A DNA stretch of 64,000 nt from Deferrivibrio essentukiensis (GTDB taxonomy: Bacteria; Chrysiogenota; Deferribacteres; Deferribacterales; Deferrivibrionaceae): positions 106,243 through 170,242 of the forward strand of contig NZ_JAJAFU010000003.1 in NCBI RefSeq assembly GCF_020480685.1, written 5' to 3'. The first letter of the stretch is position 1. Each line of letters opens with the position of its first letter. Made by a program: the position numbers and the translations under genes. The notes under the pieces are model-generated. The model ran no database searches and was not told where the DNA came from. It was given only the letters and a program-made list of their open reading frames with translations. Shown in pieces: positions 1 through 64,000 of the stretch.

Positions 1-705
1 ACTAATCTTATCTGCCTGATCAGTCAGTTTTTTTATAGGCTTAACGACAATTACATTCATCAAATAAACCATAATTACAAGCAAGACTGCCATGGTAATC
101 CCAAAAAATGAAGCATAATAAATACGGTTTTGCTTAATTTCCTGAATGATATCCTCTATCGGTATTGTAATACTTATTCCACCCTCAATGCTGCCAAGCT
201 CATAATTAGGATGACATTTAAGGCAAAATTGTGAAGTAACCATCGGTTTAACATAACGTAGTATTTTTTTATCAAAATCAAACTTATATATCTCAGCATC
301 AGGACTCATTGCTCTAAATTTCATCAATGCCTGGTTTTCAAAAGCATCAGATAAATTTTTAGGATTAAGTGGCTTTGGACTCACAACCCTAAATTTGTAA
401 TCTTTATTACCCAAACTTGCATCGGAAAGCTCTGCCAGCACAATAGATGTATTTTTCCTCGCATATCTTCCTTCTTTTACAATATACCTGTCATCTTTTA
501 TATCTTTAATCCATATACCGCCATTCTTACCAATCCATGTTTTCAAATAATCTAGCTGTTGATAAATAACCTGTGCTTGTTTCAGCTTTTGATCCATAAT
601 TTCTGTTTTTTTCTGCTGATCCATAATAAAATAAAAAGCACCAAAAATAATCAGTAATACAATAAAAATTGCAAAGTTAATCTTGGATTGAATACTTTTA
701 AACAT
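1..705 (-). CDS. Membrane heme-sensor protein (DUF3365/Tll0287-type), partial at window edge
   Basis: The ATG at 705 opens a frame that stays open to base 1, giving 235 residues; the C-terminus is outside the window. A membrane helix spans about residues 9-28, followed by an extracytoplasmic domain with a c-type heme motif CLKCH at 161-165, and a second membrane helix at about 196-220. The sequence after it (VVKPIKKLTDQ) is the start of a HAMP linker. The extracytoplasmic part resembles the DUF3365 (Tll0287-like) domain, which in known proteins sits on histidine kinases and methyl-accepting proteins and binds heme for redox or gas sensing. The output domain cannot be seen, so kinase, chemoreceptor or cyclase are all possible. 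A GGAGG-type ribosome site lies just upstream of the ATG. A full-length kinase with the same sensor lies at 54026-55552. Confidence 0.75.
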   Translation of the reverse strand, partial: MFKSIQSKINFAIFIVLLIIFGAFYFIMDQQKKTEIMDQKLKQAQVIYQQLDYLKTWIGKNGGIWIKDIKDDRYIVKEGRYARKNTSIVLAELSDASLGNKDYKFRVVSPKPLNPKNLSDAFENQALMKFRAMSPDAEIYKFDFDKKILRYVKPMVTSQFCLKCHPNYELGSIEGGISITIPIEDIIQEIKQNRIYYASFFGITMAVLLVIMVYLMNVIVVKPIKKLTDQADKIS

Positions 706-729
706 AACAACCTCCGGTTATAATAAAAT

Positions 730-1218
730 CTAATCCTTCAATTTTTCAGTTATCTTCCCTTTCATCAAATCAATAAACTTTTTTCTGTCCTCAATCTTAT
801 CTATCTCTTTGGAAAGGTTTTCTATAATAGTGTGCATCTGATAAACATTCATCTTCTCTTTCTTTTGAACATTCTTCTCAACTATCAGTGATGCAACAGG
901 CCCTATAAATAAAGATAAGGACTTAATAAGGCAATCATTAAAATCTGAACATTCAAGACCATATTCATCCAGTACATCCCCACCACTTGAACCTGATAGT
1001 TCATCTTCATCAACATCAACGGCAGAGAGCTTTTTTAGTTCATTTATCTTTTCAACACATTCCTGCAAATCCATATGACACGAATCTGCCAGCTCATTCA
1101 AGTCCTTTTTCCCATCAATCAATATAAAAAGCCTTCTAAGTTTTATATCATTTACCTTGAGCTCATTAAGACCAATTAACTTTCGGGGCACAACATTTGG
1201 ATTCATTACTTCCTCCAT
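730..1218 (-). CDS. Small helix-rich protein, function unknown
   Basis: A 162-residue soluble protein with no signal peptide or membrane segment. Residues about 20-70 look like a small winged-helix-like unit (LRRLFILIDGKKDLNELAD, then a second helix pair), a fold often found as an accessory in signalling proteins. The linker at 70-85 is acidic and Gly/Ser rich. Residues 95-115 hold a helix of the form CLIKSLSLFIGPVASLIVEK, similar to the small C-terminal module seen in some bacterial kinases and FHA proteins. The C-terminus is highly charged. It lies 24 bases upstream of the heme-sensor gene on the same strand, so it is probably translated from the same mRNA and may work with that sensor. I do not recognise a specific family and assign no function. 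Confidence 0.7.
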   Translation of the reverse strand: MEEVMNPNVVPRKLIGLNELKVNDIKLRRLFILIDGKKDLNELADSCHMDLQECVEKINELKKLSAVDVDEDELSGSSGGDVLDEYGLECSDFNDCLIKSLSLFIGPVASLIVEKNVQKKEKMNVYQMHTIIENLSKEIDKIEDRKKFIDLMKGKITEKLKD

Positions 1219-1287
1219 TAAAATAAACTATGCACATTTTAATTTTAACACAATTTTATAAACATGCAATAAAATCAAACAGTTTAA

Positions 1288-3111
1288 TTAAATTTTTTCA
1301 AAATCCTGAATATTTCCTTTCAAAGAACCTTTAATCCAAATAACCTGATAACCTTCAATCAAAAAATTTTGATTCAACAAAATTTCCCTGCCCGATACGA
1401 TATCAATATTTTTATCAGAACAAAAATATTTTTTAAATTTTGATAAATCAATTTTAATTATATCGTCAGACACATTTGTTATACTCAAAATACATTCATC
1501 TTCATCATTCAGATATCTGAAAACACAAAACAGTCTGTTGTCTATCTCAAAAATTTTTTGTTTAAAATTTGGACTAAAAGCTTTCTCACTACTTCTAATA
1601 GCAATTAGCTTTGTCAACAAATTCAGGATTTTTGATTGAATGGCATCTTTATCATCTAAAATCTCTTTTATCTCTTTATATTTAAAAACTTTTCTATTAA
1701 TACTCCTTGTTTGTTTCTCTTTTAACACTGCTTCCCCGTCATTTTTTGTGCCGAGAAGCCCATGAATATAGACACCAGGCACCCCCACTAAGCTGAGTGC
1801 AATAGCACGAGAGGCAATAAATTTTTTTATCCCCTTATCTTCCACTGTGGAATCACCATTTAATGCACTGTACCAGGTGATATTTAGCTCATATGGGACC
1901 TCTTCACCATTTTGGTCTGTCCTGTAGGAGATATATCCACCATTTTCAATAGTTTTCAACACCATGTAGTTTATTTCTCTTTCATCCAAGATACCGCTTA
2001 CAGGCAAAACCCCTATTCCATCATGAGAATCAAGAAAATTAAAAAAAGTTGCATAATCGTTAAGACTGTCTATTGTAGAAGCCCATTTTGATAAAACAGT
2101 AGTGTCTTCCCTCAAAAACGCATGCAAAACAAGCGGCGGAAGAGCAAAATTATATACCATCTGAGCTTCATCATACCCATTTCCAAAATATTGTATGTTT
2201 TTCTCATGAGGCACATTGGTCTCTGTTACAAGTTTTACATATGGCGCCGTTATATCCAATATATCCCTAAAAAGTTTAATTATTGCATGAGTTTCCTTCA
2301 GGTGAGCACACTCTGTCCCCAACTCCTCCCAAAGATAAGTAACAGCGTCAAGCCTTATAAGACTTGCCCCCATCCTGACATAAAAAAGTAATATTTGAAT
2401 CATTTTCGTAAGTACCTTAGGATTCCTAAAGTTTAAATCGATTTGGTCACTGCTAAAAGTTGTCCAAACAAGTTTTGGCCCGTCAATGGTAAGAAATTCA
2501 GTAAATAAAGGAGTTGTCCTTGGCCTCACAATAAGCTTCAGATGCTCTTCAGATATCATCTTTGAGGTTGAAATCGTGATAAAAAAGTCTCTAAATTCGG
2601 GGTCACCGTTTAAAAATGACTGAAACCATGCACTTTTTGATGAAATATGGTTAAAAACACCATCAAACATGAGTGAGAACTCTTTGCTCAAATTATGTAT
2701 ATCTTCCCAAGTGCCGATTCTGTGGTCAACTTCGGTAAAATTCTTAACAGAAAATCCTCTATCAGAGCTGTAAGGGTAAAAGGGTAAGATATGAACTGAA
2801 TTAAACACATTTTTAAGATATTTTTTGCAAAAATCAGCTATATGTTTTAGGGGCTTTTTATTCCCCCCTACAATCATATCTCCATATGTTATGAGAACAG
2901 TATCACGGGAAGTAAACTTTTCTCTGTTCTCGGGAATAAAATCAAATCCTTTTTTTATGTAAGCATGATGTACCTTTACAAGCCTCTCTATTTCACCATA
3001 AATCTTTTTACCTGTATCACTACCATACAGCAAAAAAAGTCTGTTTAATATTTTCCCCTTATATTTTGGCGGGATTAAGAAAAGTTCTTTAGAATAATCA
3101 GGCTCATTCAA
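1288..3111 (-). CDS. GH13 subfamily 18 sugar phosphorylase (sucrose/glucosylglycerate phosphorylase type)
   Basis: A 607-residue cytoplasmic alpha-glucoside phosphorylase of the GH13_18 type. The catalytic residues of the alpha-amylase fold are visible: nucleophile Asp255 (in LIRLDAV), acid/base Glu297 (in KLVTETN) and transition-state stabiliser Asp364 (in LDSHDGIG). The region 148-167 (DGVFNHISSKSAWFQ) and the RPRTTPLFTEF segment at 196-206 are typical of subfamily 18, which includes sucrose, sucrose-6-phosphate and glucosylglycerate phosphorylases. The length exceeds plain sucrose phosphorylases (about 490-500) and fits the glucosylglycerate-type branch. The reaction would be phosphorolysis of a glucoside to alpha-glucose 1-phosphate. 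Substrate cannot be read from sequence; glucosylglycerate, a compatible solute, is one option. It follows the STAS gene by 19 bases, so the two are probably co-transcribed. Confidence 0.85.
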   Translation of the reverse strand: MNEPDYSKELFLIPPKYKGKILNRLFLLYGSDTGKKIYGEIERLVKVHHAYIKKGFDFIPENREKFTSRDTVLITYGDMIVGGNKKPLKHIADFCKKYLKNVFNSVHILPFYPYSSDRGFSVKNFTEVDHRIGTWEDIHNLSKEFSLMFDGVFNHISSKSAWFQSFLNGDPEFRDFFITISTSKMISEEHLKLIVRPRTTPLFTEFLTIDGPKLVWTTFSSDQIDLNFRNPKVLTKMIQILLFYVRMGASLIRLDAVTYLWEELGTECAHLKETHAIIKLFRDILDITAPYVKLVTETNVPHEKNIQYFGNGYDEAQMVYNFALPPLVLHAFLREDTTVLSKWASTIDSLNDYATFFNFLDSHDGIGVLPVSGILDEREINYMVLKTIENGGYISYRTDQNGEEVPYELNITWYSALNGDSTVEDKGIKKFIASRAIALSLVGVPGVYIHGLLGTKNDGEAVLKEKQTRSINRKVFKYKEIKEILDDKDAIQSKILNLLTKLIAIRSSEKAFSPNFKQKIFEIDNRLFCVFRYLNDEDECILSITNVSDDIIKIDLSKFKKYFCSDKNIDIVSGREILLNQNFLIEGYQVIWIKGSLKGNIQDFEKI

Positions 3112-3130
3112 GTAAACAGGTCTAATAATA

Positions 3131-3478
3131 TCAACCCTCCGTAAAGCTTGCTATCGCCTCATCTACCGTTTTATATAACTTTAAAATCTTATTTAAATGG
3201 GTAATTTCAAGTATTTCCAGTACTCTGTCACTCAAAACCACAAGCCTGACATCCCCATTGTTATTTTTACAAATAGATATTTTAGACACAAGCGCACCCA
3301 AACCGCTTGAATCGATAAAGTTTGTCTTACTCATGTCAATTACTATCTTAAAAATCCCCTTGGAAACAGTATCTGAAATCATATCTTTCAACTCAGGAGA
3401 GTTTGCAGCATCAATCCTCTCCGGTGTTTCAACAACAAAAATTTTTTTATCTTCCAATAATTTTGAAGTAAAGCTCAT
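3131..3478 (-). CDS. STAS-domain anti-sigma factor antagonist (SpoIIAA/RsbV-like)
   Basis: A 115-residue single STAS domain. The hallmark phosphorylation loop DSSGLGALV is present, with Asp56 and Ser57/Ser58; in the SpoIIAA family a serine here is phosphorylated by an anti-sigma kinase and this switches partner binding. The start at 3478 is preferred because a GGGGG-type ribosome site lies 8 bases ahead; a longer reading of 129 residues from 3520 has no such site and adds residues not expected in the family. No anti-sigma kinase or phosphatase is next to it, so its partner is elsewhere or is the heme-sensor system further along the strand. Confidence 0.85.
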   Translation of the reverse strand: MSFTSKLLEDKKIFVVETPERIDAANSPELKDMISDTVSKGIFKIVIDMSKTNFIDSSGLGALVSKISICKNNNGDVRLVVLSDRVLEILEITHLNKILKLYKTVDEAIASFTEG

Positions 3479-3670
3479 CAACTTGCCCCCTTGTGCATTG
3501 TATATAATTTTACACTTCATTAATTATAGACACATATTAATATTAAAGCTTCATAGATAATATTACCTTGATTTATTTTAAAATTCAATTAATGATTTTT
3601 GTTGCCCCGCTAATTATTTTGGAATATAGAAACAGGGCAAAATAATATTCAATTATATTTAGGGAGAATA

Positions 3671-5110
3671 ATGAAATTAATATTTTTACCCCTTCTAAGT
3701 GCTATACTGCTCACACTCTCATCACCGGGGTTAGATTTGTGGTGGCTAAGCTTTATCAGTTTTATTCCTGTATTATTTTCTCTTAAAGACAAAAAATATT
3801 TTTTTACTAAGACACTGATTTTTTCAACCACATATTATTTTTTCAATCTGTTTTGGATTAATTCCTCCGTTAGCCACTTTGGAGGGGCGCCGCTAATCAT
3901 AGGGGTTCTTGCGGTATTTGGATTATCCCTATACATGTCTATATATCTTTTGCTCTTTTTTTATCTGAATTTAAAAACAGATAAAATTGTTATTTCAGCT
4001 TTAGTGTTTGTAGTAATCGAAATCTTAAGGTCAAAAATTTTTACCGGATTCCCCTGGCTTAACCTCGGGCTAATACCATATAATTCTCAAATCTTTACAA
4101 ATTTCTACTCAATATTTGGCGAATACGGCGTATCTTTAATAATTATTCTTGTCAATCTATCCCTTTACAAAGTGCTTTCACAAAAAAATACCAAGCAACT
4201 TATCCCGACCGGTATCGTTATCTTATTGCTGATTACATCAAATGTAATTAAGCCAGAAATAAAATACAACAAATCATTAAATATATCTATAATACAGCCT
4301 GCCTATAAACAGGAAGAGAAGTGGCTACCTGAAAAAAGGGAAGAAATAAAAAATTTGGTAATTTCAATGATAGAGATTGCATCAAAATCAAAATCAGATT
4401 TAATCCTTTTACCGGAATCTGTTTTCCCTTTTTTTATTCAAGCTGACAATTTAACTTTTAGCTATATAACAGAATCTTCACTAAAAAAAGATTTGCTGCT
4501 CGGAAATATCCGCTATGACCAAAAATTAAATTACTACAATAGTGCTTTCTTTTTCTCAAAAGGTAGCTACCAATATTATGACAAAATGCACCTTGTCCCA
4601 TTCGGCGAGTATTTCCCGCTTAAAATAATCACAGCCCCTATCAGCAGATACTTTTTTGGGGATGCAAAAGATTTTTCAAGGGGAAAAGTGCACAAGGTAT
4701 TTAACTCAAACAATATCAATATACTCCCTCTAATATGCTATGAAAGTGCTTTTTACGATATAATATTTAATGCTTTTAAAGATAAATCACCTGACATGCT
4801 TGTAATACTTTCAAATGACAGTTGGTTTGGTGATACTTTAGGCAGAGTTCAACATCTTGCCATTGATATCGTGAGGGCTAAAGAGTTTATGAGACCGGTG
4901 ATAAGAGTAACCCAATCGGGCATATCAGCATATATCAACGAAAAAGGTGAAATAATAAATAAAATTGGCAACAATAAACAAGACATAATAGAAGCTAATG
5001 TCAACATTGATAGCAATAAGAGAAGCCTTTTTTCAAAATACGGATACCTCTGGCTTGGTATTTTTGCTTTAATTTCTCTTATTTTCAGTGTGAAAAGGGA
5101 AAGATATTAA
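3671..5110 (+). CDS. lnt: Apolipoprotein N-acyltransferase
   Basis: Lnt adds the third acyl chain to the N-terminal cysteine of lipoproteins in the inner membrane, using phospholipid as donor. The 479-residue protein has about six hydrophobic segments in residues 1-190, a nitrilase-type catalytic domain at about 200-455 and a final membrane helix at about 458-473. The catalytic triad is visible: Glu249 (LLPES), Lys305 (YYDKMHLVPFGEYFP) and Cys356 (LPLICYESA). The length is normal for the family. An AGGGAG ribosome site precedes the ATG. The gene starts a plus-strand run divergent from the STAS gene. Its presence marks a Gram-negative cell envelope and fits the lipoprotein cytochrome at 60665-61069. 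Confidence 0.95.
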   Translation: MKLIFLPLLSAILLTLSSPGLDLWWLSFISFIPVLFSLKDKKYFFTKTLIFSTTYYFFNLFWINSSVSHFGGAPLIIGVLAVFGLSLYMSIYLLLFFYLNLKTDKIVISALVFVVIEILRSKIFTGFPWLNLGLIPYNSQIFTNFYSIFGEYGVSLIIILVNLSLYKVLSQKNTKQLIPTGIVILLLITSNVIKPEIKYNKSLNISIIQPAYKQEEKWLPEKREEIKNLVISMIEIASKSKSDLILLPESVFPFFIQADNLTFSYITESSLKKDLLLGNIRYDQKLNYYNSAFFFSKGSYQYYDKMHLVPFGEYFPLKIITAPISRYFFGDAKDFSRGKVHKVFNSNNINILPLICYESAFYDIIFNAFKDKSPDMLVILSNDSWFGDTLGRVQHLAIDIVRAKEFMRPVIRVTQSGISAYINEKGEIINKIGNNKQDIIEANVNIDSNKRSLFSKYGYLWLGIFALISLIFSVKRERY

Positions 5111-5128
5111 AAACATATAAGAAACCTA

Positions 5129-5155
5129 TTGATTTGAAAAAGAAAAAGATATAAT
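5129..5155 (+). promoter_or_regulatory. Candidate promoter of tatA
   Basis: TTGATT at 5129-5134 and a perfect TATAAT at 5150-5155 are separated by 15 bases, slightly short of the usual 16-18. It lies about 30 bases upstream of the tatA start and downstream of the lnt stop, so tatA may have its own start of transcription. Confidence 0.45.
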
Positions 5156-5183
5156 AATGTGAAACCCAAATTTGGAGGTTGAT

Positions 5184-5402
5184 ATGTTTGGACTTGGAAC
5201 ACAAGAAATTTTAATAATATTAGTAATAGCACTTGTTATTTTTGGTGCAGGGAAACTCCCTCAGATTGGAGAAGGGATGGGGAAAGCCATTAAAAACTTT
5301 AAAAAAGCGGCTAAAGAAACCGAAGATGCTATAGACATCACTCCTGAATCTGACAAAAAAACTGCAGAGAAAAAGGAAGCCGACAATAACAAAGAAGCGT
5401 AA
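5184..5402 (+). CDS. tatA: Sec-independent protein translocase TatA/E
   Basis: TatA forms the oligomeric pore-like component of the twin-arginine pathway. The 72-residue protein has the standard layout: a single N-terminal membrane helix ([12 protein letters not shown]), the FG hinge, an amphipathic helix ([20 protein letters not shown]) and a charged, variable C-terminal tail. The start at 5184 is chosen because GGAGG lies 5 bases upstream; reading from 5172 would add four residues and bury the ribosome site in the gene. NapA, encoded at 58266-60653, has a twin-arginine signal and would be a client. The 3' end overlaps the unusual 5' end of the next gene. Confidence 0.92.
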
Positions 5403-6408
5403 GTTTTCAGTTGCAATAGACATTGGTGCTGGCACACAGGATATTCTAATATACTGTGATGGCCAGCGGCCAGAAAATTTTATCAAATTAGTCTATCCAT
5501 CCCCTACCAAAATATTCGCTGATAAAATAGAAAATTATAGCAGAGATATTTTTATTGGTGGCAGTTTGATTGGAGGAGGCCCGATAGTCTCTGCACTCAA
5601 AAATCATCTTAAAAAAGGGTTTTCCGTGTTTGTAGAAAAAAAGGCGGCAAAAACCATTAGGGATGACCTAAGCGAAGTAGCTGACTTGGGCTTTAATTTG
5701 GTTGAAGCTGTTGAAAATCCGGATATATTTTTATCAGAAATAGATTTTAACCTTATAGATACTCTTTTGAAAATATACGACAATTATGATTTAGAGTATC
5801 ATGTTGCCGTACAGGACCATGGATATATTCAGGGGCAGTCTGACAGAGTCACAAGAATGAACTTCTTGGAAGATTTCTTGAAAGACGGTCTTAAAAACGC
5901 ATTTTTCCCTTCAAATCACGAAATACCAAATACTTTTTCAAGGTTTAATAGTATTTACAATGAGCTGGTTAAGAAAGGGATAGAAAATTTTAGCATCACA
6001 GATACGGCAATTATCGCAGCACTCGGCGCCGTTTACAATAATGAAAAATGGCCTGCAGTGACAGTTGATATTGGAAACGGGCATACATTTGCCTGTTTAG
6101 TAGACAAAGATTATAAGGTTTTAGGTTTTTTTGAACATCATACAAAAATGTTAACCCCCGAAAAGTTTAAATATTTTATTGATAAGCTCATTGAAGGAAG
6201 CATTACTAACAAAGAAGTATATGATGACAAAGGGCATGGTGCAAAAATATTCAAACCTTATTCATACAAAAATCTTCCTATTTTAGTTACCGGCCCCCAA
6301 AGAAGGAGTTTGGTAAATGAAGGTGGAAACATCGTATTTGCATCCCCTCTCGGTGATATGATGATTACCGGGCCTGTTGGAATATTCATGCAACAGAATT
6401 TGTTATGA
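5386..6408 (+). CDS. DUF1786 protein (actin/ASKHA-like N-terminus); start codon not canonical
   Basis: The frame matches the DUF1786 family, sometimes mislabelled as pyruvate-formate-lyase activating protein. Conserved N-terminal residues [18 protein letters not shown] are encoded from 5404, and a second phosphate-binding-like motif ([15 protein letters not shown]) lies at the start of the second half; both resemble the nucleotide-binding loops of sugar-kinase/actin-fold proteins. No ATG, GTG or TTG exists between the in-frame stop at 5332-5334 and this conserved start; the first usual start is a TTG at 5566, which would remove about 55 conserved residues. ATA at 5386 with AGGAAG about 7 bases ahead, or a CTG at 5362, are the options, as is a +1 frameshift from tatA, whose end it overlaps. 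The biochemical role of the family is not established to my knowledge. The stop overlaps the next ATG. Confidence 0.8.
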
Positions 6409-7139
6409 ACAAAGTAGTAATCGGAAAATATATTCATAGAAACTCTTTTATCCACAGACTAAACCCTATTACAAAATTTTTATCTACAATTGTATTTCTA
6501 ATTTTTATAGGGCTTAAATTTGACCTTCTAAGCTTTATATTTTATACGATAATAGCTGTCGCAATAACCTTACTTTCAAGAATAAAGCCAATGGAAATAC
6601 TTACACTGCTAAAACCTTTCAGATACCTTTTGATATTTACTTTCGCTATTCAGCTTTTTTATGACAATAATAACGGTTTAAACTATATAGCTGCATTTTT
6701 ATACACTTGTAAATTTTCCCTTATGATTATAATATCTTCCCTTTTTACAATAACCACAAAACCAATTGATATAGTTAAGATAGTATATATAATTCTTAAG
6801 CCGTTTAAAGTTTTTGGGGTAAATCCAACAGAAATGGCCACATCATGTATAATTGCAATAAGATTCATCCCACTTATCTTTGAAGAGGCAGATAAAATAA
6901 TAACTGCTCAAAAACTAAGAGGGATAATCCCTAAAAAGGGTTTAAGACTATTATTCTCCCTTCATACATTTTTAATACCTCTTTTCAATAGGGTTTTTTA
7001 TTATGCTGAGCAGATATCGATTACATTAAATTACAGAACAAATTGGGAGCATATATTGACCATTGATAAAATGAGAAAATTAGATATTCTCTTAATCACT
7101 TCGATAATAGCAGGATGTTATGGAATCAGTATACTATAA
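6405..7139 (+). CDS. Energy-coupling factor transporter transmembrane protein EcfT
   Basis: EcfT is the scaffold of ECF vitamin/metal importers and links the ATPase pair to the substrate-binding S component. The 244-residue protein begins with the family signature HRLNPITKFL, has about five or six hydrophobic segments, and contains the coupling-helix motif QKLRG near residue 168 that corresponds to the Ala-Arg-Gly motifs of EcfT. It overlaps the DUF1786 stop by ATGA and overlaps truA by 20 bases, so the three are translationally coupled. No ATPase or S component is encoded nearby, which is usual for group II ECF systems with a shared module, so the substrate is unknown. Confidence 0.85.
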   Translation: MNKVVIGKYIHRNSFIHRLNPITKFLSTIVFLIFIGLKFDLLSFIFYTIIAVAITLLSRIKPMEILTLLKPFRYLLIFTFAIQLFYDNNNGLNYIAAFLYTCKFSLMIIISSLFTITTKPIDIVKIVYIILKPFKVFGVNPTEMATSCIIAIRFIPLIFEEADKIITAQKLRGIIPKKGLRLLFSLHTFLIPLFNRVFYYAEQISITLNYRTNWEHILTIDKMRKLDILLITSIIAGCYGISIL

Positions 7140-7866
7140 CAAAAAGTGTATAGTAGAATATGACGGCACTAATTTTCACGGATGGCAAATCCAAAAAGAT
7201 TTAAGGACCGTCCAAGGTGAAATAGAGGAAAAGCTCACAAAAATATTCAAAAAAAGGGTATGTATAATCGGCTCAGGAAGGACTGATACCGGAGTTCATG
7301 CATTAGGGCAGGTTTTTAATTTCAGGGCTGAAAAATACATCAACAATGACTCTCTTAGATTGGGGCTTAACAGTCTTTTAAGTAATGACATTACAATACT
7401 TAGCTGTGAAGATGTGGAACATAACTTTCATGCTCAAAAAAGTGCCAAATCAAAAACATACGTTTATAAAATACTCACAAGGGAAAATAGGTCATCTTTA
7501 TTGAGAAACAGAGTGTGGTGGTTTAGGAGAAAAATTGATATTAAAAAATTAAAAGGTTATTTGGATTATTTTGTAGGGGAGCACGACTTCTCAAGTATGT
7601 GCACTAAAAAAAGTATCAAAGACAACAATATTCGCACAATAAACTTCATCAACATAAACATGGAAAACGAAATTATAAACCTTGAAATCAACGCAAACGG
7701 TTTTTTGCATAACATGGTAAGAAATATTGTCGGTACAACAATATTTCTGTACAAAAAAGATGCACCATTTAGCGAAGTAAAATATATTTTGGAAAAAAAA
7801 GATAGGGAGTTTGCAGGACCTACTGCTCCCCCGCAAGGTTTGTACTTAAAAGAAGTTTTTTACTGA
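7120..7866 (+). CDS. truA: tRNA pseudouridine(38-40) synthase TruA
   Basis: TruA converts uridines 38-40 of the tRNA anticodon stem-loop to pseudouridine. The 248-residue length is normal. The active-site motif GSGRTDTGVHALGQV is present, with catalytic Asp56 between Thr55 and Thr57. Other family blocks are YDGTNFHGWQ near residue 14 and FLHNMVRNIVG near 194, and the C-terminal APPQGLYL. The ATG at 7120 lies inside the ecfT end; conserved residues begin about nine codons later, so this start is reasonable. It is the last gene of the plus-strand run. Confidence 0.95.
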   Translation: MESVYYNKKCIVEYDGTNFHGWQIQKDLRTVQGEIEEKLTKIFKKRVCIIGSGRTDTGVHALGQVFNFRAEKYINNDSLRLGLNSLLSNDITILSCEDVEHNFHAQKSAKSKTYVYKILTRENRSSLLRNRVWWFRRKIDIKKLKGYLDYFVGEHDFSSMCTKKSIKDNNIRTINFININMENEIINLEINANGFLHNMVRNIVGTTIFLYKKDAPFSEVKYILEKKDREFAGPTAPPQGLYLKEVFY

Positions 7867-7868
7867 CT

Positions 7869-8114
7869 TTAACCCTCTGATAGCCTTATTGTTGTCATAA
7901 CCTCATACACCATATATCTTTCATACCATCTTGAAAACTCTTCATCCGCCCATCTTAAATCTTCCTCAAGGATACTCTCTTTCAACAAATCATATTCCTC
8001 TTCATATTCTTTTAACTTTTCTCTGTAAGATAATGGCAGATGCTCAAACATATCTCTAAATCTTGTTATCTCTTTTTTCAAAAAAAGATATCTTTCTCTC
8101 ATACTATCCTCCAA
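7869..8114 (-). CDS. Small charged helical protein, unknown
   Basis: An 81-residue, very acidic and basic, likely all-helical protein (EYEEEYDLLKES, then RWADEEFSRWYERYMVYE). No signal, membrane segment or cysteine. A shorter start at 8102 (residue 5) is possible. It is convergent with truA, with only two bases between the stops. I know no family for it. The strong coding look (no rare run of stops, balanced charge) supports it as a real gene, but with moderate confidence. Confidence 0.55.
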   Translation of the reverse strand: MEDSMRERYLFLKKEITRFRDMFEHLPLSYREKLKEYEEEYDLLKESILEEDLRWADEEFSRWYERYMVYEVMTTIRLSEG

Positions 8115-8249
8115 TTTAGAAAAATTCTAATATAAATACCTTATTTAATCAAGACAAAAAATATCCTATTTTAGCCCTTTTAACAGAAAGCTCAGATACA
8201 CTACCTTAAATAATGTTGAATTTTAAATTATTTAGTGTTATTTTCGGGT

Positions 8250-8726
8250 ATGAAAAATATTTTAATCCTTGGACTTGGCAATCTGCTTATGGATGACGAC
8301 AGCGCCGGTGTCGTTATCGCTCAAGAGCTTAAAAATGAAATTCTGGAAGATGAGCAATTAAAAATTGTCGAAGGTGGAACTTTAGGGCTTGACCTCCTAA
8401 ACTATATTGCATGGGCAGATAAGTTGATAATTGTAGATGCAATAGATATGGGATTTGAGCCTGGAACAGTTATCCGTGCAGAAGGTCAAGATATCGACCC
8501 AATATTTGAAAGTAAGCTTTCCCCCCACCAGATGGGGCTGAAAGATATACTTTTAGCAGCTGAGCTCATCGGTGACAGACCCGAAGAGATAGTACTTTTT
8601 GGAATTCAGGTAGAAAGTATTCAAATGAATATGACACTATCTGAAAAGGTAAAGAAAAATATGCAAAAACTTAAAAGTAAAGTCATTGAAGAACTTAATA
8701 TAAGTAAAAACTTTTCAAGAGGTTAA
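8250..8726 (+). CDS. Hydrogenase-maturation-type endopeptidase (HyaD/HybD/HycI family)
   Basis: Proteins of this family clip the C-terminal tail of the NiFe hydrogenase large subunit after nickel insertion. From the ATG at 8250 the protein has 158 residues, with the motif ILGLGNLLMDDDSAG at 6-20 and candidate nickel-sensing residues Asp16, Asp63 and His93, matching the spacing known for HybD (Glu16, Asp62, His93). A GTG at 8235 would add five residues. No hydrogenase structural gene is in the window; instead the gene is two bases ahead of dapF and probably leads the dap operon. The hydrogenase client must lie elsewhere, or the protease may have another target. Confidence 0.85.
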   Translation: MKNILILGLGNLLMDDDSAGVVIAQELKNEILEDEQLKIVEGGTLGLDLLNYIAWADKLIIVDAIDMGFEPGTVIRAEGQDIDPIFESKLSPHQMGLKDILLAAELIGDRPEEIVLFGIQVESIQMNMTLSEKVKKNMQKLKSKVIEELNISKNFSRG

Positions 8727-8727
8727 T

Positions 8728-9519
8728 ATGATAAAATTCACAAAAATGAGTGGCTCGGGGAACGATTTTATCCTTATAGATAACAGGGATAAAAAGATTG
8801 ATTACAATAAGAACTTTATTGAGAAGGTATGCAAAAGATCACTTTCGGTGGGGGCAGACGGGATAATCTTTATAGAAAAGTCAACAGTGGCAGATTTTAA
8901 ATGGGCATTTTTCAACTCTGATGGCTCAGTAGCAGAAATGTGCGGTAACGGCTCAAGATGTGCAGCTAGATTTGCCTACCTTAATAATATAGCAGGTAAA
9001 CGAATGAAATTTGAAACCCTTGCTGGGATAATAGAAGCTGAAATAAAAGAAGGGGTTAATGTTAAGGTACAACTTACGCAACCTTTTGATGAAAAATTAA
9101 ATTTTAATGTGGATGATTATAAGTTATCTTACATAAATACAGGTGTCCCACACGCTGTCATTGAAACTGATAATATCGAAAGTGTTGATATTGTAAAATC
9201 AGGTGCTTTTTTGCGTTATCACAATCATTTTGCACCTGCAGGGACAAATGTGGATTTTTATGAAGTAGTCAATGACAACACTGTAAAAATGAGAACATAT
9301 GAAAGGGGTGTTGAAGCTGAAACACTTGCCTGTGGCACAGGTGCTGCAGCCGTTTCAATAATTGCTTCTAAAAATAATAAGTTAAAATCTCCTATAACTG
9401 TAATCACAAGAAGTGGACTGAAGCTAAAAATTTATCTTGAAAATGAAAAAGTATACCTTGAGGGTGAAGCAAGAGTTATTTATACAGGTGAATTAGACAG
9501 GGAAGCTTTTGAATACTAA
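8728..9519 (+). CDS. dapF: Diaminopimelate epimerase
   Basis: DapF interconverts LL- and meso-diaminopimelate, feeding lysine and peptidoglycan synthesis. The 263-residue protein has both catalytic cysteines in context: Cys72 in AEMCGNGSRC and Cys202 in LACGTGAAA. The N-terminal MSGSGNDFILID is also diagnostic. It sits directly after the maturation protease and 15 bases before the dapA start, forming a dapF-dapA-dapB set; a ribosome site AAGAGG overlaps the previous stop. Confidence 0.97.
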   Translation: MIKFTKMSGSGNDFILIDNRDKKIDYNKNFIEKVCKRSLSVGADGIIFIEKSTVADFKWAFFNSDGSVAEMCGNGSRCAARFAYLNNIAGKRMKFETLAGIIEAEIKEGVNVKVQLTQPFDEKLNFNVDDYKLSYINTGVPHAVIETDNIESVDIVKSGAFLRYHNHFAPAGTNVDFYEVVNDNTVKMRTYERGVEAETLACGTGAAAVSIIASKNNKLKSPITVITRSGLKLKIYLENEKVYLEGEARVIYTGELDREAFEY

Positions 9520-9534
9520 TAGATGGAGGATGTT

Positions 9535-10416
9535 ATGTTTAAGGGAAGTATTGTAGCAATTGTAACACCGATGAAAAATAACAAAGTTGACGAGGAAGCA
9601 CTAAGACGCTTGGTGGAGTTTCAAATCGAAAATGGAACTGACGGAATTGTTCCTTGTGGGACAACAGGTGAATCAGCAACACTTACTTATGAAGAGCATT
9701 GCCAGGTAATCGATATAGTAATCGATCAGGTCAAAAAAAGGGTACCTGTAATTGCAGGGACCGGCTCAAACAGCACTCATGAAACAATATTTTTAACAGA
9801 ACATGCTAAAAAGGCGGGAGCTGATGGCGCTTTGGTAATAACCCCTTACTATAACAAACCTACTCAAGAGGGTCTTTACCAGCATTTTAAAGCAGTTGCT
9901 GAAGCTGTTGATATACCAATAATTTTATACAATGTACCTGGAAGGACGGCTTGCAATATGTTGCCTGAAACTGTCATTAGGCTTTCAAAGATAAAAAATA
10001 TCGTGGGCGTAAAAGAGGCAAGCGGCTCACTTGATCAGGCCACAGAAATTATTCTTAATACCGACGATGAATTTGCACTATTAAGCGGGGAAGACTCTTT
10101 ATCTTATCCACTATACTGTATCGGGGCAAAAGGTGTAATATCAGTAGCCACAAACATTGTGCCTGCACTTATGGCAAAGATGTGCGACGCTTTTGAAGCA
10201 GGAGATTATAAAACCGCCCTTGAAACACATTTAAAACTATTCCCGCTTTTTAAAGCAATCTTCTTTGAAACAAATCCTATACCTATCAAGAAAGCAGTGC
10301 ATTTAATGGGGCTAATAGAGGATGAAATCAGATTACCTCTTGTCAAGATGACCAAAGCAAATGAGGACAAACTTAGAAAAGTATTAATAGACCTTGGAAT
10401 AAATCTAAAGAATTGA
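9535..10416 (+). CDS. dapA: 4-hydroxy-tetrahydrodipicolinate synthase
   Basis: DapA condenses aspartate semialdehyde with pyruvate, the first committed step to diaminopimelate. The protein has 293 residues from the ATG at 9535, preferred over 9523 because GGAGG lies 5 bases ahead. The Schiff-base lysine is Lys160 (GVKEASGS), with Tyr132 (LYNVPGRT) and the Thr43-Thr44 pair (PCGTTGES) also in place. The reading frame is intact and the length normal. It is followed after ten bases by dapB. Confidence 0.97.
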   Translation: MFKGSIVAIVTPMKNNKVDEEALRRLVEFQIENGTDGIVPCGTTGESATLTYEEHCQVIDIVIDQVKKRVPVIAGTGSNSTHETIFLTEHAKKAGADGALVITPYYNKPTQEGLYQHFKAVAEAVDIPIILYNVPGRTACNMLPETVIRLSKIKNIVGVKEASGSLDQATEIILNTDDEFALLSGEDSLSYPLYCIGAKGVISVATNIVPALMAKMCDAFEAGDYKTALETHLKLFPLFKAIFFETNPIPIKKAVHLMGLIEDEIRLPLVKMTKANEDKLRKVLIDLGINLKN

Positions 10417-10426
10417 GGGATAATGT

Positions 10427-11227
10427 ATGGTTAATATAGGCGTAATCGGTGCAGCCGGAAGAATGGGGAGAAGGATAATAGCCCTTAGCGGTGAAGATGC
10501 TAATACCAATATCACAGCCGCCTATGAATATTCTAAATCCGAATTTTTAGGACAAGATTCAGGGACTTTGGCAGGGATAGGGGAAACAGGTATAAAAATT
10601 GAATCTGATATAGAAAACGCAAAAAATAAATGTGATGTATTAATAGATTTTACAGGTGCAAAACCAACAATGAGCAATCTTGAAAAATACAGGGTAGCAA
10701 ATATACCGCTTGTCATCGGCAGTACAGGTTTTGAGCCGGATGAAATCGAAAGGATAAAAGAGCTCGGCAAACAGCTGCCTGTGGTATTTGCTCCAAACAT
10801 GAGTCTTGGTGTCAATCTTACATTTAAAATCTTAGAAATGGTTTCAAAGGCCATAGGTGACATATATGATATTGAGATAATCGAATCTCATCATAGACTT
10901 AAAAAAGATGCTCCAAGCGGGACAGCCATGAAAATGGCAGAGGTAATTGCTAATACACTCAAAAGGGACCTTGATAAAGATGCAGTCTACTGCAGAAGAG
11001 GACTCATTGGGGAAAGGACTGATAAAGAGATAGGGATTCAAACTATTAGAGCCGGCGATATCGTTGGAGAACATACTGTAATGTTTTGTGGACAAGGGGA
11101 AAGGATAGAAATTACCCATAAGGCTCACACAAGGGATACATTTGCAAAAGGTGCTATAACTGCTGCAAAATGGTTGAAAGGGAAAAGCCCCGCTCTTTAT
11201 AGTATGTTTGATGTATTAGGACTATAA
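10427..11227 (+). CDS. dapB: 4-hydroxy-tetrahydrodipicolinate reductase
   Basis: DapB reduces the DapA product with NAD(P)H. The 266-residue protein has the dinucleotide loop GAAGRMGRRI at residues 8-17 and the catalytic block ESHHRLKKDAPSGTA, with His155/His156 and Lys160 as the expected proton donor and substrate-binding residues. GVNLTFKIL and STGF are further family blocks. It is the last gene of the dap operon and is followed at once by a strong hairpin terminator. Confidence 0.97.
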   Translation: MVNIGVIGAAGRMGRRIIALSGEDANTNITAAYEYSKSEFLGQDSGTLAGIGETGIKIESDIENAKNKCDVLIDFTGAKPTMSNLEKYRVANIPLVIGSTGFEPDEIERIKELGKQLPVVFAPNMSLGVNLTFKILEMVSKAIGDIYDIEIIESHHRLKKDAPSGTAMKMAEVIANTLKRDLDKDAVYCRRGLIGERTDKEIGIQTIRAGDIVGEHTVMFCGQGERIEITHKAHTRDTFAKGAITAAKWLKGKSPALYSMFDVLGL

Positions 11228-11258
11228 AAAAAGCGACCCTTACAGGGTCGCTTTTTTT
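11226..11258. terminator. Bidirectional intrinsic terminator between dapB and ilvD
   Basis: AGCGACCCT at 11232-11240 pairs perfectly with AGGGTCGCT at 11244-11252 around a three-base loop. An A run precedes and a T run follows the stem, so the same hairpin ends transcription from both sides. It overlaps the stop region of both convergent genes. Confidence 0.93.
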
Positions 11259-13089
11259 ATTCATACTTTGATATATCTCTTACCGCACCTTTAGCGGCAC
11301 TTGTAGTAAATATCGAATAAGCCTTTAAGGCTTTGGAAACATTTCTCTTCCTGTTTAAAGGCTTAAAGCCTCTTTTTGCCACCTCTTCCCTTCTTCTGTT
11401 CAGCTCTTTGTCAGAAATTTCTATTGAAATTTTTCTATTTGGTATATCAATCTTTATAGTATCCCCGTCATTAATAAGTGCAATATTCCCGCCTTCTGCC
11501 GCTTCAGGAGAAACATGACCTATGGAAAGCCCTGACGTGCCGCCTGAAAACCTTCCATCTGTAATAAGTGCGCATACTTTTCCAAGCCCTTTTGATTTAA
11601 GATAGCTTGTGGGGTAAAGCATCTCCTGCATACCCGGACCTCCTTTTGGACCCTCATATCTTATTATCACCACATCGCCAGGCACTATTTTATCAGATAA
11701 AATGGCATTTACCGCATCTTCCTGACTTTCAAACACCCTTGCTTTACCTGTAAATTTCAAAATACTTTCATCCACACCGGCAGTTTTAACTATACACCCA
11801 TCATAAGCCAGATTTCCATAAAGCACGGCAAGCCCCCCATCCTGACTGTACGCATTTTTCTTATCCCTTATACACCCCTTTTCTCGGTCGGTGTCAAGCT
11901 CCCAATATTTATCCTGTGAAAATGGCTCAAGGGTCGGCACATTTCCCGGTGCTGCAGAATAAAACTTAAGGGCATCAGCATCTTTATTTACAATATCCCA
12001 TTTTTTAATGGCATCTTTTAGTGAATCTGTATGAACAGTCTTTACATCTGTGTGTATCAGGCCTGCCCTGTCAAGCTCACCCAAAATCCCCATTATTCCA
12101 CCTGCTCTGTGAACATCTTCAATATGGTATTTGTCAGTTGAAGGAGCAACTTTACATAAGTGGGGAACTTTTCTGGAAAGCCTGTCAATATCAGCCATTG
12201 TAAAATCAACACCTGCTTCATAAGCTATTGCAAGAAGATGAAGCACAGTATTTGTTGACCCACCCATTGCAATATCAAGGGTCATTGCATTTTCAAAGGC
12301 TTTAAAATTTGCGATAGACCTTGGCAACACCGACTCATCATTATTCTCATAATAAGCCTTTGTAAGCTCTACAATTCTCTTGCCAGCACTTACAAAAAGC
12401 TCTTTTCTTAATTTATGTGTGGCAACCAAAGTGCCGTTTCCAGGAAAAGCAAGCCCCAAAGCCTCAGCCAAGCAATTCATGGAGTTTGCAGTAAACATTC
12501 CAGAACATGAGCCACATGTTGGGCAGGCTGAGCGTTCCATAATGACTGTCTCTTCATCCGTCACTTCATCACTTACAGCAGCTACCATAGCATCCACTAA
12601 ATCCATCTTTTTTAAATTTCCACGAAGTTCAGCTTTGCCTGCCTCCATAGGACCACCGGAAACGAATACAGCAGGAATATTTAGCCTCATGGCGGCCATC
12701 ATCATCCCGGGGGTAATTTTATCGCAATTTGAAATACACACCATTGCATCTACGCAGTGAGCATTAAGCATATACTCTACCGAATCAGCAATAAGCTCCC
12801 TTGAAGGGAGACTGTAAAGCATACCATCATGCCCCATTGCAATCCCGTCATCTATTGCAATTGTATTCATCTCCTTAGGGACACCACCTGCTTCTTTTAT
12901 AGCCTCAGCTACAATATCACCATTATGTTTCAAATGCACATGTCCCGGAACAAACTCGGTGTAAGAATTGACAATAGCAATTATAGGTTTATTAAAATCT
13001 TCCTCTTTTGTACCGGTCGCACGCCAAAGTGCCCTTGCTCCCGCCATATTTCTCCCTTGAGTTGAAGTATAAGATCTGTATCTTGGCAT
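11257..13089 (-). CDS. ilvD: Dihydroxy-acid dehydratase
   Basis: IlvD dehydrates dihydroxy-isovalerate and dihydroxy-methylvalerate in valine, isoleucine and leucine synthesis. The 610-residue length fits the E. coli-type enzyme. Cysteines expected to bind the Fe-S cluster are visible: Cys122 ([10 protein letters not shown]), Cys189/Cys192/Cys195 (ACPTCGSC). The C-terminal [15 protein letters not shown] block is also diagnostic. GGAGG lies close ahead of the ATG. No other ilv or leu genes flank it; it is transcribed alone, against the dap operon. Confidence 0.97.
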
Positions 13090-13118
13090 AACTCCTCCAT
13101 AATTAGTTATAATGGTTA

Positions 13119-13146
13119 TTTATACCACTTTATAAAAATATCACAA
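13119..13146 (-). promoter_or_regulatory. Candidate ilvD promoter
   Basis: On the minus strand TTGTGA (13146-13141) and TATAAA (13124-13119) are 16 bases apart, about 30 bases upstream of the ilvD start. It lies back to back with the promoter of the chemosensory operon. Confidence 0.5.
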
Positions 13147-13183
13147 TATTTTTTAAAAAATATCATTTTTGCATAAAATAATA

Positions 13184-13211
13184 TTGTCATTCATTTTTTT
13201 TGTGGTAAAAT
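13184..13211 (+). promoter_or_regulatory. Promoter of the chemosensory operon, ending next to the start codon
   Basis: TTGTCA at 13184-13189 and TAAAAT at 13206-13211 have a 16-base spacer. The -10 ends only six bases before the ATG at 13218, so RNA would start at or near the A of the ATG. There is no ribosome site ahead of that ATG, which fits a leaderless message. Confidence 0.55.
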
Positions 13212-13217
13212 TTTGGC

Positions 13218-13667
13218 ATGCATATCCTTTTTAAGCAAAACAATACTTTTTTTTGTGTTGATGAAAAATATGTAGAAATGTTTGTATTATCAAAAAATTT
13301 TTACAATTTTGCAATGACACCGAACTTTATATCAGGCTTTGAAAATATTAAGGGTGAAATCTACCCGGTTATCGATTTACATGGATTTATATCTAACTCA
13401 AACCATGAGGAAAAGGAGTATTTAATAAAATTAACTCAACCTCTAAGCATCTTGCTTTACAGCACCATAAGACCTAATATTATTGAAATTTTGGATACCG
13501 TTCAAAAAACGAAAGTAGATTCGGACTTAAAAACCATATGCGATTTCAATTTTAGAATTGAAAATAATATCATTTATAATCTAAATATGGGGAAGTTAGA
13601 AAACATACTCAAAGATTATCAAAAAAATATTTATATCGGAGATAGTTATGATAAAGAAAGTTTTTAG
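13218..13667 (+). CDS. CheW-like adaptor protein
   Basis: A 149-residue protein with a divergent CheW-like fold. The recognisable part is residues about 40-56, FENIKGEIYPVIDLHGF, matching the central strand pair of CheW (N-[IL]-[RK]-G-x-[IV]-x-P-[IV]-[IV]-D-[LF]). CheW proteins bridge chemoreceptors and CheA. It is the first gene of the cluster and overlaps the receptor gene by 20 bases, so the pair is translationally coupled. The start shown has no ribosome site. Alternative starts further in would cut the first strand of the fold. The identification rests on this motif and on context. Confidence 0.7.
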   Translation: MHILFKQNNTFFCVDEKYVEMFVLSKNFYNFAMTPNFISGFENIKGEIYPVIDLHGFISNSNHEEKEYLIKLTQPLSILLYSTIRPNIIEILDTVQKTKVDSDLKTICDFNFRIENNIIYNLNMGKLENILKDYQKNIYIGDSYDKESF

Positions 13668-15816
13668 TCTCAAATCAATTGTATACTCAAGGCTTATACT
13701 CCTTTCGGCTCTGTTTGTCGCTTTTTTAATGTCAATTATGCTTTTAAGTTCTAATCTCATCAAAAAGCTTGATGTCAAATATTCAAATATGATTAAGGAA
13801 AATTTGGTAGATTTGATAGAATCAAAAATAAATGCCGAATCATATTACCTGGAAAGCTCCTTTATAAAACTTCACCTTATTGCCGACCAAAATAACGGAG
13901 CGATAGAAGATATCGTTAAAAATATATCTTTGGGGGAAAACACAAGGCTAAATCTCTACAAGCAAATAGAAAATTCATTCATATTAAGATATTCAAGCGC
14001 TGAAAAACCTTCAAACACAATTGGGCTCAATTCAGAAATTGTGGCTGTCACATCAAGCGGCGGCAGTAAAATTTACAAAACTATCACAAATGACTCTTTA
14101 TTCTTAAACGGATATTTCGGATACACTTACAAAGGGGATAAATACATCGTCCAGATTGGTAAAATAACCCCTATGAAATTTGATACATTAAACGAACTAA
14201 ACATCCACAATGACCAAAACTACAAATTTGTGGATTTTAACAATGAAGAAATTATTTACACTGCTAAAGATACCAATAAAAATCCAAATGCTCATTTTAT
14301 TCCAATGACAAAGCAGTATATAGAAATCAAAAGCATACAAAAAAGCGACTATACTAATGTATACGTAATTATCTTTATCGGACTTTTAATCCTTTTTATA
14401 TGCTGGCTTATCACTGAAATATTTTATTATAAGTTTTCCACAAAACCTATTATAGAAATCACTAACTCTTTAAATAATATACTTGAAAATAGCAGTAAAT
14501 CAGATTTTAAGGAACAGCATATTGAAGAGTACGATAAGATTTCCACAACTATTCAAGCTGTTATAGACAAAATATCTCTCCAACAACAACAAATGGAAAC
14601 TCTTTTAAATAGACTACCAATACCGGTGGCAGTAATAGATATAAATTATAACTTTTTATATAGAAATTCCTCTTTTAATACTCTTTTAAGTCTACCTGAT
14701 GATTTAAGCGACCAAAATTTTTTGGACATAATCCCTGAAACTTTAAAAAGCTTAGAAACCAATATTACAGCTTTTTTAAATTCACCGAAACAGAAGGATA
14801 AATTTGAGCTTTACGACCCGAAAAAGAATGAGTACTTCATAGTAAGATTTGGGAAAATCACTAATGAGAGCAGCAAGATTACAAATACCATCATACTTTT
14901 CAATGATATCACATTCCAAAAAAGGGAGCTTGAAAATCAGAAGAGAAGGAAAGAAGAGATAGAAAATATTTTATTAAATATAGAAGAATCCGTAATGCGC
15001 CTTACATCTTCGTCAAAAGAGCTTAGGATGTCTGCCGAATCTCTTAGCACTATGCTTGCGCAGCAAAACACAAGCCTTGCCGAAACAAACGTTGCAATTC
15101 AGGAGCTTAGCACTTCAGCCGACAGTATTTTAAACAAAACGTCACATATCCTTGATGTCTCAAATAAAGTAGATAAGGCGTCTCAGATAGGTTTTAACGA
15201 AGTGGAAAAGTCATTTAACAAAATCAATAGCGTTATAAAGATTACTGACACTTTGACAGATACAATATTCCAGTTAAACAAAAAAACTCATAATATTAGT
15301 AAAATATTAAAAACAATTTATGAAATCTCTGAGCAGACAAATCTTTTGGCACTTAACGCTTCTATAGAATCTGTAAGAGGTGATTCCAACAGTATGTCAT
15401 TTAAAATTATAGCTGAAGAGATAAGGGAATTATCTGATAAAACATACGGTTTTAGCAAAGAGATAGAGAAAGAGCTTGAAGACATTACAGATGTAGGCTC
15501 AAATTCCGTAATGATTGTGGAAGAAGCTGAAAAGCTATTAAAAGATACTTTTGAACATATGCAGGAAAATAAAGGCAATTTTGAAGTCATCAAAAATGAA
15601 GCTGACCACATAAATAAACATCTTATAGAAATTAACAATGTAATCAAAGACTTGAACAATGCCACCAATGATGTACTGACTACATCAAACGACTTAGCGA
15701 TTGCCATGAAAGATGCACTTAATTCTGCCAATGAATCTCAGCAGGCTAGCAAAGATGTAGATGCAGTCATTAAAAATTTAAATGAAACATTAGCCCATTT
15801 GGATAAATTGAAGTAA
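13648..15816 (+). CDS. Methyl-accepting chemoreceptor with extracytoplasmic sensor and PAS domain
   Basis: A 722-residue receptor. Membrane helices are at about 13-34 and 238-260, bounding a sensor domain of about 200 residues. A short linker follows, then a PAS-like domain at about 315-425 (PIPVAVIDINYNFLYRN), then a long coiled-coil signalling domain from 430. The hairpin tip at 559-600 reads EISEQTNLLALNASIES, then FKIIAEEIRELSDKT. The QTNLLALNA block is intact, but the usual ARAGE and GFAVVA parts are replaced (VRGDSNS, SFKIIA), so the tip is divergent. The stop overlaps the cheA ATG by one base. The presence of its own CheW-like, CheA, CheB and CheR in the operon suggests a dedicated array. 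Confidence 0.9.
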   Translation: MIKKVFSLKSIVYSRLILLSALFVAFLMSIMLLSSNLIKKLDVKYSNMIKENLVDLIESKINAESYYLESSFIKLHLIADQNNGAIEDIVKNISLGENTRLNLYKQIENSFILRYSSAEKPSNTIGLNSEIVAVTSSGGSKIYKTITNDSLFLNGYFGYTYKGDKYIVQIGKITPMKFDTLNELNIHNDQNYKFVDFNNEEIIYTAKDTNKNPNAHFIPMTKQYIEIKSIQKSDYTNVYVIIFIGLLILFICWLITEIFYYKFSTKPIIEITNSLNNILENSSKSDFKEQHIEEYDKISTTIQAVIDKISLQQQQMETLLNRLPIPVAVIDINYNFLYRNSSFNTLLSLPDDLSDQNFLDIIPETLKSLETNITAFLNSPKQKDKFELYDPKKNEYFIVRFGKITNESSKITNTIILFNDITFQKRELENQKRRKEEIENILLNIEESVMRLTSSSKELRMSAESLSTMLAQQNTSLAETNVAIQELSTSADSILNKTSHILDVSNKVDKASQIGFNEVEKSFNKINSVIKITDTLTDTIFQLNKKTHNISKILKTIYEISEQTNLLALNASIESVRGDSNSMSFKIIAEEIRELSDKTYGFSKEIEKELEDITDVGSNSVMIVEEAEKLLKDTFEHMQENKGNFEVIKNEADHINKHLIEINNVIKDLNNATNDVLTTSNDLAIAMKDALNSANESQQASKDVDAVIKNLNETLAHLDKLK

Positions 15817-17750
15817 TGATTGAAAATAACAAACTCAGAGAATTATTTGTTGATGAAGTTTTGTACCATATACGTCAAGCCCGTGACTTTTTAAATAAAT
15901 CTTTTGAGTCATCAAAAGACAGCGCTGAAGTTTTTAAAATTGTCAAAGTATTTCACACGATTAAGGGCTCAGCAGGGATAATGGGGCTTGAAAAATTTAC
16001 AGATATACTACACACTTGTGAAACTTTTTTTCAAGCAATAAATAAGGCAGGTTACACACCTGAAACAAAAATAAAAGCTATTAAGATTATCGACGAGATA
16101 GAAACCCTTATTTCAAATTTCCCTGACAAGTTTGACCAACATCTTAAAAATCTTGAAGACATAATCTCATCAAAAAACGAGGATGAAGCACCCATTGAAA
16201 AGCCGGCAGAAAATATCAAAAAAGATGAAATTAAGACATCAGGAATAAAAATAAACACAGATATAGTTGCACAATTAAGACAGCTTGCCCAAGAAGTAAC
16301 CCAAATAGTTGAATACAGTTTTAGCCCTGTTAGTAATAAAGAGAAGAAAAAATATAAAGACAAGGTTTCTGAACTTTTTCAACATATCGAAAATATTACA
16401 CTTGTAAGTCTTGAAGAGCTCACACCTAAAATAAAAAATATTGCCCATTACACCGCAACAAAGCTCAATAAAGATATAAATATCGATATAAATTTTAACA
16501 AAGTAGGTGTAGATAAAAGATTTTTTAGTATTGTCGAAGAAGCCCTGATACACCTTGTCAGAAACTCTATATCTCATGGAATCGAGTCACCAGAAGTAAG
16601 AAAGGAAAAAGGGAAAAATGATAAGGGGAGCATAATTGTCACTGCAAGCAGTCATGGAAGCAAAATAAAAATTACGGTAGAAGATGACGGGCAAGGTATT
16701 AATATTGAAGCTATTACAAAAAAAGCCATAGAGCAAAACATACTAACTGAAAATGAAGCAAAGACCGCTTCTGCTAATATGTTGATAAACCTAATTTTCA
16801 GACCTAATTTTTCCACAGCAGAGACAATTGACAATATTAGTGGCAGAGGTATCGGGCTTGATATTGTAAAAGAAAGGGTAGAAGCAGTAGGCGGCCTTAT
16901 AAAAGTATCCACTTCAAACAAAGGGACAAAATTCATTCTGGAAATGCCCGTCTCATTCAATATTATGTATTGCGGCATTCTATCTACAAAAGGTGAAAAA
17001 GTCGCAATTCCTCTTTATCTAATAGACAGATTTATCTCTATTAAAGAGCATATGTTAATTAGAGACAATAGGTCAAACAGGATAATCTATAACGAAAAAG
17101 AATATGAGCACATAAGTATTTCTAACTTCTTTGCTACAGAATCAGAATATGATGCCATTGGTGTAATAGTGATGGGAAAAGAAACGGTGTTGTCTTTCGA
17201 AAAGTATGAAGGGGAAAAATTATTCTACGTCAAACAGTTAACAGGGGTAATAACATCAGTGCCAAATATAATAGGCTTTGCAGTTGATGATACTTTTAGG
17301 CCTATTGCCATAATTAACCCCCTCACCATATCAAGCTCAAACCTATACCCAATTAATAGCACAGTTGAAAATCAAAAATCTATAAAATCAAAAAAACACA
17401 CTGCTTTGGTAGCCGATGATAATAACCTTATAAAAGAAATGATTTCAGACTTTTTAAAAGGGGAAAATATAGACGCAGATACAGCTCAAAATGGTGTAGA
17501 AGCGCTTAAGCTGTTTAAAAATAATAATTATGATATAATAATAACGGATATAGAAATGCCTGAAATGGATGGTATATCCCTTTTAAAAGAGGTTAGAAGT
17601 GGCAATAAGGTTGTCCCGGTGATAATACTCAGCTCAAAAGGGGATGAAAACGATATAAAACTTGCACTAAAAAATGGAGCAAACGGATATTTTGTAAAGA
17701 AATTTTTCACAAGGGAAAATTTCATTAAAAAGGTAAAATCATTATTATGA
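15816..17750 (+). CDS. cheA: Hybrid chemotaxis kinase CheA with C-terminal receiver
   Basis: A 644-residue CheA-REC fusion. Order: Hpt domain (1-110) with phospho-His47 in FHTIKGSAG; linker to 145; a short, divergent dimerisation region (145-220); HATPase domain (235-380) with Asn250 in the N box, DDGQG at 290-294 and GRGIGLD at 343-349; CheW-like regulatory domain (385-505); receiver domain (528-644) with Asp578 in IITDIE and acidic pair ADD near 533. Hybrid CheA-REC proteins are typical of chemosensory systems that serve functions other than the flagellar motor. No separate CheY gene lies in the operon, so the fused receiver may be the output or a phosphate sink. It overlaps cheB by ATGA. 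Confidence 0.93.
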   Translation: MIENNKLRELFVDEVLYHIRQARDFLNKSFESSKDSAEVFKIVKVFHTIKGSAGIMGLEKFTDILHTCETFFQAINKAGYTPETKIKAIKIIDEIETLISNFPDKFDQHLKNLEDIISSKNEDEAPIEKPAENIKKDEIKTSGIKINTDIVAQLRQLAQEVTQIVEYSFSPVSNKEKKKYKDKVSELFQHIENITLVSLEELTPKIKNIAHYTATKLNKDINIDINFNKVGVDKRFFSIVEEALIHLVRNSISHGIESPEVRKEKGKNDKGSIIVTASSHGSKIKITVEDDGQGINIEAITKKAIEQNILTENEAKTASANMLINLIFRPNFSTAETIDNISGRGIGLDIVKERVEAVGGLIKVSTSNKGTKFILEMPVSFNIMYCGILSTKGEKVAIPLYLIDRFISIKEHMLIRDNRSNRIIYNEKEYEHISISNFFATESEYDAIGVIVMGKETVLSFEKYEGEKLFYVKQLTGVITSVPNIIGFAVDDTFRPIAIINPLTISSSNLYPINSTVENQKSIKSKKHTALVADDNNLIKEMISDFLKGENIDADTAQNGVEALKLFKNNNYDIIITDIEMPEMDGISLLKEVRSGNKVVPVIILSSKGDENDIKLALKNGANGYFVKKFFTRENFIKKVKSLL

Positions 17751-18763
17751 GTAATAAAATTAAGATATTTATTGTAGATGATTCCGCATATATCAGAAAC
17801 TTTTTAAAATCAAATCTTAAAGATGAATTTGACATTGTAGGTGAGGCAAAAGACGGCATTGAAGCGTTAAAGAAGGTTTATACCCTAAACCCTGACCTTG
17901 TTATTCTTGACCTTATGATGCCCAAAATGAGTGGAGATATGGTAGCAAAAGCGATTATGTCCAATAAACCGCTACCAATAATAATGCTAACATCCCTTTC
18001 TGACTCAGAAATAAAAAAATCCTTTAATCTTTTAGAAAGTACAGTGGTCGAAATAGTTAAAAAGCCTATGGAGCTTGATAGTAACTTCGTTAATAACCTG
18101 ACAAAAAAGATAAAAATATGTAAAAATCTTAAAATAAATAAGGTGAGCGAGTCCCTCTCTCAGTATGTTACAATGCCCAATAACATCACCCTTAAAAAAA
18201 ATTATGCTTTAACAATAGGTGTTTCAACAGGTGGTCCAAAAACATTGAGAAATTTAATACCATTTTTAACCTCTATAGAAAATCTTCCGATTTTTTTGAT
18301 TCAACACATAGACTTAGAATTTGAAAAAGGGTATTCTGAGTGGATTCAAGAGTTTTCACAAAAAGAGGTTATATTATTATCAAAAAAAACTGTTTTGGAA
18401 GATAAATTATATTTATGCTCAGGTAAATTTAATTTGGATCTAACAAATAATTCAAACAGGCTCTATATTGAGCTCTTACAGGCTGAGCCAAATCAGCTTT
18501 ATTTCCCTTGTATTGACAAAATAGTTACAAATGTTGCCTATAGACTTAAGGATAGGCTGATACATCTTCAACTTACGGGGCTTGGAAATGACGGCCAAGA
18601 GGGTGCATTGATTGCTCACAAGCTTGGAGCTACCATTATTTGTCAGAAACCAGAATCAGCAATTGCAAGCTCAATGCCTAAAGCGGTAGCTGATTTTGCT
18701 GATTACATTTTGGAACTGCATGAAATAAAAGAAAAAATTTTAAATATTCTGAGTGGACAATGA
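17747..18763 (+). CDS. cheB: Chemotaxis methylesterase CheB
   Basis: CheB demethylates or deamidates receptor glutamates and tunes adaptation. The 338-residue protein has a receiver domain (1-125) with Asp55 in VILDLMMPKMSG and a methylesterase domain (150-338). The catalytic triad is visible as Ser160 (GVSTGGP), His187 (IQHID) and Asp282 (GLGNDGQEG). Both domains look active. It is overlapped by four bases at both ends with its neighbours. Confidence 0.95.
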   Translation: MSNKIKIFIVDDSAYIRNFLKSNLKDEFDIVGEAKDGIEALKKVYTLNPDLVILDLMMPKMSGDMVAKAIMSNKPLPIIMLTSLSDSEIKKSFNLLESTVVEIVKKPMELDSNFVNNLTKKIKICKNLKINKVSESLSQYVTMPNNITLKKNYALTIGVSTGGPKTLRNLIPFLTSIENLPIFLIQHIDLEFEKGYSEWIQEFSQKEVILLSKKTVLEDKLYLCSGKFNLDLTNNSNRLYIELLQAEPNQLYFPCIDKIVTNVAYRLKDRLIHLQLTGLGNDGQEGALIAHKLGATIICQKPESAIASSMPKAVADFADYILELHEIKEKILNILSGQ

Positions 18764-20148
18764 TTCTTGCATTGGTGAAAAAAACTCTTCTCAAAGAGCA
18801 GCTTAAAAATTATTTTAAAGAAATAAAATTCTATGACTCCCCTCTTGAGCTTGTGCAGGAAATGCATAAATTTAATAAACTTGCACTTATTGTTGAGAAT
18901 ACAGGTTTTGAAATCAGCGGTTTTCTATTCTCGGCAATAATCGATAAGTTGATACCTGACAGGAGATTTCATATATATTTGCTTACCAACGATACTTCAA
19001 AATCTTTCCTCGTCAATAAAACGTTTCATAATATTTATACTGTGCCATATTCAGACCTATCGTTGTTAGAAAATTTATCTGAAAACGTGTGTCAATTATC
19101 TCCGGTGGAAAAAGAAGCTTTTTACGATACTTTTGAAAAAATTTTTATTACTGAAAAAATTAAAACTTTTATTCTTGATTACTCACATCTAATTTTGGAA
19201 AATATAACCGAGCCGAGCACATGGTTTAATGAATACTATGATTTAGTCAAATTAATTACGGGCATTGAAAAAACTGTAATAAAACTTTTTCTTGATACTC
19301 AGCAATTGATATTCACGAGTATAAAAGACTTTCGCCTTCATAATATTTTACATTACGAAATTACTAAAAATATAGACAACTATATTATTCTAATGCCTGA
19401 AACCTGTTATGATGTTGATAATAGTGAAGAGTTTATTAAATACAATATAGAGTCTTTTGGGCAAAAGATAGGTGAAATAATATTTGTCTTTAATAAGGCA
19501 ATATTTAACAATGACTCGGTTGAATCAATATTAAGATTTTTGCTTAACCCTCTTAAGTTTTTCTCATGGTACAACTCCTACTCATTCATTAAAAATAAAG
19601 CCACTTCAGGGCTTAACTCTGCAAAAATGTTTCAAAATATTTTTAAAAAGATAGAAAATGTAATGCCAAAGAATAATAACATAATTGTTTCTGCAGAAAA
19701 AACATCTTACTTTACCATAAAACATAGAGACAGCTTATATTACTTTGTGTCAACCGCTACTAACGAAATCAATACACTACTCAATGTTTATATAAATAAC
19801 TTTATATCGGTTTCAAATCCAAGCTTTGCTGAACTCATTTCAGCAGTTAATAGTTTTATACATAGCAACATATTATATCTTTACCCTTTGCCTTTAGGTT
19901 TGTTAAAAATTACCGAAAATAGTGTCTTTTTTAGTGCCACTGAAGGGATATTGGCTTTTTATGAGGATGAAGATACAAAAAAAATCTTAGAAACAAACAT
20001 GCAATATTTTGGAACTTATGATACAATAACCGAAGAGATAATAGAGCTTCCTTTTGGTGCTAATGTAAAGATTAAGTTATGTCCTGATGCTTTTTTCTTA
20101 ACTTTAAAAGATAGAGAAAAATTAATTAAGGGGTTTTTAAAGGTTTAA
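18760..20148 (+). CDS. Unknown chemosensory-operon protein; possible degenerate receiver plus PP2C/SpoIIE-like fold
   Basis: A 462-residue protein of no family I can name. Residues 1-110 have a receiver-like pattern: hydrophobic strand ILALV, DSPLELVQEM helix, LALIVENTGFEISGF in the place of the phospho-Asp strand (with no Asp), then HIYLLTND and a later YTVPYSD. The phosphorylation residues appear lost. Residues 130-260 could be a GAF-like domain. Residues 305-455 recall a PP2C/SpoIIE phosphatase: FAELISAVNSFIHSN, then LGLLKITENSVFFSATEGILAFY, then IELPFGANVKIKLCPDAFFL where active enzymes have Gly-Asp and Thr-Asp-Gly. The metal-binding Asp residues are mostly missing, so it may be a binding-only version. 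The domain reading is my inference. It overlaps cheB by ATGA and precedes cheR by two bases, so it belongs to the signalling system. Confidence 0.75.
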   Translation: MILALVKKTLLKEQLKNYFKEIKFYDSPLELVQEMHKFNKLALIVENTGFEISGFLFSAIIDKLIPDRRFHIYLLTNDTSKSFLVNKTFHNIYTVPYSDLSLLENLSENVCQLSPVEKEAFYDTFEKIFITEKIKTFILDYSHLILENITEPSTWFNEYYDLVKLITGIEKTVIKLFLDTQQLIFTSIKDFRLHNILHYEITKNIDNYIILMPETCYDVDNSEEFIKYNIESFGQKIGEIIFVFNKAIFNNDSVESILRFLLNPLKFFSWYNSYSFIKNKATSGLNSAKMFQNIFKKIENVMPKNNNIIVSAEKTSYFTIKHRDSLYYFVSTATNEINTLLNVYINNFISVSNPSFAELISAVNSFIHSNILYLYPLPLGLLKITENSVFFSATEGILAFYEDEDTKKILETNMQYFGTYDTITEEIIELPFGANVKIKLCPDAFFLTLKDREKLIKGFLKV

Positions 20149-20150
20149 AA

Positions 20151-21518
20151 ATGTATGCCGAGAAATTAGAAGAGATAAAGCGCCTTGTAAAAGCTTACTC
20201 AGGCCTCCTTATAAAAGGGAGCCTTGAAGCAAAATTTGAAGAAATATACAAACTTTGGGTATCAAAAACAGGGAATAACCCTTTCAAATTACTGGATCTT
20301 CTAAAAAATAACCCAGCAGAGCTAAGAGAATTTATCTCTGACATAACTATAAATGAGTCTTTCTTTTTCAGAAATGCTGAGCAGTTTGAATGTCTTAAAA
20401 ACTTACCTCAGACCCCTATAAATAAAAAGCCTGAAATTAACATTTTATCTATTGGCTGCTCTAACGGCTGTGAACCATATTCTTTAGCTATGTATATTCA
20501 CAAAAACCTACCTGAATTATTTAAAAAGATTAGAATAACAGGAATAGATATTAGCAGTAAAATTATTGAAGTGGCAAAAGCCGGCATATATCAAAGTTGG
20601 TATTTAAGACACACAAGAAAAGAGTATTTAGAAAATTATTTTAAAAAAATTGACAACGATTACGCTGTAATTAATGAAATAAAAAACAAAGTTGATTTCT
20701 TAACAGAAAATTTCTTGGATTTTAATATCAATACCACTTACCAGGTAGTATTCTGCAGAAACTTTTTAATTTATTTTGCCCCGGAAACTATTGAGCAAAT
20801 TTGCCTGAAAATATCTAAGCTCCTTGATAAAGACGGATATATCATATTTGGGCATTCGGATACGCTTATGGTGCCCGGTAGTATATTTGCCAAAAATGGA
20901 TGCCGTTTTTATGTAACTACTTTAAATGACAGTAAAAATATTCAAAATATTACCGATATCCCTATAAGAATGTCTTATGACTTAAACTCAAGCCAAGGCA
21001 GACCTAAAAAAGATGAATCGGAAGTTTTTAAAAAAGGGGTACAGTTTATTAAAGACGGTGTCTATGCTGAAGCCGCAAAAGAATTTGAATATCTTTTAAA
21101 AAAGATAAACCCAAAAAACTTAAGGGCTGCAACATTTTTGGCTTATTGCCACTATAGACTCGGGAATCTCAAAGAAGCTGAAGAGGTGCTCGATAGTATT
21201 ATAAACAAGGAATGTATGATTTATGAACCTTATCTTATTTATGCAATTCTACTATTTGACAAAAAACAATATGAAGTCTCGCTTGAAAATTTAAGAAAAG
21301 TACTTTTTATAAACCCTGAAAGTGAAATAGGTTGGTTTTACTTAGGGCAAGTCTATGAGCAAATTAAAGAAAAGGCTTCAGCAATTAATGCCTATAAAAG
21401 AGCAATAAATATAATAGAAACTTTCCCTGAAACTAAAAGGTATCCTCTTTCTCCGGAAATTACTGCTGAATCATTGAAGGAATGGATTACAAATAAACTT
21501 TCAAAGCTTGAGTCTTAA
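20151..21518 (+). CDS. cheR: CheR-type protein methyltransferase with C-terminal TPR repeats
   Basis: CheR methylates receptor glutamates using S-adenosylmethionine. The 455-residue protein has the CheR N-terminal and catalytic domains at about 1-265, with TINESFFFRNAEQF, the SAM loop IGCSNGCEPYSLAMYI, FCRNFLIYF and IIFGHSDTL. From about 285 to 440 there are tetratricopeptide repeats (for example AATFLAYCHYRLGNLKEAEEVL and GWFYLGQVYEQIKEKASAINAYKRA). CheR-TPR fusions occur in non-flagellar chemosensory clusters such as those controlling pili or development. It ends the operon. Confidence 0.92.
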   Translation: MYAEKLEEIKRLVKAYSGLLIKGSLEAKFEEIYKLWVSKTGNNPFKLLDLLKNNPAELREFISDITINESFFFRNAEQFECLKNLPQTPINKKPEINILSIGCSNGCEPYSLAMYIHKNLPELFKKIRITGIDISSKIIEVAKAGIYQSWYLRHTRKEYLENYFKKIDNDYAVINEIKNKVDFLTENFLDFNINTTYQVVFCRNFLIYFAPETIEQICLKISKLLDKDGYIIFGHSDTLMVPGSIFAKNGCRFYVTTLNDSKNIQNITDIPIRMSYDLNSSQGRPKKDESEVFKKGVQFIKDGVYAEAAKEFEYLLKKINPKNLRAATFLAYCHYRLGNLKEAEEVLDSIINKECMIYEPYLIYAILLFDKKQYEVSLENLRKVLFINPESEIGWFYLGQVYEQIKEKASAINAYKRAINIIETFPETKRYPLSPEITAESLKEWITNKLSKLES

Positions 21519-21574
21519 AAATGTATTATAGCGTTATACGGCAAAAAAATATATTTAATAAAAATTAACGAAAA

Positions 21575-21868
21575 TTAAAGAGTCTTAAGGATATTTTGTT
21601 TTAGCTCTGCCAAGTCTTCTTCGGAAACTGAACCAAAGTCAACATCCTGAGTAAAGCTGTCAATTTTTTGAAGTGTCTCTTTATCAGATTTACCGATTTC
21701 AGCCATCAAACTTGATATGAAAGATAATTTTCTGGCATCGGAAGATATAATTACCTTATCAATGTTTTTATCAGGGGAACTTTTTTCAGAGGATGAAGCC
21801 TTACTGTACTTAACCTGTTTGTTGTAAGTCCTCAAAATGTCATAAATCTTTCCACCCTGAATTGTCAT
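21575..21868 (-). CDS. Small protein resembling anti-sigma-28 factor FlgM
   Basis: A 97-residue, hydrophilic, probably partly disordered protein. The pattern IQGGKIYDILRTYNKQ near the start, a low-complexity Ser/Lys stretch (SKASSSEKSSPDK), DKVIISSDARK and a helical C-terminal half recalls FlgM, which holds back the flagellar sigma factor. The C-terminal region is not close enough to be sure. The ATG at 21868 is preferred over a TTG at 21880. It is convergent with the chemosensory operon, with no flagellar genes next to it. Confidence 0.5.
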   Translation of the reverse strand: MTIQGGKIYDILRTYNKQVKYSKASSSEKSSPDKNIDKVIISSDARKLSFISSLMAEIGKSDKETLQKIDSFTQDVDFGSVSEEDLAELKQNILKTL

Positions 21869-21939
21869 AGGACCGCCCAAATATATTTTTCTACATTTCT
21901 TACATCGGCACCCTTTTAAAAAAACTTTAGAAATTTTTT

Positions 21940-23403
21940 TTATTTTTTAAAATTTTCAGGTAACCTCTTGTGCCAATCAGTATTATTTTGATATATTTTT
22001 GCAAAATTTATAACTTTTTCTTCCTCAAAATAATTACCTAAAAGCTGAAATCCTATAGGCAGACCTTTCCCGTCAAAACCGCAAGGGATAGAAACTCCAC
22101 AACCACCAAAAAGATTAAGTGAAATAGTAAAAATATCACTCAAATACATACTGACAGGGTCGTTTATTTTTTCACCAAACTTAAAAGCAGTATTTGGGAC
22201 AGTAGGGGCAAGCAATACATCAACTTTTTCAAAAGCACTTATGAAATCTTTCTTAATAAGTGACCTTACTTTTTGAGCTTTAAGGTAGTAAGCATCATAA
22301 TATCCCGCACTTAAAACATAAGTCCCAAGCATGATACGTCTTTTCACTTCCTTGCCAAAACCCTTAGAGCGAGTTAACTCATACATATCTATCAAATTAT
22401 CCGCTTCACTTCTAAAAGTATATCTAACCCCGTCATACCTTGCCAAATTACTTGAAGCTTCAGCAGTAGCAATTATATAATACACTGCAATTGCATATTC
22501 TGTATGAGGCATGCTAACTTCGACAATCTCCGCACCTTGAGATTTGTAAAAATCTATAGCGTCACTGACACACTTTAACACATCCGAGTCAATACCGCCC
22601 TCAAAATATTCCTTTGGGATACCAATCTTTTTGCCGCGGATATCATTATTTATATCTTTTGTATAATCTTTCTCCTCTATCTTTATAGAAGTTGAATCTT
22701 TACAGTCATATTTTCCTACCACATTAAGAAGATGTGCACTATCTTCAATATCTCTTGAAAATGGGCCTATCTGGTCCAAACTTGAAGCAAAAGCTACCAA
22801 ACCGTATCTTGAAACTAATCCATAGGTAGGTTTAAAACCACAAACACCGCAGAGAGCAGCCGGCTGCCTGATAGAGCCCCCCGTATCGCTCCCAAGGCTT
22901 ATTGGGGCAAGCCCTGCAGCGACACACACTGCCGCACCACCACTTGAACCTCCGGGCACTCTTTCCAAATCCCAAGGATTTTTGGTCTTTTTATAATAAG
23001 AGGTTTCTGTAGAAGAGCCCATTGCAAATTCATCCATGTTTACTTTACCTAAAATGATAAAACCGTTCTCTTTCAAAAGGTTGCTTACCGTTGAGTCATA
23101 AGGGGGATTAAAATTTTCCAAAATCTTTGATGAACAAGTAGTATATAGGTCTTTGGTAATTATGTTATCCTTAAGAGCAATGGGGATACCGGCATATTTC
23201 GGTAAATTTTCCCCTTTCATCCTTTTTTCATCAATAAGTTTTGCCTCATTCAAGGCATTTTCATTTAAAGCAAGAAATGAGTCAAGCTGTATATCAAATT
23301 TTTGAATTCTGTCTAAGTAAAATTTATTCAATTCATATGCAGATATTTTCTTTGATTCTAAAAGCTCCAAAGTTTCATTTATATTAAGTGTCAGTAAATC
23401 CAT
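21940..23403 (-). CDS. gatA: Aspartyl/glutamyl-tRNA amidotransferase subunit A
   Basis: GatA is the glutaminase/amidase subunit of GatCAB, which makes Gln-tRNA(Gln) and Asn-tRNA(Asn) from misacylated precursors. With the ATG at 23403 the protein has 487 residues. The amidase Ser-cisSer-Lys triad is visible: Lys78 (PIALKDNI), the Ser in PGGSSGGAA (153/154) and Ser177 (DTGGSIRQP). A GTG at 23412 would add three residues; the G-rich stretch there more likely serves as ribosome site. It follows gatC directly; gatB is not in the window. Confidence 0.95.
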   Translation of the reverse strand: MDLLTLNINETLELLESKKISAYELNKFYLDRIQKFDIQLDSFLALNENALNEAKLIDEKRMKGENLPKYAGIPIALKDNIITKDLYTTCSSKILENFNPPYDSTVSNLLKENGFIILGKVNMDEFAMGSSTETSYYKKTKNPWDLERVPGGSSGGAAVCVAAGLAPISLGSDTGGSIRQPAALCGVCGFKPTYGLVSRYGLVAFASSLDQIGPFSRDIEDSAHLLNVVGKYDCKDSTSIKIEEKDYTKDINNDIRGKKIGIPKEYFEGGIDSDVLKCVSDAIDFYKSQGAEIVEVSMPHTEYAIAVYYIIATAEASSNLARYDGVRYTFRSEADNLIDMYELTRSKGFGKEVKRRIMLGTYVLSAGYYDAYYLKAQKVRSLIKKDFISAFEKVDVLLAPTVPNTAFKFGEKINDPVSMYLSDIFTISLNLFGGCGVSIPCGFDGKGLPIGFQLLGNYFEEEKVINFAKIYQNNTDWHKRLPENFKK

Positions 23404-23414
23404 CTCCACCACCC

Positions 23415-23720
23415 CTACTCTATAACTCTTGGCACTTTAAAATGACTAAATTCAGACTCAGGTGCATTCCTAAATACTTCATCTTCGCTCAAACCTCTTT
23501 TAGCCATATCTTCCCTAAACACATTCACCAAATCAAGGGCGTGGGAAGTCGGCTCAATATCAGAAGTATCAAGCTCACTTAATTTATCTATATAGTTTAA
23601 AATATTATTCAAATCAGTCCTTAGACCATCTATCTCTTCCTCTTCAAGTCTAAGCCTTGCCAACTTGGCAATTTTCAAGACCTCATCACGACTCAATTTT
23701 TCAGGCACATGCTCCTCCAT
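23415..23720 (-). CDS. gatC: Aspartyl/glutamyl-tRNA amidotransferase subunit C
   Basis: GatC wraps around and stabilises the GatA-GatB interface. The 101-residue protein shows the family pattern VLKIAKLARLRLEEEE near the start, ILNYIDKLSELDTSDIEPTSHA in the middle and a REDMAKRGLSEDEVFRNAPE stretch towards the end, finishing FKVPRVIE. It lies upstream of gatA with about a dozen bases between stop and start, so the two form an operon. Confidence 0.93.
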   Translation of the reverse strand: MEEHVPEKLSRDEVLKIAKLARLRLEEEEIDGLRTDLNNILNYIDKLSELDTSDIEPTSHALDLVNVFREDMAKRGLSEDEVFRNAPESEFSHFKVPRVIE

Positions 23721-23797
23721 TTTTTCTTTATCATATTAAGATTAATTTTTTTTGTAAACGAAAAATATAACTATACAACTCAAATACTTTTTTTAAT

Positions 23798-25849
23798 CTA
23801 AGCTGATAAAAATCTCTTTACAATCTTTTTAAGCCCGCAGAGTTTAAAAAACACATCTACTTTTGCATCTTCACCACTTCCTGTTATTGAGATAACTATC
23901 CCTTCCCCAAACTTTTCATGCCTTACCTTAGCACCTTCTTTAATCTCACTACCATCAGACTTTTCTTCAAATGTTTTCGGTATCTTTATTTCATTAATAA
24001 AACTTGATGCATAAGAGCTTACCCGTTTACCGTAGTGCAATCTTGAAGAGGCATAGCTCACATATAAATTTCTTTTTGCCCGGGTCACACCCACATAACA
24101 AAGCCTGCGCTCCTCTTCCAAGGCTCTTTCATCATCCATAGAACCATACAAAGGGAATAACCCTTCCTCTAACCCGGTCAAAAAAACCGTATCAAATTCA
24201 AGCCCTTTTGCAGCATGGACAGTCATCACATTAACATTCTCACCCGCATCTTCATCAGTAGAAGATATGAGGGTGATATTTGAAAGAAATTCATTTAGTG
24301 TAAGCTCCCCTTTCTCTTCCATCGCTGCAGCTGAGTTTATTAATTCTTCCAGATTTAAAATTCTCTTTTCAAATGTTGCAACCTCTTCAAATTGTTTCAT
24401 ATATTCTTCATAATTAATAGCTTTAATAATATAATCTATCATTTCGGAAACAAGCCTTACCCCTTTTAAGCCTTCAAATATTCTCAAATATTCTTTTATA
24501 TTTTCTGTCTGCTTAGTGGTAAAACTTTTTAAGTTGTCTTCAATTGACTTAAATATATCAACATTGTGCTCAAATGAATATCTTATCAGCTTATCAATAG
24601 TAACATTTCCAAACCCTCTTGACGGATTCTTCATAGTCCTTATAAATGACTGAAAATCATACGGATTTTCATAAACTCTCAAATAAGATAAAATATCCTT
24701 TATCTCTCTACGCTGATAAAATCCAATACTCCCTATAACTTTATAAGGTATTTTCAGTTTATTAAATTCCACCTCAAAATTTCTCGATTGTGCATTTGTC
24801 CGATATAATACAGCAATCTCATTGTAGCTTGTGCCATTGTCTACTAAATACTTTATCTTTTTTGCCACCCAAGCAGCCTCATCCTGCTCATCATAACAAC
24901 TCTTTATAAGAATTTCACCGCTCAAATTCAATGCCGGCAAAAGCTCCTTCCCCTTTCTAAACCTGTTGTTAGAAATTAATTTATTTGCTGCGATAAGAAC
25001 ATTTTGCTGACTTCTGTAATTGTTAATAAGCTTAACTATCTTTGTATTCTCAAAATATTTATCAAAGTCGAGTATATTGTTAATGTCAGCCCCTCTCCAA
25101 CCATATATTGACTGGTCATCATCCCCTACGGCACAAATATTTCCATTTACACCCGACAATTGCTGCAAAAACACAAACTGTAATGTATTTGTATCCTGAT
25201 ACTCATCTACCAAAATATGCTGAAAAAGATTTTGATAGTATTCGGCAATATTTTTATTCCCCAAAAATATTCTCACAACAAGGGAAATCATATCATCAAA
25301 ATCAACCATATTTAAAAATGAAAGATTTTTTTGATATTCATCAAATACTTCAGAAACCATATAAAAATCCTCATTTAGAGGCAGTTTTTCCACAAATGAT
25401 AAGGTATTTTTATAACTGCTTATGATATTAAGATAAACCTTCGGAGGGTACTTCTTTGAATCGATATTTAACTTTTTCAATATATCTCTAATCAAAGAAA
25501 TTCTGTCCTCTTGGTCGATTACGCCAAAATTCTGATTAAGCCCGGCCTTGTCATACTCAAGTCTTAATAACCTCAAAGCAATAGAATGAAATGTCCCAAT
25601 CCAGAGGTTATTTACTTTTTCCCCTACCAAATAATAAAGCCTCTGCTTCATTTCTGAAGCAGCTTTATTTGTAAATGTCACAGCCATAATTCTCTCAGGC
25701 TCAATCTGCTCATTTTCGATCAAATTATAAATCCTATATGTAATTACCCTTGTCTTTCCTGTTCCGGCTCCCGCCAAGACAAGTAGAGGGCCGTTAATAT
25801 AAGTCACTGCGTCATACTGTTCCTTATTCAAAACTTCAGTCAAATTCAT
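23798..25849 (-). CDS. UvrD/PcrA-type superfamily 1 DNA helicase
   Basis: A 683-residue 3'-5' DNA helicase for repair and removal of RecA or stalled transcription complexes. Motifs in order: Q-motif LNKEQYDAV (7-15), Walker A AGAGTGKTRVI with Lys32, motif Ia VTFTNKAASEMKQR, motif II ILVDEYQDTN, motif III GDDDQSIYGWRGAD, motif IV LINNYRSQQNVL, motif V VMTVHAAKGLEFDTVF and motif VI EERRLCYVGVTRAKRNLY. The C-terminal tail holds a short domain with VRHEKFGEGIVISI, which in PcrA binds RNA polymerase. Whether it is UvrD, PcrA or Rep is a naming matter. Its ATG overlaps the stop of the ClC gene. Confidence 0.95.
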   Translation of the reverse strand: MNLTEVLNKEQYDAVTYINGPLLVLAGAGTGKTRVITYRIYNLIENEQIEPERIMAVTFTNKAASEMKQRLYYLVGEKVNNLWIGTFHSIALRLLRLEYDKAGLNQNFGVIDQEDRISLIRDILKKLNIDSKKYPPKVYLNIISSYKNTLSFVEKLPLNEDFYMVSEVFDEYQKNLSFLNMVDFDDMISLVVRIFLGNKNIAEYYQNLFQHILVDEYQDTNTLQFVFLQQLSGVNGNICAVGDDDQSIYGWRGADINNILDFDKYFENTKIVKLINNYRSQQNVLIAANKLISNNRFRKGKELLPALNLSGEILIKSCYDEQDEAAWVAKKIKYLVDNGTSYNEIAVLYRTNAQSRNFEVEFNKLKIPYKVIGSIGFYQRREIKDILSYLRVYENPYDFQSFIRTMKNPSRGFGNVTIDKLIRYSFEHNVDIFKSIEDNLKSFTTKQTENIKEYLRIFEGLKGVRLVSEMIDYIIKAINYEEYMKQFEEVATFEKRILNLEELINSAAAMEEKGELTLNEFLSNITLISSTDEDAGENVNVMTVHAAKGLEFDTVFLTGLEEGLFPLYGSMDDERALEEERRLCYVGVTRAKRNLYVSYASSRLHYGKRVSSYASSFINEIKIPKTFEEKSDGSEIKEGAKVRHEKFGEGIVISITGSGEDAKVDVFFKLCGLKKIVKRFLSA

Positions 25850-27585
25850 AAATTTACTTCCGCGACTGCTCTGTTATAGGCATAAGCGATATCATTTCTT
25901 CTTAAAAGACCCAAAAATTTTAATTTCCCATTTTTCTGTTTTTCTACTACAGGCAATGCCCCAAGGTCTTTTTTATTAAATTTTTTCAAGGCCTGAGCCA
26001 AGTTTTCATCCGGCATAAGATATACCAAGTCACTTTTAGTAGATATCTCACCTGCAACAACGATATCTTCAATACCTTCCTCAAAAAGAACACTTCGTAT
26101 ATCTTCTATAGAAATAATCCCAACAAGATTATCCTCGGCATCAAGCACAGGAAAGTAATTGTTACGTGCTTTTTTAAAACCTTCCTTGATCTCCCTAAAA
26201 GGCGTATCTTCATGAAACGTCAAAATATCCTTTTCCATAATGTCTTTTACAAGGATGCTCTTTAATACACTCTCCTCTGCACCTCTTTTGATATTTATCC
26301 CTTGTTTTTTTAGAATCCATGTAAATATAGATTCTTTTTCCAAAAAGTTTGCAACTACATTTGCTATTATAGCAGAAAGCATTAGTGGTAAAATTATTTG
26401 ATAATTTTGAGTAATTTCAAAAATTATCAAAATTGATGTCAATGGGGCTCTTATGGTAGCTGCAAGCATTGCACTCATTGCCACAAGACCATACGCACCG
26501 CTAAATGCAGTGATGTTAGGAAAAAGAAGATTAAACAGCCAACCCATGAATCCACCTGTTGCAGCCCCAAGAAAAAGTGAAGGAACAAACAATCCCCCTG
26601 AGCCGCCTGAGCCAAGCGTGAATGATGTAGCCAATATTTTTAAAACAAGAATTATAAGCAGTATGACTCCTACCCTTTCAGAAATAAGTATCTCATGTAT
26701 AGTGTCATAACCCACACCAATTATTTCTCTTGAGAATATAGCTATAACTCCCATCAAAAGCCCACCCAGGGCAGGTTTAACAAATCTTGGGATATTAAGC
26801 TCTTCAAAATAATCTTCAAATTTATAAAATATCCTTATGAAAGCTACCCCTACAAATGCACACACTACGCCAAGAATGGCATAAAGAGGCAGCTCCATAA
26901 AACTTTTAAGCATATATGTAGGTGCTTCAAACGTGACATGGTTGCCCAAATATGCCCTTGAAACTGTCGTAGCGATAACTGATGAAATAATTATTGGACT
27001 AAAGGTCTTAAGTCCAAACTCACCTAAAAGCACCTCTGCTGCAAACATTGCCCCACCTATTGGAGCATTAAATGTGGCAGCAAGGCCTCCTGCAGCACCG
27101 CAGGCTATTGCACCTTTCATCCTTTCTGTAGAGTATTTAAAAAGCCTGCCTATACCTGAGCCGATTGAAGCTCCTATTTGAACAATAGGCCCTTCCCTAC
27201 CAGCCGAGCCACCTGTCCCCAGGGTAATTGCAGAAGAAACAGTTTTGATTAGGGCAACAGAGGAGCTAATCTTCTTATTGAGTGCAATTGCCTTTATAAC
27301 ATCAGGGACACCATGCCCCTTGGCAGATTTAAATATCAATCCTATCAAGCCAACCGTCAAACCACCTAAAGCAGGGATAAAGAGTACCTTGTAAAAAGGT
27401 TCGGTTTTTAAAAGGTAAAGTATAAATTCATCTTTACTACCATATGATAGATTTTGTACCAAACCAATCAAATAACGAAAAAGAATGTTACCATATCCGG
27501 CAGCAAGTCCAATTAAGACTGCCACAAATGATATTTTAATTTCTTCATGCTCTTCAATAAAACCGGTAACTATTTTTAGATTCAT
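25846..27585 (-). CDS. ClC-family chloride channel or H+/Cl- antiporter with CBS pair
   Basis: A 579-residue integral membrane protein. The ClC selectivity motifs are visible: GTGGSAGREGPIVQIG with gating Glu131, and GSGGSGGLFVPSLFLG. A long series of hydrophobic helices covers residues 15-430. Two CBS domains follow at about 445-500 and 510-570 (VKDIMEKDILTFHEDTPFREIKE; then DLVYLMPDENLAQALKKFNKKDLGALPV), which in relatives sense adenine nucleotides. Transport direction and coupling cannot be read off. It is co-transcribed with the helicase, an unexplained pairing; overlap is ATGA. Confidence 0.93.
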   Translation of the reverse strand: MNLKIVTGFIEEHEEIKISFVAVLIGLAAGYGNILFRYLIGLVQNLSYGSKDEFILYLLKTEPFYKVLFIPALGGLTVGLIGLIFKSAKGHGVPDVIKAIALNKKISSSVALIKTVSSAITLGTGGSAGREGPIVQIGASIGSGIGRLFKYSTERMKGAIACGAAGGLAATFNAPIGGAMFAAEVLLGEFGLKTFSPIIISSVIATTVSRAYLGNHVTFEAPTYMLKSFMELPLYAILGVVCAFVGVAFIRIFYKFEDYFEELNIPRFVKPALGGLLMGVIAIFSREIIGVGYDTIHEILISERVGVILLIILVLKILATSFTLGSGGSGGLFVPSLFLGAATGGFMGWLFNLLFPNITAFSGAYGLVAMSAMLAATIRAPLTSILIIFEITQNYQIILPLMLSAIIANVVANFLEKESIFTWILKKQGINIKRGAEESVLKSILVKDIMEKDILTFHEDTPFREIKEGFKKARNNYFPVLDAEDNLVGIISIEDIRSVLFEEGIEDIVVAGEISTKSDLVYLMPDENLAQALKKFNKKDLGALPVVEKQKNGKLKFLGLLRRNDIAYAYNRAVAEVNL

Positions 27586-27758
27586 AATTCAGCCTCAATT
27601 ATCGAAATTATGCCAAATACGTTCACTTTTGTTTATTATCATTAACCCAGCAGAAACATATCCACAGGGGTCACTTAATATGACTATAAAACATGGTAGT
27701 CAAGTCTTTTAATGCAAAGTTACCCTTTTAATTAGTTTAAATATTCCAAATTTTTTGT

Positions 27759-29522
27759 CTATATTTTCGGCACTCCGTTTTCATCCCATCCCCTGAGATT
27801 GTAATATTCATTTCTAAGCTTTAAAAACACATTCATATCCAACACCTTACCATTTTCAAGTTTTTCTTCAAAAAGCCTTTTAGGTAAAGTATCAAGCTCA
27901 TCAATTTTGTCAGGATTTTCCCTTATATTAAATCTTTTGGCAAGGGCGTGTATGCGATTTGACATATCTTTTAACCAATTTTTAGTAATACTTACATCGT
28001 CATAAAGAAGCTGAAATAGCTCCACAGTCTCATCCCACCAGTAAATATCCCTAAAAAATCTACACAGAATAAGTGTATCTTGTACGCAAAATCTATCTTC
28101 CCAGTCCACAACATCATATGCCTTATTTTCAAGATTCTCAGGGTCAGAGTAGCCTGTAAGCTCTGCACGATAAAATCCGCTTCTTAAGTGACATCCACCC
28201 CTCATAGAAACGGCATAACCTAATGCAGTACCAGGTAAAACTCTTGGGTCATATCCAGCTGGCTCAAGCCCTTTATTATGGATTGCAATATCTTCCAATC
28301 CGAAATGCTTAGCTGCAGACACAATCCCTTCACTTAAAATCTTCCCTATCCCTTCTTTAAAAACTATTTTTCTTATCAACTCTTCAGCATGCTTAGTATT
28401 GCCATATTCATATTTTTCATCCGTTTTACCCAAATATGATGCTTCCATAGCAAAAGCGACTATGTTACCTGCTGTTATTGTGTCTATTCCATATCTGTCA
28501 CACAAATCATTTAAATAAAGAATATCCTCAATATTTCCAATGCAACACAACCCGCCAAAAGCGTATATAGTTTCATACTCAGGGCCTTCAACTGTTAAAT
28601 TGGGATATTTACTGTTTTCTTTTGTCTTGCTTAGTTTGCCACATGCGATAAAGCACTTTTCGCAAGCCTTAGGTTTGACATCCAACACCTCTTGCATTTT
28701 TTCTGCTGTAATCAGCTCATTCTTATCAAAGTATCCTTTTCTCCAATATCTTGTAGGAAATGCACCTTTATCGTTTAATACTTTCACACCTGCAGGGGTA
28801 CCATATTTTCTGTATTTGGCAACCCCCGGGTCATCTTTAAATTTATCCATATAAAATTTGTATAACTTTTCAATTTCATCAATGTTTTTAATATTTCTTT
28901 TTGCATCCCCGTAAAAAACTATTCCTTTAAGTTTTTTGCTGCCAAATACTGCTCCTGCACCACCCCTGCCAAGACTTCGCCAATAATTGTTTTCTATCAA
29001 ACTAAATTTACATAGATTCTCTCCTGCAGGACCAATCACTATTGCACCACATTTTTCGGTATTTGCAAGCTCCTTTAATTTGTCTTCAGAAAAATAAGTA
29101 TCTTTCCCCCAAAGCTCAGACGCATCATGAAAAAAAACTTCTCTGTCACTTATTTCAAGCCATATAGGTGAAGAAGATTTACCTCTAATTACTATAGCGT
29201 CATACCCTGTCCTTGAAATATACTTTGAAATATGTCCCCCTGCAGTTGAGTCAAGATAGCAATTTGTAAGAGGGCTCTTTGTATAAAGGCCAAATCTTGA
29301 TGAACCCCACACCTTTAAATCATCTGCAAGACCTGTATTTATTATTATATGGTTATCTTCATCAAACGGGTCAATCTGAGGAGGGTTTAGTTCATAAAGT
29401 AGATAAGTACCTATCCCTTTACCTCCGCCGTAACGCTTTAGCACTTCAGTCTGTATTTTTCTAACCTGATAGCTCTTTGAACTTAAATCTATATAGAGAT
29501 ATTTTTGATAGAATGATGACAT
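27759..29522 (-). CDS. Aldehyde:ferredoxin oxidoreductase (tungsten or molybdenum enzyme)
   Basis: A 587-residue AOR-family enzyme that oxidises aldehydes to acids with ferredoxin, using a bis-pyranopterin W or Mo cofactor. The [4Fe-4S] ligands are visible: Cys287, Cys290 and Cys294 (CEKCFIACGK) and Cys487 (DTLILCRFF). N-terminal blocks GLADDLKVWGSSRFGLYTKSP and the DSTAGGHISKYISRTGYDAIVIRG region match the family. No pterin-synthesis or ferredoxin gene is next to it. It has its own promoter and follows the peroxiredoxin terminator, so it is likely a single-gene unit. The physiological aldehyde is unknown. Confidence 0.93.
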   Translation of the reverse strand: MSSFYQKYLYIDLSSKSYQVRKIQTEVLKRYGGGKGIGTYLLYELNPPQIDPFDEDNHIIINTGLADDLKVWGSSRFGLYTKSPLTNCYLDSTAGGHISKYISRTGYDAIVIRGKSSSPIWLEISDREVFFHDASELWGKDTYFSEDKLKELANTEKCGAIVIGPAGENLCKFSLIENNYWRSLGRGGAGAVFGSKKLKGIVFYGDAKRNIKNIDEIEKLYKFYMDKFKDDPGVAKYRKYGTPAGVKVLNDKGAFPTRYWRKGYFDKNELITAEKMQEVLDVKPKACEKCFIACGKLSKTKENSKYPNLTVEGPEYETIYAFGGLCCIGNIEDILYLNDLCDRYGIDTITAGNIVAFAMEASYLGKTDEKYEYGNTKHAEELIRKIVFKEGIGKILSEGIVSAAKHFGLEDIAIHNKGLEPAGYDPRVLPGTALGYAVSMRGGCHLRSGFYRAELTGYSDPENLENKAYDVVDWEDRFCVQDTLILCRFFRDIYWWDETVELFQLLYDDVSITKNWLKDMSNRIHALAKRFNIRENPDKIDELDTLPKRLFEEKLENGKVLDMNVFLKLRNEYYNLRGWDENGVPKI

Positions 29523-29556
29523 AGCTAACCCCCTTTAGCCTTTTAGAAGTAAGCAG

Positions 29557-29585
29557 ATTTTAACACAAAAATAGTTTTAAATCAA
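29557..29585 (-). promoter_or_regulatory. Promoter of the aldehyde:ferredoxin oxidoreductase gene
   Basis: On the minus strand TTGATT (29585-29580) and TAAAAT (29562-29557) are separated by exactly 17 bases, about 35 bases upstream of the AOR start. An AGGGGG ribosome site lies between. Confidence 0.6.
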
Positions 29586-29621
29586 ATTTCATAGGGGATA
29601 AAGTTTATTACCTTCGTAATT

Positions 29622-29645
29622 AAAAAAGCCGCCATAGACGGCGGC
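29622..29645 (-). terminator. Intrinsic terminator after the peroxiredoxin gene
   Basis: GCCGCC at 29628-29633 pairs with GGCGGC at 29640-29645 around a six-base loop. On the minus strand the stem is followed by six T (29627-29622). It closes the peroxiredoxin transcript and isolates the AOR gene. Confidence 0.85.
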
Positions 29646-29701
29646 AAAACTTTGGGAGGTTTTATGTTACTTTACGCTTTTAGCCAAGCTTAATATTTAT
29701 C

Positions 29702-30295
29702 CTACTGATGTCCTGCAGGATTTTTCTTAAAGTACTCTTTCATCTTAACAGGGTCAGGAGTCATAGTATCTTTTCCTGGCTCCCATCCGGCCGGGCAAAC
29801 TTCCCCGTGTTCCCTTACAAATTGTAAAGCATCTATATTTCTTAAAATTTCCTTTACATTTCTACCGATTCCCAAATCGTGAATAAGTTCAAATTGAACT
29901 TTACCGTCAGGGTCAATAATAAAAGTTGCCCTGAGAGCCATACCACCAGGCAACAAAACGCCGTAGTTTTGGGAAATCTCTTTTGTAAAATCTGCAACCA
30001 AAGGATAGTTAAGCTCACCAAGTCCACCTTCCTCCCTTGGAGTATTTACCCAAGCAAGGTGAGAAAACTTACTATCTGTTGATACGCCTATTATTTCAGT
30101 ATTTCTTTTCTTAAACTCGGGATAAGCATCTGAAAGTGCAGTTATCTCAGTAGGGCAAACAAACGTAAAATCGAGTGGATAGAAAAATAAGACAACCCAC
30201 TTACCCTTATAGTCTTCCAACTTTACTTTTTGAAAACCTGTCCCCACTACAGCTTCTGCTTCGAATGTAGGTGCTTGATGTGTAACTAAACTCAT
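29702..30295 (-). CDS. Typical 2-Cys peroxiredoxin (AhpC/Prx1 type)
   Basis: A 197-residue thiol peroxidase that reduces hydrogen peroxide and organic peroxides. The peroxidatic Cys47 is in DFTFVCPTE and the resolving Cys167 in HGEVCPAGW, with Thr44 and the FFYPLDFTF strand as expected. The GGLGELNYP loop and the C-terminal YFKKNP tail are like the Prx1 subgroup that can be over-oxidised. No AhpF or thioredoxin gene is adjacent. A PerR-like operator covers its -10, so expression is probably induced by peroxide. A GGAGG ribosome site precedes the ATG. Confidence 0.95.
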
Positions 30296-30320
30296 ATGTT
30301 CCTCCTTAACAATCTTTATT

Positions 30321-30335
30321 ATAGAATTATTCTAA
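30321..30335 (-). promoter_or_regulatory. PerR/Fur-like operator over the peroxiredoxin -10
   Basis: The minus strand reads TTAGAAT-A-ATTCTAT, a 7-1-7 inverted repeat with one mismatch, very close to the PerR box TTATAAT-N-ATTATAA. It overlaps the -10 hexamer, so binding would block transcription, as PerR does at peroxide-defence genes. Confidence 0.7.
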
Positions 30336-30357
30336 TTTAACCAAATGAAATTGTCAA
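30329..30357 (-). promoter_or_regulatory. Promoter of the peroxiredoxin gene
   Basis: TTGACA (30357-30352, minus strand) and TAGAAT (30334-30329) are 17 bases apart: a consensus -35 and a near-consensus -10 about 35 bases upstream of the start codon. Confidence 0.8.
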
Positions 30358-30386
30358 GAAGAAAATAAGACTTTTTTAATCTCTTT

Positions 30387-32870
30387 TTAGAATTTCGCTT
30401 TCATCGATACATAAAACGCTTCGCTGCTTTTGCCCCAGGTAGTAAAACTTTTTGCATATGAAATATTTATCTCACCAATAGGCATATCAACATTAAAACT
30501 TAACCCCAAATCTTTAAAGATATCCGTTTCACCTTTTTCATAAAAAATCTGTCCAATTTCAAAAAAAGGCTCAATAAATACACTATTTACAACTTCAATA
30601 GGAAGGCCAGTATGCACGTGGTAATAACCATTTCCTCCATAAACGTTATTATTGCCGTCTTCAGGCCCAAGTTCTCTGAAAGAAAAGGCTTTCATCTTAT
30701 CAGGTCCACCCAAAGTATATCTGTATAAAAGAGGTAAAGAATCTGATTTCCCAATATATTTGCCTAAATTAAGCACAAATCTCTTATTTAATCTCCCTAC
30801 GATATTCCCTTTATGTTCAATTACAAACTCCGAACCCAAAATTTTAGAGTTATCAAAAATAAGTAAGTTGTTATCAATACTTATATTAAAAGGAAAAAAC
30901 TTGAATCTTGTCTGTGACATATTTAAATTTAGTGAAAAAGGTATCTTGAGCATATCATATGACTTATTATAATCATCATTTGTAAACACGGAATCGTATA
31001 TTTTTAATCTTTCGACAAACAAACCCAAATCAATCTTATAGTAATCTCCATATACAGAGGACAAAACTCCAAGTTTATGACCTTTATATATAAAATCATC
31101 CAAATCTTTTCTAAAATAATTAACACTATAGTCAAACTTCACAATATAATTATTCAGTTTGCTTAATTTTGATACGCCCAATATATAATCTTCCTCTTTT
31201 TTAGAAAAGGTAACTGAAGAATTTAATATGTATTCCGAAGATAATATGCCAAATCTCTTATACCCCACAGAAACAACAGGGCCATCCAAATTATTGTATT
31301 GCAAGTCCAAAAAAAGGTAGTTTTTATTAGGCTTTGCATACCTCAAAGCGATGTCCGCAGATTTATTATCTTCAATGACAGTCAATACATAATCAGTTAT
31401 ATTCATGGAATTTTTTAAGGAATATTGCAGATTTTCAATCTTTTTTACAGTAACCTTATCATTCGGCTTAATCCTTTTATTTACAATTTTTTTAATCCTT
31501 TTATCTAAGATTATCGTATCCCTTAGGGTAATATTTTTTATATCACTTTTAAAATATATGTTTAAGGCGTTTTCAGCTTCATTGTAATCAACTCTGTCTT
31601 CAACAATATAATTGTAATAATATTTATCATTGATTGACATTTTAATTTCATTGACAAGAATTGTCTTATATTTTTCATCATACGGAAAATCAATACCATC
31701 CAAAATCAACTTATCATTCAAGTATACATTTTTAATAATTACTTTTTCCGACAATTTGATTCTTATTTTAAAAATTGTCCCCTCTCGATTTATTTCTATT
31801 TTATTCTTATAATACCCAAGATTTTTAAGATAATCTTTCAAATAATCCCTTAGCTGCCCTTCGTCCGAAAGCTGCTCACCCTTAAGATTAAGTTTTAAAG
31901 GCTTAACAAATGATATATCTGTCGAAATTACTTCATAATCATATTCAACTTTTCTTTTAACGTTTTTAACATTTATATCGATTTCAGTTTTATCAATATT
32001 AAAATATACGTTGTCCCCAAACTCTTGTGTTAATTTCATAAAGGTCTTGCCAATATAGTAGCTATCAAGCTGCTTCAAGTTTTCCACTACAATCTGTTTT
32101 GCTTTTAAACTTTCTTCTATTGTTAGTCCACTTATATTAAATTTATATTTCTCGGATGATTTTACTTTTATAACAAGGCTTACTGTTTTGTGAAAAGATG
32201 GCAAAAATGAAACGATTGAGTGCAAAGGGGAGTTTAAATCAAAAAAGATTCGATTGAATGATTTCTCAAAATATGTCTGATATTCAGGAAATAAAATCCC
32301 ATCACTTTTTAATTTATTAAGAGCTTTTTCTTCTATCTCTTTTAATAGTCTGTAGGATAGCACTTTAGGATTTAAGTATTTTTCAGTAAAAATCTTTTCA
32401 TCTCCATAAAATACTCTGACCCCACTTAACACATAAAGCTGCCCCTCATCTACATACATATTTAAGATACCATTAACAAACCTGTAACTTACCTTTACAT
32501 CCAAAAAACCTTTGCTTTTGTAAAATTCAATAATATTCTTTTTATAGTTTTCAAATGAATTAAGATAGACCGGGCTATTCTTGTAGAAACCTGCTTCCGA
32601 CTTTATCGTACTTTCCAGAAAGTTTAGGTTGCCATGAATTTTAAGTTTGCTTATTGTCACTGTGTTGTAAATTTTTAAACTTTTATTATCAAGCTCATAG
32701 GTATTTATTCCAAATGCTTCCAGTAGTGTTTTTATGTTATCATATTTTTGCTCTTGAGCATATTCTTCCACTTTCACTTTTATATTCGGGTGTAATTCAC
32801 CGATTATTTCAAAAGCAAAACCTATCTGACAAATTATACTAAAAAGAATAATAAATACTAAAACCCGCAC
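30387..32870 (-). CDS. Omp85-family outer membrane protein (TamA-like)
   Basis: An 827-residue outer membrane assembly protein. A signal peptide covers about residues 1-19 (VLVFIILFSIICQIGFAF). Several POTRA-like units follow to about 500 (for example LNFLESTIKSEAGF, KKNIIEFYKSKGFLDVKVSYRF). The last about 300 residues form a 16-strand-type barrel, ending in the C-terminal Phe (YVSMKAKF) used for barrel insertion; YTLGGPDKMKAFSFRELGP is the conserved loop region of Omp85 proteins. The start is a GTG at 32870 that overlaps the tamB end by 32 bases. Its place next to tamB supports a TamA role, though BamA-like or another paralogue is possible. Confidence 0.85.
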   Translation of the reverse strand: MRVLVFIILFSIICQIGFAFEIIGELHPNIKVKVEEYAQEQKYDNIKTLLEAFGINTYELDNKSLKIYNTVTISKLKIHGNLNFLESTIKSEAGFYKNSPVYLNSFENYKKNIIEFYKSKGFLDVKVSYRFVNGILNMYVDEGQLYVLSGVRVFYGDEKIFTEKYLNPKVLSYRLLKEIEEKALNKLKSDGILFPEYQTYFEKSFNRIFFDLNSPLHSIVSFLPSFHKTVSLVIKVKSSEKYKFNISGLTIEESLKAKQIVVENLKQLDSYYIGKTFMKLTQEFGDNVYFNIDKTEIDINVKNVKRKVEYDYEVISTDISFVKPLKLNLKGEQLSDEGQLRDYLKDYLKNLGYYKNKIEINREGTIFKIRIKLSEKVIIKNVYLNDKLILDGIDFPYDEKYKTILVNEIKMSINDKYYYNYIVEDRVDYNEAENALNIYFKSDIKNITLRDTIILDKRIKKIVNKRIKPNDKVTVKKIENLQYSLKNSMNITDYVLTVIEDNKSADIALRYAKPNKNYLFLDLQYNNLDGPVVSVGYKRFGILSSEYILNSSVTFSKKEEDYILGVSKLSKLNNYIVKFDYSVNYFRKDLDDFIYKGHKLGVLSSVYGDYYKIDLGLFVERLKIYDSVFTNDDYNKSYDMLKIPFSLNLNMSQTRFKFFPFNISIDNNLLIFDNSKILGSEFVIEHKGNIVGRLNKRFVLNLGKYIGKSDSLPLLYRYTLGGPDKMKAFSFRELGPEDGNNNVYGGNGYYHVHTGLPIEVVNSVFIEPFFEIGQIFYEKGETDIFKDLGLSFNVDMPIGEINISYAKSFTTWGKSSEAFYVSMKAKF

Positions 32871-35800
32871 CGCTACTCCCGTTATTTCTTGATAAGATAT
32901 TAAAATTTAACCAGTCAAATATCGTATATTCCCCTACTATATCATCCCCTTTTTCTCCGCCTCTAATTCTGTATTTTATAGTCAATCTATCAGTAAATGT
33001 CCTTCCGATTGAAAAATAACCGAGATTCTGATAGCCACTCTCAATCCCCAAGTTGTTAATTCCGAAAAATTTATTTGTAAAGGACAGTATATTGCCAAAG
33101 GCTTCTCCATTAAAAAGTCCTTGTATTAAATTTGCCCCAGGATTACCACTTGTTTTTAAATTACCAAACCCTGTCCCGGAGGGTGAAATATCCCTAATAC
33201 TTATGCTATATTCAGGTAAAAATCCCTTGATCTCAAGCAAGATATCTCTAAATCGATTAGTCCCCCTTGCAAAAAGATAGAGATATGGTGGCTTTTGCTC
33301 ACTAAGAGTCAACTTTCCTTGAGTAATATTAAATTTTTCTCCTCCAATCGTTAGCGAAGAGTCCTTAGCCTCTAAAAATCCTGTAACTGATAGCTCATTG
33401 TCATACTTTAAGTTTAACTTTGCATCCAGATTTGATTTTGAAAACTTGTTTAAAGTTGTTATAGGGTTTTCTGTTTGAATGTTAATATCTATTTTTAATG
33501 GAAACTTCTTGTCGTTGCTCCTTTTTCTAAACTCTTTAAATGCATATTCCCCTTTTATAATTATGATATCTCCATAAAGTAACTTATTCGCATAGTTCAA
33601 ATTACCCTTAACTGTGCCTGAGAAATTTGCTGCACTTACAAATACGTTATTAAAACGCATATACCCTGTCCCTTTTGAAATATCTTTAAAGCTCGGAGCA
33701 AAGTAGCTTCCAATCAAAACCATATCAAGATAATTACAATTTAACCCTGCATAAACCTGTTGACCACTAAAATCAAGACTTACTGAAACGCCACGTAAAT
33801 TAAGCCCATATTCAGGCATTACAATATCACTGTTTAGTAAGGCATTACCGTTAACTATAATATCTTTTGATATAAAATCGTATTCAAATTTCAAATCTCC
33901 TTTAATACTTTGATGATGCAAATAATCAACCAATATTGCAGCATTGGTCAAATCCACTCCCCCGGATAACCTATTTTCTTTAAGGTTTATGTTGTGCACT
34001 TTGACGTTATTTATTTGGGATGTATCAAGCAAAAGGCTGCTTTCAACTATATCATCCCCTTTCATTTTGACATTAATCTCTCTCATCTCAAAATATTTAT
34101 TGTCTGCATAGCCGCTAAAATTGCCGGATATTTCAAATTCCTTGAAGTCCTCTGACTTTGCCAAAAGTGTACCCGTAATGTTGTCTAAATTTTTATATTT
34201 TAATTGGCTTGCTTTTATCGTAGCATAGATTTTCTTTTCTTTTAATCTTACGCTTGAATATATGTCTAACTCTTCATTTATACCGGTAACAATCAGTCTA
34301 TTCAAATCACCCTCAGCTTTTACACGAATAAGCTTATCAATCCCCTTTAGATAAGTCTCTGATGAAAACTTGATTTTTGGTTCATAAATTTTGCCGTTTA
34401 TATTTAGTGACAAGTCTGCCAAATGAATAAACTCGTCATCAAATTCTTTCCCATTAAGTTGTATTTTAATATTTTTATTTCCAAAATCTATAAAACCAAC
34501 ATTTAGATATTTATTATCTCCAATCTCAACCCTTTTCAGTGTTAATATATTATTATGAATTACACTTCTAACTTCAAACTGTCTCCCTTGATACTCCGCA
34601 GCTGCATCCAAAATACCCGATACTTTTCCATCATACCCGATATCAAAACGTCCTGAAACATCACTAATGTTATTAATATTTAAGTTCTTCAAATTTAATG
34701 TATAATCCCCTTTTGAAGTCGCTAAAAAGGTATTGCCGTCCCTTTTTACAACCCCTTCCCCTTTAACCTCACCTTTATCGCTTTTGACTATGTAATTTAA
34801 ATCTAAAACATCCCCATCAAACCTAAAGTCAGTTATAGCTTGCTCTATTTTAACATTATTATACGCCATAGAAGTGTTATTTCTTATAACCCCTTTTAAA
34901 GAAATCTTTTCATCATATCCCACATTAATATTGAAATTCAAATTATGGGAAATTTTCAAAAAATTTAACAAATAAGGGTTATCTTTTATATCACCTTTAA
35001 ATAGACCTTTGAATTTATTTCCACCCGTAAGCTCCCCTTCCCCATTAACGTAAAGAGATTTAGAGACTATAGAAACATCTTGCACACTAATCTGTTTTTT
35101 AAACATCAAAGTGCATTTAAAAAGGACATCTTCAAGAAATTTAATATCTGATTTAATAAAAAATACCCTATCTCTATAATTGCCGTCTACCTCAACCTCT
35201 TTTACATCAACACTCCCATCTTTAACGGCAAATGCTACTCCTTTTACTTTCTTAAATGTTGTCTTAATCTTATTTGTTTTATAATTTAGTAAGCCATCAA
35301 CCAAAAAAGAGTATCTTTTATAGCTGATGCCTGTACTATTAAAATGCAAATTTTCACCGGTTTTAGATATACCTATTTTACCTTTGAAATAGTCTTCTCC
35401 AAATATAAGGTTGTCTGTATAAAGCACCGCATTTATAGAATCATCTATAAAATCACCGGAAATTAATAATTCACCATTTAATCCGGCATTAATAGATTTT
35501 AACAGTTTATTCCGTATTTCCCCTCTGAAATTACCTATAAGCTTTTCATTTTGTTTTTTTACGCTGTCTAAAGTTAGAAGTAAATTGTCACCTTTTGTAT
35601 TTAAACTATCGATAACAAATTCATCATTTACTATTTTTCCGCCGGCCTGAATATTAAGTTCATCAATCAAATCGGCCTTGAAAATCTTTACATTTTTTAA
35701 ATCTATATCAAATTTTGACCTGCTTAGACTGAAGTGTTTTATTATTCCATTTACCTTATATTCCTGATATTCACTACTTATCTTCAAGTCTGTTACCGTA

Positions 35801-36177
35801 AATATATCAAGAACATTTAAAGGTAGCCCACCCTTTCCACTGCCTTTTGGCAAGTTAACATAAATATCGCCACCTTCTACCCTGATTCTTAAGAAGCCTG
35901 AATCAAAAATTTTCTTGAGATTTGTCTCAACAGTGAGGGAGCTGACTTCCCCATCGATTACATCTGATTTAATATATATATCTGATATATCAATAAAAAA
36001 AGGTAAAAATACACTATTAACCTTACCAATGCTAACTGTGCTTTTATCAATATTAAAAAATAAAAGAACTTTTTCGTGATATTTGGCAACTAAGATATTT
36101 ACAACTATAAGAATTGACAAAGACAGTATTACAAACCAAAGAAGGCCCCTAAAAAGCCTTTTTAGAAACTTTAGCAT
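32839..36177 (-). CDS. tamB: TamB-like translocation and assembly protein (DUF490)
   Basis: A 1112-residue AsmA/TamB-type protein anchored in the inner membrane by one helix at about 13-31. The remainder is a long series of beta-strand repeats forming a hydrophobic groove; in relatives such proteins bridge the envelope and move phospholipids or assist outer-membrane protein insertion. The C-terminal DUF490 region has LTLSEQKPPYLYLFARGTNR and LKTSGNPGANLIQGLFNGEAFG and ends with strands finishing in Phe. The start ATG overlaps the TAA of the amidase gene by one base; the stop lies inside the TamA-like gene. Confidence 0.88.
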   Translation of the reverse strand: MLKFLKRLFRGLLWFVILSLSILIVVNILVAKYHEKVLLFFNIDKSTVSIGKVNSVFLPFFIDISDIYIKSDVIDGEVSSLTVETNLKKIFDSGFLRIRVEGGDIYVNLPKGSGKGGLPLNVLDIFTVTDLKISSEYQEYKVNGIIKHFSLSRSKFDIDLKNVKIFKADLIDELNIQAGGKIVNDEFVIDSLNTKGDNLLLTLDSVKKQNEKLIGNFRGEIRNKLLKSINAGLNGELLISGDFIDDSINAVLYTDNLIFGEDYFKGKIGISKTGENLHFNSTGISYKRYSFLVDGLLNYKTNKIKTTFKKVKGVAFAVKDGSVDVKEVEVDGNYRDRVFFIKSDIKFLEDVLFKCTLMFKKQISVQDVSIVSKSLYVNGEGELTGGNKFKGLFKGDIKDNPYLLNFLKISHNLNFNINVGYDEKISLKGVIRNNTSMAYNNVKIEQAITDFRFDGDVLDLNYIVKSDKGEVKGEGVVKRDGNTFLATSKGDYTLNLKNLNINNISDVSGRFDIGYDGKVSGILDAAAEYQGRQFEVRSVIHNNILTLKRVEIGDNKYLNVGFIDFGNKNIKIQLNGKEFDDEFIHLADLSLNINGKIYEPKIKFSSETYLKGIDKLIRVKAEGDLNRLIVTGINEELDIYSSVRLKEKKIYATIKASQLKYKNLDNITGTLLAKSEDFKEFEISGNFSGYADNKYFEMREINVKMKGDDIVESSLLLDTSQINNVKVHNINLKENRLSGGVDLTNAAILVDYLHHQSIKGDLKFEYDFISKDIIVNGNALLNSDIVMPEYGLNLRGVSVSLDFSGQQVYAGLNCNYLDMVLIGSYFAPSFKDISKGTGYMRFNNVFVSAANFSGTVKGNLNYANKLLYGDIIIIKGEYAFKEFRKRSNDKKFPLKIDINIQTENPITTLNKFSKSNLDAKLNLKYDNELSVTGFLEAKDSSLTIGGEKFNITQGKLTLSEQKPPYLYLFARGTNRFRDILLEIKGFLPEYSISIRDISPSGTGFGNLKTSGNPGANLIQGLFNGEAFGNILSFTNKFFGINNLGIESGYQNLGYFSIGRTFTDRLTIKYRIRGGEKGDDIVGEYTIFDWLNFNILSRNNGSSGAGFSIYYSF

Positions 36178-37853
36178 TAATTTTTGCCATTATATTTTTC
36201 TATGTATTCCTTTATCCCTTTGTAAATATTTTCCGCAATGGCCTTTCTGTAACTTTTAGAATTAAATTTACTTAAATATTTTTTATTTGATAAAAATCCG
36301 CATTCAACCAACACTGATGGCATTTTTGCCCCCACCAACACATAAAAAGGGGCTTGTTTAACGCCTAAGTTTTTATCCCTTAACCCGGAAGAAAGTTCAT
36401 CCTGTACAAACTTTGCAAGCATTAGTGATTCTTCAAGCTTTGAGTTTAGCATTATATCTTTTAAAATCCCCTGCAAATCTGACAATGATTTCTCGGTAGC
36501 CTGATTTTCAAAAGCCGCAACTTCAAGAGCACCTTTATCATTCGTAACGTTTAAAACATACGTTTCCACTCCATAAGCACTCTTGTTCCTACTGGCATTT
36601 ACATGAATAGATATAAAAAGATCTGCCCTCTTTTTATTGGCAAAAGCAGTCCTTTCCTCAAGAGGTATAAAAACATCCTCTTCCCTTGTCATGTATATAT
36701 TTAAATCCTTAAAATTATTTCTAAGAAGCTCTTTCAAGTAAAGCCCCACATCAAGAACCACATCTTTTTCATTTATACCATAATATGAAGCACCAGGGTC
36801 GTGCCCACCATGCCCCGGGTCAATGACTATCGTTTTGACCTTCAGTCCGAAAATACCAGCAAGCGTGCTCACACCTGTTTGTTCATTATTTGCTGATGTA
36901 CTAACATCTGTTTTTGAAGCAACCCCATCAGGTGACCCACTTACGTCGATAACTATTCTATCAGGATTGCTCATAGTAAAAACGGTAAAATCCTTAACAT
37001 TTTCACTATCAAGGACAATCCTTGTAGTCCCCTTATCAAAAAGTCCCCACCTTACAGACTTTAATAGCCCGTCTTTGATTTCAATAACTTTGTCTATCGA
37101 TCTGTCAATATCAGTATTAAACAGATCTATAAACAACCTGGGCGGCTTATTGTATTCAGGATTTGCCTTAAGCCAATGTTTTTCAAATTTAGGGATATCG
37201 TTTACGTCTATTACTACCCTCGTATAATCGTCACTGCTAAAGTATCTGATATTCTTCACTACCTGTTTAGAATCGTTACCATTTGAACTGTTAGCTTTTG
37301 TAATGCTACTGTTATTGCCATTACTTTTAGACACAGTGTAGCTTTTTATTTCAACATCCCTTTGAAACTTTTTTTCAATCTCTTGTAATTTCTTTTTTGC
37401 CTCTTTTGCCTCAGGTCTGGTTTTAAACTTACCTATCAATTTATTAAGCATATATCTGGCAGATGCGTAATCATCCAAAAGCACATAAATTTCTGCTGCC
37501 TGTAAATATGACTCTGCTGCCCATTTAGATTTGTAGTTTACTGCTGCAAGCCTGAAATATTTAAGGGCATTTTTCAAATCTTCCTTATTCTTAAACCTAT
37601 TATAGCTTTTTATATATGTCATCCCACACAGGTAAAGTGAATCATCCGCAAGACTGGAAGATGGGGACTGCCGGTAAAGTTTGTAAAACTTTTCCGCTAC
37701 CAACGTATATGATGTTCTTGTAGCGCTCCTTGATTTTTCTATATAGGCCAAATCTCTTTTTACACTATTGTAATCTTTGGAAGAAATGGCAGAAAATGCA
37801 CTTGCAAAGGTAAGCAGCAAAATTATAAAAATAAAAGCTATTTTTCTATACAT
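36177..37853 (-). CDS. N-acetylmuramoyl-L-alanine amidase with AMIN domain
   Basis: A 558-residue periplasmic zinc amidase that cuts the stem peptide from glycan strands, used in cell separation. Signal peptide at about 1-22; helical repeat region (TPR-like) at about 30-165; a Ser/Asn-rich linker; AMIN domain at about 200-305, which in relatives binds peptidoglycan at the septum; Amidase_3 domain from 340. Zinc ligands His348 (DPGHGGHDPG) and Glu362 (NEKDV), then SIHVNA and the catalytic Glu in VECGFLSN, are visible. The TPR-like N-terminus is additional to AmiC of E. coli. It is followed by tamB and preceded by uvrA. Confidence 0.93.
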   Translation of the reverse strand: MYRKIAFIFIILLLTFASAFSAISSKDYNSVKRDLAYIEKSRSATRTSYTLVAEKFYKLYRQSPSSSLADDSLYLCGMTYIKSYNRFKNKEDLKNALKYFRLAAVNYKSKWAAESYLQAAEIYVLLDDYASARYMLNKLIGKFKTRPEAKEAKKKLQEIEKKFQRDVEIKSYTVSKSNGNNSSITKANSSNGNDSKQVVKNIRYFSSDDYTRVVIDVNDIPKFEKHWLKANPEYNKPPRLFIDLFNTDIDRSIDKVIEIKDGLLKSVRWGLFDKGTTRIVLDSENVKDFTVFTMSNPDRIVIDVSGSPDGVASKTDVSTSANNEQTGVSTLAGIFGLKVKTIVIDPGHGGHDPGASYYGINEKDVVLDVGLYLKELLRNNFKDLNIYMTREEDVFIPLEERTAFANKKRADLFISIHVNASRNKSAYGVETYVLNVTNDKGALEVAAFENQATEKSLSDLQGILKDIMLNSKLEESLMLAKFVQDELSSGLRDKNLGVKQAPFYVLVGAKMPSVLVECGFLSNKKYLSKFNSKSYRKAIAENIYKGIKEYIEKYNGKN

Positions 37854-37857
37854 AAAT

Positions 37858-40665
37858 TTAAATTTTATCCTTCAAATATTTACCTGTGTAAGATTCTTTA
37901 CATCTTACACAATCTTCAGGTGTCCCTGTAAAAATTACTTCGCCACCCTTTTCTCCACCTTCAGGTCCCAAGTCTATTATATAGTCTGCACATTTTATTA
38001 CGTCAAGGTTATGTTCGATAATAACTACCGAATTACCGCTATCTGTTAATCTCTTAAAAATATTTATTAGTTTGTTTACATCGTCAAAATGAAGTCCCGT
38101 TGTAGGCTCATCAAATATATAGAGAGTTTTTCCGGTTGAACGTTTCATAAGCTCTTTAGCAAGCTTTATTCTTTGAGCTTCACCACCTGAAAGTGTGGTA
38201 GCAGCCTGTCCAAGCTTAATATAGCCAAGCCCAACATCCTTTAAAACCTCAAGTTTGTTGACAAGTTTCGGAATATTCTCAAAAAACTCACAAGCCTGAT
38301 TTACTGTCATATCCAAAACGTCAGCAATATTTTTCCCTTTATATTTTATATCAAGTGTGTCCCTATTATACCTCTTCCCTTCGCAAACATCACATTTTAC
38401 ATACATATCAGGCAAAAAGTGCATCTCAATTTTTATATAACCTTCACCCTGACAGTTTTCACATCTGCCACCTTTTACATTAAAGCTAAACCTTCCTGGT
38501 TTATACCCCCTTAACTTAGCTTCGGGAAGAATTGAAAAAATCTCCCTTATGTCATTAAAAATAGATGTATAAGTAGCAGGATTTGACCTCGGAGTCCTTC
38601 CTATTGGGGATTGATCAATATCTATCACCTTATCAATATGCTCCACACCTATTATATCTTTGTGTTCACCAGGCTTCTGTGTACCGAAGCCTAACCTTCT
38701 TTTAACCCCCTGATAAAAAACATCCATTATTAATGTGGATTTCCCTGAGCCACTGACACCTGTAACACAAGTCATAACTTCAAGTGGTATTTTTACATCT
38801 ATATTTTTTAAATTATTGGCGCAAGCACCCACAACCTCTATATATTTTGATGGTTTTTTTCTTTCAGGTGAATACGTTATCCTTTTCCTGCCAAAAAGGT
38901 AATCTGCGGTAAGTGAATTCGTGGCACTCTTTAAACCCTCAACATCACCCGCATATACGACCTCACCACCTTTTCTGCCGGCAAAAGGTCCCATATCGAT
39001 AATAAAGTCAGACTGTAAAATAGTATCCTCATCGTGCTCCACAACAATCAGTGTATTACCGATATCCCTCAGCCCCTTTAATGTACTGATTAATCTATCG
39101 TTATCCCTCTGATGAAGGCCAATGCTTGGTTCATCAAGCACATACAGTACACCTGTTAGTCCCGACCCTACCTGGGTGGCAAGTCTAATTCTCTGAGATT
39201 CCCCTCCGCTCAATGTAGAAGCTTTTCTATCGAGGGTAATATAATCAAGCCCCACATCAATTAAAAACCTTAATCGTCTTTTTATTTCTCTCAGTATTTT
39301 TTCTGCAACCTCTGCCTTAAACCCTGTAAAGTTAATCGTCTCAACAAACTCTAGAGCATTTTTAATATTCATTTTTGAAAATTCAGCTATATTCAACCCG
39401 CCAACTTTCACTGCAAGACTACTTCTTTTTAGCCTCAACCCATCACATAAATCGCAAGGCATCTCAGACATAAAACTCTTTGCATACTCTACATCACTAT
39501 ATTTGTTTGAGTGCAATTTTTCCTTTAAGTAGCCAATTACACCGTTAAATTTACTCCTAAACTTTACTTTCTTCTCCCCTTTAAAAGTAAACATCTCAAG
39601 CTCTTCATCTACCCCATTTAACAAAATATCAATTTTCGAATTTTCAAGGTTTTTTACCGGGGTATTCAGATCTATGTTGTATTTTTCTGATAATGCCAAA
39701 AGGGTGGAATAAAAATGAAAGTTATCAAAATGTGCCCAAGGTTTTATAGCTCCATCCCTAATACTTAACTCTTTGTCGGGAATAATGGCTTCCGGGTCAA
39801 AAACCAACTTCTCTCCAAGTCCGTCACACCTTGGACAAGCTCCATATGGATTATTAAAAGAGAATGTCCTTGGCTCTATTTCAGAAAAACTTATGTTACA
39901 ATCTATACAGGCAAATTTCTCACTGAAAAGCTGCTCATAAGTATCAGTTTTTATATTTACCAATCCATCAGATAACCTTAATGCCGTCTCAACGGAATCT
40001 GTCAATCTTCTAACTATTTCACTTTTAACTTTAATTCTGTCAACCACCACACTAATATCGTGCTTAACATTCTTATCCAAAACAATATCTTCATCAAGCC
40101 TCTTAAGCTCACCATCGACATAGCATCTGACATAACCTTCTTTTAAAAGGTTTTTAAATAATTGACGATACTCCCCTTTTTTCCCTATAATTATTGGCGA
40201 TAGTATTTCTATCTTCTCGCCGTCAGGGAGCTGCATTACTGCATCAACTATCTGTTGAACGGTAAATTTTGTTATAAGTTTATCACATGAAGGGCAATAA
40301 ACATCTCCAACCCGTGCATATAACAACCTCAAGTAATCATGGATTTCAGTAATAGTCCCAACCGTAGATCTCGGATTTTTGCTTATTGATTTCTGCTCTA
40401 TACTGATTGCGGGGGAAAGATACTCAATAGAATCTACGTCAGGTTTTTCCATCAACTCAAGAAACTGTCTTGCATAAGCGGAAAGGGACTCTACATATCT
40501 CCTCTGACCCTCCGCATAAAGGGTGTCAAAAGCAAGAGTCGATTTCCCAGAACCACTGACACCTGTGATAACAACCAACTTGTTCTTTGGGATATCTACA
40601 TTTATATTTTTTAGATTGTGTTGCCTTGCCCCTCTTACCAGAATAAAATTATTGCTCAAAATCAT
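37858..40665 (-). CDS. uvrA: UvrABC excinuclease subunit A
   Basis: UvrA recognises bulky DNA lesions in nucleotide excision repair. The protein has about 935 residues with two ABC ATPase halves. Walker [11 protein letters not shown] appears in both, and signature [12 protein letters not shown] and [12 protein letters not shown]. Zinc-finger cysteines are seen in [18 protein letters not shown] and the C-terminal CENCQGEG...[10 protein letters not shown] module. The ATG at 40665 is chosen over a TTG one codon earlier; an AGAGG site lies just ahead. It overlaps the FapA gene end by about 17 bases. Confidence 0.97.
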
Positions 40666-42184
40666 CAACCTCTTTTAAACTAATCCAACCTATATCTTCA
40701 TATTTTGGCTCTAAAAAGAATAATACCGATTCCAACCTTTCTTTTATCTTCAATTTTCTATCATACATCTGAATTACAGTCCCTTCATAAACAACATCTT
40801 TTACTCTTATCTTCGGTTTTTTGTATCTCATCTTATTTCTCAACTGCTCAATATCTTTTACTATTTCATCCCTCTTTATCAGCAAGTCCCTTTTGTATTC
40901 CAATAGTTTTATTATTTTTGGATTGGAAACGATAGCTTGGGATTTCAAATCTACCTTTGAAAGTGCCTCACCTGCCTTTTCCAAAGCTTGATTAATTTTT
41001 TCAAGATACTCCTCTTTTTCGCCTAACGTAGCTTCAAATGTATAGTCTTCTCCCACCCTGACGGTAAAATTGGAGACCCCTCTTGCCCCAAGGGTCATAC
41101 ACTCTATCTCACTGTAAGCCTGAACATATCCACCTGCTATAACACCCCTATTTTCCACTGCCCAAACTTTACCCTTGCTATATATATTGCTGTTATAGCT
41201 ATATTTTTTTATATAGATATCCCCTTCACAATATATATTTGCTTCCTCAATGTATCCGCCCACAAATTCTTTTTTTGCTTTAAAAAGGTTTTTCCCTTTC
41301 CCTTTTATGCCACCTTTAATTTCAATTCTCTCACCCGCTACAATGGTGCAATCATCACATATACCGTCAACAATAACATCCTTTTTAGCTTCAATTCTAA
41401 AACCGTATAGCACATCACCAGTCACATAAACAGTCCCATTAAAATTGATATTCCCCACTCGATAATCCACATCTTTAACTTTATAAAGAGGGTAAACAGC
41501 CAACTTATTATTTTTAAAATCCACATAACCGTCAATTTCAGCAAAATATTTAAAGTTTTCTTCCCTTACACCCTCTAATATTGTTATTTCAATATCTTTT
41601 CCCTCTTTTGGAGAAATCTCAACCCCTTTAACGGTAACTCCTGGCACACCCTTTGTGGGGGGTCTTTTTGTAATTAAAAGTTCGCCCTCTTTCACATTGA
41701 TAATATTAGTTATATCTCTATAATCAACTTTTTCATTATACTTTATCTCTTTTTTTTCAATCTTTTCCTCATAATGTTTTACAAGTTTTGCATCTTTACC
41801 ATCTATAGGTTCGACGCCAACAGCTATCTTTACATTTTCAACTATATTTCCAAACTCTGCAATAGTGATACTTTCCTTTATAGATTCCCTTTTTAGACCT
41901 GTCTTTATACCAAGAGCTTCCAATTCACTGTAAATCTCTTCAATATTTACCTTCTTCCCTTGATTGACAGGGGGATACAAAGATAAATAAGCACGCATAA
42001 CATCGTCACTTATTTTTATTCTAAAAACACCGGGGATATCTCTACTGACGTTTATTTCCGCCTTATATTGCTCATCCGATTCCGAGATGACAAATTCATC
42101 ATTTTTCAGATGATAAACATCTCGCAAAATTCTAAGAAAGTCATCCTTTGTGGTTTTTGATACAATTCCTATAATATCAGACAA
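40649..42184 (-). CDS. FapA/DUF342 family protein
   Basis: A 511-residue cytoplasmic protein. The central part, about 160-370, is the DUF342 beta-helix (for example [15 protein letters not shown], then repeats with [31 protein letters not shown]) and the C-terminal third is a coiled coil. In Vibrio the homologue FapA affects polar flagellin and motility; other members are described as flagellar assembly or polarity factors. Its role here is uncertain. It overlaps both neighbours (histidine kinase and uvrA), so it sits in one long minus-strand transcription unit. Confidence 0.85.
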
Positions 42185-43319
42185 TAGGTATCCTCACTGT
42201 AAACTTAGTATATTTATTCTCTTCTGACTCAACAGTTATAACTCCTTTATGAGCCTGAACAATCTCTTTTACTACCGCAAGCCCTAAACCTGTACCTTTC
42301 ATCTTGCCGGAAGTAAAAAATGGGTCAAATATCTTGTCAATATTTTCTTTTTTTATCCCTTTCCCGTCATCAATCAGCTCAAATATCAGGTCTCCATCTT
42401 TTTTCTTAACATCTAATCCAATATTACCATTTTCTCCTACTGCTTCAATAGAATTATTAATAAGATTAAAAAATACCCTAAAAAGTTTTTCTTTGTCACA
42501 CTCAAATTCGATATCTTCTTCAAAAGTCACTTCAAATTTTATAGGTGTCAAATTGGTAAGAATATCGGCATGTTTTTTTATCTCATTCAGGAAATCGCTC
42601 AACCTAACTCTACTCTTTCTAAGATTTATCTGTTTGTTAGCAAAGTCAAGAATATCAAGAGTCAGACCATGAATAAGCTTTACTTCGGTGCAAATAGAGT
42701 CAATATAAAGCTTTATTTCGGACTCCCCTTCCATCTCTATTTCCATAAGCTCGATATAACTTTGAACAATTTGGAGCAGATTTTTAATATCGTGCGCAAT
42801 AGAGCTTGTGAATTTTCCAATCACCTTCAAGTGCTCTGTTTTCTTCTTCTCCTCATACAAGGAGAATCTGTTAATGGCAAGTGCACATTGTGAAGCAATA
42901 TACCCTGCTATTTTCACATCAGTATTATTAAAGAAATCATTCTCTTTATCTGTCAAGTTCAAGACACCTATAACCTTATCCCTAACTTTAAGTGGAAATG
43001 AAAGGTAAGATTTAGCCTTGTACCCTAACTCATCCTCGCAGGAAGACTCATTGTTTACTATAACAGGCTTACCACTCATGGCGACTCGTCCGCTTATCCC
43101 TTCGCCAATAGGAATCTCTATCTCTTTAAAGTTCACGGGAAGATTTGTTGCGGCAATTATTTTTAGCTTATTGTCATCAATAAGCATCAAAGACACTCTT
43201 TTCACGTTTAGAAATTTTTCCGTAATATTTAGGATTTGAGGAATAAGCTCATCTGTTTCAAAAATGGTATTCATTATTTCGGAAATTTCTACAAGTATAT
43301 CAAAAATATCTTTCTTCAA
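42177..43319 (-). CDS. GAF-domain sensor histidine kinase
   Basis: A 380-residue cytoplasmic kinase without membrane segments. A GAF domain covers about residues 15-155 (VKRVSLMLIDDNKLKIIAAT, IGEGISGRVAMSGKPV, SYLSFPLKVRDKVIGVLNL). The phospho-acceptor is His176 in SIAHDIKNLLQIV; the ATPase domain follows with NLINNSIEAVGENG, DDGKGIKKEN and GTGLGLAVV. The HDIKN form of the H box resembles kinases of the NtrB-like group. No response regulator gene is adjacent. It is transcribed with fapA and uvrA below and mqnC above. Confidence 0.92.
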   Translation of the reverse strand: MKKDIFDILVEISEIMNTIFETDELIPQILNITEKFLNVKRVSLMLIDDNKLKIIAATNLPVNFKEIEIPIGEGISGRVAMSGKPVIVNNESSCEDELGYKAKSYLSFPLKVRDKVIGVLNLTDKENDFFNNTDVKIAGYIASQCALAINRFSLYEEKKKTEHLKVIGKFTSSIAHDIKNLLQIVQSYIELMEIEMEGESEIKLYIDSICTEVKLIHGLTLDILDFANKQINLRKSRVRLSDFLNEIKKHADILTNLTPIKFEVTFEEDIEFECDKEKLFRVFFNLINNSIEAVGENGNIGLDVKKKDGDLIFELIDDGKGIKKENIDKIFDPFFTSGKMKGTGLGLAVVKEIVQAHKGVITVESEENKYTKFTVRIPIV

Positions 43320-44366
43320 TTAAAATTCCCTCAGTATGTTGTATTGCATATCCCTTTGTGCTGCTTTAAAACCTGCTTTTTCAATGTTGTTAACAATCTC
43401 TTCGACCGTTATGCTGTATGTCGCTCCACAAGCAGCTACCACATTTTCCTCAATCATCAAACTTCCAAAATCATTACCACCAAAAAACAGACCAATTTGC
43501 CCTATCTTTGGCCCTTGAGTTACCCAAGATACCTGAATATTACCTATGTTATACAGAAAAATCCTTGATAACGCCAATATTTTCAAATATTCCGTTGCAG
43601 TAACGACCTCGCCACCAAGCTCAGTGTTGTGTGGCTGAAAAGGCCACGGGATAAATGCCGTAAAGCCACCTGTTTCCTCTTGCAAGCTTCTAATCTTCTC
43701 CATATGCTCTAAAATATATTCAATACTGTCACCCTTTTTAAACATCATCGTGGCTGTCGTTTTGAGTCCAAGATTATGAGCTACCCTCATAACATTAAGC
43801 CATTTCTCAGAGTTAATTTTGTTAGGGCTGATTCTTGCTCTTTCACTATCGACTAAAAGCTCGGCACCGCCTCCGGGAATAGAGTCAAGCCCTTTATCAA
43901 TCAATCTTTTCAAAACATCTTCTACGCTTAGATTACTTATCTCAGCAATATGGTAAATTTCAGGCGGTGAAAAACCGTGTATCCAGATATCGTACCTATC
44001 CTTAATCTTTTTTAAGAGATTTTCATAATAATCTATCTTAAGATTCTTATTTAAACCCCCTTGAATTAAGATTTGAGTCCCTTTGAGCTCTATAGTCTCA
44101 TCTATTTTTTTAAACAACTCTTCATCAGAAATAATATAAGCATCACTATCTGTTTCATCTCTGTAAAATCCACAAAATTTGCATCTGCAAGAGCATATGT
44201 TTGTATAATTTATATTCCTATCTATCACAAATGTTACCGTATTCTCAGGATGAAGCCCTTTTCTAATCTCATTAGCCTCATTGCCAATACTTAAAAGGTC
44301 TGTAGAATTATAAAGCTCAATAGCCTCTTCTTTGGAAATTTTATATTTCAATCGATTCATCGACAT
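43320..44366 (-). CDS. mqnC: Cyclic dehypoxanthinyl futalosine synthase (radical SAM)
   Basis: MqnC closes the spiro ring in the futalosine route to menaquinone. The protein has 348 residues from the ATG at 44366. The radical-SAM cluster ligands are Cys58, Cys62 and Cys65 (CSCRCKFCGFYR). Family blocks include TFVIDRNINYTN, IQGGLNKNLKIDYYE, IHGFSPPEI, GLDSIPGGGAE and AFIPWPFQP. The end PHNTEL region distinguishes MqnC from MqnE. The start lies inside the last codons of the hydrolase gene, so the two are coupled. Other mqn genes are not in the window. Confidence 0.92.
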   Translation of the reverse strand: MSMNRLKYKISKEEAIELYNSTDLLSIGNEANEIRKGLHPENTVTFVIDRNINYTNICSCRCKFCGFYRDETDSDAYIISDEELFKKIDETIELKGTQILIQGGLNKNLKIDYYENLLKKIKDRYDIWIHGFSPPEIYHIAEISNLSVEDVLKRLIDKGLDSIPGGGAELLVDSERARISPNKINSEKWLNVMRVAHNLGLKTTATMMFKKGDSIEYILEHMEKIRSLQEETGGFTAFIPWPFQPHNTELGGEVVTATEYLKILALSRIFLYNIGNIQVSWVTQGPKIGQIGLFFGGNDFGSLMIEENVVAACGATYSITVEEIVNNIEKAGFKAAQRDMQYNILREF

Positions 44367-45027
44367 CAAGGCAAACCCCTTTTACCCCTTTATTTTCTGA
44401 CTCTTTTAAAAAACTATCTACGTCTGCATTTATAACAGGCCAAGTATTAAAATGCATAGGTATTACTAACTTCGGTCTTAACATATCAATTGCACATAAC
44501 GCATCTTTTGTATCCATTGTAAAGTGCCCGCCAATAGGGAGCAAAGCAATATCTATATTGTATAAATCTCCTATAAGTTTCATATCCCCAAACAGTGCAG
44601 TATCACCTGCAAAATATATTGTCTTTCCAAAAAAGTTAATAATAAACCCTGCAGGAACCCCACCGTTTATAACCGACTCTCCATCCGGTATACTTGAGGA
44701 ATGAACTGCCATGACCATTTTTACATATCCGAATTCGGTTCTTAGCTGGCCACCTATATTCATAGGCACAAGATTGTTTAACCCCTTTGAAGTTAGATAA
44801 TTTGAAATCTCAAAAACAGATATTACCTTTGAATTGTATTTTAATGCCAGTTCAACCGTGTCACCTAAATGATCTCTGTGACCGTGACTTACTAAGATAT
44901 AGTCGGCTTTTACATCGTAATTTAACCCTGTCCTCAAAGGGTTCTCTTTTAGAAAAGGATCTATTAACACACTGAGATTATCTTGCGAAAACAAAAAAGC
45001 GGAATGACCGAGAAAAGTTACCTTCAT
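44341..45027 (-). CDS. UPF0173 metal-dependent hydrolase (beta-lactamase fold)
   Basis: A 228-residue metallo-beta-lactamase-fold protein from the ATG at 45027, which has AGAGG six bases ahead; a reading from 45066 adds 13 residues without such support. Metal ligands are in SHGHRDHLGD (HxHxDH), FAGDTALFG and IPMHFNTWP. The set matches the UPF0173 group. Its physiological substrate is not known to me. It is the first gene of a unit that continues with mqnC, the GAF kinase, fapA and uvrA. Confidence 0.9.
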   Translation of the reverse strand: MKVTFLGHSAFLFSQDNLSVLIDPFLKENPLRTGLNYDVKADYILVSHGHRDHLGDTVELALKYNSKVISVFEISNYLTSKGLNNLVPMNIGGQLRTEFGYVKMVMAVHSSSIPDGESVINGGVPAGFIINFFGKTIYFAGDTALFGDMKLIGDLYNIDIALLPIGGHFTMDTKDALCAIDMLRPKLVIPMHFNTWPVINADVDSFLKESENKGVKGVCLDVDESIEI

Positions 45028-45054
45028 AAATAACCTCTTTATTAATGAAAACTC

Positions 45055-45083
45055 ATTATATGTCAAAACTTATTAAATTTAAA
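45055..45083 (-). promoter_or_regulatory. Candidate promoter of the hydrolase-mqnC unit
   Basis: Minus strand TTTAAA (45083-45078) and TATAAT (45060-45055) with a 17-base spacer; the -10 is perfect, the -35 weak. A TTGACA sits directly ahead of the -10, too close to serve it. The start codon is about 28 bases below. Confidence 0.42.
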
Positions 45084-45105
45084 GGCTTTTTCAAAGTTTT
45101 GTAAA

Positions 45106-45131
45106 GAAAAAGGGGCACAAATATGCCCCTT
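45106..45131 (-). terminator. Intrinsic terminator after the aminotransferase
   Basis: AAGGGGCA pairs with TGCCCCTT (45110-45117 with 45124-45131) around six bases, just past the aminotransferase stop. On the minus strand a short T run follows the stem. Confidence 0.8.
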
Positions 45132-45134
45132 AAA

Positions 45135-46439
45135 TTATTTTGTAGATTCTACGTATTCTACTATCGCTTTTGCCAACACCTTCATATTTGCTTCAAACTT
45201 ATCAACATCTTTCTCAAGAAGCGTCATCCTAAAACCGGGCAAGCTTGTAAAAAAAGATGTAAGAGGCACAACACATATCCCTGTTGAGCCAAGCAGGTAA
45301 TAGACAAATCGCTTATCAAGCTCGATGTTATCACCAGTAATCTTTTCTACAAATTCCCTCACGTTATTATCTTCTATTTTCAAGTATTGCTTATTATTCA
45401 ATACCGCCTCATTAAAGGCAACAGTCATATAAAACGCGCCATTCGTTCTATTGACAATAGTATAAGGCACGTCTTTTAAAATATTGTAAGCAATATTTGA
45501 AAGCTTTTCGTAATGAACTACCCTCTCTTTGAGGTAATTATCATAATCGGGATGGGACATAAGCTTTGGAATCGCCATCTGAGGAAGAGTAGTAGAGCAT
45601 ACCTCCGCCATTTTTTGGTTTAAAATCGCATTAACCAGCCTTTTAAAAGCAGGGTCTTTATCTGCATTGTATACCTCAATCCATCCGCATCTTGCTCCGG
45701 GCCAAGGACACTCTTTTGAAATACCCTTCATACTCATTCCCGGCACATCCCCAATAATCTCACACAATGAAACTGTTTTCTGCCCGTTGTATGTCATATT
45801 GTTATAAATCTCATCAAATATAAGAAACAAATCATACTTTTTTGCTATCTCAACGATTTTTCTCAAAGTCTCTTCCGGATACACAAAACCGGTAGGATTA
45901 TCAGGATTAATAACCAAAATACCCACTATGGAGTTATGACTTTTAACCTTTCTTTCAAGCTCGTTCATGTCAGGATGCCAATTATTATAAGGATTCATCT
46001 TGTATGTATTTGGAGGGAAAGATGCATGAAGCACCTCTGCAAGCAAATGCGTAGAATATGTTGGTTCAGGCATGATAACCCTCGCATCAACTCTCATTGA
46101 ACTATAACTTCTCGCTATAGCGTCCCCCAAACCATTGAAGAATATAATATCTTCAGGAGTTATCTGTACTCCACCTTTTTTATTAACCTGCTGAGCAAGA
46201 AACTCTCTTGTAGCTAAAACCCCTTTTGTAGGTGAATATGCAAATGATAAATCCTCATCAACCACTTCTTTTATAATATCTTTCATCCAGACAGGTATTT
46301 TCTCCCCTTTAATTACAGGGTCTCCAATATTTTCAAAATAAACCTGCCTGCCACTTTTCATCAGCTCTTCTGCGACCCTTACTATATTCCTAATCTCATA
46401 AGTTAAACCGCTACCGCTTTTAGCAATATCAAATCTCAT
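45135..46439 (-). CDS. Class I/II PLP-dependent aminotransferase
   Basis: A 434-residue fold-type I aminotransferase. The PLP-binding lysine is Lys242 in ISKECPWPGARCGW; the Asn181-Pro-Thr-Gly and Asp209-Glu-Ile-Tyr212 blocks that bind the pyridoxal ring are present. The sequence around the lysine (SKECPWPGARCGW) differs from AspC or AlaT and marks a group annotated as alanine/aspartate-type aminotransferases, so the substrate cannot be fixed. It is a single-gene unit, ended by a terminator and divergent from proS. Confidence 0.9.
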   Translation of the reverse strand: MRFDIAKSGSGLTYEIRNIVRVAEELMKSGRQVYFENIGDPVIKGEKIPVWMKDIIKEVVDEDLSFAYSPTKGVLATREFLAQQVNKKGGVQITPEDIIFFNGLGDAIARSYSSMRVDARVIMPEPTYSTHLLAEVLHASFPPNTYKMNPYNNWHPDMNELERKVKSHNSIVGILVINPDNPTGFVYPEETLRKIVEIAKKYDLFLIFDEIYNNMTYNGQKTVSLCEIIGDVPGMSMKGISKECPWPGARCGWIEVYNADKDPAFKRLVNAILNQKMAEVCSTTLPQMAIPKLMSHPDYDNYLKERVVHYEKLSNIAYNILKDVPYTIVNRTNGAFYMTVAFNEAVLNNKQYLKIEDNNVREFVEKITGDNIELDKRFVYYLLGSTGICVVPLTSFFTSLPGFRMTLLEKDVDKFEANMKVLAKAIVEYVESTK

Positions 46440-46628
46440 AATTTACCTTCCCAAAAAGTAATATTAGCCCTTTTAAATTCAGCTATATAATACACTTTTA
46501 AGAAAAAATCAGTAAAAATTTATAATTTTCCTAAAGATATTAAAATTTAATTGATAAAATTAAAAAAAGCTGTTAATTTAAAGAGTTAAATAATATGTTA
46601 AAATTGTAAAAACATTTTGGGGTAATAA

Positions 46629-48344
46629 ATGAGATTGTCACAATATTATATACCAACACTGAGAGAAACACCTTCTGATGCTGAAGTTATAAGCCATAAG
46701 CTGATGCTGCGAGCGGGGATGATAAAAAAAGCTGCAGCAGGGATTTATTCTTATCTCCCCTTAGGTTTAAGAGTTATCAAAAAAGTAGAAAATATCGTAA
46801 GAAAATATATGAATGAGGCGGGTGCCATTGAAACCCTCATGCCGGCAGTTGTTCCTGCAGAGTTGTGGAAAGAATCAGGCAGATGGTTTGTTTATGGAAA
46901 AGAGCTGCTGAGGATTAAAGACAGGCATGACAGGGAATTTTGTTTTGGTCCCACGCACGAAGAGGTAATTACCGACATTGTTCGCAATGATATTAAATCA
47001 TACAAACAACTTCCGATAAACCTTTACCAAATTCAGACAAAATTTAGAGATGAAATCAGACCTCGTTTTGGACTTATGAGAGGTAGAGAATTTATAATGA
47101 AGGATGCATATTCATTTGACGTGGACAATGATGGGGCAGAAATCAGCTACAATAAAATGAAAGAAGCATATTGCAAGATTTTTGAGGCCTGTGGTTTAGA
47201 ATACCGCATGGTTGATGCGGACAGCGGAGCAATCGGAGGCTCATTTTCCCACGAATTTATGGTACTGGCTGACACTGGAGAAGATTTTGTAATTTCATGT
47301 GATAACTGCTCATACTCTGCAAATATTGAAAAAGCAGTCGTTGTTGATATCCCAATTGAAAATAATGAACAATTTGCAGAAATCGAAAAAAAATATACCC
47401 CCAAGCAAAAAACGGTGGAAGATGTTGCAAACTTTTTAAATTTACCTTCAAGCAAAATTGTCAAGACAATGATATTAAAAGTGGATGAAGAAATTGTAGC
47501 AGTTATGGTTCGTGGTGACCATGAGCTTAATCTTCCAAAGGTTAAAAACTTTTTAAGTGGCTCAACAATAGAATTTGCCGGGAAAGATGATATAGAACAT
47601 GTATCAAACGGACCTATCGGATATTCAGGTCCCATAGGGCTTAAATGTAAAATTTATGCTGACAATGCTATTAAATACTTAAAAAATTACGTTGTTGGCG
47701 GAAATGAAAAAGATTTGCATTTACTAAATGTAAACCATGATAGAGATTTTAAGGTAGATGAGTTCGGAGACTTCAGGAATGCAACCCCTGGTGATATTTG
47801 TCCTGAATGCCATAAGGGTAAATTTCAGATAACCAAAGGGATAGAGGTAGGTCATATATTTAAGCTTGGTACCAAATATTCTGACAGCATGAATTGTGTG
47901 TTTTTGGATAAAGATGGAAAGCCAAAACCTATGGTCATGGGGTGTTACGGGATAGGGATAGGCAGGACTGCTGCTGCTTCAATAGAGCAAAACCATGATG
48001 AAAAAGGGATAATATGGCCTGTACAACTTGCCCCATTTGAAATTGTAGTTGTACCCGTAAATACAAATGATGATGAAGTAATAAAAACTGCCGATAATAT
48101 TTATAGCTCTCTATTAAATAAAGGTGTCGACGCTTGTATAGATGACAGAAATGAAAGGGCTGGCGTTAAGTTTAACGATGCTGACCTTATTGGATACCCT
48201 TTAAGAATTAATGTAGGCAAAAAAACTCTTGCGGAAGGTTGCGTAGAAATATATATCAGAAAGACCGGTGAGCTTATAAAGGTCAAAGCTGAAGAAGCAT
48301 GCGATAAAGCATCTGAAATATTAGAGGAGCTTAAAATTAAGTGA
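46629..48344 (+). CDS. proS: Prolyl-tRNA synthetase (bacterial type)
   Basis: ProRS charges tRNA(Pro). The 571-residue protein has the bacterial layout: class II catalytic core with motif 2 FRDEIRPRFGLMRGREFIMKD, an inserted editing domain at about 230-385 (YbaK-like, for example KIVKTMILKVDEEIVAVMVRGD), motif 3 GIGIGRTAAASIEQ and a C-terminal anticodon-binding domain (DDRNERAGVKFNDADLIGYPLR). A GGGG ribosome site is about 6 bases ahead of the ATG. The stop TGA shares its A with the next ATG. Confidence 0.97.
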   Translation: MRLSQYYIPTLRETPSDAEVISHKLMLRAGMIKKAAAGIYSYLPLGLRVIKKVENIVRKYMNEAGAIETLMPAVVPAELWKESGRWFVYGKELLRIKDRHDREFCFGPTHEEVITDIVRNDIKSYKQLPINLYQIQTKFRDEIRPRFGLMRGREFIMKDAYSFDVDNDGAEISYNKMKEAYCKIFEACGLEYRMVDADSGAIGGSFSHEFMVLADTGEDFVISCDNCSYSANIEKAVVVDIPIENNEQFAEIEKKYTPKQKTVEDVANFLNLPSSKIVKTMILKVDEEIVAVMVRGDHELNLPKVKNFLSGSTIEFAGKDDIEHVSNGPIGYSGPIGLKCKIYADNAIKYLKNYVVGGNEKDLHLLNVNHDRDFKVDEFGDFRNATPGDICPECHKGKFQITKGIEVGHIFKLGTKYSDSMNCVFLDKDGKPKPMVMGCYGIGIGRTAAASIEQNHDEKGIIWPVQLAPFEIVVVPVNTNDDEVIKTADNIYSSLLNKGVDACIDDRNERAGVKFNDADLIGYPLRINVGKKTLAEGCVEIYIRKTGELIKVKAEEACDKASEILEELKIK

Positions 48345-49285
48345 TGAAAGCTAAAAAACCAAAAAAGAATGAAAAACTTTCGATTCTTATTTTTAAAGAG
48401 AATGACTATTCAAAAGTCTACAAGAAGAAGGTCAATACCTCAGTAATAAAATATACTTTATACTCCTTGGCAATATTCTTTATCGTATCTTCAGTATCAT
48501 TCTACTTTCTGTTTAATCTTTATTCTGAAAGGGAGCAAATGCTTACCTATGGAAAAGAGAATGAACTATTAAAATTAAAAATAGCTGAATATAGAAACCA
48601 AATAGACAAAATTAATGAAAAAATAGTTTATCTTGACCAATTGGAAAATAAAGTAAGAAACCTTTCAAAAGTAGTCGCTGAATCGGATACTCAGCTTGCA
48701 ATAGGCGGAAAAGAAGTTGACCTGTCAAAAGATTTGTCAGCAGTTTCTAAGAGAAAAGAAAAACAATATTTTGAAGACCTGAATGAAACGCTCGCTTCTT
48801 TATCAACCAAATTACAAGAAAGGGAAAACAGCCTTTCAGAATTGGTTGATATGCTTGAAGAACAAAGACTTTTTTACTTGTCTACCCCCTCAATCTTACC
48901 TGTAAACGGGTGGATATCAAGTAAATTCGGCTACAGGATATCCCCTTTTACTAACAGGAGGGTATTTCACGAAGGGGTAGATATAGCATCTATGTATGGA
49001 AGTGACATAAAAGCTACTGCAAACGGACTTGTCATTTTTGCAGGCTATAAACCGGGCTACGGAAATATGGTATCAATAGATCATGGATTTGGCTTTGTAA
49101 CAAGGTATGGTCATAACAGCAAACTTTTGGTGAAGGTTGGAGACAGAGTTAGCAAAGGTGACGTAATTGCCAAAGTGGGAAGCTCCGGTAAAAGTACCGG
49201 CCCTCACTGTCATTACGAAGTTTTGGTTAACGGAGTACCGGTTAATCCGCTTAAGTTTGTAGCAGAGCTTGAAGAACAAAAATAA
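48344..49285 (+). CDS. Membrane-anchored M23 (LytM-type) peptidase
   Basis: A 313-residue cell-wall metallopeptidase. A membrane helix lies at about 29-51 (YTLYSLAIFFIVSSVSFYFL), then a coiled coil to about 175, then a LytM domain. Zinc and catalytic residues are visible in HEGVDIA (His, Asp), TRYGHNSKL and PHCHYEV (HxH), so it looks active rather than an EnvC/NlpD-type activator. WISSKFGYRISPFTNR is the usual domain opening. It starts at the proS stop (TGATG) and is the last gene before the rpmH promoter. Confidence 0.92.
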   Translation: MKAKKPKKNEKLSILIFKENDYSKVYKKKVNTSVIKYTLYSLAIFFIVSSVSFYFLFNLYSEREQMLTYGKENELLKLKIAEYRNQIDKINEKIVYLDQLENKVRNLSKVVAESDTQLAIGGKEVDLSKDLSAVSKRKEKQYFEDLNETLASLSTKLQERENSLSELVDMLEEQRLFYLSTPSILPVNGWISSKFGYRISPFTNRRVFHEGVDIASMYGSDIKATANGLVIFAGYKPGYGNMVSIDHGFGFVTRYGHNSKLLVKVGDRVSKGDVIAKVGSSGKSTGPHCHYEVLVNGVPVNPLKFVAELEEQK

Positions 49286-49303
49286 CAAATTTGTCACATT
49301 TTG

Positions 49304-49332
49304 TTGACAAAACTTTACCTTGTATATATAAT
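49304..49332 (+). promoter_or_regulatory. Consensus promoter of the rpmH-rnpA-yidC operon
   Basis: TTGACA at 49304-49309 and TATAAT at 49327-49332 with a 17-base spacer: a perfect match to the housekeeping consensus, about 37 bases upstream of rpmH. A strong promoter is expected for this operon. Confidence 0.88.
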
Positions 49333-49368
49333 CTCGTTCCTTGTTTATAATTAAGTGGAGGTATTACT

Positions 49369-49512
49369 ATGGCTCAAATGCGCACGATGAAAAAACCTAG
49401 CAATATTAAAAGAAAGCGCACTCATGGTTTTAGAGCTAGGATGAAAACTCGCGGTGGCAGACTTGTATTAAAAAGAAGAAGAGCTAAGGGCAGAAAAAGA
49501 TTAGCTATCTAA
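49369..49512 (+). CDS. rpmH: 50S ribosomal protein L34
   Basis: A 47-residue, very basic protein. The block [16 protein letters not shown] and the C-terminal [10 protein letters not shown] are diagnostic for L34. The start with GGAGG seven bases ahead gives an N-terminus [12 protein letters not shown] that is a few residues longer than the usual MKRTYQPSN; a second ATG three codons later would be closer to the common length but has a poorer ribosome site. It leads the conserved rpmH-rnpA-yidD-yidC-jag order. Confidence 0.96.
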
Positions 49513-49521
49513 TTTTATATT

Positions 49522-49875
49522 ATGGACCTGTCTTTTAAAAAGGCAGAAAAGCTTAGAAAAAATAGTGAATTTTTAAAAGTTTACAGGCAGGGGAAAAAGC
49601 ACTACGGACGGTATCTTTTAATATATGTAGTTTTTAAAAGTGAGTATCTCCGCAAAGCTGGTTTTGTTGTCAGCAAGAAAGTCAGCAAAAAAGCGGTAAT
49701 ACGAAATAGATTAAAAAGACAATTAAGAGAGATATACCGGATTAATAAGCATATCCTGCCTGAAAACGTCTCTATTATTACGATAGCTAAACCTGATATA
49801 CTTAAGGCTGATTATAATGAAATTCGCGAAGACTATCTCGAATTACTTAAAAAAATTTCTGATTCTGACAATTGA
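49522..49875 (+). CDS. rnpA: Ribonuclease P protein component
   Basis: RnpA assists the catalytic RNA in tRNA 5' end maturation. The 117-residue basic protein has the RNR signature KKAVIRNRLKRQLREIYR and the N-terminal LRKNSEFLKVYRQGK. It follows rpmH by nine bases and overlaps yidD by about 59 bases, the usual layout of this operon. Confidence 0.95.
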   Translation: MDLSFKKAEKLRKNSEFLKVYRQGKKHYGRYLLIYVVFKSEYLRKAGFVVSKKVSKKAVIRNRLKRQLREIYRINKHILPENVSIITIAKPDILKADYNEIREDYLELLKKISDSDN

Positions 49876-50056
49876 TTTTTATAGTTATGCAATTTCACCT
49901 TTTTTAGGAAGAAATTGCAGATACCATCCCTCTTGCTCTCAATATGCAAAAGAAGCCATCGCAAAAAAAGGGGTTGTAAAAGGGCTGATAATGTCCGCAT
50001 ATCGTATTTTACGTTGTAATCCCTTTAGTAAGGGAGGATTTGACCCGGTCAAATGA
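49817..50056 (+). CDS. yidD: Membrane protein insertion efficiency factor YidD
   Basis: YidD is a small membrane-associated helper of protein insertion. The 79-residue protein contains the family block CRYHPSCSQYAKEAI, with the three conserved cysteines counting the later RILRCNPF. The start lies inside rnpA; a later start after the rnpA stop is not available without losing the first helix, so overlap is likely real. It is followed by yidC. Confidence 0.93.
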   Translation: MKFAKTISNYLKKFLILTIDFYSYAISPFLGRNCRYHPSCSQYAKEAIAKKGVVKGLIMSAYRILRCNPFSKGGFDPVK

Positions 50057-50116
50057 GAATTCACACACAAATAACACAAACTACTTTATCAAAATTCTGT
50101 TGGAGGAATTATATTT

Positions 50117-51640
50117 ATGGATAAGAGGACTTTACTTGCCGTAGTACTCAGTATGGCTGTATTAATGATTTTTCAATTTATTTACAAACCTGCACCTGTG
50201 GTTGTTGACAACACTACTGCTGACAATGTAGCCACCGCTAATAAAACTAACTCAAAAAACTTAGAACCTGACGTCGTAGAGACTCAAACTAAACCTGTTG
50301 AAACCTCACAGGAAACTATTGTTAAAAACTTTGAGGTGGAGACAGATAATCTGATAGTTTATTTTAATGAAAATACAGGTAATATAAATAGCGTAAAAAT
50401 TAAAAATTTTGCACACGCCGGTATATCCCCGCAATTTCAAGCTGAAAAAGGGGACTATTTAAAAATTAACACACTCAATGTAAAACCATCAAACAGAAAA
50501 GTATATGACAATGGTGGTAAAAAGATTATAGAATTTAACTACGAAAAAGATAACGTTGTTGTCTCAAGACAATATATTATAGACGAATCTTATTTGATAA
50601 CTGTAAAAGAGTCTTTAGCAAATATATCAGACAGCTCTATAAAATTACCTTATGATGTGGCGATAGGACCAGGATTAGGTCAAGGTTTTGTAGATAGCAA
50701 ATATTTATTTTCAGGCCCATTAGCTTACGATGGTAAAAAGGTTAAACAGCAAAAACCTAATAAAATAGATAAAGATATCGAAGTAAAGGATGCTGAGTGG
50801 CTTGGGTACACTTCCAAATACTTTGCATTAATAAAAGTCAACAAGGATGTAAAAAATGCAATCTTTCAAAAATATAATGATTCTGCCATAGTTAAAAGCA
50901 GTGCTGAAGTAATACTAAACCCGAAATCTAAAGATGAAAAAAGTTTCATACTCTTTGTGGGACCTAAGAAATATGATTTGCTCTCATCTTACGGTTATGA
51001 TTTGGAAAAAAGTATCGACTTTGGTGTATTCTCTTTCCTTGCCATCCCAATGTTAAAAGTTATGAACATCTTTTACGGAGCAACCAAAAATTATGGATGG
51101 GCAATAATACTTTTGACAATAATAATTAAAATCATTACCTACCCTTTAACATACAAGAGTATGGCGTCTATGAAAAAAATGAAAGATTTACAACCTAAGA
51201 TGACTGAAATTAAGGAAAAATTTAAGGGCGATGCACAAAAGATGAATGCTGCTATGATGGAGTTATATAAAAAACACGGTGTAAATCCTATGGGCGGATG
51301 CTTGCCAATGCTTATTCAGATTCCAATTTTCTTTGCTCTTTACAAAGCATTATTAGTCTCTATCGAATTAAAGGGTGCTCCTTTTATTTTTTGGCTTGCA
51401 GACTTATCAGAAAAAGACCCATATTACATAACGCCAATTTTAATGGGTGCTTCTATGTTTTTCCAACAGAAACTAACACCTGCCGCTGGCGATCCGATTC
51501 AGCAGAAACTATTTCTTTTTATGCCCGTTATTTTTACTTTTATGTTTTTGAACTTCCCTTCAGGGCTAGTAATCTACTGGTTAACAAACAATATTTTATC
51601 AATCGGGCAACAAATTATTATTAACAAAAAAACTGCGTGA
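50117..51640 (+). CDS. yidC: Membrane protein insertase YidC
   Basis: YidC inserts and folds inner-membrane proteins, with or without Sec. The 507-residue length and layout are of the Gram-negative type: an N-terminal helix (about 5-22), a large periplasmic beta domain (about 60-310) and a core of five helices from about 320. Core blocks are NYGWAIILLTIIIKIITYPL, KKHGVNPMGGCLPMLIQIPIF and LNFPSGLVIYWLTNN. GGAGG precedes the ATG. Confidence 0.96.
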   Translation: MDKRTLLAVVLSMAVLMIFQFIYKPAPVVVDNTTADNVATANKTNSKNLEPDVVETQTKPVETSQETIVKNFEVETDNLIVYFNENTGNINSVKIKNFAHAGISPQFQAEKGDYLKINTLNVKPSNRKVYDNGGKKIIEFNYEKDNVVVSRQYIIDESYLITVKESLANISDSSIKLPYDVAIGPGLGQGFVDSKYLFSGPLAYDGKKVKQQKPNKIDKDIEVKDAEWLGYTSKYFALIKVNKDVKNAIFQKYNDSAIVKSSAEVILNPKSKDEKSFILFVGPKKYDLLSSYGYDLEKSIDFGVFSFLAIPMLKVMNIFYGATKNYGWAIILLTIIIKIITYPLTYKSMASMKKMKDLQPKMTEIKEKFKGDAQKMNAAMMELYKKHGVNPMGGCLPMLIQIPIFFALYKALLVSIELKGAPFIFWLADLSEKDPYYITPILMGASMFFQQKLTPAAGDPIQQKLFLFMPVIFTFMFLNFPSGLVIYWLTNNILSIGQQIIINKKTA

Positions 51641-51647
51641 GGTATGT

Positions 51648-52298
51648 ATGAAGTACTTTGAAATAGAAGCTCAGTCAATCGATGAAGCTATAGATAAAGT
51701 TGTAAGTGAGCAGAAATATCCAAGAGAGTTTATTGAAGCAGAGGTAATAGAGGAAGGCTCAAAAGGTTTTTTGGGTATAGGCAGAAAAAACGGACTATAT
51801 AAGATTAAAGTCAATGATTATGAATATTTGAAAAGAAAAATCAAATTAACTTTGACCGAAATACTTGAAAAAATGGATATTCATAATTTTAGGGTTGAAA
51901 TTATTGAAGACTACCCGACCTGTAAATTTAACATAATCTCAGAAGACTCTAACATATTAATTGGCAAGACTGCTCAAACCTTAAATGCACTTCAACATAT
52001 AATAGATAAGATTTTTAACCTGGAAGATGAAAGCGACAAACAATTTATCTTGGACGTAGAAAATTATAGAGACAGAATTCTGACTTATCTTAAAGAAAAA
52101 GCCACTTCTCTTGCTGCAAATGTATTAAGGACCGGAAAGCCGGCTAAAATGCCTCCTATGGTGACAATGATTAGAAAAGAGATTCATATGTCGGTAAAAG
52201 AAATTAAAGGTGTTAAAACAGAAAGTTACGGTAACGGAGACATAAAAACTCTTTACATTGTCCCAGAAAAAGGTAAAAAGAAGAGAGAGAGAAGATAA
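51648..52298 (+). CDS. jag: RNA-binding protein Jag/KhpB
   Basis: A 216-residue RNA-binding protein. An N-terminal Jag_N domain covers about 1-50 (EIEAQSIDEAIDKVVSEQ, GSKGFLGIGRKNGLYKI), a KH domain about 70-140 (ISEDSNILIGKTAQTLNALQHI) and an R3H domain about 145-210, which ends in a basic tail. In other bacteria KhpB works with KhpA and binds many RNAs, affecting cell size and wall synthesis. It is seven bases after yidC. Confidence 0.93.
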   Translation: MKYFEIEAQSIDEAIDKVVSEQKYPREFIEAEVIEEGSKGFLGIGRKNGLYKIKVNDYEYLKRKIKLTLTEILEKMDIHNFRVEIIEDYPTCKFNIISEDSNILIGKTAQTLNALQHIIDKIFNLEDESDKQFILDVENYRDRILTYLKEKATSLAANVLRTGKPAKMPPMVTMIRKEIHMSVKEIKGVKTESYGNGDIKTLYIVPEKGKKKRERR

Positions 52299-52299
52299 T

Positions 52300-52554
52300 A
52301 TGATTATTAAATTTCTATTAACTGCATTCCTCATTTATATTACCTTTACCCTTTTTAGAAACAGTAAAAAGCTGTCCGGTGATAAAAAGGATGAAATAGC
52401 AGCTACCCCCGTTGAGCTTGTCAAAGATCCTATTTGTGAAACCTTTGTTGAAATGGAAACTCCCTATAAGGTAAAATTGTATGACAATATATATTATTTT
52501 TGCTCAGAAGAGTGCAGAGACAAATTTATAGCCAAAAATAAAAAGGAAGGTTAG
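52300..52554 (+). CDS. Membrane-anchored YHS-domain protein
   Basis: An 84-residue protein from the ATG at 52300, just past the jag stop; an upstream in-frame start at 52258 lies inside jag. One membrane helix at about 3-19, a short charged linker, then a YHS domain with DPICETFVEMETPYKV and YYFCSEECRDKF. YHS domains bind metals through such cysteines in copper or mercury proteins and in dehydrogenases. The function of the stand-alone form is not known; a role in metal handling is a guess. Confidence 0.85.
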   Translation: MIIKFLLTAFLIYITFTLFRNSKKLSGDKKDEIAATPVELVKDPICETFVEMETPYKVKLYDNIYYFCSEECRDKFIAKNKKEG

Positions 52555-52555
52555 T

Positions 52556-53200
52556 ATGCAAATTTTTTTAGATACTGCAAATATAGAAGAGATAAAAGAG
52601 ATTAGCTCTCTTGGAATATTAGATGGTGTTACAACCAACCCAAGTCTGATAGCCAAAGAGAAAAAAGATTTCAAATCTACAATAAAGGCCATTTGTGATA
52701 TAGTCAAAGGTCCTGTCAGTGCTGAAGTTATTGCAACAGATTATGAAGGGATGATAACTGAAGCTGAAGAGCTTGTAAAGATAAGTGAATATGTTGTTGT
52801 AAAAATCCCTTTCACTTTGGACGGGCTTAAGGCTACAAGATATTTATCTGACAAAGATATCCCCGTGAATATGACCCTTATTTTTTCTCCGAATCAAGCC
52901 GTCCTTGCCTGTAAGGCTGGAGCAAGATATATCAGTCCATTTGTTGGAAGACTTGATGACATAGGGCATGACGGGATGGAGCTTGCTATCCAGTGCCAGG
53001 ATATTGTTGATACATACGGATATGAAACAGAAGTAATTGCAGCAAGCGTCAGACATCCGGAACACGTATTAAAAATTATGGAAAACGGCATTGATATAGC
53101 GACACTTCCACACAAAGTTGTAATGCAAATGCTGAAACACCCGCTTACTGATATTGGGATTGAGAAATTCCTTTCCGATTGGAAAAATGCAAATAAATAA
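52556..53200 (+). CDS. Small transaldolase / fructose-6-phosphate aldolase family
   Basis: A 214-residue protein of the short transaldolase group (TalC/Fsa). The Schiff-base lysine is Lys83 in VVKIPFT, and the blocks FLDTANI, GVTTNPSLIAKE, NMTLIFSPNQAVLA and SPFVGRLDD are present. These proteins act either as transaldolases in the pentose phosphate route or as fructose-6-phosphate aldolases; sequence alone does not separate these well, but a transaldolase role is more common. It directly follows the YHS gene and is closed by a terminator. Confidence 0.93.
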   Translation: MQIFLDTANIEEIKEISSLGILDGVTTNPSLIAKEKKDFKSTIKAICDIVKGPVSAEVIATDYEGMITEAEELVKISEYVVVKIPFTLDGLKATRYLSDKDIPVNMTLIFSPNQAVLACKAGARYISPFVGRLDDIGHDGMELAIQCQDIVDTYGYETEVIAASVRHPEHVLKIMENGIDIATLPHKVVMQMLKHPLTDIGIEKFLSDWKNANK

Positions 53201-53203
53201 TTT

Positions 53204-53230
53204 AAGGGAGCGTTTTTAGCTCCCTTTTTT
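53204..53230 (+). terminator. Intrinsic terminator after the transaldolase
   Basis: AAGGGAGC pairs with GCTCCCTT (53204-53211 with 53219-53226) around seven bases, followed by a T run. It ends the rpmH-transaldolase unit and abuts the convergent phosphodiesterase gene. Confidence 0.9.
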
Positions 53231-54014
53231 ATTTCAAATATAAACCTTCTACAATCTTTTTTAAATTCTCTATCGGCCTTGCATCTACACTAACTTTTGT
53301 AATCTTTTCTTCACTTGAATAGATAATAACAGGTCTTTTAAAATCTTCCTTGTGATTTGAACCATGAATTTTATCATGCCCCGCATGGTCAGATGTAATA
53401 ACAAGAAGATAAGGCTTACTATTTTCAAGTTTTTTAAATAGATATCCAAGCATTTCATCAATAAAGTTAAACTCTTCCATATACTCTTTTGACATCCACC
53501 CGCTCTCAGGCCCTACAAAATCAAGACCGCTTACGTGTAAAAAAATAAATTGTTTTTCATTTGGATTTAAAAATTTTACTGTTTCCTCAATAGCGTTATC
53601 TCTTGAATATTTTTCATAATCCACATAACTGTCTGCAAGAAAACCAAGCTTTGGCTTGCTGTAAATAAAAGCCGTCCCGTAACCTGATTTCTTTGCTGTC
53701 AAAAAAAGTGTTGGCTTTTCAATCTTTTTATCCCCCTTCTTCCACACATTATCAGTTTTCCCGTTTTGCTGAGGAGTAAGCCCTGTAATCATAGATGTAT
53801 GTGCAATCAATGTTTTTGGCGGAATTGTACTTTTGCCGTCAGGTATGTACAAACCATTTTTTATATATTTAAAAATATTTGGACAATTAACTTCCGTAAC
53901 AGCATCAGGGTGCAAAGCATCTATAGATATTATTACAATCTTGTCAAACTGTCCGCTAATTGCCGATAAATTAAAAGAAAAAATTAGTACAATTATTGAA
54001 TAAATTATTTTCAC
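53229..54014 (-). CDS. Exported alkaline-phosphatase-fold / type I phosphodiesterase-like protein
   Basis: A 261-residue protein with a signal peptide (about 1-20) and the alkaline phosphatase superfamily fold. Metal ligands are suggested by IISIDALHPDAV (first Asp), the nucleophile region PPKTLIAHTSMITGL, and ITSDHAGHDKIHG...NHKEDFKRPV. It resembles the type I phosphodiesterase/nucleotide pyrophosphatase group but is short. The substrate is unknown. It lies 11 bases after the heme-sensor kinase, so it is probably co-transcribed with it. Confidence 0.8.
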   Translation of the reverse strand: MKIIYSIIVLIFSFNLSAISGQFDKIVIISIDALHPDAVTEVNCPNIFKYIKNGLYIPDGKSTIPPKTLIAHTSMITGLTPQQNGKTDNVWKKGDKKIEKPTLFLTAKKSGYGTAFIYSKPKLGFLADSYVDYEKYSRDNAIEETVKFLNPNEKQFIFLHVSGLDFVGPESGWMSKEYMEEFNFIDEMLGYLFKKLENSKPYLLVITSDHAGHDKIHGSNHKEDFKRPVIIYSSEEKITKVSVDARPIENLKKIVEGLYLK

Positions 54015-54025
54015 ACTATCCTCCC

Positions 54026-55552
54026 TTATTTATTGTAAAGAGTAATTGTGAATACCGTATATTTACCAAAAATAGATTCAACCTTCAATTTTCCACCCAT
54101 CTTTTCGACAACCCTGTAAGCAATTGACAATCCTAACCCGGTTCCTGATATCCTCTTCTTGACATTTTCAGAGCGATAAAATCTTTGAAAAATTTTATCT
54201 TTCTCGTCATCTTTAATACCTACCCCTGTGTCATACACACTTATGATAGTTTTATCACCCTCGCACTTTGCAGATATTTCTATCTTCCCAAAATCAATAT
54301 TATATTTTATCGCGTTAGATATAAGATTATTTAAAACATGGTCAAAAAAATCTTCATCTACCACAATAAATAAATCTTCAGGGATATCTATTTTTACCCT
54401 TATATTTTTTTTAGATATTTCATCATTATAAAAATTAATCCATTTAATAACCATATTACGTAATAAAATATTTTCCTTTTTAAACTCAAAAGTTGCATAT
54501 TCAAGTTTTGTTAAAATCAGAAAATGATTAAACAGTCTATTTAAATATCCGGCATTTCTTACAATTACCTTTTTGGCTGTTTCTTCAACCTCTTCATCGT
54601 TTTTAGTCCTTAATAAAATATCGCTGTATGAAATAATTTTGGTCAAAGGTGTCCTTATCTCATGAGCAAGGGAATCAATTACATCGGATTTGAATTTATT
54701 AGACTTGAGAAGCTCCTGGTTTTTTATAACAAGCTCATCATGTATTTTTATGTATTCTGAAATTGCCTCTTTCAATTTTATCTTGAGATTTTCTTCATTT
54801 TTTATAATTTGGTTATACATTTTATTGAATGCTTCAGACAATTCCTGAATCTCATCACCGGTATTAAACACGGGAATTGCTATACTTTTATTATTAATAA
54901 TCCCCTTTGCGCTGAGACTTAGTCTTTTTAAGTATTTTAAAATCAACGTATGAAGCAAAACAATTATACCGATAAGCAAAGATGTAAACATTATAAATGC
55001 TGTAGTATAAAAAAGCCTGTTATTTGCCTTTATAGATTGTTCAATCTCTTTGAGAGGGATAAAAATAGATATCCCCCCTCTAAAGTCCCCTACCTTATAC
55101 CCTTGATAATCGTGACAAGTCAAACATGACTCATTTATAAAAAGGGGAGCCATATATCTGTAAACTTTTCCAACCTTTTTATCATACGTAACATCCTCAT
55201 ACTCTTTGACACCATTTCTAAAGAGCTTAATTGCTCCTTTCTCAAAATCATCAGGTGCATTTTCAGGATTAACCAAAATATCACTGGTTATGTGAAACCG
55301 AAAATTTGTCATTTTATTGGCATATTTTGAAAGCTCTTTAGTAGCAACCGCGGGGACAGGCTCAATCCTATCTCTGTTTTCTGCAACCCACTGTCTTGTA
55401 ATTATAATCATGTCAAAAAGTGTCTTAGCCTGAATCTTTGCTTGTTCAAAAATTATATTTCTTTGATGGTTCCATATAATTAATAAAATTGGAGAAAGGG
55501 TAAATATCATTATAATTGTTAAAAATAAGATTAGTTTTGCTGAAAGTTTCAT
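54026..55552 (-). CDS. Heme-sensor histidine kinase (DUF3365-HAMP-HisKA-HATPase)
   Basis: A 508-residue membrane kinase. Helix 1 at about 9-28, then a periplasmic DUF3365 (Tll0287-like) domain with c-type heme motif CLTCH at 143-147, helix 2 at about 182-204, HAMP at about 205-258, a coiled-coil linker, the H box SLAHEIRTPLTKI with His297, and an ATPase domain (NLISNAIKYNI, YDTGVGIKDDE, GTGLGLSIAY). The covalent heme makes it a candidate sensor of redox state, NO or related nitrogen compounds. It overlaps its response regulator by four bases and sits behind the nap operon, which suggests control of nitrate respiration. The partial gene at 1-705 has the same sensor type. Confidence 0.92.
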   Translation of the reverse strand: MKLSAKLILFLTIIMIFTLSPILLIIWNHQRNIIFEQAKIQAKTLFDMIIITRQWVAENRDRIEPVPAVATKELSKYANKMTNFRFHITSDILVNPENAPDDFEKGAIKLFRNGVKEYEDVTYDKKVGKVYRYMAPLFINESCLTCHDYQGYKVGDFRGGISIFIPLKEIEQSIKANNRLFYTTAFIMFTSLLIGIIVLLHTLILKYLKRLSLSAKGIINNKSIAIPVFNTGDEIQELSEAFNKMYNQIIKNEENLKIKLKEAISEYIKIHDELVIKNQELLKSNKFKSDVIDSLAHEIRTPLTKIISYSDILLRTKNDEEVEETAKKVIVRNAGYLNRLFNHFLILTKLEYATFEFKKENILLRNMVIKWINFYNDEISKKNIRVKIDIPEDLFIVVDEDFFDHVLNNLISNAIKYNIDFGKIEISAKCEGDKTIISVYDTGVGIKDDEKDKIFQRFYRSENVKKRISGTGLGLSIAYRVVEKMGGKLKVESIFGKYTVFTITLYNK

Positions 55553-56235
55553 TTATCTATTTTATAGCCTACACCGGAAATTGTTTTAATAATGTCCGGG
55601 ATGAACTTTGAAAGTTTATTTCTGATATGCTGAATATGAACATCAAGACTTCTCGACCATTTATAAAGTGTGTTTGTCCCCCAAAGCTCTTTGATAATCT
55701 GCTCTCGACTAACAATTTGCCCTACACTTTTCAATAAATAAACAAGCACATCAAACTCTTTTGGAGTAAAGTCTATCTTTTTATCCTTAAATGTGGCTTC
55801 TCTGCTCTTTAAATCGATAAGAAGACCTTTGTAAGTAATGGTATCTTGAGAATCTTCACTACCGTTTGTACAACACCTTCTCATAATCGCCTTTACTCTT
55901 GCAAGAAACTCCATATTCTCAAACGGCTTTGTAATATAATCATCTGCACCATATTCAAAACACAAAACCTTTGCAGTTACATTCTCTTTTGCCGATAAAA
56001 TAATTATAGGCACATCCGATTCTTTCCTTAAAATCTTGCACAAATGCTCTCCATCAAGGTCAGGCAGCCCCAAATCAAGAATAACAAGTGTAAATTTATT
56101 TTTTTTGAAAAGTTCAAGCCCTCCAAATGCAGTCGTGCTACTTACTACACTAAATCCTTCGCTTGACAGCAGAAGTTTTAACAGTTGAACTATCTCAATA
56201 TCATCATCAATTATAAGTATCTTACACTCATTCAT
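55549..56235 (-). CDS. OmpR/PhoB-family response regulator
   Basis: A 228-residue regulator. The receiver domain has the acidic pair in IIDDD, phospho-Asp54 (VILDLGLPDLDG) and the YITKPFE lysine; the C-terminal winged helix carries TPKEFDVLVYLLKSVGQIVSREQI and DVHIQHIRNKL. Such regulators bind direct repeats with about 11-base period. Repeats of this kind lie between napM and the HAO gene (61114-61161). It is the partner of the heme-sensor kinase, with which it overlaps. Confidence 0.95.
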   Translation of the reverse strand: MNECKILIIDDDIEIVQLLKLLLSSEGFSVVSSTTAFGGLELFKKNKFTLVILDLGLPDLDGEHLCKILRKESDVPIIILSAKENVTAKVLCFEYGADDYITKPFENMEFLARVKAIMRRCCTNGSEDSQDTITYKGLLIDLKSREATFKDKKIDFTPKEFDVLVYLLKSVGQIVSREQIIKELWGTNTLYKWSRSLDVHIQHIRNKLSKFIPDIIKTISGVGYKIDK

Positions 56236-56351
56236 ATCAATAATTATTACACTAAAAAATTATCAAATCAACACTTTTACTATTATTCTTTATTTATTTT
56301 GTTACTAAGACATCACCCACAAAATTTTAAATTAAAAACTTGAAATAAGAA

Positions 56352-57152
56352 CTACTTTATAAAATATTTTAATGTTGGCCTTTTATGGTTATCTGGGCAA
56401 TTATCAATGCAATCCCCACAATTATTGCATGCAATACTCTGCCCATCCTCCATAGGATTAATAGCCATAGGGCAAACTTTGATACAACTTAGGCACATTG
56501 AGCAGTCTTCATTAATTTTCTTCACGTTCAACATTCTTTTAAGCCCCAAGACAGACAAAAAGCTCCCCGTAGGGCAAAAGTAACGACACCAAAATTTGTA
56601 ATAAAAAAACTCCATTACTATTAAAAACAGAATAAAAACTATTTCAAAAGTGACATAACCGAACTTTACCATAACAAGTGCCTGGGATGAAATAATCCCC
56701 GGAGCTGAAATAAGATTCAAAAGTGGTATTCCGGCAATTCCCATAACAAATAATCCAAACAATAAAAAGGAAAGCCTTAATACATTTGTTTTGTAAAGAT
56801 GTTCTTTTGCATATTTAGGCTTATTAGATTTTAAACGCAACTTTTTTCTTAAACCTTCTATCATCTCTGTAATAAAGTAGTAGGGGCACATGTAACTGCA
56901 CCAAATTCTTCCGAATATCAAAAGAAGCATAATAGGAATTATAATCGAGGCAAGCATTGTCAGAGTAAAAGATTTTGATGCAACAATAGCCTGGAAAACT
57001 GCCAACGGGTCAGCCATTGCAATGCTGCCTACATCGATAGAATAAAATGTCCCTTTGATAAAATAAATCTCAAATATATTCAAAACAGGCACAATAAACA
57101 TTAGTAAAAAAACAAAAATCTGTATACTTCGCCTGATGCTCTTAATCTTCAT
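56352..57152 (-). CDS. napH: NapH-like quinol-oxidising membrane ferredoxin
   Basis: A 266-residue membrane protein (from the ATG at 57152) with about four hydrophobic helices. Two cytoplasmic-loop motifs WCSYMCPYYF and WCRYFCPTGS are typical of the NapH/NosR/CcoG-type fold. The C-terminus carries two [4Fe-4S] sets, CSMCLSCIKVCP and CNNCGDCIDNCP. With NapG it moves electrons from menaquinol towards the periplasmic reductase. A reading from 57179 adds nine residues that overlap napG further. It ends the nap run; the regulator gene follows after about 115 bases. Confidence 0.92.
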   Translation of the reverse strand: MKIKSIRRSIQIFVFLLMFIVPVLNIFEIYFIKGTFYSIDVGSIAMADPLAVFQAIVASKSFTLTMLASIIIPIMLLLIFGRIWCSYMCPYYFITEMIEGLRKKLRLKSNKPKYAKEHLYKTNVLRLSFLLFGLFVMGIAGIPLLNLISAPGIISSQALVMVKFGYVTFEIVFILFLIVMEFFYYKFWCRYFCPTGSFLSVLGLKRMLNVKKINEDCSMCLSCIKVCPMAINPMEDGQSIACNNCGDCIDNCPDNHKRPTLKYFIK

Positions 57153-57915
57153 TAGTTTCCCAACCTTCAATAGACGCATTTATATCAAAATCGTACTTAA
57201 ACTCTTTCTTCTTACCAAACGTAGAAATACCCTGCTTGCGCTCTATTAACTTTTCCCCCTTTAAAATATCTCTATACTCTTTAGGATTAGATTTTAGTAC
57301 TTTTGACCTTCTGTAATAATATCCTGCATCCTTTACGTCCCCCATACCTGTAGGTATAACATTTATAGCCTTCCCGTCTTTTGTTTTAACAGGGCATTTC
57401 TCCACACATATCCCACACCCAACACATTTTTCCGTAACTACAGGGAGTATATATTTTTCCATTACTATTGCTTCGTCTGTAAATGGACATACGTTGTAAC
57501 AAGTGCTGCAAATCTGTGCCTTACCTGTTACTTTTCCTGTCTCCTCTTCTTTGTAATACTGGAAATTTAGGCACTCTTTCTGATTTATTACAGCCTTGCC
57601 GATACTTACTTTTTCAGGATTAATAAGATTATTATTTAAAGCTCCTGTAGGACAAACTTCGGGACATTTCATGCAAAGATAACAAGCTCTTTCCTCTACA
57701 AAAATATATGGCGTTCCAATCTGTAATTTTTCAAAAAGGTCAGCCCTTTTTATGCTGTCATATGGACAAACTTCTATGCACCTTGCACATCTAATGCAAA
57801 GCTCCATAAACATCTTCTCAGCCACAGCACCGGGTGGTCTAAGCCTATTCTGCTTAAAAAAACCTTTAAACGGATTATTAGACAAAAACTTTTGAAGAGT
57901 CTCTTTTAAACTCAT
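57142..57915 (-). CDS. napG: NapG-like four-cluster ferredoxin, without Tat signal
   Basis: A 257-residue iron-sulfur protein with four [4Fe-4S] motifs: CIRCARCIEVCP, CYLCMKCPEVCP, CSTCYNVCP (with an extra upstream Cys) and CVGCGICVEKCP. The opening RLRPPGAVAEKMF is the usual NapG lead into the first cluster. NapG normally has a twin-arginine signal; here the N-terminus MSLKETLQKFLSNNPF has none, and an in-frame stop lies two codons upstream, so no longer form exists. It would therefore be cytoplasmic or carried by a partner. The ATG overlaps the napD stop; the 3' end overlaps napH. Confidence 0.9.
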   Translation of the reverse strand: MSLKETLQKFLSNNPFKGFFKQNRLRPPGAVAEKMFMELCIRCARCIEVCPYDSIKRADLFEKLQIGTPYIFVEERACYLCMKCPEVCPTGALNNNLINPEKVSIGKAVINQKECLNFQYYKEEETGKVTGKAQICSTCYNVCPFTDEAIVMEKYILPVVTEKCVGCGICVEKCPVKTKDGKAINVIPTGMGDVKDAGYYYRRSKVLKSNPKEYRDILKGEKLIERKQGISTFGKKKEFKYDFDINASIEGWETNED

Positions 57916-58220
57916 ATTTTAATCTTTTTTTTATCCTTAAATCTAAACACTTCAGGCGTAACCTCACCCTTTTCAATCTTTTCTACTGCTTCTTCAAAGT
58001 TGCAGTAGTGATGCCCTATATCTATTATCTCATCATGACTTTTAAGCTCTTCACATATTTTTTCAAGCTCCTTTTCCCCCTCAACTTCAAACACAACGAT
58101 TATCCTTCTTCTATCTTCAGTTATAGAATATACCTCAATCTCTTTATATCCTCTTAATATTGATAATGCTTTTTCTGCCATATCATCAATTATATTTACA
58201 ACACTACCAACTATTAGCAT
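57912..58220 (-). CDS. napD: NapD-type maturation chaperone
   Basis: NapD binds the twin-arginine signal of NapA and holds back export until the cofactor is in place. The 102-residue protein has the ferredoxin-like NapD fold pattern (IVGSVVNI at the start; EKALSILRGYKEIEVYSI, RRIIVVFEVEG, IDIGHHYCNFEEAVE). The HHYCNFEE block fits the family. It lies between napA and napG; the gap to napA holds a hairpin. Confidence 0.88.
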   Translation of the reverse strand: MLIVGSVVNIIDDMAEKALSILRGYKEIEVYSITEDRRRIIVVFEVEGEKELEKICEELKSHDEIIDIGHHYCNFEEAVEKIEKGEVTPEVFRFKDKKKIKI

Positions 58221-58240
58221 AAGCTACTCCTTACATTTGA

Positions 58241-58262
58241 AAAGCCCCTAAAAAGGGGCTCT
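58241..58262 (-). terminator. Hairpin between napA and napD, possible partial terminator
   Basis: AGCCCC and GGGGCT (58243-58248 with 58255-58260) form a stem around six bases, and on the minus strand four T follow. It lies between the napA stop and the napD start, so it may attenuate the downstream genes or protect the napA message end. Confidence 0.65.
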
Positions 58263-58265
58263 TCT

Positions 58266-60653
58266 TTAACTGTATGCAGAATTAATATCTGTAATAACAA
58301 CCTTATCTTCTATTTTAACAGGCCCTGATACCCTCTGAATCCTTACTGCTGCAATTTTAAATTCAGGCTCTTTTGAACCCGGGTCAACTGCATCATTGCA
58401 CACAAAGTTAATCATTCGATCAAAAGCCTGATCATGCCATGGCACAAAAAGTATTCCAGGCATTGAAGTTTTAGTAACTACAGCAGGCAATACGGACTTA
58501 CCTCGTTTGCTTTCAACAAGCACCATATCACCTGTAACAATATTGTATTTTGAGGCATCCGCAGGGTGAATCTCAACATAACCGTTAGGATGAGCCCTTG
58601 CAATTTCTGGAATCCTCATAGTCATAGTCCCTGTATGCCACTGCTCTATCACCCTACCGGTTGTAAGGTAAAATGGGTATTGGGCATCAGGCACTTCAGC
58701 AGCTTCCTTGTAAGGTCTAAGCCATATATTTGCCTTACCTTCATTTTTGCTATCCATGTAAAAATATACTTTTGCATCACTTGGAATTTGCTTGCCAAAT
58801 TTTGCCAAAAACCCTTTATGATCAAACATTGGGTCCATCCCTCTGACATATCTCTTATATGTGCCGGGGTGGTCAACAGACGGACAAGGCCACTGAATCC
58901 CTGCAGGTTCTCTTTTTAATCTATCGTATGTCGCACCGTAAAGAGTATGGTCAGTATCTTTGGTAACCCTTGTATACTCTGTCCAAGCCATTTCATTAGC
59001 CTTCATTGAGTCATCCATATTCCATGGGATTAACTTCTCAAGCCCCATCCTTTTCGCTATTTGAGCTGCAATCCATATGTCAGGCTTTGCTTCAAAAGGT
59101 GGTTCAACACATTTTTCCGTAAGTTGACTTCTCCTTTCGCTACAGCCAAACACACCACCTTTTTCATAAATGAATGCAGCAGGTAGCACTACATCAGCAA
59201 GCTGTGTAGTCCTTGTAGGGAAAATATCAATAACTACAAGAAAAGCATCTTTCATCCCTTTTACATATTTATTTAAGTTAGGTAAGGACTGAGCCGGATT
59301 TGTAGTGGAAGTAAGCATTGCCTTTATAGGTTTGTTCGGGTCATCTTCGCCACCCAAAGAATCAAACATCTTCATTGTGTGAAATCCCGGTTTAGGATCG
59401 ATTGTCCCCGGAGCAATACCCCACTCTTTTTCTACATGAGCACGCCACTTGTCATTAGTTACCGGCTTGGTACCAGGAAGAAGGTGACAGAGAGTTCCAG
59501 TTTCCCTTACACCGCCACATGCATTTGGCTGTCCTGTAAGGGAAAATGAATCTGCACCAGGCTTACAAATGTTTCCTGTAATAAGATGAAGGTTGTGAAT
59601 AAGATTGTTAGCCCAAACACCTCTTGTCCTCTGGTTAAGCCCCATTGTCCAAAGGGTCATAGAAGCACCGCTTGTAGCAAACCATTCTGCAGCTTTTCTA
59701 ATATTTTCAGCAGGACACCTTGTCAGCTTTTCAACAGACTCGGGGTCAAATTGCTCAACAAATTCAGCATATTTTTCAAAGCTATAAGTATTTTTGCCAT
59801 CAGTAACCCTTGTATTTTTGTCAATAAATGCCTTGTCCACCCAGTTATTTTTAATAATTTCTCTGGCCATACTGTGAAATACCGCCAAATCGGTACCCGG
59901 GTCCACAGGCAACCAAAGGTCGGCAATTTTTGCAGTATTTGTTTTTCTCGGTTCACAAACGATTATTTTTACACCGGGATTATCAAGCTTTCTTCTCATA
60001 ATCCTTCTAAATATAATTGGGTGACACTCACTTGTGTTTGAACCAACAAGAAAAATACAATTTGCTTGCTCAATATCCGCATAGCTTCCCACAGGCTCAT
60101 CTGAGCCAAATGTAGTAATATATCCGCCTACGGCACTTGCCATACAAAGTCTCGGATTACCTTCAACCATATTGCTGCCAAAGCCACCTTTCCAGAGCTT
60201 ATTAAATGTATAGCTCTCTTCTGTCAAACACTGACCTGAGCCGTAATAAGCTACAGCATCTTTTCCATACTTTTCATGAAAGTATTTAAATTTACTCGCC
60301 ACATAATCGAGAGCTTCATCCCAGCTTGCTCTTTTAAACTTACCATCTGCTTGCCTTATCATCGGGTATTTTAATCTATCAGGATGGTTCATTACCTTAT
60401 ATGCCAAAAAGCCTTTTACACATAAAAAGCCAAAATTTGTTTTTGCTTTCGGATTACCTTTTATAGATACAACTTTACCATCTTTAACACCCACATATAC
60501 ACCGCAACCTGTACCGCAGAATCTGCAGGCACCTTTTACCCATTTATCTACATCACCTTCCGCATAACTTCTTTTAGGAACTGACACACCTATTGCAGCA
60601 GCAGTTGCAGCAGCCGCTGAAGCTTTTATAAACTGTCTTCTTGAAATATTCAT
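58266..60653 (-). CDS. napA: Periplasmic nitrate reductase catalytic subunit NapA
   Basis: NapA reduces nitrate to nitrite with a bis-MGD molybdenum centre. The 795-residue precursor starts with a twin-arginine signal (SRRQFIKA; cleavage near residue 31). The [4Fe-4S] ligands are Cys43, Cys46, Cys50 and Cys78; the molybdenum ligand is Cys170 in GNPRLCMAS, as in NapA (NarG has Asp). Further blocks are GSNTSECHPIIFRR, TMGLNQRTRG and WHTGTMTMR. No NapB is in the cluster, so it may be monomeric and receive electrons from NapM. It follows napM by 11 bases. Confidence 0.96.
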   Translation of the reverse strand: MNISRRQFIKASAAAATAAAIGVSVPKRSYAEGDVDKWVKGACRFCGTGCGVYVGVKDGKVVSIKGNPKAKTNFGFLCVKGFLAYKVMNHPDRLKYPMIRQADGKFKRASWDEALDYVASKFKYFHEKYGKDAVAYYGSGQCLTEESYTFNKLWKGGFGSNMVEGNPRLCMASAVGGYITTFGSDEPVGSYADIEQANCIFLVGSNTSECHPIIFRRIMRRKLDNPGVKIIVCEPRKTNTAKIADLWLPVDPGTDLAVFHSMAREIIKNNWVDKAFIDKNTRVTDGKNTYSFEKYAEFVEQFDPESVEKLTRCPAENIRKAAEWFATSGASMTLWTMGLNQRTRGVWANNLIHNLHLITGNICKPGADSFSLTGQPNACGGVRETGTLCHLLPGTKPVTNDKWRAHVEKEWGIAPGTIDPKPGFHTMKMFDSLGGEDDPNKPIKAMLTSTTNPAQSLPNLNKYVKGMKDAFLVVIDIFPTRTTQLADVVLPAAFIYEKGGVFGCSERRSQLTEKCVEPPFEAKPDIWIAAQIAKRMGLEKLIPWNMDDSMKANEMAWTEYTRVTKDTDHTLYGATYDRLKREPAGIQWPCPSVDHPGTYKRYVRGMDPMFDHKGFLAKFGKQIPSDAKVYFYMDSKNEGKANIWLRPYKEAAEVPDAQYPFYLTTGRVIEQWHTGTMTMRIPEIARAHPNGYVEIHPADASKYNIVTGDMVLVESKRGKSVLPAVVTKTSMPGILFVPWHDQAFDRMINFVCNDAVDPGSKEPEFKIAAVRIQRVSGPVKIEDKVVITDINSAYS

Positions 60654-60664
60654 AATAATCCCTC

Positions 60665-61069
60665 CTATCTATACTGCTGAACTTTATGAATTGTAAAATT
60701 ATGAGCAATATGGCATGTGCTGCAGCTTAAATCTTTAGCAATATTCTTATCAAACTGATCTGAATGACAACCCCTGCAGGTTTCGTTTTTAGGTTTTGCC
60801 TGAAAATTTGCCTCATCACCATGACATACTTGACATTTAACCCCTGTAAAGCCATGTGCACTTTGCTCCCACTGCTCAGTCACCTCTGTAGTCAAGTCTT
60901 TGTGACACTGAAGGCAATCAAGATTCTCCATACTTCCAGGATGTCCACTTTCAGTTTTTTCAATCCCTGCCGTTTGACCCACTTTCTTTTCTGCTTTCAT
61001 AGTGCAGCCTACTAATGAAATCGCTACCAGAGCTACAACTATCAATGAAAAAATTAAGCCTTTTTTCAT
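60665..61069 (-). CDS. napM: Tetraheme cytochrome c lipoprotein (NapM-like)
   Basis: A 134-residue lipoprotein: signal peptide with lipobox LVGC (Cys22) and four heme motifs CLQCH, CQVCH, CRGCH and CSTCH, each with His ligands nearby. In the nap operon of Desulfovibrio (napCMADGH) the M subunit is such a tetraheme cytochrome; here it is first, followed by napA, napD, napG and napH, with no napC. It probably passes electrons to NapA. The gene is divergent from the octaheme HAO gene. Confidence 0.88.
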   Translation of the reverse strand: MKKGLIFSLIVVALVAISLVGCTMKAEKKVGQTAGIEKTESGHPGSMENLDCLQCHKDLTTEVTEQWEQSAHGFTGVKCQVCHGDEANFQAKPKNETCRGCHSDQFDKNIAKDLSCSTCHIAHNFTIHKVQQYR

Positions 61070-61113
61070 ATCAATACCTCCGCATTATTTGTAGTTATAG
61101 GATATCAATAAAC

Positions 61114-61161
61114 TTGTAAAAGGATTGTAAATCTTGGATAAGTTAGTGTAAATTTAGTAAA
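61114..61161. promoter_or_regulatory. TGTAAA direct repeats between napM and the HAO gene
   Basis: TTGTAAA at 61114-61120 is repeated at 61125-61131 (11-base period); TGTAAA at 61147-61152 is 21 bases further and AGTAAA follows at 61156-61161. On the minus strand these read TTTACA. The first pair covers the place of a -35 for a TATAAC at 61099-61094 (minus), 25 bases above the napM start. The spacing suits an OmpR-family regulator, such as the one encoded at 55549-56235. Confidence 0.5.
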
Positions 61162-61258
61162 GATTATTATTAACAACATTTTCATTATTTTTATTTCTTT
61201 TACAGAACATTAACAAGATAGCTGATATATTCTGAACAACTTTAAAAGGAGGTATTGT

Positions 61259-62848
61259 ATGAAGAAGTTAGTTTTTATTTTCGCTGCACTTGCATTGACA
61301 GCATTTTCTGCAAGTGCCCTAACTGTCAAAGGTGTACAGGTTGATGCAGACAGCGCAAAATGTATTACCTGTCACGAAGAGACTCATGCCGCACCAAAAG
61401 TTTCAGATCAGTGGGCTGAAAGTGCTCACGCCAAAAATGGTATCGGCTGTCTTTCATGTCACGCGGCTGAAAAGGATGATTTTGACGCTATGGACCACTA
61501 CGGTCAATTTGTAGCTCAACATCCAACTCCTAAAGACTGTGCTCAGTGCCATGAAAAAGAAGTTGAGGAAAACACCAAAAGCAAGCACGTTTATCCTTTC
61601 TGGCTGTATGCAAGTGCTGACAGAGCAGTTTTCGAACCAATAGTTGGCACAAAGCAAGGCTGCGAAGCGTGCCACAACATTTCTGCTATGTGGCCAGACG
61701 GCAGTATTGGCGAATGTGATGTTTGTCACTCAAAACACACATTTAGTATCGAACAGGCAAGAAACCCCAACACATGCGGTGAGTGTCACTTAGGTCCAGA
61801 CCACCCTCAGAAAGAAATCTACTTTGAATCAAAACACGGTAATATCTTCCTTTCTAAAGGTAAACACTGGAACTTGGATTACAATTCATCTGAACAAGAT
61901 ACCATACCTATTGAAGCACCTGTTTGTACAACATGCCATATGGATGCTGCACCAGGGGTGGAAGCTACACATAATGTGAGCGCAAGACTTGCCTGGGAAG
62001 CACAAGCACCATGGAGCTACAGAACTATCTGGTTTGAAGAAGAGCTTGGCGACTGGTCTAAAAAAGAGGAAAGGATGAAGACTGTTTGTAAGTCTTGCCA
62101 TGCTCCAAGCTTCATTGAAGATCATTTTTTAACTTATGACCTGGTAAACTTGCAATACAATGAAATCAGAAGACAATTCGTATATTGGACAAAATTATAC
62201 GAAAGCAAAGGTTTAATCAAACCACTTAAAGATAAAACACTTGAAGGCAAAGAAAAACAATACTCAAATACCGTACTTAATGCAAGCTGGTATACAACTG
62301 CAAGTGAATTGATGTACAACTCATGGCACCATGAAGGTAGACGTTTTAGAATGGGTTCTGCTATGCAGGCAGCTGACTATGTTCAGTGGCATGGTATATG
62401 GGAACTTCAGCATAACCTTCAAGAAATGATTGCTTGGGGTGCAGAACATGGTGTAGAAGAAGCTAAAAAAATTTATGAAAGTGACAGCCCAACAAAATTC
62501 TTCCCGTATCCAATCTATGATATCCCTGGCAGCATTTATTCTATAGTTACAGCTGAACAATACAACGTACCAGCACTATATCAAATCATCCCTAACTATT
62601 GGGAAAAAGTTAAAGCTAATGTCGAATATGCGTATAAAGAAGGATTTTTAACTAAAGCCAAGTTTGACAGGTGGATGGAAAGGTATAACAATAAAGATAA
62701 ATACCTTGGTAAAGAATTCCCACCACATCCACTATTTAAAGAATACGATGAAAGAAGGAAAAAAGAGCTAGTAGGTGGCGACTCAGCTTTAAGTAAAGTC
62801 CTTAAACTAAAGCTTCCTTCTCCAGCACCATTTTATGACAAAAAGTAA
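61259..62848 (+). CDS. Octaheme hydroxylamine oxidoreductase-like cytochrome c (HAO family)
   Basis: A 529-residue secreted multiheme cytochrome. Signal peptide at about 1-20. Eight CxxCH motifs are present in order: CITCH, CLSCH, CAQCH, CEACH, CDVCH, CGECH, CTTCH, CKSCH, followed by the helical C-terminal half (WHHEGRRFRMGSAMQAADYVQWHGIWEL). Octaheme HAOs oxidise hydroxylamine in ammonia oxidisers, but next to a nap operon in a nitrate reducer such proteins are proposed to reduce nitrite or hydroxylamine. The tyrosine that cross-links heme P460 in oxidative HAO cannot be checked without an alignment. GGAGG precedes the ATG. A downstream hairpin separates it from the next gene. Confidence 0.92.
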   Translation: MKKLVFIFAALALTAFSASALTVKGVQVDADSAKCITCHEETHAAPKVSDQWAESAHAKNGIGCLSCHAAEKDDFDAMDHYGQFVAQHPTPKDCAQCHEKEVEENTKSKHVYPFWLYASADRAVFEPIVGTKQGCEACHNISAMWPDGSIGECDVCHSKHTFSIEQARNPNTCGECHLGPDHPQKEIYFESKHGNIFLSKGKHWNLDYNSSEQDTIPIEAPVCTTCHMDAAPGVEATHNVSARLAWEAQAPWSYRTIWFEEELGDWSKKEERMKTVCKSCHAPSFIEDHFLTYDLVNLQYNEIRRQFVYWTKLYESKGLIKPLKDKTLEGKEKQYSNTVLNASWYTTASELMYNSWHHEGRRFRMGSAMQAADYVQWHGIWELQHNLQEMIAWGAEHGVEEAKKIYESDSPTKFFPYPIYDIPGSIYSIVTAEQYNVPALYQIIPNYWEKVKANVEYAYKEGFLTKAKFDRWMERYNNKDKYLGKEFPPHPLFKEYDERRKKELVGGDSALSKVLKLKLPSPAPFYDKK

Positions 62849-62854
62849 TATTTA

Positions 62855-62876
62855 GGGGGGCTATTGCCCCCTCTTT
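62855..62876 (+). terminator. Probable terminator after the HAO gene
   Basis: A G-rich/C-rich stem (GGGGGC with GCCCCC, four-base loop TATT) sits seven bases past the stop and is followed by TCTTTC. The T run is weak, so termination may be partial and leave the next gene in the same unit. Confidence 0.6.
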
Positions 62877-62930
62877 CACTGAGATTTGCAACTTGCAGGT
62901 TTCAGTTAAAGAAAATAATCGGAGGATAAT

Positions 62931-63452
62931 ATGAAAAAGCTTTTAGGGGTAATATTTTTAATTGTAACATTTGCAAGTATTGTTGCATTTGCGCAGTTTG
63001 GCTCAAGTGAGAAAGGTAAAGTAGTGGCAGTCATTGATGGTAATGAAATTAAATTAAGTGACCTAACCAATTATGTTGATACACTATTAGGTGAAAAGTA
63101 CAAAAAGATGCTTGAGACAGAAGACGGAATAAAACAAATCGCAGATTACTATATAACCAGAAAAGTTATATTAGATTATGCCAAAGAGACTATTAAAGCT
63201 GATGACAAACTTCTAAAAAGTCATAGCGGTGGAAGTACGGATAAAGATACTATGCTTATTACCGCTGTACTAAAAAAAGAGGTACAAGATAAAATTGAAA
63301 TCGAAAAAGATGAACTTGAAAAATTTATGAAAGAATCGCAAATCACAGACAGGACTGCAGCCTTGGCTAAACTTGAGGCAATGAAAAGAGCAGAGATTTT
63401 CAATAAATTTATAACTGAGCTAAAAGGAAAACATTCTATAAAATTCATGTAA
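62931..63452 (+). CDS. Periplasmic SurA-N-like protein without a PPIase domain
   Basis: A 173-residue exported protein. Signal peptide at about 1-21. Residues 25-170 show the SurA N-terminal-like pattern: KVVAVIDGNEIKLSDLTNYV, then IADYYITRKVILDYAKET, then helical segments ending FNKFITELKGKH. Full SurA/PrsA proteins continue into a parvulin domain; this one stops. It could be a chaperone for periplasmic proteins, possibly the adjacent multiheme cytochrome. GGAGG precedes the ATG. Confidence 0.75.
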   Translation: MKKLLGVIFLIVTFASIVAFAQFGSSEKGKVVAVIDGNEIKLSDLTNYVDTLLGEKYKKMLETEDGIKQIADYYITRKVILDYAKETIKADDKLLKSHSGGSTDKDTMLITAVLKKEVQDKIEIEKDELEKFMKESQITDRTAALAKLEAMKRAEIFNKFITELKGKHSIKFM

Positions 63453-63468
63453 CATTTTCTCTTTTAAG

Positions 63469-63497
63469 TTGACAAAGTAGAGAGATTTTTATATAAG
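63469..63497 (+). promoter_or_regulatory. Promoter of tRNA-Leu
   Basis: TTGACA at 63469-63474 and TATAAG at 63492-63497 with a 17-base spacer, about 30 bases upstream of the tRNA. The spacer and the -10 lie in the stem and loop of the hairpin at 63475-63508. Confidence 0.75.
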
Positions 63498-63508
63498 TCT
63501 CTCTACTT
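63475..63508 (+). terminator. Hairpin after the SurA-N-like gene, overlapping the tRNA promoter
   Basis: AAGTAGAGAGA (63475-63485) pairs perfectly over 11 bases with TCTCTCTACTT (63498-63508), then a T-rich stretch. It lies 23 bases past the stop of the previous gene and fits a terminator, but its stem and loop also hold the spacer and -10 of the tRNA promoter. Confidence 0.7.
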
Positions 63509-63526
63509 CTTTTCTTTTAGGAAATT

Positions 63527-63614
63527 GCCCGGGTGGTGGAATTGGTAGACACGAGGGACTTAAAATCCCTTGGGCGTTTAGCCTGTGCCGGTTCGATTCC
63601 GGCCTCGGGCACCA
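63527..63614 (+). tRNA. tRNA-Leu (anticodon TAA)
   Basis: An 88-base class II tRNA. The acceptor 7-mer GCCCGGG pairs with CTCGGGC (one G-U); the anticodon stem AGGGA/TCCCT encloses CTTAAAA with anticodon TAA; a long variable arm follows; the T arm contains GGTTCGATTCC. The 3' CCA is encoded. It reads UUA codons, which are frequent in this AT-rich genome. Confidence 0.97.
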
Positions 63615-63991
63615 TCTCATAATTTCTTGTCTTTCCAATAAAGTTTATAAACACTTTAGCCATAAGCCTCATTTCCTCTAAAATATATTAATTCCTCATT
63701 TGAAGGGTTTTTTATCTTACTTGGTTGTAGATAAATACTACAGCCCTTGAGGGGGATTTCAATGATACAATTAATTGTACACTAACAAAAAGAACAATCC
63801 ATAAATATGCCGTTTATAAAAATTTGTTCTCTCACGATTTTTCTTTTGTCAACTTTCAAGGAAATAAACATAGAAAGGCTTAAAATGTCCGAACAAAAAT
63901 AATACAGGCATTTTTTACTTGACTTTATTGACCATAACCCTTAAATTATTAAGTGTTACAGATATTATTTTCAAGTAAAGGATATTTTGTT
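63615..63991. other. Intergenic stretch without a convincing gene
   Basis: About 380 bases after the tRNA, rich in stops in all frames. It contains a 14-base perfect palindrome TACAATTAATTGTA at 63766-63779 and a candidate plus-strand promoter near 63919-63947. A minus-strand frame running through the tRNA ends in the familiar false peptide seen at many tRNA-Leu genes and is not a gene. Confidence 0.6.
63919..63947 (+). promoter_or_regulatory. Candidate promoter for the gene entering at the window end
   Basis: TTGACT at 63919-63924 and TAAATT at 63942-63947 with a 17-base spacer, about 45 bases upstream of an ATG at 63992. Confidence 0.4.
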
Positions 63992-64000
63992 ATGAAACAT
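63992..64000 (+). CDS. Possible start of a gene, cut by the window edge
   Basis: An ATG at 63992 follows an AAAGGA ribosome-like site about nine bases ahead and a candidate promoter. Only three codons (Met-Lys-His) are visible, so no identification is possible. Confidence 0.35.

Follow-up and report, generated by a model that had tools for sequence, protein, structure and literature searches.

A chemosensory operon of Deferrivibrio essentukiensis, likely insulated and Wsp-like in its make-up, encodes in its output slot a protein of predicted RssB-like fold, here called X. On balance we favour the view, which leans on a structural model, that X is a likely non-catalytic binding adaptor acting independently of phosphorylation. 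X is predicted to combine receiver, GAF and PP2C parts in a fold nearest to that of RssB, with both active sites seemingly lost, and the six-gene order in which it is found recurs in five further genomes.

A six-gene chemosensory operon

The window analysed here is a stretch of 64,000 nucleotides. Six open reading frames (ORFs) on its plus strand, from 13218 to 21518, encode CheW-like, MCP-PAS, CheA-REC, CheB, X and CheR-TPR proteins, separated by start-to-stop gaps of −20, −1, −4, −4 and +2 bases. Pfam models support the assignment of the MCP, CheA (Hpt, HATPase and REC), CheB and CheR with its TPRs.

13184..13211, plus strand: putative sigma-70-like promoter, TTGTCA-16-TAAAAT, with TG before the second hexamer (sequence match 10/12)
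13218..13667, plus strand: CheW-like coupling protein, 149 aa (PF01584 at 20.8 bits, below the 23.5 cut-off)
13648..15816, plus strand: methyl-accepting receptor, 722 aa (PF00015 at 78.2 bits; PAS model PF00989 at 22.5 bits, cut-off 22.6)
15340..15426, plus strand: divergent receptor tip, NLLALNASIESVRGDSNSMSFKIIAEEIR (by comparison with 8 other receptors found in the genome)
15816..17750, plus strand: CheA-REC, 644 aa, with Hpt (His47), HATPase, divergent P5 and an intact C-terminal receiver (Pfam)
17747..18763, plus strand: CheB methylesterase with an intact receiver and Ser/His/Asp residues that we take to be its catalytic site (Pfam)
18760..20148, plus strand: protein X, 462 aa, predicted pseudo-receiver, GAF-like and PP2C-like (AlphaFold model, PDB matches)
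20151..21518, plus strand: CheR methyltransferase fused to TPRs, 455 aa (PF01739 at 151.6 bits, and TPR models)

A first-pass annotation of this DNA had described six genes that overlap or nearly touch, with CheA-REC and CheR-TPR fusions and, in the vicinity, neither CheY nor CheD nor any flagellar gene. The ORF positions and Pfam matches agree with this description, and no gene of those three kinds was found among the ORFs of 11500–23500 or the neighbour proteins scanned (two sets, of 2 and 10, with one protein common to both). The next gene on the 3′ side (21575–21880, minus strand) has a weak likeness to a FlgM-associated family (18.9 bits against a cut-off of 40). No Rfam model matched at its gathering score between 11000 and 24000. 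The −10-like box of the putative promoter ends 6 bases 5′ of the cheW ATG. This site is one of three on the plus strand with 10/12 matches and the only one of them with the TG, in a region where promoter-like sites are no commoner than in shuffled sequence (45 against a mean of 42.5). Judged by eye, the bases 5′ of cheW are similar in two of the related genomes, G001 and G002.

At its N-terminus the receptor has a domain of weak likeness to Cache between two long helices, which we take to be membrane helices; the PAS and MCP signalling domains follow. When residues 1–320 were modelled (pLDDT 75), the top structure match was the formate-binding sensor 8py0 (E 1e-3); the Cache-like matches to the sensor fold were weak, with nothing stronger. 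The 8 other receptors found in the same genome share a near-uniform tip, NLLALNAAIEAARAGE.G.GFAVVADE[VI]R, from which that of the operon receptor differs. On first inspection the tip had been called divergent and an insulated array suggested; the former is borne out by this comparison, and because of the same difference the array looks insulated, as judged from sequence. CheA-REC gave no P2 match, and its P5 domain was not detected by PF01584.

Conservation across genomes

Among 59 genomes, X was found in 6, with an identical six-gene order each time; 50 of the 59 belong to the phylum and include all 6. The same 6 genomes alone carry this type of CheA (362–1375 bits; next best 207). The order had been proposed as something to look for in relatives, and it is indeed present in G001, G002, G018, G009 and G016. 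Three of the copies lie outside the genus, at 24–48% protein identity, so that the arrangement, kept across three genera, is not due to chance. Intergene gaps over all copies range from −26 to +7 bases. All six reading frames are open in each of the six genomes, and a comparison of the window genome (G000) with G001 gave dN/dS values of about 0.06–0.15 for five genes; X showed 2 silent differences. X is, alongside CheW, the fastest-diverging of the six proteins (24.7–54.3% identity for X outside G001), which is unusual for a part bound to an array and which we count against the adaptor reading.

Key residues are retained in all six operons: the NIKG motif of the CheW-like protein, the His, N and G boxes and receiver Asp of CheA, and the receiver and Ser/His/Asp residues of CheB. 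The remaining five CheRs align with the window CheR along the whole of their length. We set aside a match for X in G004: it covered 133 residues at 21%, contained 2 stops, lay across a long, unrelated ORF and was not recovered with a profile. Two protein-database searches, each scoring about 8,000 word-sharing candidates, returned the same 7 clusters for X and missed the G009 and G016 proteins. In searches of the open-licence literature, no listed title or abstract opening described this operon or X.

Predicted structure of protein X

Searches of Pfam and NCBIfam with the window protein, and of Pfam with 10 aligned members, gave nothing meaningful for X, and a match from a PDB sequence search was dismissed as chance. 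The AlphaFold model (m362dd6532718; pLDDT 82.4, pTM 0.54) places a receiver, a GAF-like domain, a long helix and a PP2C-like domain in that order.

18760..19089, plus strand: X residues 1–110, receiver-like domain (model)
18895..18900, plus strand: codons of Glu46-Asn47, at the end of strand 3 (residues 40–46; alignment and model)
19150..19509, plus strand: X residues about 131–250, GAF-like, with GAF and PAS types unseparated (Foldseek, 4g3k_B GAF, E 3.4e-4)
19669..20145, plus strand: X residues 304–462, PP2C-like, most metal ligands lost (model)
20086..20088, plus strand: codon of Asp443, the sole retained PP2C metal-site Asp (aligned with the Asp of TDG; invariant in 10/10)

RssB, an adaptor protein, governs a stress sigma factor and delivers it to ClpXP. 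RssB chains top both lists of structure matches for the X model. The match holds domain by domain, since the Foldseek TM-scores of the RssB rows are low (0.20–0.28 by query length) and the whole-chain fit gives an rmsd of 13 Å. X has a predicted receiver and degenerate PP2C-like domain in common with RssB of E. coli and P. aeruginosa, whose own PP2C domain is described as devoid of active-site residues (PMC7226468, in part), and differs in its inserted GAF-like domain and in the setting of its gene within a chemosensory operon.

At the position where receivers carry the phosphorylated Asp (Asp58 in RssB), as placed by the model, X has Glu46, and E46-N47 is invariant in all 10 aligned sequences. 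Gly at +8 (9/10) and Thr at +30 (8/10) are largely kept; no acidic residue follows model strand 1 and no conserved Lys follows model strand 5 in the 10 sequences. A profile comparison of the X N-terminus with the receivers of the same operons found no significant similarity (E 0.84 global, 0.1 local), and the N-terminus is called a receiver on the strength of the model. The PP2C-like domain is unevenly conserved: none of the 52 columns of its first part (residues 304–355) is invariant among the 10 sequences, against 12 of 107 in the second part, Asp443 among them. By the order of strands in the model, the first part should hold the GDYYD and DVSGHG motifs. Of the metal-binding Asp set of SpoIIE-type PP2C proteins, X keeps the TDG Asp alone, and PF07228 gave no match. 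Profile support is modest (HHalign probability 15–23%, P 4e-4 to 9e-4) and the alignment is gapped in the first part, so that the loss of the first metal ligands is read from the strand order of the model and from the lack of a conserved Asp there.

From the alignment and the model, X looks unable to accept phosphate or to act as a phosphatase, which makes it improbable as an ordinary phosphorelay output. X had been singled out as an unknown protein and the best candidate for the output of the operon; its candidacy is supported here, and the unknown kind gives way to a predicted RssB-like fold.

CheA phylogeny and the flagellar question

A CheA tree was built from 80 of 547 loci, 73 of which gave a CheA core and 7 of which were dropped. 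Its 81 rows are 72 loci (the 73 minus L015, which is the G018 operon), the six operon CheAs, two paralogues of this genome and one plasmid row; we labelled clades as flagellar from gene context and as long-CheR from CheR length alone. The six operon CheAs group in a single clade (100/100) with a very long branch, and none falls within a clade labelled flagellar from gene context. This clade adjoins the other CheA-REC of the window genome (93/86), a join flagged as long branches meeting. None of the operons contains a CheY ORF. The G016 copy has flaG and a flagellin gene about 5 kb away, and, as all six X genomes have flagellin genes, the output may yet be linked to the flagellum. Among the 73 loci, only L015 matched X (E 0.01).

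Comparison with known systems

The closest precedents, by analogy, are Wsp, the Shewanella Che1/CrsR-RpoS system, RssB and FrzS. CheR-TPR fusions had been noted as known from systems with non-flagellar outputs, and published work supports this, placing CheR-TPR genes mostly in alternative-cellular-function (ACF) clusters with multidomain response regulators, some of them receiver-phosphatase proteins (PMC3447774). The window CheR likewise matches TPR models, and the analogy supports X as sitting where the ACF multidomain regulator would be; X has a predicted architecture of this kind but no phosphorylatable receiver. A receiver-PP2C regulator occurs somewhere in the locus in 3 of the 73 loci (L057, L073 and L085). 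In L073, a Desulfobulbaceae che cluster, it has intact motifs and lies beside a 456-aa CheR, and so resembles an active-looking counterpart of X.

The operon shares with Wsp a receptor, CheA-REC (WspE), CheB (WspF), CheR-TPR (WspC; PMC3447774, in part) and a compact gene set, and the Wsp output is described as exchangeable between WspR and WspH in passages of PMC8552884. Unlike Wsp, which has two CheW-type proteins (WspB and WspD), it has one CheW-like ORF in 13218–21518; neither it nor the other copies have a REC-GGDEF (WspR) or REC-kinase (WspH) gene, and X looks unphosphorylatable. The one plasmid match examined (H1, from a search of 449 records) was rejected as a Wsp reference, since its CheR had the usual length and no WspR lay next to it.

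Shewanella oneidensis Che1 is likewise a chemosensory cluster containing a receiver-PP2C regulator, CrsR, with probable control of RpoS (PMC9855816, PMC6482189, both in part). It differs in having CheY and CheD, a third, anti-sigma/kinase domain in CrsR, and, within the locus, CrsA, a STAS-type partner. X, unlike CrsR and HsbR, ends after its PP2C-like domain, and the operons yielded no STAS gene. FrzS of Myxococcus xanthus is a pseudo-receiver protein thought to transduce the chemosensory (Frz) signal, but it has a coiled-coil C-terminus, and no GAF or PP2C-like domain is described in the relevant passages (PMC3158785). In Borrelia burgdorferi, the chemosensory-like kinase CheA1 affects RpoS stability with its response regulator unidentified; the effect is ascribed to altered protease expression, and passages of this source tie no RssB-like protein to CheA1 (PMC10703414).

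A sigma factor as a possible target

An RpoS-like sigma factor is present in 25 of the 59 genomes, including all six with X, so that most genomes with the sigma factor lack X. It scores below the RpoS cut-off (318.9 against 378.7) and has Glu, as in RpoD, at the position taken to correspond to Lys173 of E. coli RpoS, a residue needed for RssB. The window genome also has a STAS-like and RsbW-like pair; RsbW-like proteins occur in 14 of the 59 genomes and in 5 of the 6 with X, being marginal in G016 and not found in G009 at E 1e-10. The co-occurrence of these RpoS-like and RsbW-like proteins with X is suggestive and is confounded by kinship.

Discussion

In the mechanism that we favour, the receptor, with its periplasmic domain and PAS domain, would control CheA, whose phosphate would pass, among the operon products, to its own receiver and to CheB only, and not to X, since Glu occupies the acceptor position of X and neither the acidic pair nor a conserved Lys is present. 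Adaptation would be set by phosphorylated CheB together with CheR-TPR. To sense the state of the array, X would make contact with one of its components, most likely the CheA receiver; its GAF-like domain may supply a second input, and its PP2C-like face would either bind its target or release it, as RssB does with its sigma factor. Signalling by partner binding rather than by chemistry is likely given that the phosphate-accepting and phosphatase sites are both apparently lost. The RpoS-like sigma factor, or another sigma or anti-sigma partner, is a candidate target, offered as a lead and not as a result.

We consider it possible, if rather unlikely, that X is instead an accessory or adaptation component which binds CheA-REC, CheB or CheR and tunes phosphate flow or methylation, with a response regulator encoded elsewhere as the output. 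The position of the X gene between cheB and cheR in all six operons, the intact receivers of CheA-REC and CheB, and the presence of other regulators in the genome are consistent with this, as is the description of CheA-fused receivers as often being phosphate sinks (PMC10782961, in part). However, ACF clusters usually hold a multidomain regulator (PMC3447774, in part), and the fold predicted for X is of this architecture. A further reading, which we rate about equally, treats X as a degenerate CrsR/HsbR that acts through a partner switch encoded elsewhere, with the STAS protein and RsbW-like kinase as its components, on sigma-factor availability for flagellar or stress genes. It has the Che1-CrsR-RpoS precedent (PMC9855816, PMC6482189, both in part) and the genomic distribution of flagellin, RpoS-like and RsbW-like genes on its side, yet the anti-sigma/kinase domain that CrsR and HsbR possess is missing from X, the operons show no STAS gene, the RsbW-like protein is not found or marginal in two X genomes at the cut-off used, and the genome associations are confounded by kinship.

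That X is still an enzyme or phosphoprotein, with phosphate on Glu46 or another residue or a PP2C activity working with Asp443, seems very improbable. Asp443 and the second PP2C-like part are the best-conserved part of X, but the acceptor Asp and acidic pair are absent in 10/10 sequences and the Lys and first-part metal ligands are not conserved, with all positions taken from the model. We give still less credence to the operon being a decaying relic: two sites of X are lost and CheW and P5 are divergent, but the frames are open in all six genomes, the order is kept across three genera, and the dN/dS values indicate purifying selection, which contradicts decay.

Chemosensory arrays are held to act through the phosphorylation of response regulators. 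Here, the protein in the output slot is kept across three genera while apparently unphosphorylatable, with its enzyme site seemingly lost too. The most specific form of our proposal is a phosphate-free output in which a doubly dead, RssB-like X contacts the receptor–CheA array and sequesters or delivers a sigma factor. We hold this to be doubtful; if true, sigma-factor availability would be coupled to taxis-type sensing that has a methylation memory, and the output protein would need no phosphorylation. Should the role of X be confirmed, this compact operon would offer a test of how an array signals by means of a pseudo-receiver, and of why an RssB-type architecture appears away from the RpoS context in which it is known.

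A conserved six-gene chemosensory operon

13218–21518, plus strand: genes for a CheW-like protein, MCP-PAS, CheA-REC, CheB, X (462 aa) and CheR-TPR

The six open reading frames proposed in the first-pass annotation were borne out, and nearly all of them overlap. In line with its claim that no CheY, CheD or flagellar gene lies nearby, none of these, nor CheZ, was seen inside the operon. The neighbours that were scanned, among them GatA, UvrD, a ClC channel, AFOR and AhpC, have metabolic or housekeeping roles; IlvD, read by eye, lies upstream. A small downstream protein (21575–21880, minus strand) has no Pfam match and weakly resembles the DVU0524 FlgM-associated family (18.9 bits against a cut-off of 40). 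A −10-like TAAAAT ends 6 bases 5′ of the cheW ATG (window 13184–13218); the bases ahead of cheW are alike in the sister species G001 and in G002, and TAAAAT lies 5 bases before the ATG in a further operon-bearing genome, G018. The operon transcript may be nearly leaderless.

The window's genome assembly comprises 2.36 Mb in 64 contigs. X was found in 6 of 59 genomes, after removal of one false match, and by profile in 6 of 50 genomes of the phylum. The operon-type CheA occurs in the same six of the 59, at 1375 down to 362 bits, the next best match scoring 207. One copy lies in record DDHP01000065.1 (Deferribacteraceae bacterium UBA1873); G018 and the window's genome are of the same order. All six operons keep the gene order CheW-MCP-CheA-CheB-X-CheR; their flanks are seemingly common to copies of one genus and unlike among the three genera. 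The most distant copy, in G016, shares 24.3% (CheW), 24.7% (X), 36.9% (CheA), 38.9% (MCP), 39.1% (CheR) and 41.8% (CheB) identity with the window proteins. Between the window's genome and G001, per-gene dN/dS is about 0.06–0.15 for five genes, and X shows 2 silent differences.

Identity to G001 is 95.6–100% across window 14500–20000 and 93.8% in the 500 bases on each side, about 82–90% in 11500–14000 and 20500–27500, and high again (94–97%) in 10000–11500. dS against G001 falls from 0.72 in cheW to 0.007 in X and reaches 0.45 in cheR. Because of this identity peak and dS drop, the receptor-to-X genes (14000–20500) look like the product of a recent homologous exchange between species.

Signalling components and other che clusters

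Every CheA (6/6) retains the Hpt His, N box, G box and an intact receiver, every CheB (6/6) an intact receiver and the Ser, His and Asp, and every CheR (6/6) the SAM motif region. The CheA receiver and CheB provide the only acceptors within the operon that are intact in sequence. The CheA P5 domain gave no match to the CheW model, the CheW-like protein scores under the model cut-off, and the receptor tip is unlike that shared, almost without variation, by the 8 other receptors detected in this genome (10 places listed, one being the operon receptor and two sharing one frame). These features fit an insulated array, in agreement with the earlier proposal drawn from the divergent tip and minimal CheW-like protein.

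Further clusters lie elsewhere in the same genome. The flagellar che cluster (L104 2552–5866, contig C10) includes, besides che and flagellar-type genes, three that code for PAS-SpoIIE, STAS and STAS plus HEAT-repeat proteins; several of the gene names were read by eye. A second CheA-REC cluster (L102 6333–14661, contig C14) encodes receiver proteins, CheW, MCP, CheA-REC, a sub-cut-off CheW-like protein and a 458-aa receiver protein whose C-terminal part is unmatched.

Protein X appears degenerate at both ends

In the predicted model, strand 3 of the receiver-like domain of X ends at Glu46, in the place of the phosphorylated Asp of receivers. Glu46-Asn47 is invariant among the 10 aligned family members; nine of them carry Gly at +8 and eight carry Thr at +30, the spacing of CheY. 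The positions after strand 1 carry V/A, K/N and K/N/S, none acidic, and no conserved Lys follows strand 5 in the 10-sequence alignment. When profiles are compared, Asp443 pairs with the Asp of TDG in SpoIIE proteins from the order. Residues 304–355, the first part of the PP2C-like domain, have no invariant column and the profile alignment is gapped there; by the order of predicted strands, the GDYYD and DVSGHG motifs would be expected in this stretch. Given Glu46 at the acceptor place, the lack of acidic residues after strand 1 and of a conserved Lys after strand 5, and the absence of invariant columns in 304–355, both the receiver acceptor and the PP2C site look dead. PF07228 (SpoIIE) matches above cut-off occur in all 29 kin genomes searched, with 3 in the window's genome; ordinary-looking SpoIIE members are therefore retained elsewhere.

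A candidate output and its possible targets

We infer that X would read the CheA receiver by contact. Published accounts offer precedents for halves of this idea: the Wsp output is exchangeable (PMC8552884), CheR-TPR clusters can hold receiver-phosphatase regulators (PMC3447774), Shewanella Che1 is linked to RpoS via CrsR (PMC9855816), RssB has a protein-binding PP2C domain that is missing active-site residues (PMC7226468), and the pseudo-receiver FrzS works in a chemosensory system (PMC3158785). In a Desulfobulbaceae che cluster (L073 7016–8143), a receiver-PP2C regulator with intact-looking acceptor and metal motifs adjoins a 456-aa CheR, which looks like such a pairing of CheR-TPR with a receiver-phosphatase regulator.

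RpoS is an improbable target of X. Among six sigma-70-type matches in the genome, the sigma factor at locus L169 scores 318.9 bits to the RpoS model (cut-off 378.7) and 328.4 with one RpoD model. The gene ahead of it looks like pcm, an rpoS neighbour in E. coli. With a threshold of 300 bits, this sigma factor is found in 25 of the 59 genomes, among them all six with X. The L169 protein carries Glu at the site matching Lys173 of E. coli RpoS. A flagellar target is possible: flagellin is encoded in 6/6 X genomes, and in G016 roughly 5 kb separates the operon from flaG and a flagellin gene.

No description of this operon was found in the titles and abstract openings of the open-licence papers retrieved. 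Chemosensory operons that carry a multidomain output regulator are already known; what is new here is the predicted, doubly degenerate RssB-like regulator in the output slot.
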